A DNA stretch of 44,900 bases from Phycisphaerae bacterium (GTDB lineage: Bacteria; Planctomycetota; Phycisphaerae; Sedimentisphaerales; Anaerobacaceae). Made by a program: the position numbers and the translations under genes. Positions 1 through 44,900 of the stretch are shown here, piece by piece (positions within the stretch are counted from its first letter, which is position 1; each line of letters starts with the position of its first letter). Under the pieces are notes generated by a model. The model did not search any database. It had not been told where the DNA came from and saw only the letters and a list, made by a program, of their open reading frames with translations. The stretch lies in assembly GCA_016782755.1 (NCBI GenBank), contig JADHXY010000003.1, positions 1 to 44,900 of the forward strand, read 5' to 3'.

Positions 1-2
1 TT

Positions 3-629
3 GAAGGGATAACCCAGGTCCAGGTTAAGCCGATCGCCGGAATGACCTTTTCGTCGGCTTTGAGGAGCATACTGAGACAGGACCCGGATGTTATCTTAAT
101 AGGTGAAATTCGAGATTTTGAAACCGCTGAAATCGCCATAAGTGCAGCACTTACAGGTCATCTGGTTTTGAGTACACTACATACCAATGACGCAGCAGGT
201 GCGATTTCGAGATTGATTAATATCGGTATTCCGCCGTTTTTGGTATCTTCAGCTCTGCTTGGTACAGCCGCTCAAAGACTGATAAGGACAAATTGTCCAA
301 ACTGCAAAAAAGAGTATAGTCTTTCCGCTGGCCAGCTTGAGCAGGTTCAGGATTTGGCTGGCATTGACGGTGAGACAAAATTGTATCGCGGCAATGGCTG
401 CAACAGCTGCTATGACAGCGGTTATCAAGGACGAAAAGCAATATATGAAATATTAGCCATTTCAAGCGAAATAAGAAGGATGATAGTGAAAGGCAGCAGT
501 GACGATGCCATTAAGGAGCAGGCAATAAAAGAGGGCATGCATACGCTGCGAAATAGCGGCCTTGAAGAAGTCCTCAACACAGAGACCACTATCGAGGAAT
601 TGTTACGTCTTGTTGATATCAGGGATTAA
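3..629 (+). CDS. gspE: Type II secretion / type IV pilus assembly ATPase, C-terminal part (5' end outside window)
   Basis: This is the C-terminal half of a GspE/PilB-type hexameric ATPase that powers pseudopilus assembly from the cytoplasmic face of the inner membrane. The frame is open from base 3, so the Walker A part lies before the window. Visible family landmarks are the Walker B stretch ([14 protein letters not shown]), the His box (STLHTNDAA) and a four-cysteine zinc site (CPNC, then CNSC about 37 residues later). The stop overlaps the start of the GspF gene by one base, which fits translational coupling. The product is clearly related to, but different from, the complete ATPase at 20570-22282, so the two secretion clusters each seem to have their own motor. 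GspE and PilB cannot be told apart from this fragment. Confidence 0.95.
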
Positions 630-1828
630 TGATGACAGTTTACCAATATACCGCCAAAGATGAGCAGGGTTCGATTTATCATGCTACCCATGATGGTATA
701 GCCAGCGTTGCAGCCCTTCGAACTGAGCTGACAAAAATGGGCGAAACGCTTATCAACGCCAAAAAAATAAAAGCTGACAAGTCCAAGTTTGCCAAAATAA
801 ATCAGGCTGATATAGTTGCCTTTGTCTATAAATTAGCGGGTATGAGTTCGGCGGGACTGTCAATAATAACTTCTCTTGAAAGCCTTGAACAGCAGACTGA
901 AAATAATTCATTGCAGCAGGTTATTTCAAATATAAGACAGAGCATCCAAACAGGTTCTTCATTAAGGGATGCTTTTGGCAAGTATGAAGATATTTTTTCA
1001 GTTTTTTTTATCGGCATGCTTGAGGCGGGAGAATCGAGTGGAAAACTCTCCGAGACTCTGACAATAAGTGCGGTTTATCTTGAAAAACAACTGGAACTTA
1101 AGCGAAAGATCAAATCTGCTTTTGCATATCCGATAATTGTGGGGGTTATGTGTATCATTATAGTTATTGTGATGATGATTTTTGTCGTACCAGTGTTTTC
1201 AAATGTGTACCGACAACTTCATGTTTCACTGCCGGGACCGACTAAATGTTTAGTCGTCCTGAGTGTTTCTATCAAAAAATTCTGGTGGCTTATCTTACCA
1301 ATAGCGGTTGGGTTTGTATTTTTGCTGCGTAAATTGGCGAAAAAAAAACAGATAAAAATAAAACTCGATAGTTATAAGCTGAAACTGCCGATTTTCGGAA
1401 AGTTGCTCAAAAGTATCCTGATATCACGATTTATCCGGACGTTATCAATCCTTATAGCATCAGGAGTTTCGCTTATCAAATCACTGCAGATAGCAAGCTT
1501 AGTAGCTAATAACTCCAAGTTGGCACAAATAACCGAAGATATCCAGAACTGTGTGGAAGCCGGAAATCCGATTGCCGATGCCTTCAAAAAACATGATATT
1601 TTCCCATCGATAATAATTCAGCTCGCTGATTCTGGAGAGCAGGCCGGGTCATTATCGGAAATGCTCGGTAAGGGTGTCGATTTTCTGGACAAGGATATCG
1701 AAAGGGCGATAAATTCTCTGCTTGTCAAACTTGAGCCCATTATGACACTTATTATGGGACTAATTGTGGGTTTTATACTCTTAGGTGTGTATCTGCCAAT
1801 GTTTGATTATATGAGTCATGTAAAATAA
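629..1828 (+). CDS. gspF: Type II secretion / type IV pilus inner-membrane platform protein GspF/PilC
   Basis: A polytopic inner-membrane platform protein that couples the ATPase to pseudopilus assembly. Its 399 residues match the family length. The protein has two repeated T2SSF domains, each with the usual motif of an N-terminal helical bundle containing a glycine/serine-rich turn (AGMSSAGLSI near residue 70; LIASGVSLIKS near residue 275). Hydrophobic segments lie at about 170-195, 215-235 and 375-395. Start overlaps the ATPase stop (taATGATG); a second ATG three bases on is equally possible. It is followed by a roughly 90-base AT-rich gap before the major pilin gene, where a separate promoter would be expected but no convincing one is seen. 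No GspF gene is present in the second cluster (region 26792-34436). Confidence 0.95.
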   Translation: MMTVYQYTAKDEQGSIYHATHDGIASVAALRTELTKMGETLINAKKIKADKSKFAKINQADIVAFVYKLAGMSSAGLSIITSLESLEQQTENNSLQQVISNIRQSIQTGSSLRDAFGKYEDIFSVFFIGMLEAGESSGKLSETLTISAVYLEKQLELKRKIKSAFAYPIIVGVMCIIIVIVMMIFVVPVFSNVYRQLHVSLPGPTKCLVVLSVSIKKFWWLILPIAVGFVFLLRKLAKKKQIKIKLDSYKLKLPIFGKLLKSILISRFIRTLSILIASGVSLIKSLQIASLVANNSKLAQITEDIQNCVEAGNPIADAFKKHDIFPSIIIQLADSGEQAGSLSEMLGKGVDFLDKDIERAINSLLVKLEPIMTLIMGLIVGFILLGVYLPMFDYMSHVK

Positions 1829-1917
1829 TAAAAAAAAACATAAGTAGCAGCTCTTTTGCGCCGAATATAATTTTAAGTATATGTAAAAAATTAATAATTT
1901 ATTTTAAGGAGTAAAAA

Positions 1918-2226
1918 ATGAGTAAGAAAAAAGGTTTTTCGTTAGTAGAACTTTTGATTGTGGTTCTGATATTGGGTGCCTTGGCGGCAATCGCAATACC
2001 AAGAATAACAGCAAGTGCCACAACAGCCAAGACAAATGCATGTGCAACCAACATTGATATACTTAACTCTCAGATAGAGATGTACAAAGCCGATACCGGA
2101 GCGTATCCTGCTTCGCTCGCTGCAATTACAGGAAGTGCGACTTATTTTCCAGACGGCGCTCCTGTCTGTCCTCTTGAGGGAACCTATACGTTAGGAGCTA
2201 ACAACCGTGTAACGTGTGACCATTAA
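1918..2226 (+). CDS. gspG: Major pseudopilin, GspG/ComGC-like type IV prepilin
   Basis: A 102-residue prepilin. The leader MSKKKG ends in Gly, followed by FSLVELLIVV with Glu at mature position 5, so a prepilin peptidase should cut after residue 6 and methylate Phe. A single hydrophobic N-terminal helix is followed by a short globular domain with a C-terminal disulfide-type pair (CPLEGTYTLG...VTC). The small size and this CP...C ending resemble the major pilin of GspG/ComGC type. A strong AAGGAG ribosome site sits 7 bases before the ATG. It is the only G-type pilin in the window. The hairpin just downstream may make it the most abundant product of the operon. Confidence 0.9.
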   Translation: MSKKKGFSLVELLIVVLILGALAAIAIPRITASATTAKTNACATNIDILNSQIEMYKADTGAYPASLAAITGSATYFPDGAPVCPLEGTYTLGANNRVTCDH

Positions 2227-2261
2227 GTTTGAGTTTATAAAATAATTGTTTTAACCAATAA

Positions 2262-2305
2262 AAGGATGGTTGTGCGCAGAGTACAGCCATCCTTAAGTCT
2301 TTTAG
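2262..2305 (+). terminator. Hairpin behind the major pilin gene, probable partial terminator/attenuator
   Basis: Bases 2262-2273 (AAGGATGGTTGT) pair with 2283-2294 (ACAGCCATCCTT) to give a 12-bp stem with one G-T wobble and a 9-base loop. It is followed by TTAAGTCTTTT, a weak T tract. It lies 36 bases after the pilin stop and 22 bases before the start chosen for the next prepilin. In related operons such hairpins raise major pilin transcript level over downstream genes; that role here is inference. It also argues against starting the next gene at the ATG at 2266 inside the stem. Confidence 0.6.
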
Positions 2306-2316
2306 CAGAGGTTGCT

Positions 2317-2775
2317 ATGCCCAGATACAAACGAGCCTTTAGTCTTACCGAAATGATATTGGTGGTTTTGTTTATCGGTATTTTCGCGGCTATTTCAATT
2401 CCCAGACTGAATTTCGCGATAATATCGAAATCAAAGGTCGGTTATGCGGCACAAAAAATCGTAACAGATCTTAGACGTACACGGATGCTGGCAATTTCCG
2501 AGGCCGCGACCAATACAACAGGGTATGAATTGAGAATGGTCAGCGGTACTCCATATTCAAGTTATCAAATAAAAAACCGTGATGGTAATACGGTCGTTGA
2601 TACACTCACGATAGATTCAGCGGTCAGTTGCAGCGGAGATAATAAGTTTAGATTCGGACCGCTGGGAAACCTGGTAAATGGCAGCGGTGATGAGCTTGTT
2701 ATTAGTGCCGAGGGTAAAACTATCACTATTAGTTTAGAAACAGCCACAGGTATGGTAAAATGTGTCGAAAATTAG
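2317..2775 (+). CDS. GspH-like minor prepilin
   Basis: Minor pseudopilin of about 152 residues. The leader is MPRYKRA and the mature part begins FSLTEMILVV, with Glu at position 5. The residue before the cut is Ala rather than the usual Gly, as in the H-type pilin of the second cluster. After the helix comes a region with RRTRMLAISEA, typical of GspH/FimT-like pilins, then a beta-rich domain ending in VKC. I place the start here because AGAGG lies 6 bases upstream and the leader has normal length; an ATG 51 bases upstream falls inside the hairpin stem. The end overlaps the next prepilin gene by 16 bases if that gene starts at 2760. Confidence 0.85.
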   Translation: MPRYKRAFSLTEMILVVLFIGIFAAISIPRLNFAIISKSKVGYAAQKIVTDLRRTRMLAISEAATNTTGYELRMVSGTPYSSYQIKNRDGNTVVDTLTIDSAVSCSGDNKFRFGPLGNLVNGSGDELVISAEGKTITISLETATGMVKCVEN

Positions 2776-3185
2776 TAAAAAAAACCTCTTTTATTCCGAT
2801 GCACAAATCGAGAAGCGGCTTTACGCTGACCGAAGTTCTTGTCGCGTCCGCATTGCTTATTTCAGCAATAATACCGATTCTGCATGGCATGACATCGGTG
2901 CACTCTTCAAGCGCGCTTATCGAACAGCGGATAAGAAGCCTTGATCTTGCACAAGCAAAAACAGATGAGATAAAAGCACGCTCGGTATATCATTACAGCA
3001 ATAATTTTGGACAAAACAATGTTTCGCTTGGCGATGGATACATGGCAAATATCTCCGATAGCGTAGTAAATTCAAATCTCAGGAAAATAACCATTCTGGC
3101 AGGGTTCGACGGTGATTCCAGCGGCAGCCTTTCGTCTTCAGAAGTGCTTGTAACTCTGAGTACGTATTTGGCCAGACGCTGGTAA
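2760..3185 (+). CDS. GspI/PilV-like minor prepilin
   Basis: A 141-residue prepilin with the processing site RSG/FTLTEVLVAS (Glu at mature position 5) and one hydrophobic helix. The length and ALIEQRIRSLDLAQAKTDEIKA stretch after the helix resemble GspI/PilV minor pilins, which are thought to prime pseudopilus assembly. The start at 2760 overlaps the previous stop and has AGG ten bases upstream. An internal ATG at 2799 would give the more usual short leader (MHKSRSG) but has no visible ribosome site, so either is possible. It is followed by a 200-base gap before the next prepilin gene, in which I see no gene. Confidence 0.8.
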   Translation: MCRKLVKKTSFIPMHKSRSGFTLTEVLVASALLISAIIPILHGMTSVHSSSALIEQRIRSLDLAQAKTDEIKARSVYHYSNNFGQNNVSLGDGYMANISDSVVNSNLRKITILAGFDGDSSGSLSSSEVLVTLSTYLARRW

Positions 3186-3385
3186 GTTTATAGGACCCTT
3201 AAAAAATAATAAAAACATCTCTCTCAAAGCAATCGTCGATTCCGATAAAAACCCTTATTGTTTGTTGATTCGGCTGTTTTTTGACCGATTTTTCAAGCCT
3301 TGAGAATTAGTAAACTTAACATAAAAACCGCCGCTTTTAATGACGAAAAAGATTAATGACATGGAGATTTTCTAAGGATAAATGT

Positions 3386-4759
3386 ATGCTGAGGCATAAT
3401 CGCAAATTATTGTTTTTTTCAGGCTTGACCTTACTTGAGATGGTCATCGCTATGGCTATAATGGTGATCGTGTTTTCGGCGGTATTTCCGCAATTTGTAA
3501 CTTTTCAGAGTAGCTGGGCCTCAAAACAGTCCAACTCACAAACGATCCAGAACGGAAATGTTTTTTCGGATCAACTAAGCCGTTTTCTTGCCAAAGCTGT
3601 CAAGGTCACAGCCGTAAGCAACATTGCCGATACCGATGGTTTTGTAGAGTTCGAAGATAACGATGGTGTGAATTTTCGCTGCGATATCGGTTTGGATAAC
3701 TATATCGAGTTTGGCCCTGTGGGCAGTCTTTCGGATTTGGCTGGCCCTGTAAGCAGCCTGCAGTTTAGCTGCTATGATGCGTGCGATCTGGATACGCCGT
3801 TGTCGGATGTAAACAATGTTGATAGCATACGTTTTATCACAGCCCAGGCAGTTTTTACAAATAGCAATTCTGTCGAAAACAGCAGAACGCTTAAGATATC
3901 CAGCTATTTGCGGACAAATGGTAACAATGGTGCCGGATCAAATAGCAATCTGACATCCCGGTTTGTATTGACTGACAAACTTGATATGTGGGGCAACCAA
4001 GCCGTTGTTGACAGTTATCATTCCTCAGCCGGACAATACGGTGGCAGTAACATATCCAGCGAAGCAGTTGTAACAATTAATTCTACCAGCAACAATAAAA
4101 TCATCCTTTCAAGCGGAGCTGACATCAAAGGCGATGTTTACATCGGCCCAGATGGGGATGTTGACAGGGTAATAAGCCAGGACTCGGGATCCGAGATAAC
4201 AGGAACCATAGGAGTTCTGGAGCAGGAAATCTCAATCCCCGGCATTACTGCCCCTACTGGTTCTCCTTTTAACGGTAATCCGCCGAATCTGGTACTCAGC
4301 GGCAATCAGGATATTACTGTAGATTCCGACAAATATTACAAAACACTCTCACTAAATGATAACTCAGTACTCAAAATAAGTGGTGACATAACAATTCTTG
4401 TAAAAAATCATTTCGAGGTATATAACAACGCAAAGCTCGAAATCATGCCGTCATCTTCCCTAAAACTTTTTGTCACAAAACATTGTTATATAGAGAACAA
4501 GGTAAACGCCAATACCGCTGACCCATCGAAATTAGAAATTTATTTTCTCGGTAATAACAAGATGTTAGATATATTTGGAGATGGTGAAGTTCATGCAGTA
4601 GTCCAGAATCCAAATGGTAAGGTTTGTGTATATGACCAGCAGCCGTTTTACGGTTCGCTGATAGCAGAACAACTTGAAGGTAACGGCAAAGTACATATTG
4701 ATCTGGATTTGCCGGGTATTAGCGGAAGCGCAGCAGGTGTCAGTCAGATTTTGCCTTAA
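3386..4759 (+). CDS. Prepilin-like protein with a large beta-rich (DUF7305-like) C-terminal domain
   Basis: The N-terminus is a type III signal (SG/LTLLEMVIAMAIMVIVFS, Glu at +5) as in GspJ-like minor pilins, but the protein runs to 457 residues, about twice GspJ length. From about residue 215 to the end it shows repeated short beta strands with Asn/Gly turns (GADIKGDVYIG, NAKLEIMPSSSLKLFV, GEVHAVVQNPNGKVCV). This pattern resembles the beta-helical DUF7305 domain found in PilX-type proteins. I infer that a surface-exposed adhesin or tip domain is fused to a pilin anchor. Start chosen at 3386 because AAGGA lies 7 bases upstream; an in-frame ATG at 3356 is less likely. A weak promoter (TTGAGA, 16 bases, TAAAAA, from 3300) could serve it. 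Confidence 0.8.
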   Translation: MLRHNRKLLFFSGLTLLEMVIAMAIMVIVFSAVFPQFVTFQSSWASKQSNSQTIQNGNVFSDQLSRFLAKAVKVTAVSNIADTDGFVEFEDNDGVNFRCDIGLDNYIEFGPVGSLSDLAGPVSSLQFSCYDACDLDTPLSDVNNVDSIRFITAQAVFTNSNSVENSRTLKISSYLRTNGNNGAGSNSNLTSRFVLTDKLDMWGNQAVVDSYHSSAGQYGGSNISSEAVVTINSTSNNKIILSSGADIKGDVYIGPDGDVDRVISQDSGSEITGTIGVLEQEISIPGITAPTGSPFNGNPPNLVLSGNQDITVDSDKYYKTLSLNDNSVLKISGDITILVKNHFEVYNNAKLEIMPSSSLKLFVTKHCYIENKVNANTADPSKLEIYFLGNNKMLDIFGDGEVHAVVQNPNGKVCVYDQQPFYGSLIAEQLEGNGKVHIDLDLPGISGSAAGVSQILP

Positions 4760-4767
4760 GATATATT

Positions 4768-5172
4768 ATGAATAAGAAAATAAAAAATAACGGAACTGTA
4801 CTTTTGGTAACAGTATTTGCGATAGCCCTGATGTCGGCGGCTGTTGCGGCAATGATGCAAATCAACACCGAAGAAATACAGCTTGTGCAGAATCGCATTT
4901 ATGCCGCCCAGGCAATGACTGTTGCAGAGGCTGGCCTTAACGATGCTTTTTCGGTACTTAGAACTAATTCAAGTTGGGACAGCGGCTATAACAATAAGTC
5001 ATTTAACGACGGATCCTACACGGTTACGGTCACAGGTTCTTTGCCGAATCTTACCATTGAATCGACAGGGACATCACAGCAGGGTTTTGTTGCCAGGGTC
5101 GAGGCGGATATAACGATTGGAACCAGCAGCCCTTATATAGTAGGAATAGATAATTTGAGGATAAACGAATAA
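4768..5172 (+). CDS. PilX/GspK-like N-terminal domain protein
   Basis: A 134-residue protein with a short basic start, then a hydrophobic helix (GTVLLVTVFAIALMSAAVAAMMQ) and the stretch RIYAAQAMTVAEAGLNDAFSVL. That stretch is characteristic of PilX_N proteins, where this helix packs in the pilus core. It lacks the Glu-5 prepilin motif, as GspK/PilX proteins often do. It sits directly after the beta-rich prepilin gene (8-base gap). In many genomes PilX_N and DUF7305-like parts occur in one protein, so here they may be split between two partners; that is inference. The stop overlaps the next start by one base. Confidence 0.75.
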   Translation: MNKKIKNNGTVLLVTVFAIALMSAAVAAMMQINTEEIQLVQNRIYAAQAMTVAEAGLNDAFSVLRTNSSWDSGYNNKSFNDGSYTVTVTGSLPNLTIESTGTSQQGFVARVEADITIGTSSPYIVGIDNLRINE

Positions 5173-6680
5173 TGTTTGGCACAAAGACTTCTATTGGTAT
5201 TGATATTTCTGATGAGCGGATAAATATGGTGCTGCTTAAAAAAACCGCTAACGGTATCGAATTTCTAAAGGCCGCCAGTGCCGCAGTCCCCCAAGGTGCG
5301 ATAGTGGATGGAAATATCGAAGATGTGAAACTTTTGGCCAAAGCCATAAAAAAGATTAAAAAAGCCAATCACATCCATGCTCATTACACAACAATTTCTC
5401 TTGTTGCCAATCCCTGCTTAGCACAAATATTGGATGTTCCCGAAAAACAATCTGTTAGCATAGGCAGGTTTGTTAATAATCAAGTAAAACAATATGCGGT
5501 TCTGCCCTTTAAAAAAACGGCGATCGATTTTTGCAAAATAAAATCAACGGGGTTAAAAAATGATCGCAGGGTGCTTGTTGTTGCAAGTGATAGTCATAAT
5601 ATCGTTGATCTTGCCAGGGCATTAAACCATTATACAGATTTGAATGTTGATGCAGTGGAACCATCTTCAATTTCATATATACGAGCCTGTTATGCAAAAA
5701 AAATTGATGAAAAAAACAATCTGAATTTGTTATTTGCAATTGTTAGGGGCGGGTCTGCTGAATTTTTATTGTTCAGAGATCAGACACTACAACTGGTAAG
5801 GATAAAAAATATCGAAAAGGAAAATCGTCATCCGGACAAACTGAGAGAATGGATTACCGGACAGATAAACCAGATACTGCAATACTGCCGGTTTCAGGAC
5901 TCTGGAAAAAAATGTAAAAATGAGGTAACGATAATCACCGATGCCCTCGGAGATGCGAGAAGTGAAATATTGGAATCAGTAGCGGGCTCTGTCGGTGATA
6001 TTGATCTGGAGATAAAAACCGCCTTGCAGGCATCTTCGGATACGCCTATAGCCGGAATAGCCCATACCGAACAACCGTCAGCAATAGCTATCGGATTAGC
6101 TATGAAATTCCTGGATTTTTCGTCGGGAAGTATAAACATAAATCTTATCCCCGATAAGATTAGACAGGTACGCCTTGCAAAAAGACAGATGATGGTAACT
6201 GCCAATATAGCAGCAATGATATTATTCGTTATGATACTGAGCATGAGCTTTCTGATTTCAAAGACACAGGATGTTAACGGTACCATCCAGCAAAAGAAAC
6301 AGATATCTCTTGAGCAAAAAACACATCTGTTATCCAACGATCAGGTGCTACTTGAAAAAGAAATCAAAAGGGTTACTGTCAATCTTGACAAAGTAAATAG
6401 TGCCATAAGCGGCAATTTGTACTTAAACTGGACAGACCTTCTCGATAAGATTAGTTTTTGTGTACCGAAGAATGTACAGTTGACAGAACTTATATGCAAC
6501 GGTGATACGCAACTGTTGATCGAAGGAAATGCACTCAGTTACAAGGCTATTCGAACCTTTATTGCTCAGCTCAATACATCTGAAAATATCGAGTCCGCTT
6601 CGCTTGCAGAAACAAACTTAGAAAATGCCTCAGAGAACTTATTGAAATACTCCATTGTATGTTTACTAAACAGTCGCTAA
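5172..6680 (+). CDS. PilM-PilN fusion (GspL-like) assembly protein
   Basis: Residues 1 to about 310 form a PilM/GspL actin-like cytoplasmic domain, beginning with the PilM-type motif GIDISDERINMVLLKK. It is followed by INLIPDKIRQVRLAKRQ, which resembles the start of PilN, and a single membrane span at about 336-360. A coiled-coil-like stretch (SLEQKTHLLSNDQVLLEKEIKRV) and a C-terminal periplasmic ferredoxin-like domain come next. This is the layout of a bitopic GspL, or PilM fused to PilN. It recruits the ATPase to the inner-membrane platform. It is encoded between the PilX-like gene (1-base overlap) and the PilO/GspM-like gene (10-base gap). The second cluster has an equivalent at 30376-31776 with little obvious identity. 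Confidence 0.85.
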   Translation: MFGTKTSIGIDISDERINMVLLKKTANGIEFLKAASAAVPQGAIVDGNIEDVKLLAKAIKKIKKANHIHAHYTTISLVANPCLAQILDVPEKQSVSIGRFVNNQVKQYAVLPFKKTAIDFCKIKSTGLKNDRRVLVVASDSHNIVDLARALNHYTDLNVDAVEPSSISYIRACYAKKIDEKNNLNLLFAIVRGGSAEFLLFRDQTLQLVRIKNIEKENRHPDKLREWITGQINQILQYCRFQDSGKKCKNEVTIITDALGDARSEILESVAGSVGDIDLEIKTALQASSDTPIAGIAHTEQPSAIAIGLAMKFLDFSSGSININLIPDKIRQVRLAKRQMMVTANIAAMILFVMILSMSFLISKTQDVNGTIQQKKQISLEQKTHLLSNDQVLLEKEIKRVTVNLDKVNSAISGNLYLNWTDLLDKISFCVPKNVQLTELICNGDTQLLIEGNALSYKAIRTFIAQLNTSENIESASLAETNLENASENLLKYSIVCLLNSR

Positions 6681-6690
6681 GGGATAATTT

Positions 6691-7266
6691 ATGTTAATCG
6701 ACAGATGGACAAAAACAAATTTTGCTTCCAGGAATGTTATCCTGTCAGGGCTTGTCATGATAGCCGCTATAGCACTTTATAACTGGCTTATACAGCCGCA
6801 TGTCGGCTATCTCTGGGCAACTGAAAGATACGAACAAGTTTCGAATAAGCTTATAAACAAAAACAAAGGACTCACCGTTGATGTTGCCGGCAAGAGGAAA
6901 ACATTAAAAGATTTAGAGCGGGAATTTGAGTCAGTCTGCGGTTATTTATTTGAGCTCGAAGAAGCAAAACAGTTTCTAAGTAATATTGAAACTATGGCGG
7001 AACAAACAGACTGCCAACTGCGTTCTCTGGATTTTTCTCCACTCGACCCCCAAAAAGCGAATGGCATAGAGGAAAGTGACACAAGTGTTATTTCGAATAC
7101 CGCTGTGCTTTCCCTTACGGGCGGCTATTCAAATATAGTTGCTTTAATAAATAAATTACAGAATCAGCAAGGACGAGTGTGGATAAATTCGATTAATATC
7201 ACATTGTTGCCGAGAGTTGGCTTGACTTGTGAAATAACAATCAAATTTTATATAATTAGCGAGTAG
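6691..7266 (+). CDS. PilO/GspM-like inner-membrane assembly protein
   Basis: A 191-residue bitopic protein: short cytoplasmic start, membrane segment at about 17-33 (VILSGLVMIAAIALYNWLI), helical or coiled-coil region to about residue 100, then a small alpha/beta periplasmic domain. This is the layout of PilO and GspM, which pair with the PilN/GspL periplasmic domain. The identification rests on topology and position between the PilM-PilN gene and the secretin gene rather than on a sharp motif. Its end is separated from the secretin gene by only a few bases. Confidence 0.75.
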   Translation: MLIDRWTKTNFASRNVILSGLVMIAAIALYNWLIQPHVGYLWATERYEQVSNKLINKNKGLTVDVAGKRKTLKDLEREFESVCGYLFELEEAKQFLSNIETMAEQTDCQLRSLDFSPLDPQKANGIEESDTSVISNTAVLSLTGGYSNIVALINKLQNQQGRVWINSINITLLPRVGLTCEITIKFYIISE

Positions 7267-7279
7267 GAGTTTGAGCGAG

Positions 7280-8701
7280 ATGATAAAAGTGAAGTTAATA
7301 GTAAATAGTTTTCCAGTATTACTGGTATTTACTCTATATATACTTTGTGCCAGTGCGTTGGCCAGCCAGGATGATGGTGTGGTGAATATCGGCAGAGACG
7401 ATCCCTTTGGTAATCTGATGGTTGAAAAATCAGAGCCGAAACAGTTGCCTGATATTGTGTCGCAGCCGTTAGCTGTTGAAGAAAAGGCACCTCAGCTTTA
7501 TGTGGAAAACGTAGTTTTGAAAACTATCGATGCGTCAAGTCTTAAATCAACGATTGAAAAAATGAGTTCTAAATACGGAAGCGTCTCGTCAGACAATAAA
7601 AATAATTCACTGGTTATCTGTGACACAAAGGAAAATCTTGCCAGAATACTTGAGCAGATACAAATAGCTGACAAGACCCAGGATCAGGTATTGTTCGTTG
7701 AAACGGTAACCTTAAAATTCCTTAAAGCAGAAAATCTCAAGGAAGCCCTTAGCAGTATGTCTTCTCAATACGGCAGCATGTCAACTGACGAAAAGACAAA
7801 TTCGGTTATAGTTTGCGATACCAAAGACCGTGTTGAAAAAATTGTTGCCGAGATCAGAAAAGCAGATCAAACCCCACAACAGATCATGATCGAAGTGGTT
7901 ATCTTAGATGTCCAATTGAGTGATGATACCGAGATCGGTGTAAACTGGGACAATCTTCTGGGGAATAGCACCGCAAATGCTGCAATGCAGGAATATACTA
8001 AAAACTTTAAGCAAACTCTCGTGTCTGATCTTGGATTTGGCGGAACAAGCGGTGCTGGTTTTGGTTTAATGACAGGTGGCATCAGCGCTACTATTCATGC
8101 CCTGAGAGAAAAGCAGAATGTCGAGATATTAGCAAGCCCACGAATAATGGTAGTCAGCGGAGGAACAGCAGAGATCAAGACAGTTGAGGAAATTCCATAC
8201 CAGGAGCAATCCAGCACATCTGAGGGTGGGAGCCTTACTTCGACAGAATTCAAGGAGGTTGGTGTTACATTAACTGTTAAAGCAGTCTTGATCGATAATG
8301 ATAAAATACTAATGACGATCGAGCCGGAACAAAGTGTAAACAGCGGTACGTCCGGGATTTCCAATATTCCGATTGTTGACACAAGGCAGGCTAAGACAAC
8401 ACTGCTTATGGAGGATGGGCAAATCATTGTAATGGGAGGTCTGCGGAAAAAGGAAACAACAATTAATGCAAAAAAAGTACCTCTCCTGGGAGATATTCCT
8501 CTGATAGGATTTCTTTTCTCGCATAACGAAAAAATAGTCAACAATTCCGAACTGCTGGTGATGCTGTCACCTCATATCTACAAAGGCGAATCGGTTGACA
8601 CAGATGTTATGGAAAAATTTGTAGAGCTCAAGACAGAACCTCTTTTGTCCCTCCCAAAAGAGGAGGATGTGCATAACGAAGTAATGTTATTAGTAGACTA
8701 A
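7280..8701 (+). CDS. gspD: Secretin (GspD/PilQ type) with duplicated N-domain
   Basis: Outer-membrane secretin of about 473 residues. A signal peptide-like start (residues 4-30, ending near ALAS) is followed by a GRDDPFGN stretch. Two tandem N1-like domains then occupy about 80-195 and are close to 46% identical by hand alignment. The C-terminal secretin domain contains the family signature VPLLGDIPLIGFLFS. It would form the outer-membrane gate for this cluster. ATG at 7280 is preferred because AGGAG lies 10 bases upstream; a TTG at 7271 is too close to it. At under 500 residues it is shorter than a standard GspD (about 650) and much shorter than the 842-residue secretin of the second cluster. 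No GspC/PilP gene accompanies it. Confidence 0.93.
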   Translation: MIKVKLIVNSFPVLLVFTLYILCASALASQDDGVVNIGRDDPFGNLMVEKSEPKQLPDIVSQPLAVEEKAPQLYVENVVLKTIDASSLKSTIEKMSSKYGSVSSDNKNNSLVICDTKENLARILEQIQIADKTQDQVLFVETVTLKFLKAENLKEALSSMSSQYGSMSTDEKTNSVIVCDTKDRVEKIVAEIRKADQTPQQIMIEVVILDVQLSDDTEIGVNWDNLLGNSTANAAMQEYTKNFKQTLVSDLGFGGTSGAGFGLMTGGISATIHALREKQNVEILASPRIMVVSGGTAEIKTVEEIPYQEQSSTSEGGSLTSTEFKEVGVTLTVKAVLIDNDKILMTIEPEQSVNSGTSGISNIPIVDTRQAKTTLLMEDGQIIVMGGLRKKETTINAKKVPLLGDIPLIGFLFSHNEKIVNNSELLVMLSPHIYKGESVDTDVMEKFVELKTEPLLSLPKEEDVHNEVMLLVD

Positions 8702-8715
8702 AGTCGAAGAAGGAA

Positions 8716-8743
8716 GGTTGTACTACCAACAGGTGGTTTAACC
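8716..8743 (+). terminator. Hairpin after the secretin gene, possible operon end
   Basis: Bases 8716-8727 pair with 8732-8743 (12 positions, one mismatch, two G-T wobbles) around an AACA loop, 14 bases after the secretin stop. There is no T tract after it, so it may be a stabilising 3' hairpin or a Rho-dependent end rather than an intrinsic terminator. The remaining bases to the tRNA gene (8744-8920) show no gene. Confidence 0.4.
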
Positions 8744-8920
8744 AGGAAAAGTAATTACCTGAATCATGCTGTCATGTGTCTTGAGATAGCCAGCATACAA
8801 AGGAATCAATAGGCAGGCAATAATCCCGGCATACATCCGAAGTTCGACTCCATTGTCGCAATAGCACAACAAATGAGGACAGCATGTAATTTGATGGGGT
8901 AAAAAAACTCTTAGAAAAAA

Positions 8921-8991
8921 TTGGGGAACAGGGATTCGAACCCCGACTAACTGATTCAGAGTCAGTCGTGCTACCGTTACACTATTCCCCA
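8921..8991 (-). tRNA. tRNA-Gln (anticodon CTG)
   Basis: A 71-base cloverleaf folds by hand. The acceptor is TGGGGAA with TTCCCCA and discriminator A. The D arm is GTG/CAC around TAACGGTAG. The anticodon stem is ACTGA/TCAGT with loop CTCTGAA, giving anticodon CTG at 8957-8959, which reads CAG. The T arm is CGGGG/CCCTG around TTCGAAT. The 3' CCA is not encoded and must be added. A run of Ts follows directly on the minus strand and could end transcription. It lies 85 bases downstream of the GNAT gene on the same strand. Confidence 0.95.
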
Positions 8992-9028
8992 ATCACAAAA
9001 TAATGACAAAAATAATAGCAATTTTACA

Positions 9029-9056
9029 ATTTTACAAATCTTTTGTCTTTTTGCAA
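9029..9056 (-). promoter_or_regulatory. Possible promoter for tRNA-Gln
   Basis: On the minus strand TTGCAA (9051-9056) and TAAAAT (9029-9034) are separated by 16 bases. Transcription would begin about 30 bases before the tRNA 5' end. The surrounding sequence is very AT-rich, so chance matches are easy and the tRNA could instead be co-transcribed with the GNAT gene. Confidence 0.3.
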
Positions 9057-9075
9057 GTATAAGCTTGTGGATTTT

Positions 9076-10077
9076 TTAATTTCTATCCAACTTTAAGATC
9101 AGCACATCTCTTAATCGCCCTCTTATATTGACAAAATCGGGCATGTAAGAGTATTGCACGAAACCGAGGGATTGCAGAATATTTTTCTTTTTTCCGTCAC
9201 ATTCCAGGCAATAGCATATAATCCCTTTAGGTACTCTCGATCTGAATTGAAGGATAGCGGCATTAATAAGGTCGGCTGACTTATTGAGAAAATTGTCGAG
9301 TACAAAGAACTCAAGCGTGGCTAAGTGTCTCTGGGGCGATGACTTAGGACAGTTTATACGCACCAGGCCTGTGATACTGCCTTGATCGGGATTGATAAGG
9401 ACATTTGCTATGTCGTTATTTTTTTCTATATCAGCCATCATCTCAGGGAAAATCGGCAAGAATTTGTTTATTTGAGCATATCTGGTCGAATACAAACCCT
9501 TGTTGAAATCGAAAGTGTACATTCCGGCAGGCTCGCAAATCAATGCCGAAACTTCCGGGAAATCCTGCCAACTCATTTTTCTGATAATTGGATTTTTATT
9601 CGGGCTGTATCTTCTGTTAAAATCCTGCTTTTTGCAAAATAACTTTCGCATTACCAGTCCGTTGTAACCGTTAAAGCCAAGTTTTGCATAGAGCTTTCGG
9701 GCGGGATTATCTTGTTTGACACCGAGGTACACGGCTTTGACCTGCTGAGCCTGAAGATGAGAGAGGAGAAGAGAGCATAAGTGGAAGGCTAATCCGTTTC
9801 TGCGAAAAGAACTCTTGACGCAAACCGGGCCCAGAAGAGCTATTGACGGATTTGCTGATGAATAAAGCGAGCCGGCTGTGGCTATGATTTCGTTATTGTA
9901 TTGGGCTAAAAAAAATGTGTTAAGAAGATTGGGGGCGAGGTTGCCAGCGAGGGCTTTTGCGAAACTGTAATTTCCATATTCAAATATTTTCAAGAGAAAA
10001 GATTCTATCTGCCATGCACGTTTTGATCTGAGAGGTGAACTTACTTTGATTATTTTATAATCTGTGGCGAGTTTCAT
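9076..10077 (-). CDS. GNAT-family N-acetyltransferase
   Basis: A 333-residue protein. Residues about 35-150 form a GNAT domain: the pyrophosphate-binding loop is recognisable as SFRRNGLAFHLCSLLL, followed by YLGVKQDNPARKLYAKLGF, the usual GNAT ending. The C-terminal half (from about 165) may be a second, degenerate GNAT-like domain (LEFFVLDNFLNKSADLINAAI). The substrate cannot be told. The start codon lies within the stop of the sulfatase-like gene (4-base ATGA overlap), so the two are translationally coupled. It is the last protein gene of the nine-gene operon that starts at 20345. Confidence 0.8.
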   Translation of the reverse strand: MKLATDYKIIKVSSPLRSKRAWQIESFLLKIFEYGNYSFAKALAGNLAPNLLNTFFLAQYNNEIIATAGSLYSSANPSIALLGPVCVKSSFRRNGLAFHLCSLLLSHLQAQQVKAVYLGVKQDNPARKLYAKLGFNGYNGLVMRKLFCKKQDFNRRYSPNKNPIIRKMSWQDFPEVSALICEPAGMYTFDFNKGLYSTRYAQINKFLPIFPEMMADIEKNNDIANVLINPDQGSITGLVRINCPKSSPQRHLATLEFFVLDNFLNKSADLINAAILQFRSRVPKGIICYCLECDGKKKNILQSLGFVQYSYMPDFVNIRGRLRDVLILKLDRN

Positions 10078-11417
10078 TTATTCGACTCCGGCAGAGCATC
10101 TATAAGCAAATCCTTTATGCTGTCAAATTGGCTGGCTGTGCTTTGGTCGAAATCATCGAGGCGTATTTCCCTTTGCTCGTGGGGGTCATTTGAGAGGTCA
10201 AAGGCAAAAATCTGTCCATCCCGGGCGATGAATTTCAAGTCGTTAAATCTTACTGCCCTGCAATCAGCGACTGCGCCGCCTGAATATTCGGCTATGATAT
10301 AATCTTGGGTCGTTTTTTTTTCTGCTTTAATAAGCGGTATTATACTTTTGCCTTGACTTTCGGGAGGTATTTCAATGCCGGCGAAATCGAGTATCGTCGG
10401 CATTATATCTACACTGCTAACCATCGAATCTACAACCCCTGTTTGATCATAATCCGGAATTGATACGGCTAAAGGGATGTGAATTAGCTCGTCGTATATT
10501 CCGTGGTGACTTGTGTTTCCATGTTCGTAAAACTGTTCGCCATGATCGGCTGTCAGGATAATCATAGAATCGTCGAACCTGCCCTGCTCTTTGATAAAAT
10601 TTAAGAATTCGCTAATATCCTGGTCGGTTTGCCTGATCTGGCCATCATAGAGGGCTATTATATGTTCTATGTCCCTATCTGATGGCATGTTGCTATAGAG
10701 CGGTTCTTTGGCGATGCCCCTGCCGTCGATGGTGCCGTGATAGTCCTTATCATAAAGGCTGTCATAGGGTGGAGGCGGTAGGTAGTCCCAATGATTATCG
10801 TAAAAGTGGACAAAGAGGAAAAATGGTTTGCCGGTATTTATTTTGAGCCATCTTATCGCGGCATCGTTAATAAGGTCATTGGTTCTTTGCTGGTTGATAT
10901 CGATAGCCTGCTGATTTTCAAAGTTCATCGCAGAAAGAACCATATTCACAGAGTAGTCGTCAAAAATATCAAAACCCTGAGAGAAGCCATTCTCGGAGGT
11001 TAATCTTGGGTTGCAGCAAAAAGCGGCTGTGAAATAATTATTTGCCTTGAGTATTTCAGCAATAGTCGTTACCTGCTCGCTGAGTCTATTGTTAATATGA
11101 GTCACTTGATGTTCTGATGGATACAGGGAAGTAAAAATCGAAGCTGTTGCGGGCATCTGCCAGCTTGACGCTGAAAAGGCATTGGTAAAAAGAAAATTGC
11201 TTTTTGCAAAATCGTCAAAAGCGGGCGTAGTTTCGCGTTTATAGCCGAGTGAACTGGTATGGTCTGCTCTGAGGCTGCTAATTGTAATTAAAATGATGTT
11301 GGGCTGTTGTTTCGCAAAAGCTGAAAGTGTGGTTTTTGCAGGCGGGAAATTTGCGCAGCCGCACAGGAATAAACACAGGCAGTTGAATATTATTATCTTC
11401 GTATTTTGTCCGGACAT
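10074..11417 (-). CDS. Sulfatase-fold lipoprotein with a degenerate active site
   Basis: A 447-residue alkaline-phosphatase-superfamily protein with a lipoprotein signal (LFLCGC, Cys21). The fold is clear: PNIILITISSLRADH, then SSWQMPATASIFTSLYPSEH, and late in the chain ILTADHGEQFYEHGN, a metal-site motif. Two catalytic positions are altered. The first metal-ligand Asp of the usual IDTLRADH motif is Ser (about residue 47). The nucleophile position (Cys/Ser in sulfatases, Thr in LtaS-like enzymes) is Gln87. It may therefore be non-catalytic, or use an unusual mechanism. It follows the TPR gene by 12 bases and overlaps the GNAT gene. No good ribosome site precedes the ATG. A true sulfatase is encoded at 22366. 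Confidence 0.85.
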   Translation of the reverse strand: MSGQNTKIIIFNCLCLFLCGCANFPPAKTTLSAFAKQQPNIILITISSLRADHTSSLGYKRETTPAFDDFAKSNFLFTNAFSASSWQMPATASIFTSLYPSEHQVTHINNRLSEQVTTIAEILKANNYFTAAFCCNPRLTSENGFSQGFDIFDDYSVNMVLSAMNFENQQAIDINQQRTNDLINDAAIRWLKINTGKPFFLFVHFYDNHWDYLPPPPYDSLYDKDYHGTIDGRGIAKEPLYSNMPSDRDIEHIIALYDGQIRQTDQDISEFLNFIKEQGRFDDSMIILTADHGEQFYEHGNTSHHGIYDELIHIPLAVSIPDYDQTGVVDSMVSSVDIMPTILDFAGIEIPPESQGKSIIPLIKAEKKTTQDYIIAEYSGGAVADCRAVRFNDLKFIARDGQIFAFDLSNDPHEQREIRLDDFDQSTASQFDSIKDLLIDALPESNK

Positions 11418-11429
11418 GGTATTTAAAAA

Positions 11430-12782
11430 TTACTTTATGGCATTAAGTTTGTTGAGCATTTCTTTTGCCTGATTCGCTGCCTTGGTAGAGCTGAAATTAT
11501 CCATGACATGTTTTAGTACCGCTACAGCACCTGCATAATCCTGCTGAGACATCAAATCTGTGGCTTGCGAAAGCAGAATTGGTGCGATCATCGGGTCGCT
11601 GCCGAATTCTTTTATCATTTGATGCTCAAGGGCGGCTATCTGTGCATCCTGATTCCTTTGCCTTCGCAATGCCCACCATTTCGTGTACATAAGCTTCGAT
11701 TTGCGGTCTGCACATCGCGGGTCGGCAATGAATGAGTCGATATTTGCAAGAATTGATTCGGCATTATTTGCCCTCGAAAGTGCATAGAAATAGTTCCACG
11801 CAGACTGGCCGTAACTGCTTTGCTGTGGATAATTATCAACTATGTATTTTGCCTGTGCGGCTGCAAGTGCATAATTTTCTGCATCGAGCCAGATATTCAC
11901 AATCTCAAGATGGAGATCGACAAGATTATGCTGTTGGGACTGATCGATAAACTCCATTGCCCTGTTCATGCAATCTACCGCGATATTCGGAAACTCTGAT
12001 TTGCATTTTTTGGCTGTGTCGTAATAAAATTGGAATTCGGAAAAATCATTTCCCCTCAGTTCAGCCGCCAGCTTAGCAAAACATCGTGCCTGATATGTAA
12101 AATCAAATTGCGTAAGGCATGAATCGGAAAAAAGAAGCAGCTGCTCGGAGTCTCGCATCCATTCTGGGATGATCTCTATTTTTATCTGTTTTTCATCCGC
12201 ATCTAAATGCAGCAAACCCAGCACAAGAACATAGTCATAAGTCCCCTTAAATTCCGGATCGGCAATTGCCAGTGACTGTCCGGCCTTAGCTATCCTGCAG
12301 GTGAGAATTATGAGTTTGAGGTCATAGAAAGAAGCCAGAAACTTTTTTTCCTGGTCTTGGAGAGATACAATCATTACAGGCTTTGAGAAAAGATCTTTTG
12401 ATGATTTGTAAAAACTTTTTGCAGGCGTGATGGAATATTTGCTCTTTTCTGTTTTTGCTTTTTCAAAAATTTCGCCTGCAAGCTTGTTTACACTCAAACG
12501 TGCTGCTTTTTTCAATTCTGATATCATCTGCTCAGCAAGAAAACAAGCCGCAGAAAGCTTAGAATTATAAGCCATAAAACCAGCGTCCGTTTTATATTTG
12601 GTTTCTATCCGGGCAAATATCATTTCCCCTTTCTCAAGTGCCTGCTGATCCGAGCCGGTTTTTAGGAGCTGATAAAATTCGGTAAAGTTTGAATCGGGTA
12701 CGCCTTTGGCAAAGGCATTTGACAAAAGCAAGATTGAAATTAAGACACTAATTACCATACTTTTAATTGCTACTGGTTTCAT
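11430..12782 (-). CDS. Secreted TPR-repeat protein
   Basis: A 450-residue protein with a signal peptide (MKPVAIKSMVISVLISILLLSNAFA) and an all-helical body. The last 150 residues contain TPR-like pairs (LVDLHLEIVNIWLDAENYALAAAQAKYIVDNYPQQS; QDYAGAVAVLKHVMDNFSSTKAANQAKEMLNKL), similar in style to YfiO/CpoB TPRs. A periplasmic scaffolding role is the most that can be inferred. The gene has GAGAGGTG before its ATG and overlaps the preceding TPR gene by 20 bases. Its C-terminal repeat resembles that of the LamG-TPR protein of the same operon. Confidence 0.7.
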   Translation of the reverse strand: MKPVAIKSMVISVLISILLLSNAFAKGVPDSNFTEFYQLLKTGSDQQALEKGEMIFARIETKYKTDAGFMAYNSKLSAACFLAEQMISELKKAARLSVNKLAGEIFEKAKTEKSKYSITPAKSFYKSSKDLFSKPVMIVSLQDQEKKFLASFYDLKLIILTCRIAKAGQSLAIADPEFKGTYDYVLVLGLLHLDADEKQIKIEIIPEWMRDSEQLLLFSDSCLTQFDFTYQARCFAKLAAELRGNDFSEFQFYYDTAKKCKSEFPNIAVDCMNRAMEFIDQSQQHNLVDLHLEIVNIWLDAENYALAAAQAKYIVDNYPQQSSYGQSAWNYFYALSRANNAESILANIDSFIADPRCADRKSKLMYTKWWALRRQRNQDAQIAALEHQMIKEFGSDPMIAPILLSQATDLMSQQDYAGAVAVLKHVMDNFSSTKAANQAKEMLNKLNAIK

Positions 12783-14013
12783 TGGGCACCTCTCGTTTTA
12801 ATATTTGCAGTGAATATTCTATCGATTCTTTTGTTTTTGAAATATGACAGTCAGCATTGCCAGTCTCTAATTTGCTAAGTACTTTAAGGCCATGCTTATA
12901 TTTACCGGATTCACAGAGGATAAGGGCATGCTGAAGCTTTGCGTAATTTGAGAGGTTACTCAAAATATTTCGCTGCTGTGAAGTCTCTATATCAATTTCG
13001 GCGGCTTGATTGTACACTTTTTCGAAAAGCTCACAGGCTTGTACTCTTTCGCCAAATCCATCCAGAAGGCACGCAATATGATAATCGATAATGGCACCGC
13101 TAAAACTTTGCTGATACGAATTGCTTAGTTTATTAAGAAAGGCCAGGGTCGATTCCAAAAGAGCCTTGTCGCGGTTTTCCTTGAGAAACTCTATTAAAAT
13201 CACCGGTGCACGAAACGCCGGCTGCCCGATAAGCAGTGAAGGTTTTTTTTGCATCAAAAAGGTTGCGGCTTCGATTTCAAGTTTTATTAACCCAGTTCGA
13301 TAATAATCAGGATATTTAATAAGCTTATTTGCGGCTTTGATATATGAATACGAGCGACCTTTTATCAGGTAAAGCTGGGATATTTTATCTAATAACACAG
13401 CCTCCAGATTCCTTTTTTGATCAAATTCGCGTCCTTCAAAGAACCCGGCAAGTTTCTGGTATTCTGTCATTGCGCTATTGCAATCTCCTTGATGAAGATA
13501 GATTTCTGCTTTGGCAGTGTAAGCATTTGCAGTAAGTTTTGAATAAATTGAAGATGCTTGTTTGTCTTCGGTTCGCTGAAAGAAGTTAGTCGATGTCTCT
13601 ATAACAGACTCAAAGGCTTTGAGTGCATTCGCCGGATCACCCTGCATCAAGTATATCTGGGCTGCCATGTTAAGGCTGCAAAGCTTTATAGTTGGCGGGC
13701 AACCCTGGGCCTGGCATATCTGATTAAAGATTTTGCAGGCTGCTTCTAAATCGCTCGATTTGAATCGAAGGATTCCTGTTCTATACTTTATTCTGTATTC
13801 GATGTTTTTGTCAGAGCAGTTTTGGAGTGCAGATTCCAGTTGTGTTATTACTTCCTGAGCGTTGCTTTTGCTCAAAGGCTCTTTGATTTTATAAGATTTG
13901 CGAAGAACCTCAACGGCTGTTAATTGGTCGGCAAATGACTGGCTGACTATCGAAAAAATGAGAATCAAAGATATAATCACATATTTACAGTTTTCGTATT
14001 TTAGGGTATCCAT
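12763..14013 (-). CDS. Secreted TPR-like helical protein
   Basis: About 416 residues, with a signal peptide-like start (YVIISLILIFSIVSQSFA) and a helical repeat body. TPR-type helices are visible, for example ANALKAFESVIETSTNF, IYLHQGDCNSAMTEYQKLAGFF and LLDGFGERVQACELFEKVYNQA. Function unknown; probably a periplasmic protein-protein scaffold working with the neighbouring TPR protein. ATG at 14013 is preferred because AGGA lies 6 bases upstream; an in-frame ATG at 14028 lacks a ribosome site. The gene overlaps both neighbours, so it is part of one transcript. Confidence 0.7.
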   Translation of the reverse strand: MDTLKYENCKYVIISLILIFSIVSQSFADQLTAVEVLRKSYKIKEPLSKSNAQEVITQLESALQNCSDKNIEYRIKYRTGILRFKSSDLEAACKIFNQICQAQGCPPTIKLCSLNMAAQIYLMQGDPANALKAFESVIETSTNFFQRTEDKQASSIYSKLTANAYTAKAEIYLHQGDCNSAMTEYQKLAGFFEGREFDQKRNLEAVLLDKISQLYLIKGRSYSYIKAANKLIKYPDYYRTGLIKLEIEAATFLMQKKPSLLIGQPAFRAPVILIEFLKENRDKALLESTLAFLNKLSNSYQQSFSGAIIDYHIACLLDGFGERVQACELFEKVYNQAAEIDIETSQQRNILSNLSNYAKLQHALILCESGKYKHGLKVLSKLETGNADCHISKTKESIEYSLQILKREVPNETSSN

Positions 14014-14581
14014 TTCTTGTCCTGACATTTGAAAAAGTTTTTAATTCGATATTTGATGAGGCATGATCTGACGGCTGAACATTGAAATTACCTTCCGTAT
14101 CGATGCGAAGCCAAAGCAGTTCGTTCCGGCTGTAACATGCGTTCAAGATGGCCTCCGAGCAGTTTTCCCAGCAGCCACCCCTTGCGGCTAAGCAATAGTA
14201 AATTTGCTGATAATGGCTATTGTCAGAAATACTCTGCCATTGCCAGCCGTTGAAAATAGTTAATGGCAGCGAACATTCGTTATACAAATGAACCTGCTCA
14301 GCCAGCATTCTTGCAACTTCGTCCAGACAGCGATTGTTTTTTTTGTGGACTATCGATACCGGAAGTTGCGAGGTTTGGACAAGATTTCTTTTGGGTTTGC
14401 ATGACCTGTTGATAAACGGCCCGCTCTTTACAGCCGGTACCCATATACTAACATTTTCCACTTCCGCGGGAGATATTATACAGGTCTCTATCGGAGGCAA
14501 TACCGAATCCGAGGCAGCGAAAGCTTCATAAGCTGCAGTATTAATCAAAAGAATCGATAATGACAGAAAGTTTAATTTCAT
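13985..14581 (-). CDS. Small secreted protein of unknown function
   Basis: A 198-residue protein that I do not recognise. It has a signal peptide (MKLNFLSLSILLINTAAYEAFA) and six or seven cysteines in the mature part, including YYCLAARGGCWENCSEAILNACYS, which suggests disulfides in the periplasm. AAAGGAA lies before the ATG. It sits 10 bases after the ABC permease gene and overlaps the TPR gene that follows, so it likely works with the exporter or the TPR proteins. Confidence 0.65.
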   Translation of the reverse strand: MKLNFLSLSILLINTAAYEAFAASDSVLPPIETCIISPAEVENVSIWVPAVKSGPFINRSCKPKRNLVQTSQLPVSIVHKKNNRCLDEVARMLAEQVHLYNECSLPLTIFNGWQWQSISDNSHYQQIYYCLAARGGCWENCSEAILNACYSRNELLWLRIDTEGNFNVQPSDHASSNIELKTFSNVRTRNGYPKIRKL

Positions 14582-14591
14582 AATATTCCTT

Positions 14592-15455
14592 TCAAAATGT
14601 TGAGAACGCTCCTTTTTTTTTGGCGATTTTCATGCAGTATTTGTTTATAAAAAAAGCTGACGGTGCAAGAAAAATCATGAATAAAAAAAGATAAAAAGCG
14701 TGATCCGCTACCTGAGAAAATGCAGCATTTTTGAAAATGCAAAGCCGCAAAGCTTCGAGAGAATGCGTCAGCGGCAAAAAGACAGATACCTTCTGTAACC
14801 ACAAGGGCAAAACGCTGACCGGAAACATCGTACCAGCAAGAATTGCACCGGCACTGCTGAATATCCAGTTTATCGGGTCTCCTCGCTTTACAACTACCAG
14901 AATACTGCATGAAATCAAACCGAGCATAAGAAAAACAGGAACTGTCAGCAGCAGGATCAACAATGCCGACGACCAGTTGGCATTTGAAAGCTCAAGATTA
15001 AAAATAAATATGGCAACCAAAAAATAGCACGTCACGCGAAAAGTCTCGAAAATAAATTGCCAGATAGAACTGCACATTAAAAGCCACCAGTAGCCGGTCG
15101 GTGTAGCGAACATCGCTTCGAGTATGCCCTGATTCATGGTTTGCCTGATATCGTTTGTCATATTGACAAGGCCGGCTTTGAGGTAGCTGTTCACGGCAAG
15201 GCCGACAAATGCAAATGAAAAATAATCACAGCCGTATTTCCTAAATATCATTGAATCATCAGAATATCCAAGCATCCTGCCTATGAAAAAAATAACGGTT
15301 ACGCTAAAAAATATCTGCAAAAACTGAAAGCAAAACTGCAGCTTATAGCTGACAGCAATTTTGAAGTCCTTTTTAATAAAGGCAAAAATCTTTGCAAATT
15401 CGCAGGCATAACCTTCAAAATTAAATCTTTCGTTTTTTTCAACAGCAGCTTGCAA
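14592..15455 (-). CDS. ABC-2 type transporter permease
   Basis: A 287-residue integral membrane protein with about six hydrophobic segments, typical of ABC-2 export permeases (PF01061 type). The stretch ILAGTMFPVSVLPLWLQKVSVFLPLTHSLEALR matches the conserved region before the last membrane span. Together with the ATPase encoded just upstream it should export an unknown substrate, or act on the envelope. The most likely start is TTG at 15455: AAGGAG lies 9 bases upstream and the next in-frame ATG lies far inside the protein. The ORF can be extended to an ATG at 15527, but that would overlap the ATPase gene by 89 bases without a ribosome site. With TTG the overlap is 17 bases. Confidence 0.85.
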   Translation of the reverse strand: MQAAVEKNERFNFEGYACEFAKIFAFIKKDFKIAVSYKLQFCFQFLQIFFSVTVIFFIGRMLGYSDDSMIFRKYGCDYFSFAFVGLAVNSYLKAGLVNMTNDIRQTMNQGILEAMFATPTGYWWLLMCSSIWQFIFETFRVTCYFLVAIFIFNLELSNANWSSALLILLLTVPVFLMLGLISCSILVVVKRGDPINWIFSSAGAILAGTMFPVSVLPLWLQKVSVFLPLTHSLEALRLCIFKNAAFSQVADHAFYLFLFMIFLAPSAFFINKYCMKIAKKKGAFSTF

Positions 15456-16203
15456 AATATTTCTCTCCTTTAAATCCTGACTTGAAATCAGCGATAGCTC
15501 CCTGTGAAACAATCCTGCCGGAATCAATAATCAAAAATCCGTCACAAATCTCAGGCATCTCTTCGAGCCTGTGCGTGCTCCAGATAGCCATACGCCCCTG
15601 GCCCGCTGAAACGTATTGGCGTATAACTTTCTTGACAGCTGCTGTCGATTCAGGATCAAGGCTATTAGTCACTTCGTCAAGCAAGAGCAGAGACGGCTGG
15701 TGCATTAATGCCCTGATTATCGAAACTTTTTTTCTCATTCCGGCTGAATAATTCTTAAAAAGATCATCTGCCCTTTTTTCAAAATCGAATTGCTTGAGCA
15801 GGACTTCTATCCTTGCCCTGCCATGCTTGGATGTCAAGCCATACAAACGAGCAAAAAACAGCAGGTTATCCCTTCCAGACAAACGCCAGAAAAAACTTCT
15901 TTCGTCACTGCTGACATAACCGATCCCGCGACGGCTTAAATTTTCACAGCCGCCGCAAAGACCGGTCAAATAAAAGATACTGCCAGAATCCTTTTCGAGG
16001 ACGTCAGCTATGATACGAAGCAGCGTAGTTTTTCCCGCACCGTTGGCACCGGCAACGCCGAGTATCTGTCCGGGCTCAATGGTAAAACTGACAGAATCGA
16101 GGGCTTTTATATCTTTTGCCTTTCCCGTAGGCAGCAATAACTGCCTGTATAAAGGGCGAAAGGAACTAAATCTTTTGGATATATTTTTAACCTGCAAAGT
16201 CAT
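15439..16203 (-). CDS. ABC transporter ATP-binding protein
   Basis: A 254-residue ABC ATPase. Walker A is GANGAGKTT, the signature is YSAGMRKKVSIIRAL (in place of LSGGQ, common in ABC-2 exporters), Walker B is LLLLDEVTNSLDPES, and the H-loop is STHRLEEM. The arrangement matches the NodI/CcmA-like class of ABC-2 exporters. It is encoded immediately before, and overlapping, its permease partner and 18 bases after the LamG-TPR gene. The substrate is unknown; envelope glycan or lipid export would fit the neighbours, but this is only inference. Confidence 0.92.
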   Translation of the reverse strand: MTLQVKNISKRFSSFRPLYRQLLLPTGKAKDIKALDSVSFTIEPGQILGVAGANGAGKTTLLRIIADVLEKDSGSIFYLTGLCGGCENLSRRGIGYVSSDERSFFWRLSGRDNLLFFARLYGLTSKHGRARIEVLLKQFDFEKRADDLFKNYSAGMRKKVSIIRALMHQPSLLLLDEVTNSLDPESTAAVKKVIRQYVSAGQGRMAIWSTHRLEEMPEICDGFLIIDSGRIVSQGAIADFKSGFKGEKYFASCC

Positions 16204-16221
16204 TTTCCGCTTTCTCGATTT

Positions 16222-17997
16222 TTACTCAACCATGCTCTTTATTCTGTCCATAGACAGCCTGGCTTTGCCGGCATAACTGCTTTGTGGATAATCACTGATT
16301 ACCAGCTTGAAAGCCTGGGTTGCAAGATCATAGTTTCCCTTGAGCATATGGCAGTAACCAACAAAATAAGCTGCCTGCGGCGACTGCGGAGACAAAGGAT
16401 ACTCAGTTACAAAGGCTAAAAAATCCTTTAGTGCGGAGTCGATTTCACCGGCCTGCACAAAGCATTTTCCCTTGAGTATCAATGCATCCTGACAAAGCTG
16501 CCTCTTCGATGATTTGTACTCGGTGATAAATTCGCCCAGCTCTTCGGCGGCATTTTTATACTGACCGCAGTTAAATATACATTCGATTTTTTTTAGGATT
16601 AATCTGGGATTTTTAGTTTTTTCAGAATCGCATTTCCCTATCAATTCATTATAGATTTTCAAAGCTGCCTCATAGTTACCCTCGGCCTCGCACTTTCCCG
16701 CTTGGCCGCAGTCCTGCTCTACAACATACTCAAAGAGATTTGGTTTTAATCTGCAATGATCGAGATAAATCTTTTTCCAGAAAAGGTTTCTACCAAGGCC
16801 CTTTTCGATTGCCCTGGCGCAACTCAAAGCATCCTCCTTCTCATCAGTTACTGCATCTACAAATAACTTAAATGCTTCTATTTTGGGATGCTCCCCTGAA
16901 AATTTGGCAAATTTAGCAGAAATGGTTTCAATATTATTTACATCGTTACATGTCTCCTTAATTGCTAATTGAAACTTATCAGCGGGAAGCTTTTCTATGA
17001 GCCAGGCCAACGCTTTACTTCCATACGAAGCAGACAGAACCGCCTTCTTATAATCCTCAACATATTCACTCTCAGCTAACCCCGCGGCTTCTTTGGCTAT
17101 CGCTAATTGAAAATACAAATTACTTAATTGGCTTAGTAGAACATTTTTTTTATTCGGCTTCGATATACTTTTTTGCCTTAGTTCAACAATATTGATTTGA
17201 AGAAGTTTAACGGCCCGGCCATACTCTTGTTTTTCCATCAATGCCTTTGCTTTACTAATTACCTCTACGACCTTTTGGCTTTCGGGACCAATAAATGACA
17301 GGGCACGTTGTTTGTAAAGCTGGGTAATTTCTGCCTGATTAAGAGAATTATCGAATATCGCAACTTCATCAACGAGCCCCTTCAACTCATAACCTATCCA
17401 GACGAACCTTTCTTCTTTGGTATCGATCGAATAGTTCCGCATAACATCTATAATTTCTTCTTTGCCGTCCACGTAGAGAACTATGTCACTTAGATGCGGT
17501 GATTGAGACTCTTTGAGAACTACTGCTATGTGGTGCCATTTCCCATCGATTAAAGGTGTTGTGCCCTGAATTATACCCGGCATAACCGATAAGTGCAATA
17601 CGATTGCATCTGATGTCCCATCATTGACCATCAGTTTGGCAAGAATCTCCCACAATCCACCTTTAATCATCGGATTACCCCAGCTAAAGATTGTGCCGGG
17701 GCTTTCGGCTTTGACCCATGCACTGACTGTACGCGGCGACTTACCGCAAATACCCTTATAGCCTAATATTTTGACCAAATCACCTTTCGGGCCAAATCTA
17801 ACCGCTCCACCAAATTTGCCACTATCAGGCTCAAATTTCGCATCGCCTATAAGTGTCGCCGGCTTGTCCCCAAGTCTGTCATTGGCGGTTTTACCTGATG
17901 ATTCGTCCATCTGCCAGTAACCTACCAACTTGGCATTGGTAAATGTCGCCATCAATAAAATAAATCCGATCGAACAAATTAATTTTTTCACATTCAT
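16222..17997 (-). CDS. Secreted LamG domain-TPR fusion protein
   Basis: A 591-residue protein with a signal peptide (residues 1-22). Residues 23 to about 215 form a LamG/concanavalin-like jelly roll: KLVGYWQMDESSGKTANDRLG, then RTVSAWVKAESPGTIFSWG, GKWHHIAVVLKES and GLVDEVAIFDNSLNQAEITQLY are all hallmark stretches. From about 240 to the end it is helical with TPRs, ending in a YbgF/YfiO-like pair (PQAAYFVGYCHMLKGNYDLATQAFKLVISDYPQS). LamG domains often bind sugars, so the protein may bind an extracellular glycan and scaffold other envelope proteins. A GGGAG site precedes the ATG. It lies 35 bases after the hydrolase-like gene. Confidence 0.85.
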   Translation of the reverse strand: MNVKKLICSIGFILLMATFTNAKLVGYWQMDESSGKTANDRLGDKPATLIGDAKFEPDSGKFGGAVRFGPKGDLVKILGYKGICGKSPRTVSAWVKAESPGTIFSWGNPMIKGGLWEILAKLMVNDGTSDAIVLHLSVMPGIIQGTTPLIDGKWHHIAVVLKESQSPHLSDIVLYVDGKEEIIDVMRNYSIDTKEERFVWIGYELKGLVDEVAIFDNSLNQAEITQLYKQRALSFIGPESQKVVEVISKAKALMEKQEYGRAVKLLQINIVELRQKSISKPNKKNVLLSQLSNLYFQLAIAKEAAGLAESEYVEDYKKAVLSASYGSKALAWLIEKLPADKFQLAIKETCNDVNNIETISAKFAKFSGEHPKIEAFKLFVDAVTDEKEDALSCARAIEKGLGRNLFWKKIYLDHCRLKPNLFEYVVEQDCGQAGKCEAEGNYEAALKIYNELIGKCDSEKTKNPRLILKKIECIFNCGQYKNAAEELGEFITEYKSSKRQLCQDALILKGKCFVQAGEIDSALKDFLAFVTEYPLSPQSPQAAYFVGYCHMLKGNYDLATQAFKLVISDYPQSSYAGKARLSMDRIKSMVE

Positions 17998-18032
17998 TTT
18001 GCTGCTCCCATTAAATTAATAAAATAATAAAT

Positions 18033-20345
18033 TTAGAATTTTATACCTGACAACTCGCTATCGAGATCATCACGATCGCATTTCTCAAGATAATCTCTTA
18101 AGAGCATAAGAGAAAAACCATGACCTTCTATTCGGTAGTCCTTGATTGCAGTTCCCAACCTGTCGCCGTTAACTAATTTACAACTCAGAGCTATCGTATA
18201 TTCTCTATGGTCGTCGAGATCGCTTACTAAAAGTGACTTTTCCGATTTCATATTCCGGTGTCCGACAAAACTTATGCCGTCAATAAAAAAGTTGTTTCTA
18301 TTTGCAGTGCCTGTTTGTTTAAGCAGCTCTGCCATGAGTTGTTTGAGCTCTTTACCGCTGAGGCTTATCTTTACTATCCAATCGTTTTTGACAAAAAGTG
18401 ACAATTTGCTCAGAGTTAATACACCGGAACCCGGCAGTGAGCCGAAATCGAGAGGATCGTCAATTACAGCAACATCGGCAGCAAGCTGTTTTCTTACGGC
18501 CTTTGCCGCCCATCCGCCCCACTTCCATTGCGGATAGGTCCCGCTCAATTCTGCCAGCGGGCGGCACCATTGCTCGTGCCAACCCCAGACGGTATTGAAC
18601 TTTTCGAGTCTAAGCCATTTTATTCCACCACTCTCATCAATTGCAAAAACTCCAGCATCCGCACTACCGCTTTGTTTCATTTGCAAATAAGCATCCCCAA
18701 TCAACTCTATCGCTTTTTGTGAATTCCCCCAGAAAAACACTGCATATTTAGAAGGATTAACCGGATTTGGATAAATAAATATAAAACCACAATTTTCCTG
18801 GCTGTACTTTTCAAGTTCCGCTTTAATATTGGTGGGTATTTGTTTGTATATCTGGTCAAGTGCAGGATTATTAAACTGCGTTCCTAAAAGAATCAAATTA
18901 CGACTCTCGATCATTTCTGCAGGAAAGCTGCTTTCGCAAAAAGATGGCCCTCCCGAGGCAATCTCTTCAGATAGACTTTTATATGTACTGGGTGAATTTA
19001 CTTCCGGCCATACTATGGTATATGGCTCGGTAAAAGCGTCACTTACCGGACCATGCAGATTAATGGTTTTTACATAAGCAGCGTCATCATACTTTTCTGA
19101 CCGTCGTTTGCAGTCGCTGGCAACCACCGTGTCCAAAAGCTCACCGTTTTCTATAATCTCCACTGGCTTGTTATGATCTACCGGAGCCAGCCTGATATCC
19201 AGTGTATATGCGTCAACGTTTTGTGTTTTAACGAGAATACTCTGCCCTCGACAGATCGCATCAGCACTTGCTATGAAATTCTCATCTTCTCTGCCGTCAA
19301 TTTGCAGCCAGTATGCCCCGGGATTTCCAAGGGTTTCAGTAGCGTAAAATACACGCTCAGGGCTTTTATTCCTGGCTGCAACAGGCCACTGGTTGCCTCG
19401 AAGCTCTTCTATTTTCTGGGTTTTGCTATATTTGAGATACCTACAGCCGGAATACTTAAAACATTTAACTGCAAAATCATAGTACGCCGAAAGCTCGGTA
19501 TTCCGATGATTACCCTGCACAAAGAATAATGGCAAGTTAATAGCGTTTTTTGATAAATGCCGGCTGGCATTTCCAAGAGAAACTCCGCACTCTGCCCAAA
19601 TATCAGGATGCTTTAATGCAATATCCATAGCCGCTATCCCATTTGCGCATTTCCCAAAAAGATAAAATCTATCCTCGTCCAGCTGTATCTTTTTCTTTAA
19701 TACATCAATAAAAAATTCAAAATCCTTGAATTCATAACCGGCTTCTTCACAAAAATGCCACCATATATCGATCATACCGGAAGACTGATAATTATCTCTA
19801 AAGCCAAATCTGCGAGGGTCTGAGTATATCAAAACTGGATTTTTTCCCGCAGCGTTTACATCCTGCGGTATTCTTATGACAAATTCTGTCAAATCCGCAC
19901 CCTCAAAACGCCTCAGCCTGACCTTATTAAGTCCCCGAACAAAATCAGGACACCTGCCCTGCTCAAAATCCTTTGCTGCCCTTACGGCTTTGTCCAATGC
20001 GGAAGCAATTTTTGCCGAAAACACCTCAGATTCACTAACAATTGACATGAGACTCTCAAAATGCGAAACCGCAATTGACGAATATATCATCATAGGATCG
20101 GCACTGTTCTCTATCCGTTCCTTTAAAGACCTACAAAAGCTCAGCAGGTCTTTTTTCCAGTTATCTGTTACGACAAAATAAGACTCGCAATTCTCGCCCC
20201 CCGACAAATTTGGGCCCGACAAACAAATCTTAGAAAAACTTTCACTAAGCTCCTCAGACTCGAAACTTATACAATTTTGGGCCAGAGCCGCTGAACTCAT
20301 CAAAATACAGCCAATTACGATCTTTGTATATATGCTATCTGTCAC
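18033..20345 (-). CDS. Secreted alpha/beta-hydrolase-like protein with Cys nucleophile and a 5'-nucleotidase-C-like tail
   Basis: A 770-residue protein with a signal peptide (to about residue 23). Residues about 150-330 look like an alpha/beta hydrolase of prolyl-oligopeptidase/esterase style: PVLIYSDPR, then the nucleophile elbow LFGKCANGIAAMDIA, with Cys233 where Ser is usual, then LPLFFVQGNHR. The C-terminal part (about 650-760, GSGVLTLSKLSLFVKNDWIVKISLSGKELKQLM) resembles the substrate-binding domain of 5'-nucleotidases; I am less sure of that. It begins with GTG and is the first gene of the operon running down to the GNAT gene. Whether it is an enzyme is open, because of the Ser-to-Cys change. 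Confidence 0.65.
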   Translation of the reverse strand: MTDSIYTKIVIGCILMSSAALAQNCISFESEELSESFSKICLSGPNLSGGENCESYFVVTDNWKKDLLSFCRSLKERIENSADPMMIYSSIAVSHFESLMSIVSESEVFSAKIASALDKAVRAAKDFEQGRCPDFVRGLNKVRLRRFEGADLTEFVIRIPQDVNAAGKNPVLIYSDPRRFGFRDNYQSSGMIDIWWHFCEEAGYEFKDFEFFIDVLKKKIQLDEDRFYLFGKCANGIAAMDIALKHPDIWAECGVSLGNASRHLSKNAINLPLFFVQGNHRNTELSAYYDFAVKCFKYSGCRYLKYSKTQKIEELRGNQWPVAARNKSPERVFYATETLGNPGAYWLQIDGREDENFIASADAICRGQSILVKTQNVDAYTLDIRLAPVDHNKPVEIIENGELLDTVVASDCKRRSEKYDDAAYVKTINLHGPVSDAFTEPYTIVWPEVNSPSTYKSLSEEIASGGPSFCESSFPAEMIESRNLILLGTQFNNPALDQIYKQIPTNIKAELEKYSQENCGFIFIYPNPVNPSKYAVFFWGNSQKAIELIGDAYLQMKQSGSADAGVFAIDESGGIKWLRLEKFNTVWGWHEQWCRPLAELSGTYPQWKWGGWAAKAVRKQLAADVAVIDDPLDFGSLPGSGVLTLSKLSLFVKNDWIVKISLSGKELKQLMAELLKQTGTANRNNFFIDGISFVGHRNMKSEKSLLVSDLDDHREYTIALSCKLVNGDRLGTAIKDYRIEGHGFSLMLLRDYLEKCDRDDLDSELSGIKF

Positions 20346-20402
20346 CTGTCCGTCTCTACCCTAAACACTAAAACAATAAAAATATCTTCCCGGTTTCTTA
20401 CT

Positions 20403-20524
20403 AAAGCGAAGCTGTGGACAGAAATGTTGAAAAAAATATTAAAAAAATAATTCACCAGCCCCAAATCGTAAAAAAACAAAAATACAAAACGAAAAATCAA
20501 CATTCTCCTCCGCCGCTTCGCTTT
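20403..20524. repeat. 10-bp inverted repeat in the divergent intergenic region
   Basis: AAAGCGAAGC at 20403-20412 and its exact complement GCTTCGCTTT at 20515-20524 lie in the 224-base gap between the divergent hydrolase-like and ATPase genes. The roughly 100 bases between them are A/T-rich. They could be an operator pair or a stem in a leader transcript. The 7-base core recurs within genes nearby, so chance is possible. I see no clear sigma-70 promoter in this gap. Confidence 0.3.
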
Positions 20525-20569
20525 CTATTTTGTCAATTAACAAATTATTGTCTTAAGAGGTGATTATCG

Positions 20570-22282
20570 ATGAATAGGATAAAAACTAAGAACCTGAGAA
20601 TAACCGCTGGTTTCGGCGGATTAGATGCCCACCAACTAAAAGCCGCCAGGGAAGAATGCCAAAAGCAAAAAATCCCCCTGCACAAATGTATTTACTCCCT
20701 TGGGTTTATGGACGAGGCAGCTTTTCTCGAAACCGCCGCCGATGCGATTGGCATCGAATTCAAACAAAGCATCTCACCTGCCGTCGATACAGACATTTAC
20801 AAATTGATATCGCCAAGAATAGCCTCTCACTACCACATTGTCCCTTTAAGCAGAGATAACCAAAACCTGCTGCTGGCAAGTTCAGATCCGTTCTGTTACA
20901 GCCGCCAAAAAGAGATCGAATTAGTGCTCAATAACGGCTATCAAGTCGATTTTGCCCTTACCTTGACAGAGTCAATCGAAAAGGTCATAAGAAAAGCATA
21001 CGGACTCGGCGCCGCAACAGTGCAGCAAATGACAAACGGCCGGAACCTCGAAGACAAGACCGCTGACGATCATGACCTTAGCAAAAATGAAACTCAAAAA
21101 GATGCTTCCGTAATCAAGCTTGTCAACCAGATACTTGTGGATGCCATAACTGCTAAAGCCACTGATATCCACCTCGAACCATACAAAAACGAACTCAAGG
21201 TCAAATATAGAATCGACGGCATGCTTCATAATGCGGGCATCGACAGTGACATTAAATACTTCAAAGACGGTCTTTGCAGCCGTATAAAAATCATGTCCGG
21301 CCTCGACATAGCCGAAAAACGCCTGCCGCAGGACGGGAAAACACAGGTTAATATAGGCGGCAGCAAATATGATTTGCGCATATCGATACTTCCTACAAGG
21401 CATGGTGAGGCTATCAACATAAGAATACTTCCGCAAAGCCGCCTCATAATGGACCTCGAATCTTTGGGGATGTCAAAAGAAACCGTAACAACCCTGAAGA
21501 GCCTTATCACAAATCCCCACGGAATAATCCTTGTTACCGGCCCGACAGGAAGCGGCAAGACGACCACACTATACACCTGTATGCACATGGTAAAAGACAC
21601 CGACAGAAAAATAATCACTATCGAGGACCCTATCGAATACGACATGCCCGGAATAGTTCAGATGCAGGCACATCCCGGCATCGGCTTTACTTTCGCACGA
21701 GCTTTGCGATCCATGCTCAGGCATGACCCCGATATTATGCTGGTCGGCGAAATACGCGACCTCGAAACCGCCCAGACAGCCATAAGAACCTCTCTCACAG
21801 GACACCTCGTGTTCAGCACTCTGCACACAAACGATGCCGCAAGCGCTATAACCCGCCTGCTCGATATGGGGATAGAGCCTTTCCTTGCAGCATCCTCGAT
21901 CGATGCGATACTTGCTCAGAGGTTAGTGAGGGTAATATGCCCCTTCTGCAAAGAACAATATCAGCCAGAACCTCAAACGCTGGCTGCAATAAATGCAATC
22001 GAAACTATTGAAACAATCGAAAATTTCTTTTATGGCCGCGGCTGTGCAAAATGCAGGTTTACAGGTTTTCACAGCCGTACCGTTATCACCGAATTGATTG
22101 TACTCTCCGAAAAAATTCGAAAGATGACTATCGAAAGAAATCATTCAAGCAGCATCAACACACAGGCAAGATCAGAGGGAATGAAATCTCTTTTCCAATC
22201 CGGAATTGAAAAAGTAAAACAGGGAATAACAACATACCAGGAGGTACTTCGCGTAACCAAAGGAATGGCGACATCAGAATAA
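20570..22282 (+). CDS. gspE: Type II secretion / type IV pilus assembly ATPase GspE/PilB
   Basis: A complete 570-residue ATPase. Residues about 1-150 form the MshEN/T2SSE_N domain. The N2 and ATPase domains then show Walker A GPTGSGKTT, Asp box TIEDPIEYDMPGIVQMQ, Walker B RHDPDIMLVGEIRD and His box STLHTNDAA. The zinc site is CPFC, then CAKC about 43 residues later. It powers pseudopilus assembly. It stands alone on the plus strand, with no GspF behind it, and probably serves the minus-strand cluster at 26792-34436, which lacks an ATPase gene; that pairing is inference. AAGAGGTGAT precedes the ATG. It is not a copy of the ATPase at the window's left edge. Confidence 0.96.
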   Translation: MNRIKTKNLRITAGFGGLDAHQLKAAREECQKQKIPLHKCIYSLGFMDEAAFLETAADAIGIEFKQSISPAVDTDIYKLISPRIASHYHIVPLSRDNQNLLLASSDPFCYSRQKEIELVLNNGYQVDFALTLTESIEKVIRKAYGLGAATVQQMTNGRNLEDKTADDHDLSKNETQKDASVIKLVNQILVDAITAKATDIHLEPYKNELKVKYRIDGMLHNAGIDSDIKYFKDGLCSRIKIMSGLDIAEKRLPQDGKTQVNIGGSKYDLRISILPTRHGEAINIRILPQSRLIMDLESLGMSKETVTTLKSLITNPHGIILVTGPTGSGKTTTLYTCMHMVKDTDRKIITIEDPIEYDMPGIVQMQAHPGIGFTFARALRSMLRHDPDIMLVGEIRDLETAQTAIRTSLTGHLVFSTLHTNDAASAITRLLDMGIEPFLAASSIDAILAQRLVRVICPFCKEQYQPEPQTLAAINAIETIETIENFFYGRGCAKCRFTGFHSRTVITELIVLSEKIRKMTIERNHSSSINTQARSEGMKSLFQSGIEKVKQGITTYQEVLRVTKGMATSE

Positions 22283-22297
22283 AATTTGGCGACTCAG

Positions 22298-22326
22298 TTG
22301 CACTTGGGAGTTGAATCCGCTAAAAT
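22298..22326 (+). promoter_or_regulatory. Sigma-70-like promoter for the sulfatase gene
   Basis: TTGCAC (22298-22303) and TAAAAT (22321-22326) are spaced by exactly 17 bases. Transcription would start about 32 bases before the ATG, leaving room for the AGGAGGT ribosome site. It suggests the sulfatase is transcribed separately from the ATPase gene upstream. Confidence 0.5.
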
Positions 22327-22365
22327 AGATTTAAATAGGAAATATTACTTAGGAGGTTTGGTATA

Positions 22366-23865
22366 ATGAATGAGACTGTTTCACGCAGGAATTTTTTGAA
22401 AATAATCGGATATGCGACACCAGCGGTTATTTTTGGCGGCTGTGAAATTGGTCGTCAAATTTCTAATGATCAGGTCAGGCCCAATGTCATCCTTTTTATT
22501 GGAGATGACATAAGTGTTGATGATTTTGGTTGTTATGGGCATCCTACTATCAGAACTCCTAACGTGGACAGGATGGCGGACAAAGGTGCGATTTTTTCCA
22601 ATGCATTTTTAACAGCAAGTTCATGTAGTCCAAGCCGGTGCAGTATTATTACCGGTCGCTTTCCTCACAATACGGAAGCTTCTGAACTGCATATGGAGTT
22701 GCCGAAAAATCAGGTTACCTTTCCGATGCTGTTAAAGAAGAGCGGTTACTATACGGCCCAGGCTGGAAAGTGGCATTTGGGTGGGAATAAGAATGTCGTT
22801 GATGCATTTGATATACGAGTAAGTTCAGCTCCGAGCGGTGCGGAAAAATGGGTGGAAGTTTTGCAAAAACGTGATCGTTCAAAGCCGTTCTTTTTGTGGT
22901 TTGCGGCCCATGATGCGCACCGCGGCTGGGATACGGAAGAATTTATCGGAAAGCCTTATGAGCCAGATGAGGCTCAGGTTCCTCCTTACCTTGTGGATGA
23001 TGAGCCGACTCGTAAGGATTTGGCAAAATATTATAATGAGGTGACGAGGTTCGATGACTATATTGGCAGAGTTATGAAAGAACTCGAGCGTCAGGGTGTG
23101 GCTGACAATACGATTCTTCTGGTTATAGCTGATAACGGCAGGTCGTTTCCGCGATGCAAGACGCGCGTCTATGATAGCGGTATGCAAACACCGCTTGTGG
23201 CATATTGGCCGAACGGTATTAAATGCAAGGGAGAAAAGCGTGTGGGCCTTGTTAGTACTATTGATATTGCGCCAACGATTCTTGAATTAGCGGGTGTCGA
23301 TGTTCCCAAAAGTGTTCAGGGTGTATCTTTTGCAAATATGCTCAAAGACCCCAAGGTCAAAACGCGTCGTTATGTTTTTTCGGAGCATAACTGGCATGAT
23401 TACGAGGCATACGAACGGGAGGTACGCACGGAACGTTTTATGTATGTCAGGAATGAGCGGGCACAATATGCTAATCAGGGGCCGGCTGATTCGGTGAGGT
23501 CTGCTTCGCATAAATCGTTATTGAAAGCGAGGGCAGACAAAACTTTGACCGAAGCACAGAAAGATGTTTTCCAGGCACCTCGCAGCAAAGAGGAATTATT
23601 TGATGTGGTGAAGGATCCGCTGCAGTTGAATAATCTCGCATCAGACCCGGCTTATCAAAAAGAGCTTCAGAAGCTGCGAAAAGTTATAGATCGGTGGCAG
23701 AAAGAGACACACGATACTGTGCCGGCTGACTTGACGCATGACATATTCGATCGACAGACTGGTTTGCTTCTGAAAGGAGAAAATTCGCCAACAGTCAAAC
23801 GACGCAAAACAACACCTGGATCAGAGCGAAATGCTTCAACGGTGACCTCGAAAGGTCCGATTTAG
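22366..23865 (+). CDS. Tat-exported, formylglycine-type sulfatase (probable lipoprotein)
   Basis: A 499-residue sulfatase. The N-terminus has a Tat motif (SRRNFLK) and a lipobox-like VIFGGC (Cys26), so it is probably a Tat lipoprotein. Catalytic parts are intact: metal-binding Asp47-Asp48 in LFIGDDISVDDFG; the formylglycine motif C87-S-P-S-R, which needs a maturase elsewhere; GKWHLG; and late DNG. It resembles the sulfamidase / N-sulfoglucosamine sulfohydrolase-like group, acting on sulfated glycans; the exact substrate is unknown. An AGGAGGT ribosome site and its own promoter precede it. It ends 48 bases before the convergent deacetylase gene. Confidence 0.93.
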   Translation: MNETVSRRNFLKIIGYATPAVIFGGCEIGRQISNDQVRPNVILFIGDDISVDDFGCYGHPTIRTPNVDRMADKGAIFSNAFLTASSCSPSRCSIITGRFPHNTEASELHMELPKNQVTFPMLLKKSGYYTAQAGKWHLGGNKNVVDAFDIRVSSAPSGAEKWVEVLQKRDRSKPFFLWFAAHDAHRGWDTEEFIGKPYEPDEAQVPPYLVDDEPTRKDLAKYYNEVTRFDDYIGRVMKELERQGVADNTILLVIADNGRSFPRCKTRVYDSGMQTPLVAYWPNGIKCKGEKRVGLVSTIDIAPTILELAGVDVPKSVQGVSFANMLKDPKVKTRRYVFSEHNWHDYEAYEREVRTERFMYVRNERAQYANQGPADSVRSASHKSLLKARADKTLTEAQKDVFQAPRSKEELFDVVKDPLQLNNLASDPAYQKELQKLRKVIDRWQKETHDTVPADLTHDIFDRQTGLLLKGENSPTVKRRKTTPGSERNASTVTSKGPI

Positions 23866-23913
23866 CGATTTGTGCTTATTAATTGAATATGCTAATGTTT
23901 AGCGGCTGAGAAT

Positions 23914-24606
23914 TTATGAGTTTAGCAGGCTCTCTGGTTTCAGGGCGAGGGGTTGGTCGGCTATGAATGGTTCGCCGTATGCGGAGTTTATTGTCAGGCC
24001 GAAGAATTTTGCGATAGTAACGGTTTTATTTAAGAGATTTGCTGGTGAAGATGGGGATGCGTTTTTTATCTGGCTTTTATAGCATTTGACGGCATTGATT
24101 TTTTCCTGCCAGGTATCGCTGATGTCGATAACGAATGTTGGCTGGGGGTATTGGAATCGGTGTTGCGAGATATAGAAAATCAGCTTGCCTGTCCAGTGGG
24201 GTGTGCCTTTGAGGTCGGTTTCATGGTATTTTGCTTCGAAGCGAGCGGCTTGGACTAATTCGGTGGCGGCGCAATGATCAGGATGCCAGTCGATCTGGAA
24301 GGGTGTGAATAGGATGTCGGGTTTGTTTAGCCGGATGAGTTCTGCTATTTTTCCCCGGTTTTCGATTGTATTCCCAATTCTTCTGTTGGGTAAGTTCAGG
24401 CATATTCTTTTTTTTATGCCTAAGATGCGGGTTGCCTGCTGGGTTTCTTTTGTTCTGATCTCTGTTGAACCATGCGGTGTCGGTTCTCCGTTTGTGAGGT
24501 CGATTATTATGACGTTCCAGCCGTCGTGTACCATTTTTACGATAGTGCCTGCCATTGCTATTTCTGCATCATCGGGATGCGGGGCGATAATTAAAACTGT
24601 TTTCAT
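23914..24606 (-). CDS. bshB1: PIG-L family deacetylase, BshB1-like
   Basis: A 230-residue PIG-L/LmbE zinc deacetylase. The metal motif is HPDD (His10-Asp13), completed by WHPDH (His108-His111). The body matches BshB1 rather than generic PIG-L: DLTNGEPTPHGSTEIRTKE, then ILGIKKRICLNLPN, and the ending YGEPFIADQPLAL, all at the expected positions. BshB1 removes acetate from GlcNAc-malate in bacillithiol synthesis. It lies 8 bases after a BshC-like gene, which supports the pathway, but no BshA (GT4) gene is present in the window. It is the last gene of the second secretion operon. Confidence 0.8.
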   Translation of the reverse strand: MKTVLIIAPHPDDAEIAMAGTIVKMVHDGWNVIIIDLTNGEPTPHGSTEIRTKETQQATRILGIKKRICLNLPNRRIGNTIENRGKIAELIRLNKPDILFTPFQIDWHPDHCAATELVQAARFEAKYHETDLKGTPHWTGKLIFYISQHRFQYPQPTFVIDISDTWQEKINAVKCYKSQIKNASPSSPANLLNKTVTIAKFFGLTINSAYGEPFIADQPLALKPESLLNS

Positions 24607-24614
24607 TTTTTTAC

Positions 24615-26084
24615 CTACTCTTGGTTTGCTAAATTTTTAATAATATGTTCAGGGAAAGTGCCGAAGAAAAAATTTCTGTCGTTTAAGATTTGAGCTGACC
24701 GTGAAAGGATTTTGATTTTTTTTCTGGTCACTGTTATTTGTTCGTCAATTTTTTTTGAGAGGTCTTTGTTAATATTTTTGATTTTTTCATAGGCCTGTTT
24801 TTTCTGATGCTTTGGGGCGTTTGTGTTTTTGGAAATTTCAATGAGTTGATTCTTTTGTGTGATTGTTTGTGAATTTTCATCTTTTTCTCTGTCGATATAG
24901 AGTTCGGGCTGGTTTTGCATTTTTCTTAGAGCGGCTTTGAGTTCTTCGAGTTGTTTTTGAGGGTTGTATTTGGGATATATTGTTTTTAACGATACGGTTG
25001 CAGTTGCGGCTGAGAATTTAAGGTCTTTGATAGAGTAAAAATTTTCGATAAGGGAGTCGGTGATCTTTTCGTACCCGGCACCGCCTACACCATGAATAAA
25101 GAGGCTGGCTAAGTAGAGCCTGGCAAAAAGGGCCAGGGTGACGGCTTTTGGTCTTATAGAGATGTTGTTTTGGAAATTTGTGTTTATTTTTATATTGCAG
25201 TTAGGAGAAATTGTTACCGAGAGAGTGTTTTTTCTAGTGCCGGTTATTAGCCAGAAAGGTAGTTCGATGGTTTTTGATTTTTGGTCGATCATGAGCAGTT
25301 TGGGTGTGGGAAAGGAGCGGTTATTGGGGTGTTTAAGCTGCAGGATTGCATTGTTGTAAATTATCGCAAATTCAAGGGGACGGTTTAATATTGAAGCGGC
25401 GAAGTGGAGGAAAGCTGGGCTTTTGGACATTAGTGAAACGGGGAGGTAGAGCATTTTTATGCTGGCGGCGAAGTAGAGCTGAGCTTGGAGAAATGTTAGA
25501 AAGTCGGCTATATTGGTAAATTTTTTCATGTCGGATAATTTTGAGAAGAAGTTTTGCCATACCAAAGTGCAAAAAGATTTATCGCTGATGATAAGTTGTT
25601 GATAGAATTCTTTGAGTTTTTGGATTTTGGGCGGCGGCTGGAATTCTGCGGCGTCTGTGTGATTTTTTTGGCCAAAAGGAATGCTTTTAAGTAGCAGGGA
25701 ATCTTTTTTTATGTATGGCAGGTTTAGAAAGTCATCGGGGTAGCAATGGTCGAGGGTTAAATGTACCACAGTGGCCTGGGTTTTTTTGGCGAGGATATTT
25801 GCGATGGCACTTTTCGAGAAAACTCCGCAATGGTGCCATTGTACTTGGTGGCCGGTAGCGATAACATTTTGGCTGTTAATGTTTTCGGGGAGGGGGAGGT
25901 TTAATTTTTGGGTATAGTCTGAGGCGATTTTTAACAGCTGGTATCTGTAATTGCAGAGGTTATGGCTTTGCAGTATTGCATTGTTCCGCTCCATGATCGA
26001 GGGCCATTCTGAGAAATCGGGGTGTGTGAAGATGGTGTTCTCGTGTGTTGGGATGGATAGTTTATCGAGCGTTTTTATGATCAT
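24615..26084 (-). CDS. BshC-like protein (putative cysteine-adding enzyme)
   Basis: A 489-residue soluble protein that appears to belong to the BshC (PF10079) superfamily. The central stretch NVIATGHQVQWHHCGVFSKSAIANILA corresponds to the VTGQQ-type loop of BshC. A later RPKAVTLALFARLYLASLFIHGVGGAGYEKITDSL stretch and a C-terminal coiled coil (about 390-470) also fit. BshC joins cysteine to glucosaminyl-malate in bacillithiol synthesis. Position directly upstream of bshB1 supports this. It is shorter than Bacillus BshC (about 540), so a divergent or different ligase role cannot be excluded. It overlaps the GT2 gene by 23 bases. Confidence 0.6.
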   Translation of the reverse strand: MIIKTLDKLSIPTHENTIFTHPDFSEWPSIMERNNAILQSHNLCNYRYQLLKIASDYTQKLNLPLPENINSQNVIATGHQVQWHHCGVFSKSAIANILAKKTQATVVHLTLDHCYPDDFLNLPYIKKDSLLLKSIPFGQKNHTDAAEFQPPPKIQKLKEFYQQLIISDKSFCTLVWQNFFSKLSDMKKFTNIADFLTFLQAQLYFAASIKMLYLPVSLMSKSPAFLHFAASILNRPLEFAIIYNNAILQLKHPNNRSFPTPKLLMIDQKSKTIELPFWLITGTRKNTLSVTISPNCNIKINTNFQNNISIRPKAVTLALFARLYLASLFIHGVGGAGYEKITDSLIENFYSIKDLKFSAATATVSLKTIYPKYNPQKQLEELKAALRKMQNQPELYIDREKDENSQTITQKNQLIEISKNTNAPKHQKKQAYEKIKNINKDLSKKIDEQITVTRKKIKILSRSAQILNDRNFFFGTFPEHIIKNLANQE

Positions 26085-26808
26085 TGGCGGCTAATTCCCG
26101 ATCTATGACATTTAAATAATACTCGAGCCTGAAGGCGTCTGAGCTTAAAAGGCCGGCGAAGTTTCTGTTAGGGTCATGGTAGATAAGTGGGACGGATATT
26201 TCGCAAAATTTTAGTCCTGCCCTGGCGGCTTGTATCCAGAGCTGGAGGGGGAGTGCGTAGCCTTTTTCGGTGAGGTTGAGTTTTCCCAGTGACTCGACGC
26301 GGTAGGCCTTGAAACCGCAAAAGGCATCGCTGATGTTAAGGTTCAGCGAAGTATTCAGTATATTGGTAATTTCCTTGTTGATTTTGGCCCTGTTTGGGGG
26401 AGGGGTGATATGGTTTTGGGAATCGGGGCAGAGGTATCTTGAGCCACTGATGATATCGGCGCTGTTTTGCTCGAGTGTTGCAAAAAAATGAGGTAAATGC
26501 GATGGCTGATGCTGGTAGTCGCAGTCCATTGTAATTATCCAGTCGTATTTTTGTATCAGGGCATAATCGAATGAGTCGATTATGCTTTGGCCGTAGCCGA
26601 GATTTTTTTTGTGAGTTATTACTTTTATCGTTTTTTTGTTTCTTAGCAGTCTTTCTGTGCCGTCGTCGCTGCCGTCGTTTACGATAAGAATATTTTCCGC
26701 ATACTTTGCGGTTTGAGCGATTATATCGTTAATGTAACGGCGTTCATTAAAGACCGGAATAGCAATGAGTGTTTTATTCGGTGCGGTATTTTTATTTTTT
26801 CCTGTCAT
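26062..26808 (-). CDS. Family 2 glycosyltransferase (dolichyl-phosphate mannose synthase-like)
   Basis: A 248-residue cytoplasmic GT-A enzyme without membrane segments. The nucleotide-sugar motif begins LIAIPVFNERRYI; the second is LIVNDGSDDGTERLL; the DxD is MDCDYQHQP; and a GSRYL motif follows. This pattern matches DPM1-like polyprenyl-phosphate glycosyltransferases. It could make the lipid-linked sugar donor for the Agl23-like GT39 protein at 34665, which is a reasonable but unproven link. It overlaps the secretin gene by 17 bases and the BshC-like gene by 23, so it is co-transcribed with both. Confidence 0.88.
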   Translation of the reverse strand: MTGKNKNTAPNKTLIAIPVFNERRYINDIIAQTAKYAENILIVNDGSDDGTERLLRNKKTIKVITHKKNLGYGQSIIDSFDYALIQKYDWIITMDCDYQHQPSHLPHFFATLEQNSADIISGSRYLCPDSQNHITPPPNRAKINKEITNILNTSLNLNISDAFCGFKAYRVESLGKLNLTEKGYALPLQLWIQAARAGLKFCEISVPLIYHDPNRNFAGLLSSDAFRLEYYLNVIDRELAANDHKNAR

Positions 26809-29320
26809 TTCCCTGTCCTATTAAATTTTCCTGTTCCGATTTTGAGAGGGCATCGGTGCTGATCTCTTTGAGGTCTGAGAAGTCGTCACTTTTCATTATC
26901 CTTGGTGTTATGAACAGGTAGGTGGTTTTATATTGCTTTTCGATTCTTGTGTTTTTGAAAAACCACTCTATGATCGGGATGTCACCTAAGAAGGGTACCT
27001 TATCGGCATTTTCAGTTTCATCTGTAGTTTGCAGGCCGCCTACGATTATCGTAAAGCCGTCAGGGACGGTGGCTTCGCTTTGTATGCTGCTGGTGTTTCT
27101 TGGCGGCGGGATGGAGGGGTCAGTGGGTTTTGTGCCGAAGGAATTTAATGTTATCTGGTATTCGATCCTGAGATAATCGTTTTCGCTTATATGCGGAGTG
27201 ATTGCGAATTCTGTTCCGGCTTCGACGAAACCGCTGAAGGAAGTTGTCGTTGTGGTCTCGCCCTGGTTTGTCTGTGTGGTGGGTTCTTCGGCGATGTTGT
27301 TGATGAAACCTACGGAGTTGTCATTGACAAGTATCATTGGGGCTGATGTGATTTTGACGTTTCCCTGCTGTTTCAAGAATTGGAGAATTGTTTGCATTTT
27401 GCCGGGTGTGAGGACAGAAGCTGTGCCGCCGGGACTTATGGTGATATTCCTTGTGCCTGAGGATGGATCGAGATTTGTTGAGAGGCCGAAAGAGCTGAAC
27501 GAAATGAAATCATCTGCTGCGTGGCTAATTTCGGCTCCGATGTTCAGGTTGTCAGTGGATGTGACTTCTATGATCTTTGCTTCAACGAGTACTTGTTTGC
27601 GTCTTGTGTCCAGTTCTTTTATGAGTTTTTCCAGTTCCCGATGTTCCCTTGATGTGGCTTGTACGACAATGGAATTTGTGGATTTGCTTACGGAGACCCT
27701 TGCCTGTATCTGGGGAATGTATTCTTCGGATTCGCTGAGATTTTTTTCGGTGTTTTGGCTGGTAGTAACGGTTTTGTTTTTGGAAAAGTTTACATTATTG
27801 GTGTTGCTGGTTTCTTGTGGGTCTCTTTGGAGAAGTTCTGATATTGTTTTTGCTGCTTCATCTACGTCTGCATTTTCGAGTTTGTATATTCTTATGGAGC
27901 CGGATTCGTAGGCGGCTGGTTTGTCGATTTCATTTATAATCGAGGACATTATCCTTTGTGCAGATGGGGGGGCGGTGAGAAGTATGGAATTTGTTTTTTC
28001 GATAAGTACCAAGCCGTGATTTTTGGAGTCTTTATTATTTGAGCTTCGGCTGGTAGTTTGGAGGTTAAAAATTCTGTTTAGTCCATCATAAATGTCAGCG
28101 GCATTGATATATGTCAGCTGGTAATTATAAGTTACAGGTTCGATGAAATGGTCTAATTTGGTGATAAGAGTTCTGATTTTTTCGGTATCGGATTTATATC
28201 CTTTGATAATTAACTGGTTTGTCCTTGCTACGGCTTGGATGTATATTTGCGACTGGGGGTTTATTATGTCCATGTTTGTTGTGTTGGTTTTCGGCTGAGA
28301 GGCGGTGTCGGGATTTATTGATTTGTGAAGAGGGTTTTTTGCGGTTTCTTTCTGGTCTGAAAAAAGCTGATTGAGTTTTTCGGCGATCAGTTCAGAATCG
28401 GCATAATCTAATTTAACCACTTCCAGCACCATGTTGTTGCCGGCTACGTCGATTTTTTTTATCAGGTCTTTTATTTTGTCGATATCGGATTTTGTTCCGG
28501 CAATTAATAGTTGGTTTGTGTTAATAGCGGGTTCTATTATTATTGAACTTTCCGGGAGGTTAATAGCAGTGGGCTTGGCGGTTTTTGTGCTATCAGTTAT
28601 TCGTTCGCTTTTGTTTTGTGGGTTATCGTTTCTTAATGAAAAAACAGATTGCAAGATGGTTGCAAGGTTCTGGGAGTCTGCGTATTTTAAGTCTATGACT
28701 TCAATTAAGCGGTTTTCAGAAGGGGTGTCGAGTTTTTCGATGACGGCTGAGATGAAATCCAGGTTTGCTTTGACTTCATACAGGACGATTGAATTTGTTT
28801 CGCCGTAAACGACTACTTTGCCCATTTTTGTCATGAAAGGTTTAATAACGTTATTGAGTGATAATGCATTGCCGTATTTAATGTTGAAAACGCGTTTTTC
28901 AAGGCCGTAATATTGCATGTATTCGTCGTAGGTCATGACGGTGATCATGTTGTCCTTCTGGTGGTATGTTAATTCAGCCATGGTGACTGCTTTTTCGAGT
29001 AGTTCATGGGCAGTGACGTTTTTCGCCCATAGGCTTACCTTTGCCCTGGCGGCTTGTTGGGTTGGGAATATGCTCCAGCCGGTAGCATCGCTTATGATCT
29101 GGAAGACCATTGAAATGTCGTTGTTTGTGAATTCAACCTGAGGTATTAGCGGGCCGGAATTGGTGTTAGGAGCCGTTTGGTCGAGAGTTTTGCCGACATC
29201 GTTGTCGCTGCTGCTGAAAGGATCAAATTCGATATCGTAATTTTCATCGGCTATGACGTGGCAGCTGAGGGTGAAAAATATTGCTATTGCAATGAGAATG
29301 GAAGTTTTGTTTTTTGACAT
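26792..29320 (-). CDS. gspD: Type II secretion secretin GspD
   Basis: A large, 842-residue secretin. It has a signal peptide with a Cys near residue 20 (IAIAIFFTLSCHVIA), an N0 domain (VEFTNNDISMVFQIISDATGWSIF), several N1-type domains separated by low-complexity linkers, and the secretin barrel with the signature VPFLGDIPIIEWFFKN. It forms the outer-membrane channel of the second T2SS. The N-domain repeats (ESRLIEVIDLKYADSQNLATIL-type, four copies) explain the length. It follows the GspC-like gene by 10 bases and overlaps the GT2 gene. Confidence 0.95.
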   Translation of the reverse strand: MSKNKTSILIAIAIFFTLSCHVIADENYDIEFDPFSSSDNDVGKTLDQTAPNTNSGPLIPQVEFTNNDISMVFQIISDATGWSIFPTQQAARAKVSLWAKNVTAHELLEKAVTMAELTYHQKDNMITVMTYDEYMQYYGLEKRVFNIKYGNALSLNNVIKPFMTKMGKVVVYGETNSIVLYEVKANLDFISAVIEKLDTPSENRLIEVIDLKYADSQNLATILQSVFSLRNDNPQNKSERITDSTKTAKPTAINLPESSIIIEPAINTNQLLIAGTKSDIDKIKDLIKKIDVAGNNMVLEVVKLDYADSELIAEKLNQLFSDQKETAKNPLHKSINPDTASQPKTNTTNMDIINPQSQIYIQAVARTNQLIIKGYKSDTEKIRTLITKLDHFIEPVTYNYQLTYINAADIYDGLNRIFNLQTTSRSSNNKDSKNHGLVLIEKTNSILLTAPPSAQRIMSSIINEIDKPAAYESGSIRIYKLENADVDEAAKTISELLQRDPQETSNTNNVNFSKNKTVTTSQNTEKNLSESEEYIPQIQARVSVSKSTNSIVVQATSREHRELEKLIKELDTRRKQVLVEAKIIEVTSTDNLNIGAEISHAADDFISFSSFGLSTNLDPSSGTRNITISPGGTASVLTPGKMQTILQFLKQQGNVKITSAPMILVNDNSVGFINNIAEEPTTQTNQGETTTTTSFSGFVEAGTEFAITPHISENDYLRIEYQITLNSFGTKPTDPSIPPPRNTSSIQSEATVPDGFTIIVGGLQTTDETENADKVPFLGDIPIIEWFFKNTRIEKQYKTTYLFITPRIMKSDDFSDLKEISTDALSKSEQENLIGQGNDRKK

Positions 29321-29330
29321 AATTACCTCG

Positions 29331-29834
29331 TTAAAGATGCAGGGTTACTTTGTGATCGATAATAGATATTTCAACGGTTTTATTTTTTTTATCAATATCA
29401 AGGACGGTAAAAAGGTCTGATATAGAGTCGCCGATCTGACATTTTTTCAGGCCCATTCCCTCAATGTTGATGTATGCCGTCGGAGCAGAGTTTAATTCCA
29501 TTACGCATTTTAGCTTTAGCTGATTTTTTATTCTTTCTATAGTTTTGTCAGCTATGGGGCGATCGGATATTTTGGAATCGGATTTGAAAAAGCCAGTTCT
29601 GAAATTAAAATCATCAAGTATAAGGTTGTTGCTGCTGCTGAAGAAATTGGGTTCTGCTATGTAGGAGTCTGGTCTTGGGGGGTTTAGCTGGTTTGCGTTT
29701 TGTAAGGGTAGAGGTTTTAGGAGTTCGGTTACAGCCGACAATACAAGTACAAGTATAAGGGCCGACATGAGCAATTGGACCGTTTTTAATGCTCTGTAAC
29801 GTTGCGAGAAATTTTTTATGTAATTATTTATCAT
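29331..29834 (-). CDS. GspC/PilP-like inner-membrane clamp protein
   Basis: A 167-residue bitopic protein with a membrane segment at about 20-37 (VQLLMSALILVLVLSAV), a Pro/Asn-rich linker, and a C-terminal small beta domain. That domain (LKLKCVMELNSAPTAYINIEGMGLKKCQIGDSI) resembles the homology region of GspC and PilP, which binds the N0 domain of the secretin. Its position between the GspM and GspD genes fits. The first cluster has no counterpart. The gene overlaps the GspM gene by 4 bases. Confidence 0.7.
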   Translation of the reverse strand: MINNYIKNFSQRYRALKTVQLLMSALILVLVLSAVTELLKPLPLQNANQLNPPRPDSYIAEPNFFSSSNNLILDDFNFRTGFFKSDSKISDRPIADKTIERIKNQLKLKCVMELNSAPTAYINIEGMGLKKCQIGDSISDLFTVLDIDKKNKTVEISIIDHKVTLHL

Positions 29835-30379
29835 ATTATTTTAGAGTCATTTTTTTGAACTATTTTGCTGATTACCAATGAGACTGTTATATTGTCTCTT
29901 GAGTCCTGGGCTTTTAGATCTAACTTTTCTATTCTGATTGGCTGAGAGTGTTTTTCTATCGAAAGGACAAATTTGATGAAATCTTTTATGCTCGCATTCG
30001 TTTCTATTTTAATAGATAGCAGCGAGTAATGAGTTTCGTTTGTCGGGGGCAGTATTTTAACGGATTTTATTTCCAGGTTGGATTTGGAATACAGCTGGTC
30101 AAGCAGACGGGCAAAGTCGGAGATTTGCTGCTGGTATGAGCCATCGGCTGCGATTAGAGGTTCTGCCTGCTGATACAATTTTTCGATCCTGTCTTTAATC
30201 AGGATATTTCGTTTTGCTCTTGTCAGTTCGATCTTTAATTCGACAAGTTGGTTTTTGAGTGTTTTTTGTTTTTTCATCTCCGGCTCAATTACGAGAGTAA
30301 AGACGGCGGCTGTTGTTATTATTACGCCAGCAAGTATAGCTAATATTTTTTGACGGTTTTTGAATGTTATTGTTTTCAT
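29831..30379 (-). CDS. GspM/PilO-like inner-membrane protein
   Basis: A 182-residue protein with a membrane segment (ILAILAGVIITTAAVFTLVI, about 12-31), a coiled coil (about 33-70), and a small alpha/beta periplasmic domain. This is the PilO/GspM layout; these proteins form a heterodimer with GspL/PilN. It overlaps the neighbouring GspL-like and GspC-like genes by 4 bases each (ATGA pattern), so the three are coupled. It is the equivalent of the protein at 6691 in the first cluster but shows little obvious sequence similarity. Confidence 0.75.
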   Translation of the reverse strand: MKTITFKNRQKILAILAGVIITTAAVFTLVIEPEMKKQKTLKNQLVELKIELTRAKRNILIKDRIEKLYQQAEPLIAADGSYQQQISDFARLLDQLYSKSNLEIKSVKILPPTNETHYSLLSIKIETNASIKDFIKFVLSIEKHSQPIRIEKLDLKAQDSRDNITVSLVISKIVQKNDSKII

Positions 30380-31776
30380 AAGCCGTTTTGCTCCACACGG
30401 CAGTTTGCTTTGAATTCTACAATGCTTGTGCCCGCTTTTGGAATTTGCTGTACGTTTGTGATCTGCATGTTTTTAAGTATTTGTGTTTTTTTCATAGCCG
30501 ATGGATATTCGAGGGCATTTGAGAGTGTTGAGGATTGCCCCTTTATACTGATATCTGCTGTATAATTGTCTGCGGAAAAATTTATCTGGCTTATTGAGAT
30601 ATATTGCGGGCTGAATTTGTAAAGTTCGGCGAATAATGCTGATATCAGTCCGCGAGTTTTGAATTGTTTTTTCAATCCTTTTACACATAAGTTTTTAGCT
30701 TCGATCTTTTCCGATATGTCTTTGATAGGCTCGATTTGTTTTTTGATGATTTGGCAGGCATGCTGCAGCCGCCAGCTTTTTAATGCTAAGCCGGACCATA
30801 GAGAAAAAATCATTGTTACAGCCAGCACAGCCGTAAGTGCTGTGTTTAATATCTTTTTTTTGTTCGCCCTTTTTTTTAGTAATTCACGGGGCAGCAGATT
30901 AAAGGATTCCAGATCGGGCGATTCTGCGGACTTGAGCATCCCTTCAGTTAGAGCCGCATGATAGCCGTAATCGCTGTTGTCTATCGATTTGCCGCTGTTG
31001 AAATCGACAGGTTGCGGCAAAGGTAAAAACTCTATATTTTCAAAAACATCTTTGAGATGTGTTTTAATTTTTTGAAGATATTTTTTTGTCGAACTTATTT
31101 TTATTTTGATATTCTGACGGCTGTCCTGTTGGATATCCTTTATTGATTCACAAAGCTCGGTTTTGAGCAGTTCGATGTTTTTGGGAATGGAGTTTTCTGT
31201 GAGGATAAAATTGTCCGCTTTTTGAAGATAGCCATTGCAGTTGTGCAGGATCAAAAGGGCATTGTGTGAGAATAGCACATTTAGCTGATGTGCCTGATTT
31301 TGAGATGTTTTGTCGAACCAGCACATGGCTGCCTGAGAGTCAATAATAGCTTTAGATGGTGCTATCATTGAGTTTTTGTAATTTACCAGATTTTTTTCGA
31401 GGTTATCGATCCTGAGTATATACAGCAGCAGTTCAAGTAAATTGGCCTTTTGTTTTTTAGATACGCATCCCCAAACGACGTCTTCGATCTCAAGAGGCAG
31501 CAAAGATGGAATTTCAAACTCAAGCATTTTATATGCCTGTTTGAGGTCATTGGCAGGGATTTGGACATTTTTACATATACATAAATCGTCTTCGATAGAT
31601 ATGATCCAGTTTTTTACGTTGAGCAGTTTTTTCTGAATGGCTTCTTTGATTTTCTCGCAGTTTTCGAAATAAAAGTGCTTAAATAATGTCCCATTTTTCA
31701 GGCATACAACGGCAGAGCCATCGGGCAGTATTTTTATTGAGGCAAGGTTTGAGTTGATTTTATTTTTCGCCGTCAT
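30376..31776 (-). CDS. gspL: GspL-like (PilM-PilN fused) assembly protein
   Basis: A 466-residue protein: residues 1 to about 290 look like a divergent actin-like cytoplasmic domain. It is followed by the PilN-type stretch FNLLPRELLKKRANKKK, a membrane span at about 312-332, and a periplasmic ferredoxin-like domain (ISISQINFSADNYTADISIKGQS). The layout is that of GspL. It anchors the ATPase to the inner membrane. It is encoded between the GspK and GspM genes with 4-base overlaps at both ends. Confidence 0.78.
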   Translation of the reverse strand: MTAKNKINSNLASIKILPDGSAVVCLKNGTLFKHFYFENCEKIKEAIQKKLLNVKNWIISIEDDLCICKNVQIPANDLKQAYKMLEFEIPSLLPLEIEDVVWGCVSKKQKANLLELLLYILRIDNLEKNLVNYKNSMIAPSKAIIDSQAAMCWFDKTSQNQAHQLNVLFSHNALLILHNCNGYLQKADNFILTENSIPKNIELLKTELCESIKDIQQDSRQNIKIKISSTKKYLQKIKTHLKDVFENIEFLPLPQPVDFNSGKSIDNSDYGYHAALTEGMLKSAESPDLESFNLLPRELLKKRANKKKILNTALTAVLAVTMIFSLWSGLALKSWRLQHACQIIKKQIEPIKDISEKIEAKNLCVKGLKKQFKTRGLISALFAELYKFSPQYISISQINFSADNYTADISIKGQSSTLSNALEYPSAMKKTQILKNMQITNVQQIPKAGTSIVEFKANCRVEQNGL

Positions 31777-32801
31777 ATGAGCCTCTCAACGCAAAGAATT
31801 TTGCAGGTTTGGTCGTCAACTCTCAAGCTTGCCATTAACATGCATCGCTGCTGGCCGGATTTGGCATATGAGAAAATCCGGTAAGTATCAGAATCAAAAC
31901 AGCAGTACTGAGTGAGCAGTTCGAGCTGAATGTCACTTATCCCTGGTATATTAAAAATATCCTCGGTTTTTTCTATCGGCATATCGTCATCAGTCCCCAA
32001 TGAACCATCGGGGCCTGAGCGATAGTTAAGGACGGCATCGACGGTTTGCTGCTCAATTGCCACAAGAGCAGCAAGTATGTTCGCAGGTGCTGTATTTATA
32101 TTAACAGTTGAATCGCCATAGACAGTGAACATGTCGGTTAAAGTCATGGGTTGGTTGTCAGGGTTTGAGAAAAGTTCTTCGGTGTCATCGGGTTCGTATT
32201 CGCTGTTTTTTAATTCCTCCCATGTGTAGTTATCTGTGCTTATACCTTTTATGAACGTCAGTTCCCTAATGGTCACCAGTGGGGCATTTTTGCAATTGTA
32301 AAAAGGTTGGGTACTGCTGTAATAATCAACTTCGGCACCAGCGGGGTTGGCTTGCGAGTCACTGTCCTGCCAGTCCAGGATACATGCTGTTTGCTCGTCG
32401 CTGATTTCGAAATGTTGCCAGCTTGCCGGGTCCGATTTGTTAATGTCCAGATAACCTTTTTCGTCTCTGATCCAGCATACAAGTTTCGGCTCTTCATGAT
32501 TCTCAAGGTTTAGGTTACTAAATAGCGTTCTGTTTTCTTCGATGCTGAAGAATTTACAGACTCCGGCGTTTTTTGTTTCGTCTTGTCCTGCTTGCAGTAG
32601 TTGCGAGCGGCACCGTTCAATACCGGCTATTGCAAGATGCCATGCTCTTGTTTTTTGTGCTGCGGAATTTGTGAGTTTGATCTCTATTCGCAGCTGGTAA
32701 GCCAGTGAGTAGGCGATTATCGCGATATTTGAAACCACGATAAGCACTATTATTAGTACACTGCCCCTGCTGAGCCTGTTTTTTTGAGCGTTTTTTGTCA
32801 T
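31773..32801 (-). CDS. gspK: Minor pseudopilin GspK
   Basis: A 342-residue GspK. The N-terminal helix follows SRGSVLIIVLIVVSNIAIIAYSLAYQ and, as usual for GspK, lacks Glu at position 5. Family signatures are DWQDSDSQANPAGAEVDYY and VNINTAPANILAAL, the latter a helix-hairpin-helix motif. GspK caps the pseudopilus tip with GspI and GspJ. Preceded by a 108-base gap after gspJ that holds no gene I can support. Confidence 0.92.
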   Translation of the reverse strand: MTKNAQKNRLSRGSVLIIVLIVVSNIAIIAYSLAYQLRIEIKLTNSAAQKTRAWHLAIAGIERCRSQLLQAGQDETKNAGVCKFFSIEENRTLFSNLNLENHEEPKLVCWIRDEKGYLDINKSDPASWQHFEISDEQTACILDWQDSDSQANPAGAEVDYYSSTQPFYNCKNAPLVTIRELTFIKGISTDNYTWEELKNSEYEPDDTEELFSNPDNQPMTLTDMFTVYGDSTVNINTAPANILAALVAIEQQTVDAVLNYRSGPDGSLGTDDDMPIEKTEDIFNIPGISDIQLELLTQYCCFDSDTYRIFSYAKSGQQRCMLMASLRVDDQTCKILCVERLI

Positions 32802-32909
32802 AATAACGTAATAATTTCAGCTAAATTTCTGATAACGTCCTGTAGTTATAGTAGCGAAGCCGGCGCAGGGATTGTTGATTAGGAAATTATATTTTTCTCA
32901 GGAGCAGCA

Positions 32910-33578
32910 TTAATTGTCATTAATCGGGTTGTCGCTTAATATCTGGATGCATGCCTGAAATGGGTTTGTTTGCTGGTTGTATTTGACTTCGATTTTTATC
33001 GCAGGCGGCGGGGACTTGGTGCTTTCGATATTATCTTTCCATGATAAGGTATTTGAAAGATCATCTGGCTCAGCCGCAAATACTTTGAATTCTGATATTT
33101 GCTCGAAAATTACTTTCTCGTTTTCGGCTCCGATGGGGACTTGTCCTGAATAAAGCTGTTCGGTTCTGACCAGCTGTTTCTTTGACGAGTCGCCGTCGGA
33201 CTGGAGTTTATAGCAGACCCTTGCCGGATAACCGCATTGAGCTGAGCTGTTCCGTGCGGGGTTGAGAGTAAAAAAACAGATAGAGGTTGTTTGCTGGTTG
33301 GTGGAAATGCTGAATGGTGCGATTACCTCCGATTCTTTGATTTTTGGAAAATATGCACACCCCAGTTCCTCCCGAAGTGTGTCGATCAGAAGCCGGTTTT
33401 TCTGGTTTATGCGGTTTTGGCCCTTTATTTTTGACCATGCAGAATTGGTTTGCTTGATGGCTGCATTGAGACCTAATATCAGCAAAGAACTTATCGTAAT
33501 AGCAATAAGTATCTCAACCAGAGTAAAGCCATCTGCCCCGGCAACGGTTTTTTTTAATGTTTTCGACATAGTCCTCAT
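32910..33578 (-). CDS. gspJ: Minor pseudopilin GspJ
   Basis: A 222-residue prepilin. Cleavage is expected at ADG/FTLVEILIAIT, with Glu at mature position 5. After the helix the stretch KNRLLIDTLREELGCAYFP, and a C-terminal beta domain, match GspJ. It is part of the tip complex with GspI and GspK. The start overlaps the gspI stop in an ATGA arrangement; a second ATG four codons in is possible. Order H-I-J-K is that of classical T2SS operons. Confidence 0.9.
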   Translation of the reverse strand: MRTMSKTLKKTVAGADGFTLVEILIAITISSLLILGLNAAIKQTNSAWSKIKGQNRINQKNRLLIDTLREELGCAYFPKIKESEVIAPFSISTNQQTTSICFFTLNPARNSSAQCGYPARVCYKLQSDGDSSKKQLVRTEQLYSGQVPIGAENEKVIFEQISEFKVFAAEPDDLSNTLSWKDNIESTKSPPPAIKIEVKYNQQTNPFQACIQILSDNPINDN

Positions 33579-33982
33579 TTGCCCTGTAATACAGCCGGTA
33601 TATGCATCACTGATATTAATTGGTACTCTTTCGGTATTTGGTTCTGGAGCCAGCTGATTTTTACTGCCACAGCCACCAGATTGTCAATTTCTGTCGGGGA
33701 CACCTGGATTTGCCAGTTGAACTTGCTTTCTTTGCCTTTTGTGGTTTCATATGAAATGTTCTTTTCGAGCCGTTTTTCGTTAAGCAGACTCTCAGCCAGA
33801 ATTGCAGCCCCGGCGATGTTTGTATTGCTATTGCTTGCTCTTATGCACATGCTCAGAACACCGAAAACGGCGAGAAGCGACGTAGCCATAATGGTCATAG
33901 CTATTATTATCTCGACCATAGAGAAACCGCCGGCTGTGATTTTGCGGGTTTTGTTAAAAATTTTGATCTTTGATTTCAACAT
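33575..33982 (-). CDS. gspI: Minor pseudopilin GspI
   Basis: A 135-residue prepilin with processing site AGG/FSMVEIIIAMTIMATSLLAVFG (Glu at +5). Length, the EKRLEKN region and a C-terminal VKISW stretch match GspI, a tip pseudopilin that nucleates the pilus. It overlaps gspH by 29 bases and gspJ by 4, so all three are translated as a unit. Confidence 0.88.
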   Translation of the reverse strand: MLKSKIKIFNKTRKITAGGFSMVEIIIAMTIMATSLLAVFGVLSMCIRASNSNTNIAGAAILAESLLNEKRLEKNISYETTKGKESKFNWQIQVSPTEIDNLVAVAVKISWLQNQIPKEYQLISVMHIPAVLQGK

Positions 33983-34436
33983 ATCTCGAATTTATATTTA
34001 TAGTGATCATCATATCTTCTGCCGCAAAGGTCAAATAACCATCGGGCCATGGAATTTCAGGATCGAAAACAAAAAAATAGGTATTTTTTTCCTGCTCGAA
34101 TCCTTTGGAATCGTAAAGCTGAATGTTTCCAATAAATCTTTCTTTTCTTGTGAAATCATTAAGAGCCTCAAAATGACCTTCATTTTCTTGCTGGAGGTAA
34201 TAGCTTGAATATTTGCTGTCGAACACAAATTTGGTTTTTTTGTTATCTTTTTCCGCCAGGTCGATAGCATACCTGATAGTTTGTGCGATATCATCGCATG
34301 CCTGCCGCATCTTCAGACCCTGATTGCTTCGCTTGCAAAAAGGCAACGCTATGGTTACCGACACTGAGATGATCATAAGAACCACCATCAGTTCAACGAG
34401 TGTAAACGCCCTAAAATTTCGTCTTAAGCTGAACAT
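33954..34436 (-). CDS. gspH: Minor pseudopilin GspH
   Basis: A 160-residue prepilin. The cut site FRA/FTLVELMVVLMIISVS has Ala rather than Gly before the cut, as does the H-type pilin of the first cluster. After the helix, ACDDIAQTIRYAIDLAEKDNKKTKFVFDSKYSSYYL is typical of GspH. It is the first gene of the minus-strand T2SS operon; an AGGAAA site lies before the ATG. A G-type major pilin gene, normally next to gspH, is absent, so it must be elsewhere in the genome or shared with the gene at 1918. Confidence 0.9.
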   Translation of the reverse strand: MFSLRRNFRAFTLVELMVVLMIISVSVTIALPFCKRSNQGLKMRQACDDIAQTIRYAIDLAEKDNKKTKFVFDSKYSSYYLQQENEGHFEALNDFTRKERFIGNIQLYDSKGFEQEKNTYFFVFDPEIPWPDGYLTFAAEDMMITININSRYVEIKDQNF

Positions 34437-34664
34437 AATTTCCTCATTCTCTTATCAAAAGCGGAGAAGAAGATACAAATGTTGAATCAGAAATAAAAAA
34501 AATGCTCGTGAATTGACAAAAGAGAAATACAGGCTCACAGCAGAATTGTACAAATTACGATCTATCGATGTGCCATTCTTTTCTTACTGCTCCCGGCATT
34601 GGCGGGTAAATTGGCTGATAATTTCAGTAAACGAAATATTATTGTTTCAATCAAAGTCGCTTAT

Positions 34665-36284
34665 TCACTCCTCTGCGACAGTTCCTGACGGATTAAGCTT
34701 CGCTTGAGAATCTCGAAAATTATCCCACAAATCCTTCGTTACGAACCCGAGCAATTCGATCCTCGGTCGCAAATACATCCGCTGCTCAAACAAAGGAACG
34801 TATAAATTTCGCTCGCCCGGCGGCGGCAGTTCGTACAACTTATTCAACAATTCGCTCTTCACGTCAGCCGAAGCAATAATCAAAGGTGCACTCGGAGACG
34901 TTTCATCAACATGGCTCCACCAACCCACCCTGCTAAAATCACGCAGATACCAAGGGAGCGGCCAGTAATCAGCTCCGGGGCAGATAACCTGAATATACAT
35001 ATCATTACCTTCGGGATGCACGGCTGCTATTTGTCTTATTCGCTGGGTCATTTCAAAAACATCAACACTCGGATGAGCATATACATACGGATTGCGAGGG
35101 TCTGTATCATACTTATAAATCCCCAAACAGCTCTGCCAGCTAAGCCACACCACAGCCGCTGCCAAAACCAGTACCACCAAGCACCGCACCATAAAAGTTC
35201 GTGCCGACCGAATCAATTCCACAGCCGCAAAACCGGCCAAAAGAATCATTCCGTGCAGAAAGCCCAGCAAACACCATGGCGTCTTATAAGGAATCGCCGA
35301 ATACAAAACTGCCAATATGACCGTATAAAAGGCGATAAAACGAACAAAGCCCACATTAAGCTTAGATAAATTTCTCGACCTCATAGCCATAACAAAACCA
35401 ACGACTGCCAGCACTACGATCACTATTTCGCTGGAGATCGAAAGGAACATATACTCACAATGAATTAGCGTCTTGAAGTAATAATACCACTGATGGTCAT
35501 GGACTCCGCTTCCGCCAGCCCTGAACAAGTACGACCCATAAGCCCGAACAGAAGCCGGCACACCCGGAAGATTGGTAAAAAATGACGAATAGAATAACGC
35601 CGAAGTAATACAGGCCGTAAAAACTGCGGCTATAACATGGGGCAGCTTTATGATCTTAGTGAATCGTGAAATAGAAAAATCTTGTGGACGTTGCAGCATC
35701 ACCGTAAGTATAATGGCAAACAGCATCGAAGCAAAAACCAGGACAAAAGTCTCCTTGGTTGCGTGACACAGGCCAAAACACACACCAGCCAGCAATGCCC
35801 AATAAATGTTCTTGCCTCGCAAATAGCGATAGCCGCAAACAATTACACCAAAGCTAAAACAAACCAGCAGCATTTCCTGAATATAATAGCGGCTGAAAAA
35901 AACGAACGCAGGCGATACAGCCGTCGCTACAGCCGAACACACCACCGCCGCCCTACCCATACCGTCAATAACAAACAAAAGCAGCAGAACCAACACCGTG
36001 CCAAAAAAAACTGGCACTATCCTTAAAGTGAATTCATTAATTTGCGTCAGTCTCTCTGCTCCACTTAACCAGGCCGGAAGCAGAGTCAGGTAATTCAGTG
36101 TTGGACCGTGATATTCAAAAGGGTCGTAACGGTAAACACCCTCTTCGAGCAGTTTTCCGAATTTAACAGCGTGTACTGCCTCGTCTCCATGCATCGGACG
36201 GCGATCAAGTCCGCCTATGCGCAAAACAAATGCAGCAATTGTCACCATCAGCATGATGACAAAGATTTTTTTAGGGTTGCTCAT
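34665..36284 (-). CDS. GT39-like membrane glycosyltransferase, Agl23/TIGR03663 family
   Basis: A 539-residue membrane protein with about ten hydrophobic segments. The N-terminal MHGDEAVHAVKFG and DPFEYHGPTLNYLTL stretches match the TIGR03663 (flippase-associated Agl23) family, related to GT39 protein glycosyltransferases; the DE pair is the likely catalytic site. The C-terminal roughly 160 residues are soluble. It probably transfers a polyprenyl-linked sugar on the outside of the inner membrane. It is coupled to the discoidin-like lipoprotein gene by a 4-base overlap, so the two may act together. Confidence 0.85.
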   Translation of the reverse strand: MSNPKKIFVIMLMVTIAAFVLRIGGLDRRPMHGDEAVHAVKFGKLLEEGVYRYDPFEYHGPTLNYLTLLPAWLSGAERLTQINEFTLRIVPVFFGTVLVLLLLFVIDGMGRAAVVCSAVATAVSPAFVFFSRYYIQEMLLVCFSFGVIVCGYRYLRGKNIYWALLAGVCFGLCHATKETFVLVFASMLFAIILTVMLQRPQDFSISRFTKIIKLPHVIAAVFTACITSALFYSSFFTNLPGVPASVRAYGSYLFRAGGSGVHDHQWYYYFKTLIHCEYMFLSISSEIVIVVLAVVGFVMAMRSRNLSKLNVGFVRFIAFYTVILAVLYSAIPYKTPWCLLGFLHGMILLAGFAAVELIRSARTFMVRCLVVLVLAAAVVWLSWQSCLGIYKYDTDPRNPYVYAHPSVDVFEMTQRIRQIAAVHPEGNDMYIQVICPGADYWPLPWYLRDFSRVGWWSHVDETSPSAPLIIASADVKSELLNKLYELPPPGERNLYVPLFEQRMYLRPRIELLGFVTKDLWDNFRDSQAKLNPSGTVAEE

Positions 36285-37060
36285 TTCACGGGTTTGCCGA
36301 AAACCTCAACCTCAATATAGTGATTCAATTCATCAACGTTACTGCCGTTGCTATAAAACCGAACATAACGACCGCGAACGCCCTTGGCATCTATAAGTTT
36401 GCCCTCGTGGGTATCGATATAATGTTTGTCCGTACCAATACCCAAACCGGCAGAGTTGTCGATATCATTATTAAACACAGTAGCAACGTCTGTAATGAAA
36501 TCAGGATCATTCGCCACCTGCACAACTACATCAAAATACACCCTTACCTGAAGATGATAGTGCCACAACAAAATAGCATAAATATTTTGTTCTGCCCCGA
36601 GGTCGATGGTAATGCTTTGCAGTCCCGGACCCAACTCCACATAACTGCCGTCGACTGCCTCTTTATCTCCATCGTTGACCATATCGATCTCACCGATCAC
36701 AGGCTCTTCATCGCTGCTGGCAATCGACATACCCGCGGCAACATTGGTGGTATCAGCCGGCACATAAAATGGTGGCCGGGCATGACCAAGCGGCTTCTCT
36801 AAATTTTCCACTCCCTGCAAACTCTGCGGAGTTCCTACAAAAGCAGGTTCCGGCAATTCAATCGAAAGCTCAACAGCCCCCAATGAACTCTCCTTAGTCT
36901 CAGCGGATGAATTAGCCTTGGCCTTAACAGACGGACTCTCCTTAGTGTCAACGGATACATTGTCCTGTGGGGCTTTCTTGCATGAGCAAACAAAAAAAAC
37001 TGACCCCACAAACAAAATTGCGAAAACAACAATTCTCAAACGACGACGAATACCAAACAT
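36281..37060 (-). CDS. Lipoprotein with discoidin-like domain, similar to the NqrC tail
   Basis: A 259-residue lipoprotein. A signal sequence (VVFAILFVGSVFFVCSC, Cys27 or Cys25) is followed by a Ser/Lys/Glu linker with repeated KES units. A beta-sandwich of about 145 residues ends the chain. That domain (YVELGPGLQSITIDLG, LLWHYHLQVRVYFDVVVQV, FNNDIDNSAGLGIG, RYVRFYSNG) is F5/8-type C (discoidin)-like. It is about 40-45% identical by hand alignment to the C-terminal domain of the NqrC homologue two genes upstream. The start was set at 37060, where GAGGAG lies 7 bases upstream; the frame is open to a TTG at 37174. It likely sits at the membrane with the NQR-like complex. Confidence 0.8.
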   Translation of the reverse strand: MFGIRRRLRIVVFAILFVGSVFFVCSCKKAPQDNVSVDTKESPSVKAKANSSAETKESSLGAVELSIELPEPAFVGTPQSLQGVENLEKPLGHARPPFYVPADTTNVAAGMSIASSDEEPVIGEIDMVNDGDKEAVDGSYVELGPGLQSITIDLGAEQNIYAILLWHYHLQVRVYFDVVVQVANDPDFITDVATVFNNDIDNSAGLGIGTDKHYIDTHEGKLIDAKGVRGRYVRFYSNGSNVDELNHYIEVEVFGKPVK

Positions 37061-37185
37061 TACAAATCTCCTCTGAAAAAAAACAAAAAGGGCACACTGC
37101 ACAGCCACGGCAATCCCGAAACCATGCGGTAACGCTAAATGACCACTCAAGCCATTCAGCGCCACGCTATTCAATTAATATAAAT

Positions 37186-38343
37186 TTACATCTTACCCAG
37201 AACCAATGCCAGAATAATCAACAGCACACACGCGGGAACCAAAAGTTTCAAACTCTTTTGAACCGATGAACCCTTGGCCATATTGCCAATTGCCTTAGGC
37301 ACAATCACCGCACCAAGCAAACCTATCGCAAAGATAATACCAAAAACACTGCCTCGAATTTCAGGACTGAATTTGGAAAACGCAACTCCCACCGTTGTGG
37401 GAAAACACGGTGCAAAGAAAAGACCGCCAAGAATCGCCAGCACCTGCGCCTGCATAGCACTTTTGCTCACCGTCATAGCCAGGATGATTAGCAATGCCGC
37501 CAGCGCTGCCCCGGCAATAAACCAGCTTCCATACGCTGTAATACCCGGTATCTGACTTGCGATCAATCGGCCTGCCATCATAGCAACCGCAAACAACGAT
37601 AGCAGTCGCTGTGCGGAAGCATCAACCGAATCAGAATCGGCACCCGGTTTGGATTTACTAATTACTTCCTTGCCAAAAGGTGGAAGCCAATTACAAAATG
37701 ACGATTCCAGACTGATATAACAAAAGAGCACAAATCCGGCAATCCAAACAACGGGGTTAGCAAGAAGCGAAAAAGCATCCTTAAGTGCAAAACCAGCCTG
37801 GCTCTGAGGATATTTCGCCATCAATGCAAATACTACAGGAATCAGCAAAATCACACCTAATACCGAAATAGCTTTTTCATAAGAGGTCTTCCTAAAAAGA
37901 AAACTAACAATCAAAGGGGTCAGAAAAAGCCCAAGTCCGAAGAAAACATTGATTAAATTGCTTGCAGCCGCTGCATTCTCACCACCAAACAAAACAAGCG
38001 GCCCCATCACATTACCCGCTGTATTCAGAGCCATCGCACCAAAGCCCAGCAGCAGACAGGGTAAAAGAACTGTCAAGTAAGTTTTGCCATTGGCAAATAT
38101 AAAAATACAAATCGCAGTCGCAATAAAACCAAAGATCGCCACAGGTTTATATCCGATCTTATCCACAACCACGCCGGAAATCAACGAGGCTATCAAACAG
38201 GAAAGCATAAACATTGAAATAAGTGAGCCAAACTTGCCCTGGTCGATTTTCAGCCGAGGCATCAATTTAACGCTGATTGACCCTAACAACGAAAAACACA
38301 TCCCTAATCCAAACACACATGACAACGCTACAATTTTTTCCAT
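37186..38343 (-). CDS. Major facilitator superfamily transporter
   Basis: A 385-residue protein with about twelve membrane segments. The loop VVDKIGYKPVAIFG between TM2 and TM3 is an MFS motif A variant. Substrate unknown; similarity in style to sugar or small-acid permeases is only an impression. AAGGAT precedes the ATG. It lies 74 bases after nqrC and 125 bases before the lipoprotein gene. The 125-base gap ends in a T-rich run that could be a weak terminator. Confidence 0.85.
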   Translation of the reverse strand: MEKIVALSCVFGLGMCFSLLGSISVKLMPRLKIDQGKFGSLISMFMLSCLIASLISGVVVDKIGYKPVAIFGFIATAICIFIFANGKTYLTVLLPCLLLGFGAMALNTAGNVMGPLVLFGGENAAAASNLINVFFGLGLFLTPLIVSFLFRKTSYEKAISVLGVILLIPVVFALMAKYPQSQAGFALKDAFSLLANPVVWIAGFVLFCYISLESSFCNWLPPFGKEVISKSKPGADSDSVDASAQRLLSLFAVAMMAGRLIASQIPGITAYGSWFIAGAALAALLIILAMTVSKSAMQAQVLAILGGLFFAPCFPTTVGVAFSKFSPEIRGSVFGIIFAIGLLGAVIVPKAIGNMAKGSSVQKSLKLLVPACVLLIILALVLGKM

Positions 38344-38417
38344 TTTAGGTAATCCTTTCCCTTAAATAAACATAATGTCCGACTGCCAATATCTCTACTA
38401 ATTTATAATTTGTCAAG

Positions 38418-39629
38418 CTATTTACCGTAAACAGCTATCTCAACAAATCTCGTTTCCTCCTCAGCAGCTCCGCCGTTCGTATAGACCCGCACATACCGCG
38501 CCTTCGTACCTTCGTTATCCGGGCCGCGAGCATCTGCGATCTCACCCCACCAGCGAGCGTAGTAAGAAGTATCCTCACCTATACCCTGACCGGCGGAATT
38601 ATCGAAATCATTATTGAAGAGAGTTTGAACATTCTCGGTGAATTCGCTATTGTCACAAATCTGAACGATCACATCGTTGTATATAACCGGATTCTTATAA
38701 TAGTGCCATACAACCACCGCAAAAACATCATATACCTGCCCAAGATCGACCTGCACCCAATAAGGCCCCGGATCCAGTTCTACATAATCGAACTCATCAC
38801 TTTTCTTGATACCGTCGGTGATCTGATCGAATTCACCGATAATTGGTTCTTCCTCCATATTGCTTGTTACGGTTTTACCCAATGCAAGGTTTTCCAACCC
38901 CGGCGGTGTCATAAACGATCCGCGGCGAACCTCTTCTCGCAAATTCGGCGGTATATTAGTATTTTTCGGATAGCCCGGCGTAGCACGTGTCACCGCATCG
39001 ACTCCGAGTCCAAGATCAAGATCCTGTATCTCAACCCCGCCCGAAAGGTACTGTGCAATTGTCTCATTGATAATTTTAACAAGTGAGTGAGTTGTTTTTG
39101 ATGCGCCGGTAATTCCATCAATAACATTCGGACCTTTCTCGCTCGAACTTATAACCAGCCCGGGCGTACCATTTGTCACAAGCGGTTTGTCAGCAAACTG
39201 GCTCAGCCATTCCGGAGACGAAATCAGCCCGCCAAGACCCGGCGTTTCATTTTGCTGATAAATCAACAGGGAAAGAATTTTCCTACTATCGGGTGCAACT
39301 GCCAATATGCCTTTAATCATGCCATACTTACCACGACCGAGAACTTCAAGAGCATATCCGATAACCTTGCCGTCTCTACTGCCCTCGTAAAGTTCCATCT
39401 CACTTATTTTTTTAGCTGTAACCGACTGGTTATAAATATCAACGATCTGGTTATGACTCAAACTCCCATCGCCAAGCCCCAATGCCATTACCAACGCAGA
39501 AATTCTACTGAAATTCTCGTTTGCCGAAATTCGCCTCTGCAACTGTGTGTTCGCAAAAGTAAGAACAGTCGCACAAACACAACTCAAAACGACCGTAAAG
39601 CCAAGTGTATAAAATTTACTCTTTTTCAA
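38418..39629 (-). CDS. nqrC: NqrC-like flavoprotein subunit fused to a discoidin-like domain
   Basis: A 403-residue protein, far longer than NqrC (about 257). Residues 1-230 are NqrC/RnfG-like: one N-terminal membrane span, ETPGLGG near residue 130, and the flavinylation motif D-G-I-T-G-A-S (Ser177 as expected FMN attachment residue; Ser in place of the more usual Thr). From about 247 to the end comes a discoidin-like beta-sandwich, on the outer side of the inner membrane by NqrC topology. I place the start at TTG 39629 because GAGGG lies upstream at normal spacing and it overlaps nqrB by 14 bases; ATG 39644 is possible. ApbE, needed for flavinylation, is not in the window. Confidence 0.9.
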   Translation of the reverse strand: MKKSKFYTLGFTVVLSCVCATVLTFANTQLQRRISANENFSRISALVMALGLGDGSLSHNQIVDIYNQSVTAKKISEMELYEGSRDGKVIGYALEVLGRGKYGMIKGILAVAPDSRKILSLLIYQQNETPGLGGLISSPEWLSQFADKPLVTNGTPGLVISSSEKGPNVIDGITGASKTTHSLVKIINETIAQYLSGGVEIQDLDLGLGVDAVTRATPGYPKNTNIPPNLREEVRRGSFMTPPGLENLALGKTVTSNMEEEPIIGEFDQITDGIKKSDEFDYVELDPGPYWVQVDLGQVYDVFAVVVWHYYKNPVIYNDVIVQICDNSEFTENVQTLFNNDFDNSAGQGIGEDTSYYARWWGEIADARGPDNEGTKARYVRVYTNGGAAEEETRFVEIAVYGK

Positions 39630-40536
39630 GACTAAGTCCCTCATCCTTTTGCGTAACAATGTTAATGATTGGCGTAAACAGGTTACCAATCAAGATAGCC
39701 GACATTATCGCCTCGCTATAATTCGAAAAGCATCGCATCAGCACAGCTATCGAACCAATTAACACACCATAAATCAACTTACCGATACCGTTGCCGGGGC
39801 TGCAGGACGGATCGCAAGCCAAAAAGCAAGCTCCATACAAGAAACCATCGACAACCAGCACTTGAATCGGCGATTCAAATCCCAGCCGACCAGCCACACC
39901 CAAACCCCAGCCAAAACAGCCAGCCGCAAAAAATATCCCTGCCAACGTCAACACATTTGCCGGCTGAATAATAATCATCGCAACAGCACCGAGCAATGTT
40001 ACACCAGCGCAAATCATCCATGCCTCAGGCGGATTAAAATCGAGCATCGAACCAAAATAGCTGCCCTTGATAACCAATGGATAGCTGAACATCAAAAAAC
40101 CCTTAGCTAACAATACAGGACTGAATAAATGATGCCCCGTACCGCCAAAGACTTCCTTACCGAAAAACGCACCGAATGCTGCTCCAATAGCAACCATCCA
40201 GAGCGGTATTTCAGGCGGCAGTATAAGTACCAGCAGTATCGCAAAAACCAAAGCCCCACCGCCAATAGGTTTCCCGCGAACCAATCCGAATGCGACTTCA
40301 ACAGCCGCTATAGCAAAAAACGCCACTGCCGTCATCGCCAAAATACGCGACCCAAAATAATATACCGCAACGGCAAAACACGGCAAAGCCGCAACCATAG
40401 CAGCAATCAAATACCGCTGCATATCTTTGCCGCCGGGCAAATTCGGTGTCGGGGCCTGCCGTTCGCCATCCGAAACAGCTAAACGTTTGAGTACCTGCAA
40501 AATCATATTATTATTTTCTATTATTTCAGTTGCCAT
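39616..40536 (-). CDS. nqrB: NqrB-like membrane subunit lacking the FMN attachment segment
   Basis: A 306-residue polytopic protein; NqrB is about 410 and RnfD about 350. LVLILPPEIPLW, GKEVFGGTG (127-134) and FLMFSYP (147-153) match the NqrB core. The later FLACDPSCSP-IGKLIYGVLIG and MSAILIGNLFTP stretches match its C-terminus. After SYP, NqrB normally has about 35 residues up to the SGAT motif holding covalent FMN. Here only about 18 residues of a different sequence lead into the next helix, and no SGAT-like motif exists anywhere. The N-terminus is also shortened. So this subunit probably has no covalent FMN. It begins 2 bases after the nqrF stop. Confidence 0.9.
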   Translation of the reverse strand: MATEIIENNNMILQVLKRLAVSDGERQAPTPNLPGGKDMQRYLIAAMVAALPCFAVAVYYFGSRILAMTAVAFFAIAAVEVAFGLVRGKPIGGGALVFAILLVLILPPEIPLWMVAIGAAFGAFFGKEVFGGTGHHLFSPVLLAKGFLMFSYPLVIKGSYFGSMLDFNPPEAWMICAGVTLLGAVAMIIIQPANVLTLAGIFFAAGCFGWGLGVAGRLGFESPIQVLVVDGFLYGACFLACDPSCSPGNGIGKLIYGVLIGSIAVLMRCFSNYSEAIMSAILIGNLFTPIINIVTQKDEGLSLEKE

Positions 40537-40538
40537 AG

Positions 40539-41630
40539 TTAGAACTCATCGTAAAAGATCAAATCTTTCGGAACATTTTTTTCCTCAAGCACTTTTGTTA
40601 CCGCCTCAATCATCAACGGAGGACCACACAAAAAAGCCTGTCTGTTACCATTACCGTCACCATTAACATGCTTCGCAACGCTTTCATGAATATAACCTCT
40701 CTCCCCCTGCCACGGAGACGAATGCTTCGGATCAGAGAGGGCATAATGCACCTCAAAGTTTGACATCTCATCAGCCAGCTGCTCAAATTCTTCAAGATAC
40801 ATAATATCTTCCATCGTTCGAACACCAAAAAACAGCTTGCACTTTCGCTGCGGAGAAACATCACCGATATGCCGAATAATAGACCGCATTGGGGCGATCC
40901 CACACCCGCCGCCAACACATATTAATTCCGTCTCGACATCCTCCTCCAGTACAAACTCACCATAAGCCCCAGTGAAAATCACCTCTTCACCGACCTCAAC
41001 TTCATGCAGATACGTCGACCCAAGTCCATCCGGTATAAGCCGAATCACAAGTTCAACCTCATCTTTAGTACTCGGCGGCGAACTTATAGAATAAGCCCGA
41101 AACGTTATCCCGTCTGACGAGGGCACTTGAACTTGTATATACTGACCCGGCACAAAGTTAATCTCCTGCTCATCTGCAAGTTTCAAAACAACATGCCTTG
41201 TATCGTGAGTAACCATCTTCGCCGCAATAACAATAGAACGGAACTGCTGGATATCAAGATATTCCGGCTTAACTCTCAGAACAACATCCTGCTTAACCTT
41301 AATACGACAGGCAAGACGAGTATTGTCGGCAAGTTCAGATTTGTCCAGATACGGCATTTCCGTCGGCAAAACCGGACCGCCCCCTTCAAACACATTTACC
41401 TTACAAAAACCGCACGTACCCTGACCTCCGCAGGCAGATGGAATAAAGATTTCCTGCTCATACAATGCTTCCAGAAGCGTACATCCGCCTTCAACTACAA
41501 ACGGCTCCTCATCATTAACGCTAATTTCGCAAGGGCCATAATCAGCCAAAAACCTGTCGGCGATCAGCAGTAATAACGCCAGACCTCCGCCAAGTGAAGA
41601 CAAAACAATCAATGCGTACAAATAAATCAT
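40539..41630 (-). CDS. nqrF: NqrF: NADH dehydrogenase subunit with 2Fe-2S and FAD domains
   Basis: A 363-residue protein. Its N-terminal membrane anchor (1-25) is followed by a plant-type ferredoxin domain with Cys67, Cys73, Cys76 and Cys108, the spacing of NqrF. A ferredoxin-NADP+ reductase-like module then has RAYSISS for FAD and GGGCGIAPMRSI and CGPPLMIEAV for NADH. It accepts electrons from NADH and passes them to the membrane subunits. Typical NqrF is about 408 residues; the missing part is mainly inside the reductase domain. Its presence means this is an NQR-type rather than an Rnf-type complex. Confidence 0.95.
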   Translation of the reverse strand: MIYLYALIVLSSLGGGLALLLLIADRFLADYGPCEISVNDEEPFVVEGGCTLLEALYEQEIFIPSACGGQGTCGFCKVNVFEGGGPVLPTEMPYLDKSELADNTRLACRIKVKQDVVLRVKPEYLDIQQFRSIVIAAKMVTHDTRHVVLKLADEQEINFVPGQYIQVQVPSSDGITFRAYSISSPPSTKDEVELVIRLIPDGLGSTYLHEVEVGEEVIFTGAYGEFVLEEDVETELICVGGGCGIAPMRSIIRHIGDVSPQRKCKLFFGVRTMEDIMYLEEFEQLADEMSNFEVHYALSDPKHSSPWQGERGYIHESVAKHVNGDGNGNRQAFLCGPPLMIEAVTKVLEEKNVPKDLIFYDEF

Positions 41631-41647
41631 AATTTCAATCGCATTCT

Positions 41648-42268
41648 CTAAATATCCACCATTCCTGCAAAACCCATAAACGCCATAGCCATCAGCCCGG
41701 TAATGAGCAGCGTAATCCCAAGACCCTGCAGCGGCTTCGGAACATCAGCATACTCAAGTCGCTTGCGCAAACCCGCCATCAGGCAAATAGCCAGCAGCCA
41801 TCCCATCCCGGAACCTAACGCATAAGCTGCCGTTTGCACAAGGTTAAACTGCCGATCGGAATCTATCATAAGCAGGTTCACACCAAGTATCGCACAGTTA
41901 ACCGTAATAAGAGGCAAAAAGATACCGAGCTTGTAATACAGCACAGGGCTGAATCGCTCGATTACCATTTCAACCAATTGAACAAATCCGGCAATAACCA
42001 TAATAAGCACTAAAAACGTAAGATACGTCAGATCTGCCCCACAAAGCGGAGCATCCTTAACCAACACACCGTAATAGATACCGTAGTTTAGCAAAGCGGT
42101 TGTGAATGTCACTAATGTAACCGCAACCCCCATCCCCCACGCTGTACGCAAATCCCTGGATATAGCAATAAAAGAGCACATGCCCAGGAACTTTGAAAGA
42201 AGTATGTTATTAGTGAGAATCGCCGCCAATAAAATAACAGCCACGCCACCGACAGAAGAATCCATCAT
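41648..42268 (-). CDS. nqrE: NqrE/RnfA-like membrane subunit
   Basis: A 206-residue integral membrane protein with six segments, normal length for the family. The two conserved cysteines that hold a membrane 2Fe-2S centre with NqrD are present: KFLGMCSFIAIS (Cys31) and LITVNCAILG (Cys125). It begins 2 bases after the nqrD stop and is followed at 17 bases by nqrF. The order D-E-F-B-C differs from the usual A-B-C-D-E-F. Confidence 0.95.
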   Translation of the reverse strand: MMDSSVGGVAVILLAAILTNNILLSKFLGMCSFIAISRDLRTAWGMGVAVTLVTFTTALLNYGIYYGVLVKDAPLCGADLTYLTFLVLIMVIAGFVQLVEMVIERFSPVLYYKLGIFLPLITVNCAILGVNLLMIDSDRQFNLVQTAAYALGSGMGWLLAICLMAGLRKRLEYADVPKPLQGLGITLLITGLMAMAFMGFAGMVDI

Positions 42269-42270
42269 AA

Positions 42271-42918
42271 TTAATGTGCCCCCTCATGTCCTGCCGAATG
42301 CAGGTCAGGCCAGATAGCTTTAACTACCCACGCAACAATACCCATTGCCAAAAACGCTCCCGGAGCCGCTCGAACAAGCCCGATCGGCATAAAACCCTGC
42401 GGCATAACCGCATATCCCAGAAGAGTACCATTACCCAGCGGCTCGCGAATCAGCGAAATCACTAACAGTACCAAAGCATATCCGATAGCACTTCCCAAGC
42501 CGTCGAGAAACGACATAACCGGGGTATTACGAACAGCATAACTTTCGCAGCGTCCCAGAATCAAACAGTTAGTAATAATCAAACCAACATAAGGCCCCAA
42601 CGCCCTGCTCATATCATAGAAATAAGCTTTCAAAAACAGATGAACCAGAATCACCAGCATGGAAATGATAAGCATTTGTGCAATCAGCCTGACCCGGTGC
42701 GGTATCACATTGCGTAACAACGACACCGCTAAAGTACTCATCGATGCGACAAAAAGCAACGCACCGCCCATCACTAACGTCGTAGACACAAAACCAGTCA
42801 CAGCCAGTGCCGAGCAAACGCCCAAAGCATGGCAAAGCACCGGATTCTCAGAGCCGATACCATTGCTAACAGGTTTTATAAGTTTATTGCATGTACAACC
42901 GATGCTACAATTCGCCAT
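42271..42918 (-). CDS. nqrD: NqrD/RnfE-like membrane subunit
   Basis: A 215-residue six-segment membrane protein. GVCSALAVT (Cys35) and LIITNCLILGRCESYA (Cys118) are the conserved cysteine loops that pair with those of NqrE. The N-terminus has extra cysteines (NCSIGCTC) not typical of the family; a role is unknown. AAAAGGA precedes the ATG. First of the NQR genes, 38 bases downstream of the Gfo/Idh/MocA gene; there is no nqrA between them or anywhere in the window. Confidence 0.94.
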   Translation of the reverse strand: MANCSIGCTCNKLIKPVSNGIGSENPVLCHALGVCSALAVTGFVSTTLVMGGALLFVASMSTLAVSLLRNVIPHRVRLIAQMLIISMLVILVHLFLKAYFYDMSRALGPYVGLIITNCLILGRCESYAVRNTPVMSFLDGLGSAIGYALVLLVISLIREPLGNGTLLGYAVMPQGFMPIGLVRAAPGAFLAMGIVAWVVKAIWPDLHSAGHEGAH

Positions 42919-42956
42919 ATTTATCCTTTTCTTTTCTGCAACCGCAATTACATAGT

Positions 42957-44282
42957 CTAAACCTTGTAATCCTCCGGCTTAAAACTATGCTTAGCACCGG
43001 CCTTAATAGCACCAATAACATTCAACACCGACACCGCCGTCGGATAAGCAACCTCTGCCGGGCATGTAAGTATCTTCTTATCGCCAGCACTAATAGCATT
43101 GAAAAAGTTCTCCAAGTGCAACTGATGAATGCTCTTTTCTTTGAGCACTGCCATAGCCTTTGCGGCGTCCGGCGTTTTCTTCGCAATAGCCCCGATCAAA
43201 GGAACAGCCTGATATCCGCTCTGTTCGATCTTTTCAACTCCCTGCATCCACACAGGAATCTCCTTACCCCGCTCCGGAACGTAATAACACTTTTTCTGAT
43301 CCTCAGAAATGGTCAATGTCCCCTCATCGCCACTAAAACGTTCGAAATAACTTCCAAAACCGTTGGTATTGAGAACTTGATAAAACGCCCGTACCGAACC
43401 GGATTTGCCTTTGTGCTTATAAAGATACTCATAAATCACCATAACATCTTCATACCAACTCCGCCCCTCGTAGTAATCACTGCCTCCTACAGCCATAACC
43501 GAGGCCGGATCGTTATGCAAAAACCAACTGAAAATATCAATCTGGTGACTGCCAAGGTCTGCTATCGGACCGGCTGAAAATTTCTCATACCAACGCCAAT
43601 TCCGAAATCTATCCATTGTATCGTAACCGTATTTCTTGAGGACATCAGCAGACATCTCATATTTATCCGGCCACTCTAATTTCGGCCCAACCGCACGGTT
43701 CCACTGACCATAACAATTTGTCAGCCGACCGCAAATCCCATCCTTGTCGATAAGCTCCAATGCATATTGATAAACGGGGTTACTCCGTCGCTGATGACCG
43801 ATCTGAAGAAACTTACCGCTTTGCCTTTCGGCAAGAACCATCTGAAGAGCAGAATCAAGAGTATTGGACATTTCCTTTTCACAATACACGTGCAGACCCG
43901 CCTTCAAACACGCAACTGCATGTTCCGCATGAACCCAGTCAGGTGTGGCTACTATCACCGCATCGAGATCTTTTTCCTTTTCCAGCATCTCTCGATAGTC
44001 GGCATAGGTATTAACTTCGTGTTTGTATGCCTTAAGACGCCTGCTGGCATATCGCTCACTATAAGACCAGATATCGCAAACCGCCTTGAAACGAACATTT
44101 GGAATATTCAAACAGTCTTTAAGAAGTATTCGCCCCTGCGTACCCGCACCGATAATTGCAACATTAATTTCTTCTGCCGAACCACCTCTGCCCACACCCC
44201 TAACCACCGGAGACAATACCAGCCCCGCACCAACAATTGCGCTCGAACGCAAAAAAGTCCGCCTGTTTATTCCTTTTTCCAT
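42957..44282 (-). CDS. Tat-exported Gfo/Idh/MocA family oxidoreductase
   Basis: A 441-residue protein. The N-terminus has a Tat signal (NRRTFLRSSAIVGAG). The Rossmann domain starts VAIIGAGTQGRILL, with VIVATPDWVHAEHAV and HVYCEKEMS. The last stands in place of the usual EKP motif, but keeps the Lys that helps catalysis. The C-terminal domain is of GFO_IDH_MocA_C type. It should oxidise or isomerise a sugar derivative using a bound NAD(P), which must be carried through Tat. An AGGAGAG ribosome site lies 11 bases upstream. It precedes nqrD by 38 bases, so an operon with the redox complex is likely. Confidence 0.93.
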   Translation of the reverse strand: MEKGINRRTFLRSSAIVGAGLVLSPVVRGVGRGGSAEEINVAIIGAGTQGRILLKDCLNIPNVRFKAVCDIWSYSERYASRRLKAYKHEVNTYADYREMLEKEKDLDAVIVATPDWVHAEHAVACLKAGLHVYCEKEMSNTLDSALQMVLAERQSGKFLQIGHQRRSNPVYQYALELIDKDGICGRLTNCYGQWNRAVGPKLEWPDKYEMSADVLKKYGYDTMDRFRNWRWYEKFSAGPIADLGSHQIDIFSWFLHNDPASVMAVGGSDYYEGRSWYEDVMVIYEYLYKHKGKSGSVRAFYQVLNTNGFGSYFERFSGDEGTLTISEDQKKCYYVPERGKEIPVWMQGVEKIEQSGYQAVPLIGAIAKKTPDAAKAMAVLKEKSIHQLHLENFFNAISAGDKKILTCPAEVAYPTAVSVLNVIGAIKAGAKHSFKPEDYKV

Positions 44283-44348
44283 TTTAGTTTACTCTCCTGT
44301 GATTTCTCTAAAAATTATTTTCAATACTACACCGGCATAGCCGTGATT

Positions 44349-44525
44349 CTACGAGCATATTAAACAAAACTGGCCTTTATATTCTTTTGAAGTCAAAACA
44401 ACTCTCGTCGGATTGGTCTCAAAATTGACATTCACAAGTTTAACATCGCGGGCAAACAAACACTTGCGGTCACAGAAAAACCTCCTGACACTCTCAGCAG
44501 GCCTCTTCCGATATATACTACTCAC
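44349..44525 (-). CDS. Small four-cysteine ORF (58 residues), putative zinc-binding protein
   Basis: I do not recognise this. A GTG-initiated frame encodes 58 residues with CDRKC (Cys18, Cys22) and CLIC (Cys54, Cys57) pairs, a CxxxC/CxxC arrangement that could bind a metal. The middle (RDVKLVNVNFETNPTRVVLTSKEY) has protein-like composition. A 12-codon ATG frame (44522-44560) lies just before it and overlaps the GTG by the stop/start bases. Together they may be one gene with a frameshift, or a leader peptide and a coupled ORF. It lies between the promoter at 44569 and the Gfo/Idh/MocA gene. It could also be a chance frame. Confidence 0.45.
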   Translation of the reverse strand: MSSIYRKRPAESVRRFFCDRKCLFARDVKLVNVNFETNPTRVVLTSKEYKGQFCLICS

Positions 44526-44568
44526 TCCAACTCAATCACTTTCAGTGGACAATCTTCCATACTGCCTG

Positions 44569-44597
44569 ATACTACCAATTACACACGTTACAGTCAA
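44569..44597 (-). promoter_or_regulatory. Sigma-70-like promoter for the Gfo/Idh-nqr operon
   Basis: On the minus strand TTGACT (44592-44597) and TAGTAT (44569-44574) are exactly 17 bases apart. Transcription would begin near 44562, giving a leader of about 280 bases before the Gfo/Idh/MocA start, which contains the small four-cysteine ORF and a short hairpin (44330-44345). It is the only convincing promoter upstream of the nqr genes. An insertion sequence end lies about 50 bases upstream of the -35 box. Confidence 0.5.
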
Positions 44598-44648
44598 GGG
44601 CACACTCACATTTATCCGTAAATAACCGTATCAAAGACAACCAGTAAA

Positions 44649-44900
44649 GAGCCTGTTGCACAATAATTTTCGATTCCAACCGTTGGACTCGATATCTGCC
44701 TGGGACAGACGGCTCAATTCTCTGTTTCCCAAACACCTTTTTCTTAACTTTTTATATGGTATCTTGATCTTGCCTTAAAATCAAGCAAATTTTACATAAA
44801 ACTGTCTAAATCAGCTTCTTTATCAATTCCAGCGGGCTTTTGAGCTCCGCCACAGCTTCAAAAGATTATGCGTAGCGCATATCAGCGACCACTCACTGCG
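44649..44900. mobile_element. One end of an insertion sequence (IS1182-like), cut by the window edge
   Basis: GAGCCTGTTGCAC at 44649-44661 resembles the terminal inverted repeats of several transposases' elements. Downstream, on the minus strand, the last 25 codons of a transposase gene are present. The other end lies outside the window, so neither inverted-repeat pairing nor target duplication can be tested. About 160 bases between the repeat and the transposase stop hold no gene. Exact boundary is uncertain. Confidence 0.45.
44823..44900 (-). CDS. Transposase, C-terminal end only (5' part outside window)
   Basis: The minus-strand frame open at the window edge gives 25 residues and a stop. 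The stretch EWSLICATHNLLKLWR matches the well-conserved C-terminal ending of DDE transposases of the IS1182/DDE_Tnp_1_6 kind (EWALIC..HNLLKL). The family assignment comes from this short tail alone. It is too short for the size cut-off of usual gene prediction but is clearly protein-like. Confidence 0.7.
   Translation of the reverse strand, partial: RSEWSLICATHNLLKLWRSSKARWN

Follow-up and report, generated by a model that had tools for sequence, protein, structure and literature searches.

A variant NQR with a discoidin-like tail on NqrC and its candidate link to an exported sugar oxidoreductase in a Phycisphaerae bacterium

The closest described systems to the locus reported here are the Na+-NQR of Vibrio cholerae (NqrABCDEF) and the partial NQR/RNF-like flavinylation systems. 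According to a review of RNF and NQR published in 2025, the cofactors of the membrane subunits are strictly conserved (PMC12174285). The partial systems retain the flavin path of NqrB/RnfD, in a fusion with an NqrF-like domain (Meheust et al. 2021, PMC8238504).

The window, a stretch of 44,900 nucleotides from a Phycisphaerae bacterium, encodes homologues of NqrB, NqrC, NqrD, NqrE and NqrF (Table 1). As in V. cholerae, the NqrF domains, the NqrD/NqrE cluster cysteines and the NqrC flavin motif are retained. The differences from Na+-NQR are the lack of NqrA, the gene order DEFBC, an NqrB without the FMN loop, the riboflavin ligands T162/N200 or E157, a CBM32-like tail on NqrC, and Ser in place of Thr at the flavin site. 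Compared with the partial systems, the window system keeps the NqrDEF path and has lost the NqrB path; its NqrB and NqrF are separate genes.

Table 1. Positions of the redox operon and neighbouring genes in the window
Feature	Positions	Strand	Remarks
GFO, Gfo/Idh/MocA-family oxidoreductase with twin-arginine signal	42957..44282	-	operon gene 1; PF01408/PF02894/PF22725
NqrD	42271..42918	-	Rnf-Nqr PF02508, NqrD models; [2Fe-2S] Cys motifs retained
NqrE	41648..42268	-	PF02508; TIGR01940 221 bits; Cys motifs retained
NqrF, 2Fe-2S, FAD and NADH domains	40539..41630	-	PF00111, PF00970, PF00175; TIGR01941 261 bits
Short NqrB, 306 aa, without FMN loop and other site residues	39616..40536	-	PF03116; alignment to V. 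cholerae NqrB and unfused relatives
NqrC residues 1-200, TM helix and FMN-binding domain, TTG start	39030..39629	-	PF04205; structural match NqrC Z 21
NqrC flavinylation motif DGITGAS, acceptor position Ser177	39099..39119	-	aligned with V. cholerae NqrC T225 motif DGLSGAT
Linker from FMN domain to tail (LGLGVDAVTRATPGYPKN...)	38913..39029	-	conserved in other fused NqrC and standalone L052/L053
NqrC C-terminal F5/8-type-C (CBM32-like) domain (predicted)	38418..38912	-	own clade in domain tree
MFS transporter	37186..38343	-	PF07690; equivalent position in cytochrome-type clusters of same-family genomes
Lpp, lipoprotein with predicted F5/8-type-C domain	36281..37060	-	lipobox ...FVCSC; homologues in many phyla
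Agl23-like GT-C glycosyltransferase	34665..36284	-	TIGR03663 210 bits; 4-base overlap with Lpp

The NqrC tail, its lipoprotein relative and the distribution of the fusion

The operon GFO-nqrD-nqrE-nqrF-nqrB-nqrC is tight, with intergenic gaps of 38, 2, 17, 2 and -14 bases. Its NqrC (ORF 38418-39629, minus strand) is 403 aa long; a single TM helix is followed by an FMN_bind domain (PF04205, residues 100-191, E 1e-8), a linker and, at the C terminus, a further domain (residues ~240-403). The preliminary description had placed this extra domain on the periplasmic side, seen a near copy of it in the lipoprotein and called both discoidin-like, and each of these points was borne out. BLASTP of NqrC against the lipoprotein (36281-37060) gives 140 bits and an E value of 1e-43 over 251 aa, and the domains alone are 42% identical, and both carry the motifs WHY, FNND-DNSAG-GIG and RYVR. 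On sequence grounds, this shared identity is far beyond chance. Since the similarity extends into the linker just upstream of the domain, NqrC contains a counterpart of most of the mature lipoprotein.

No Pfam family reaches its cut-off in the tail or the lipoprotein domain; F5_F8_type_C_2 (PF22633) scores 23.7 and 23.4 bits where 27.8 is required, a shortfall that bears on sequence membership only and not on the fold. Likewise, a profile of the domain found nothing significant among PDB sequences (best E 0.36), and fold comparison alone worked. The AlphaFold2 models (pLDDT 93.9 and 87.0) match solved structures of NqrC (Z 21) and of CBM32/F5-8C domains (Z 17.9 and 17.1), and on these models both domains are confidently predicted to adopt a discoidin/CBM32-like F5/8-type-C beta-sandwich. 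Lack of a common fold was one of the two findings that the preliminary description had named in advance as refuting it. In a tree of the domain, NqrC tails and lipoproteins form two separate clades, which are old and rule out a recent local duplication of the lipoprotein.

The fusion is absent from the sampled same-family relatives of the window genome, and a survey of 60 relatives and 392 genomes of the phylum had hinted that it was unique to that genome, a view overturned by fusions in Lentisphaeria and at L051. Of 198 Lentisphaeria genomes, 16 encode a fused NqrC, as does another planctomycete; the fusion is full length in all 16, on a 5.7 Mb contig in one of them, and at L051. The NqrCs of divergent fused genomes are 44-61% identical. 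A sequencing or binning artefact would fit the draft state of the window genome and the lack of the fusion in its sampled same-family relatives, but these full-length fusions make that explanation next to negligible; identity beyond chance and recurrence in independent genomes indicate that the fusion is not an assembly error. The preliminary description had also called the fusion unusual, and this is right; the literature, searched largely without subscription journals, yielded no text joining NqrC with a discoidin domain and no published description of a tailed NQR type. What it did not include is that one NQR subtype, found mostly in Lentisphaerota, has the fusion as a common character.

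Retained and lost parts of the NQR core

The gene order (D)EFBC was found in all 16 fused Lentisphaeria loci, as far as the contigs reach. No NqrA match lies beside any of these 16 loci, and neither the window genome nor five Lentisphaeria genomes with the fusion yielded one above the cut-off, an absence that depends in part on incomplete drafts (the window genome is 84.6% complete). Thirteen fused NqrBs, that of the window included, were aligned, and 12 of them cover E157, T162 and N200; the riboflavin ligands and D346 are assigned as in PMC10643135. A deletion removes the FMN loop (V. cholerae T236, motif DGYSGAT) from all 13; in 12 of 12, E157 is Gly and other residues stand in place of both riboflavin ligands, T162 and N200. 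D346 is retained, and no ATP[LM] motif occurs in the NqrBs read from the fused Lentisphaeria loci. All eight unfused planctomycete NqrBs retain E157, T162 and N200.

Within NqrC, the flavin motif is kept (DGITGAS versus DGLSGAT, with Ser as acceptor); NqrF has its 2Fe-2S, FAD and NADH domains, and the cluster cysteines of NqrD and NqrE are in place. As read from conserved and missing residues, the path from NADH to the FMN of NqrC is intact and the exit to quinone is gone. With regard to quinone-less hosts as the cause of the NqrB loss, UbiA (PF01040), used as the marker, is encoded in 23 of 24 genomes and does not discriminate. We regard it as very unlikely that the complex is a degenerate NQR heading for loss, with an incidental tail. 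The lost cofactor and ion-path residues of NqrB and the missing NqrA would fit such decay, but the NqrB losses are identical across the fused set, NqrC, NqrE and NqrF are intact in genomes as divergent as the NqrC identities given above show, and the window copy, in its tight operon, was apparently acquired together with the GFO.

The exported oxidoreductase and the cytochrome-type clusters

The GFO carries the twin-arginine motif MEKGINRRTFLRSS, a signal present in 15 of 15 GFOs scanned, and Pfam finds both the Rossmann N-domain and the Gfo C-domain. It scores 96.7 bits against the NCBIfam equivalog for the glycoside 3-dehydrogenase BT_2158 family, under the cut-off of 750, and DgpA and glucose-fructose oxidoreductase are among the solved structures nearest to it. 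An orthologue occurs in 15 of the 198 Lentisphaeria genomes, 13 with fused NqrC, two with the heptahaem cytochrome described below and none with both (Fisher p 7e-16 and 3e-19, ancestry ignored). The GFO tree separates 15 NQR-type from 27 cytochrome-type sequences with a support of 100, irrespective of phylum. The window GFO is 67% identical to a Lentisphaeria GFO versus 54-55% to those of same-family planctomycetes; unlike it, the window MFS, Lpp and Agl23 are native-like. The GFO is the likely partner, and the one best supported by co-inheritance.

In many phyla, the place of the NQR is taken by a heptahaem cytochrome c and a cytochrome b561. The conserved content of the cluster is GFO, cytochromes, lipoprotein, Agl23 and ApbE, and it is seen in Planctomycetota, Verrucomicrobiota-related phyla, Acidobacteriota, Bacteroidota-related phyla and others; the literature, again searched largely outside subscription journals, held no published description of it. 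The heptahaem cytochrome was not found in the window genome or the fused genomes and is present in G001, G011 and G015, in the last two of which it sits between GFO and MFS-Lpp-Agl23. Neither it nor Agl23 has a convincing solved relative by sequence. A role of the lipoprotein or the cytochrome-cluster proteins as ApbE substrates was rejected, since a scan for D..[ST]GA[ST] found the motif in none of them.

The preliminary description had named the neighbour Agl23-like and assigned it to one system with the lipoprotein. Both proposals agree with our results: the window protein scores 210 bits against TIGR03663 (cut-off 126), and in 51 of 63 scored loci Agl23 follows Lpp downstream at a distance of no more than 3.2 kb, the two forming a pair conserved across many phyla. 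Its suggestion of these two as the partner of the tail stands only as regards membership of the same system, as the best co-inheritance support belongs to the Tat-exported GFO, which it did not mention. An extra tether on a normal NQR does not capture the core change: in this subtype NqrA, the NqrB FMN loop and NqrB site residues are gone, and the core change is therefore in the electron path.

Two other roles of the tail have to be weighed. As a carbohydrate-binding module, it could hold the NQR to a glycan of the envelope or to a polysaccharide under degradation, with some other periplasmic acceptor and the GFO a mere sugar-pathway neighbour. The best structural matches are sugar-binding CBM32-like modules, a membrane glycosyltransferase nearly always adjoins the lipoprotein, and sulfatases are encoded elsewhere in the window. 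However, a common fold is no proof of function, the standalone NqrC-type domains L052 and L053 adjoin Tat-signal proteins rather than glycan-assembly genes, and the co-inheritance of the GFO and the split of its tree by redox module indicate a redox partnership; we judge this role unlikely. Slightly less likely still, the tail and the lipoprotein may bind each other, the latter serving as a scaffold that unites membrane complexes. Consistent with this, 15 of the 16 fused Lentisphaeria genomes have a further protein or domain of the family, a family protein adjoins the fused NQR in several loci, and G476 has an NqrC bearing two such domains. Against it, the cytochrome-type clusters hold the lipoprotein without a tailed NqrC.

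A proposed electron bridge and its relation to known systems

We consider it slightly the more probable outcome that the variant NQR is a transmembrane electron bridge between NAD(H) and an exported sugar enzyme instead of a quinone reductase. Electrons would be exchanged between cytosolic NAD(H) and the FMN of NqrC at the periplasmic face; the known onward path to quinone would be closed to them, so that they would have to go to or come from a periplasmic partner, most likely the Tat-exported sugar oxidoreductase encoded by the first gene of the operon. Gfo/Idh/MocA proteins such as glucose-fructose oxidoreductase bind their nicotinamide cofactor tightly and so need a means of electron exchange. 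The CBM32-like tail would most likely dock the GFO, its sugar substrate or the lipoprotein and bring the partner near the FMN. Flow could run either way, with NADH reducing a keto-sugar outside or sugar oxidation feeding electrons inward.

Several observations count against the bridge. In Lentisphaeria, the GFO gene does not adjoin the nqr genes, and no GFO orthologue was detected in three fused genomes, which may be incomplete. At L051, no dedicated NqrBDEF adjoins the fused NqrC, although its place there, directly between GFO and Lpp, speaks for the GFO link. No electron carrier of the cytochrome-type clusters has such a tail, indicating that the tail is not needed in general. A broader claim, which we hold tentatively and would put a little under an even chance, is that these complexes form a new NQR-derived class of NAD(H):periplasmic sugar-oxidoreductase bridges that run through NqrF, NqrD/E and the NqrC flavin, dock by the tail, bypass quinone and are interchangeable with the heptahaem cytochrome module of the widespread cluster. 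These results suggest a previously undescribed link of extramembrane sugar chemistry to the NADH pool, in which an exported sugar oxidoreductase appears to be wired to the membrane through exchangeable redox modules. Many cluster-bearing bacteria are thought to degrade complex polysaccharides, so that what the GFO acts on is a question of ecological importance, and one open to testing.

The fused set consistently breaks the rule of strictly conserved membrane cofactors (PMC12174285), in that the exit path is removed, the entry kept and an outward-facing domain added. It offers a natural experiment to tell the NQR parts required for electron entry from those required for quinone reduction and ion pumping. 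The exchange of a flavin carrier and a cytochrome beside one enzyme resembles the module swapping of PMC8238504, but here a Gfo/Idh/MocA protein is the enzyme and an entire NQR variant serves as the flavin module, neither of which was found in the sections of that report consulted. The predicted fold of the tail and the lipoprotein is that of CBM32 and F5-8 type C domains (Z 17-18). What sets these two domains apart from others of the kind is that one is part of a redox subunit and the other of a lipoprotein linked to Agl23. GFOR, DgpA and the BT_2158 family share the Gfo/Idh/MocA domains, and GFOR is also Tat-exported, with bound NADP; the GFO described here differs from them in its low similarity and in being tied to a membrane electron module.

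The NqrC tail and its distribution

The preliminary description held that NqrC carries an extra domain with a near-copy in a nearby lipoprotein (Lpp), and this is borne out by the 42% identity between the two (BLASTP E 1e-43). NqrC (403 aa), whose TTG start codon aligns with the Met of its relatives, consists of a TM helix, an FMN_bind domain, a linker and the C-terminal domain, or tail (~240-403). AlphaFold2 models of both proteins are confident (pLDDT 93.9 for NqrC and 87.0 for the lipoprotein), and comparison with solved structures revealed matches to NqrC (Z 21) and to CBM32/F5-8C modules (Z 17-18). The discoidin-like assignment made earlier thus holds for the fold, while Pfam F5_F8_type_C_2 falls under cut-off in both domains, so that the F5-8C label is based on fold. 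Eighteen positions, including W308, H309, N339, N340, D341 and D343, are at least 95% conserved in NqrC-type and lipoprotein-type domains.

A survey of 60 relatives and 392 phylum genomes showed a full-length fusion in the window alone, and no other NqrC match extends into the tail. Other fused NqrCs, for which the preliminary description had proposed a search, were found by scanning GTDB genome contigs: five in Lentisphaeria and one in another planctomycete (L051). Within Lentisphaeria, the class of locus L049, full-length fusions are present in 16 of 198 genomes (44-61% identity). In a tree of the domain, nine NqrC-type and 62 lipoprotein-type sequences fall on opposite sides of a split with support 100. 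Standalone NqrC-type domains (L052, L053) are exported proteins adjoining Tat-signal proteins. At L023, L065, L099, G012:C472, G033:C150 and G031:C49 the lipoprotein domain is present as tandem or multi-domain copies, in open frames of up to 738 aa, some without the glycosyltransferase Agl23 close by.

Coordinates of features in the window, its genome and other loci
Feature	Location	Strand	Content
NqrC	window 38418-39629	-	fused
Lpp	window 36281-37060	-	related domain
Agl23	window 34665..36284	-	TIGR03663, GT-C
GFO	window 42957..44282	-	Tat-exported Gfo/Idh/MocA oxidoreductase
Sulfatase	window 10074-11417		PF00884 with SGSH_C
Sulfatase	window 22366-23865		PF00884 with SGSH_C
Type II secretion/type IV pilus-like group	window 629-8701
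Type II secretion/type IV pilus-like group	window 20570-34436
RNF-like cluster	G000:C8:5868-10041 (window's genome)		matches to RnfC, D, G, E, A
ApbE	G000:C53:586-1446 (window's genome)		N-terminal hydrophobic stretch
NqrC frame	L190:7811-9904 (genome G476)		single open frame encoding NqrC with two CBM32-like domains
Lone fused NqrC	L051:6424-12316		between GFO and lipoprotein, then Agl23 and ApbE-like frame; without NqrBDEF
Cytochromes	L086:5743-8339		heptahaem cytochrome c, then cytochrome b561-like protein, between GFO and lipoprotein
Cluster ApbE	L086:12162-13148

Electron path of the fused NQR

In V. cholerae NQR, electrons pass from NADH through the FAD and 2Fe-2S of NqrF, the 2Fe-2S of NqrD/E, the FMN of NqrC, and the FMN and then riboflavin of NqrB to quinone (PMC10643135). 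The fused systems keep the first half of this path, namely the NqrF domains, the NqrD/E cysteine motifs and the NqrC flavin motif DGITGAS. In NqrB, the loop bearing T236 is deleted in 13 of 13 fused sequences aligned, and all 12 covering the positions have Gly in place of E157 and other residues in place of T162 and N200; unfused planctomycete NqrBs retain all three residues (8/8). No NqrA match lies beside any fused locus, and none above cut-off was found across the window's genome and five fused Lentisphaeria genomes, which are draft assemblies (the window's 84.6% complete). An NqrA-like match in the L051 genome belongs to a separate, ordinary-looking NQR (L141). Because these NqrB features are lost and NqrA was not found, we infer from sequence that transfer from NqrC FMN to quinone by the known path is no longer possible. 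Since E157 is Gly, Na+ movement is doubtful.

The window's genome has one ApbE of the kind tabulated, which could flavinylate NqrC. Both secretion-like groups share one 45 kb contig, the group at one end containing T2SSF, PilM/PilN and a secretin and that at the opposite end T2SSE, pseudopilin-like genes and another secretin. The sulfatase pair is consistent with breakdown of sulfated polysaccharides.

The operon, the cytochrome-type cluster and GFO

The window operon reads GFO-nqrDEFBC-MFS-Lpp-Agl23, with gaps of 38, 2, 17, 2, -14, 74, 125 and -4 bases. In two genomes of the same family (G011, L086; G015, L095) the genes run GFO-heptahaem cytochrome c-cytochrome b561-MFS-Lpp-Agl23-ApbE, and therefore NQR occupies the place of the cytochromes. 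Agl23 follows the lipoprotein at 51 of 63 named loci and ApbE is close by at 30 of 45; cytochrome c, cytochrome b561 and GFO are present at at least 25, 25 and 26, respectively, of the 46 loci with sufficient upstream sequence, counts that are lower bounds for divergent members. Among the groups named by record titles in the GTDB contig scan are Planctomycetota, Kiritimatiellota, Verrucomicrobia, Acidobacteria, KSB1, Bacteroidota, Ignavibacteriae, Neomarinimicrobiota and Aminicenantes. Seven CxxCH motifs occur in 25 of 32 cytochrome c ORFs, for which a sequence search found no solved relative. ApbE homologues lie within cytochrome-type clusters (L054-L124) and have no signal peptide at readable N-termini (44 ORFs); the flavinylation motif D..[ST]GA[ST] is in no protein of this cluster.

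Scoring at most eight candidates per genome identified a GFO orthologue in 15 of 198 Lentisphaeria genomes, 13 with fused NqrC and 2 with the heptahaem cytochrome; none carries both modules. Co-occurrence of GFO with fused NqrC gives a Fisher p of 7e-16, and co-occurrence with either module gives 3e-19, both values being inflated by shared ancestry. The GFO tree places 15 NQR-type rows (two being the same L051 gene) opposite 27 cytochrome-type rows with support 100. L051 and the window, both planctomycete, join the NQR type of Lentisphaerota, and G466, itself from Lentisphaerota, is placed among planctomycetes of the cytochrome type. Since the window GFO is nearer to Lentisphaerota (67% identity) than to its own family (54-55%), while MFS, Lpp and Agl23 resemble those of the family, the simplest reading of these sequences is that GFO and NQR were gained as one block, displacing GFO and cytochromes. 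A twin-arginine signal is present in 15 of 15 GFOs scanned. DgpA and glucose-fructose oxidoreductase are among the closest relatives of GFO with a solved structure.

Proposed mechanism and known systems

Our observations on the fused systems concern composition, cofactor sites lost and kept, co-inheritance and fold. In the mechanism we propose, electrons would pass between cytosolic NAD(H) and GFO via NqrC FMN, and the tail may hold GFO, its substrate or the lipoprotein in position. Outward flow of NADH electrons, which should be downhill, would reduce a keto-sugar; alternatively, a sugar would be oxidised and electrons would flow inward. The 3-keto-glycoside gene in some clusters, such as the 3-keto-disaccharide hydrolase/xylose-isomerase-like gene adjoining GFO at L086, suggests oxidation and inward flow.

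A literature search, mostly outside subscription journals, returned no description of this NQR type, the NqrC fusion or the gene cluster, and a 2014 study of NQR evolution removed fused or chimeric sequences prior to tree building (PMC4014512). Partial NQR/RNF systems have been described (PMC8238504), but these retain the opposite half of the electron path from the fused NQR. The same paper describes flavin and cytochrome modules substituting for one another, an exchange that the pattern of fused NQR versus heptahaem cytochrome fits.
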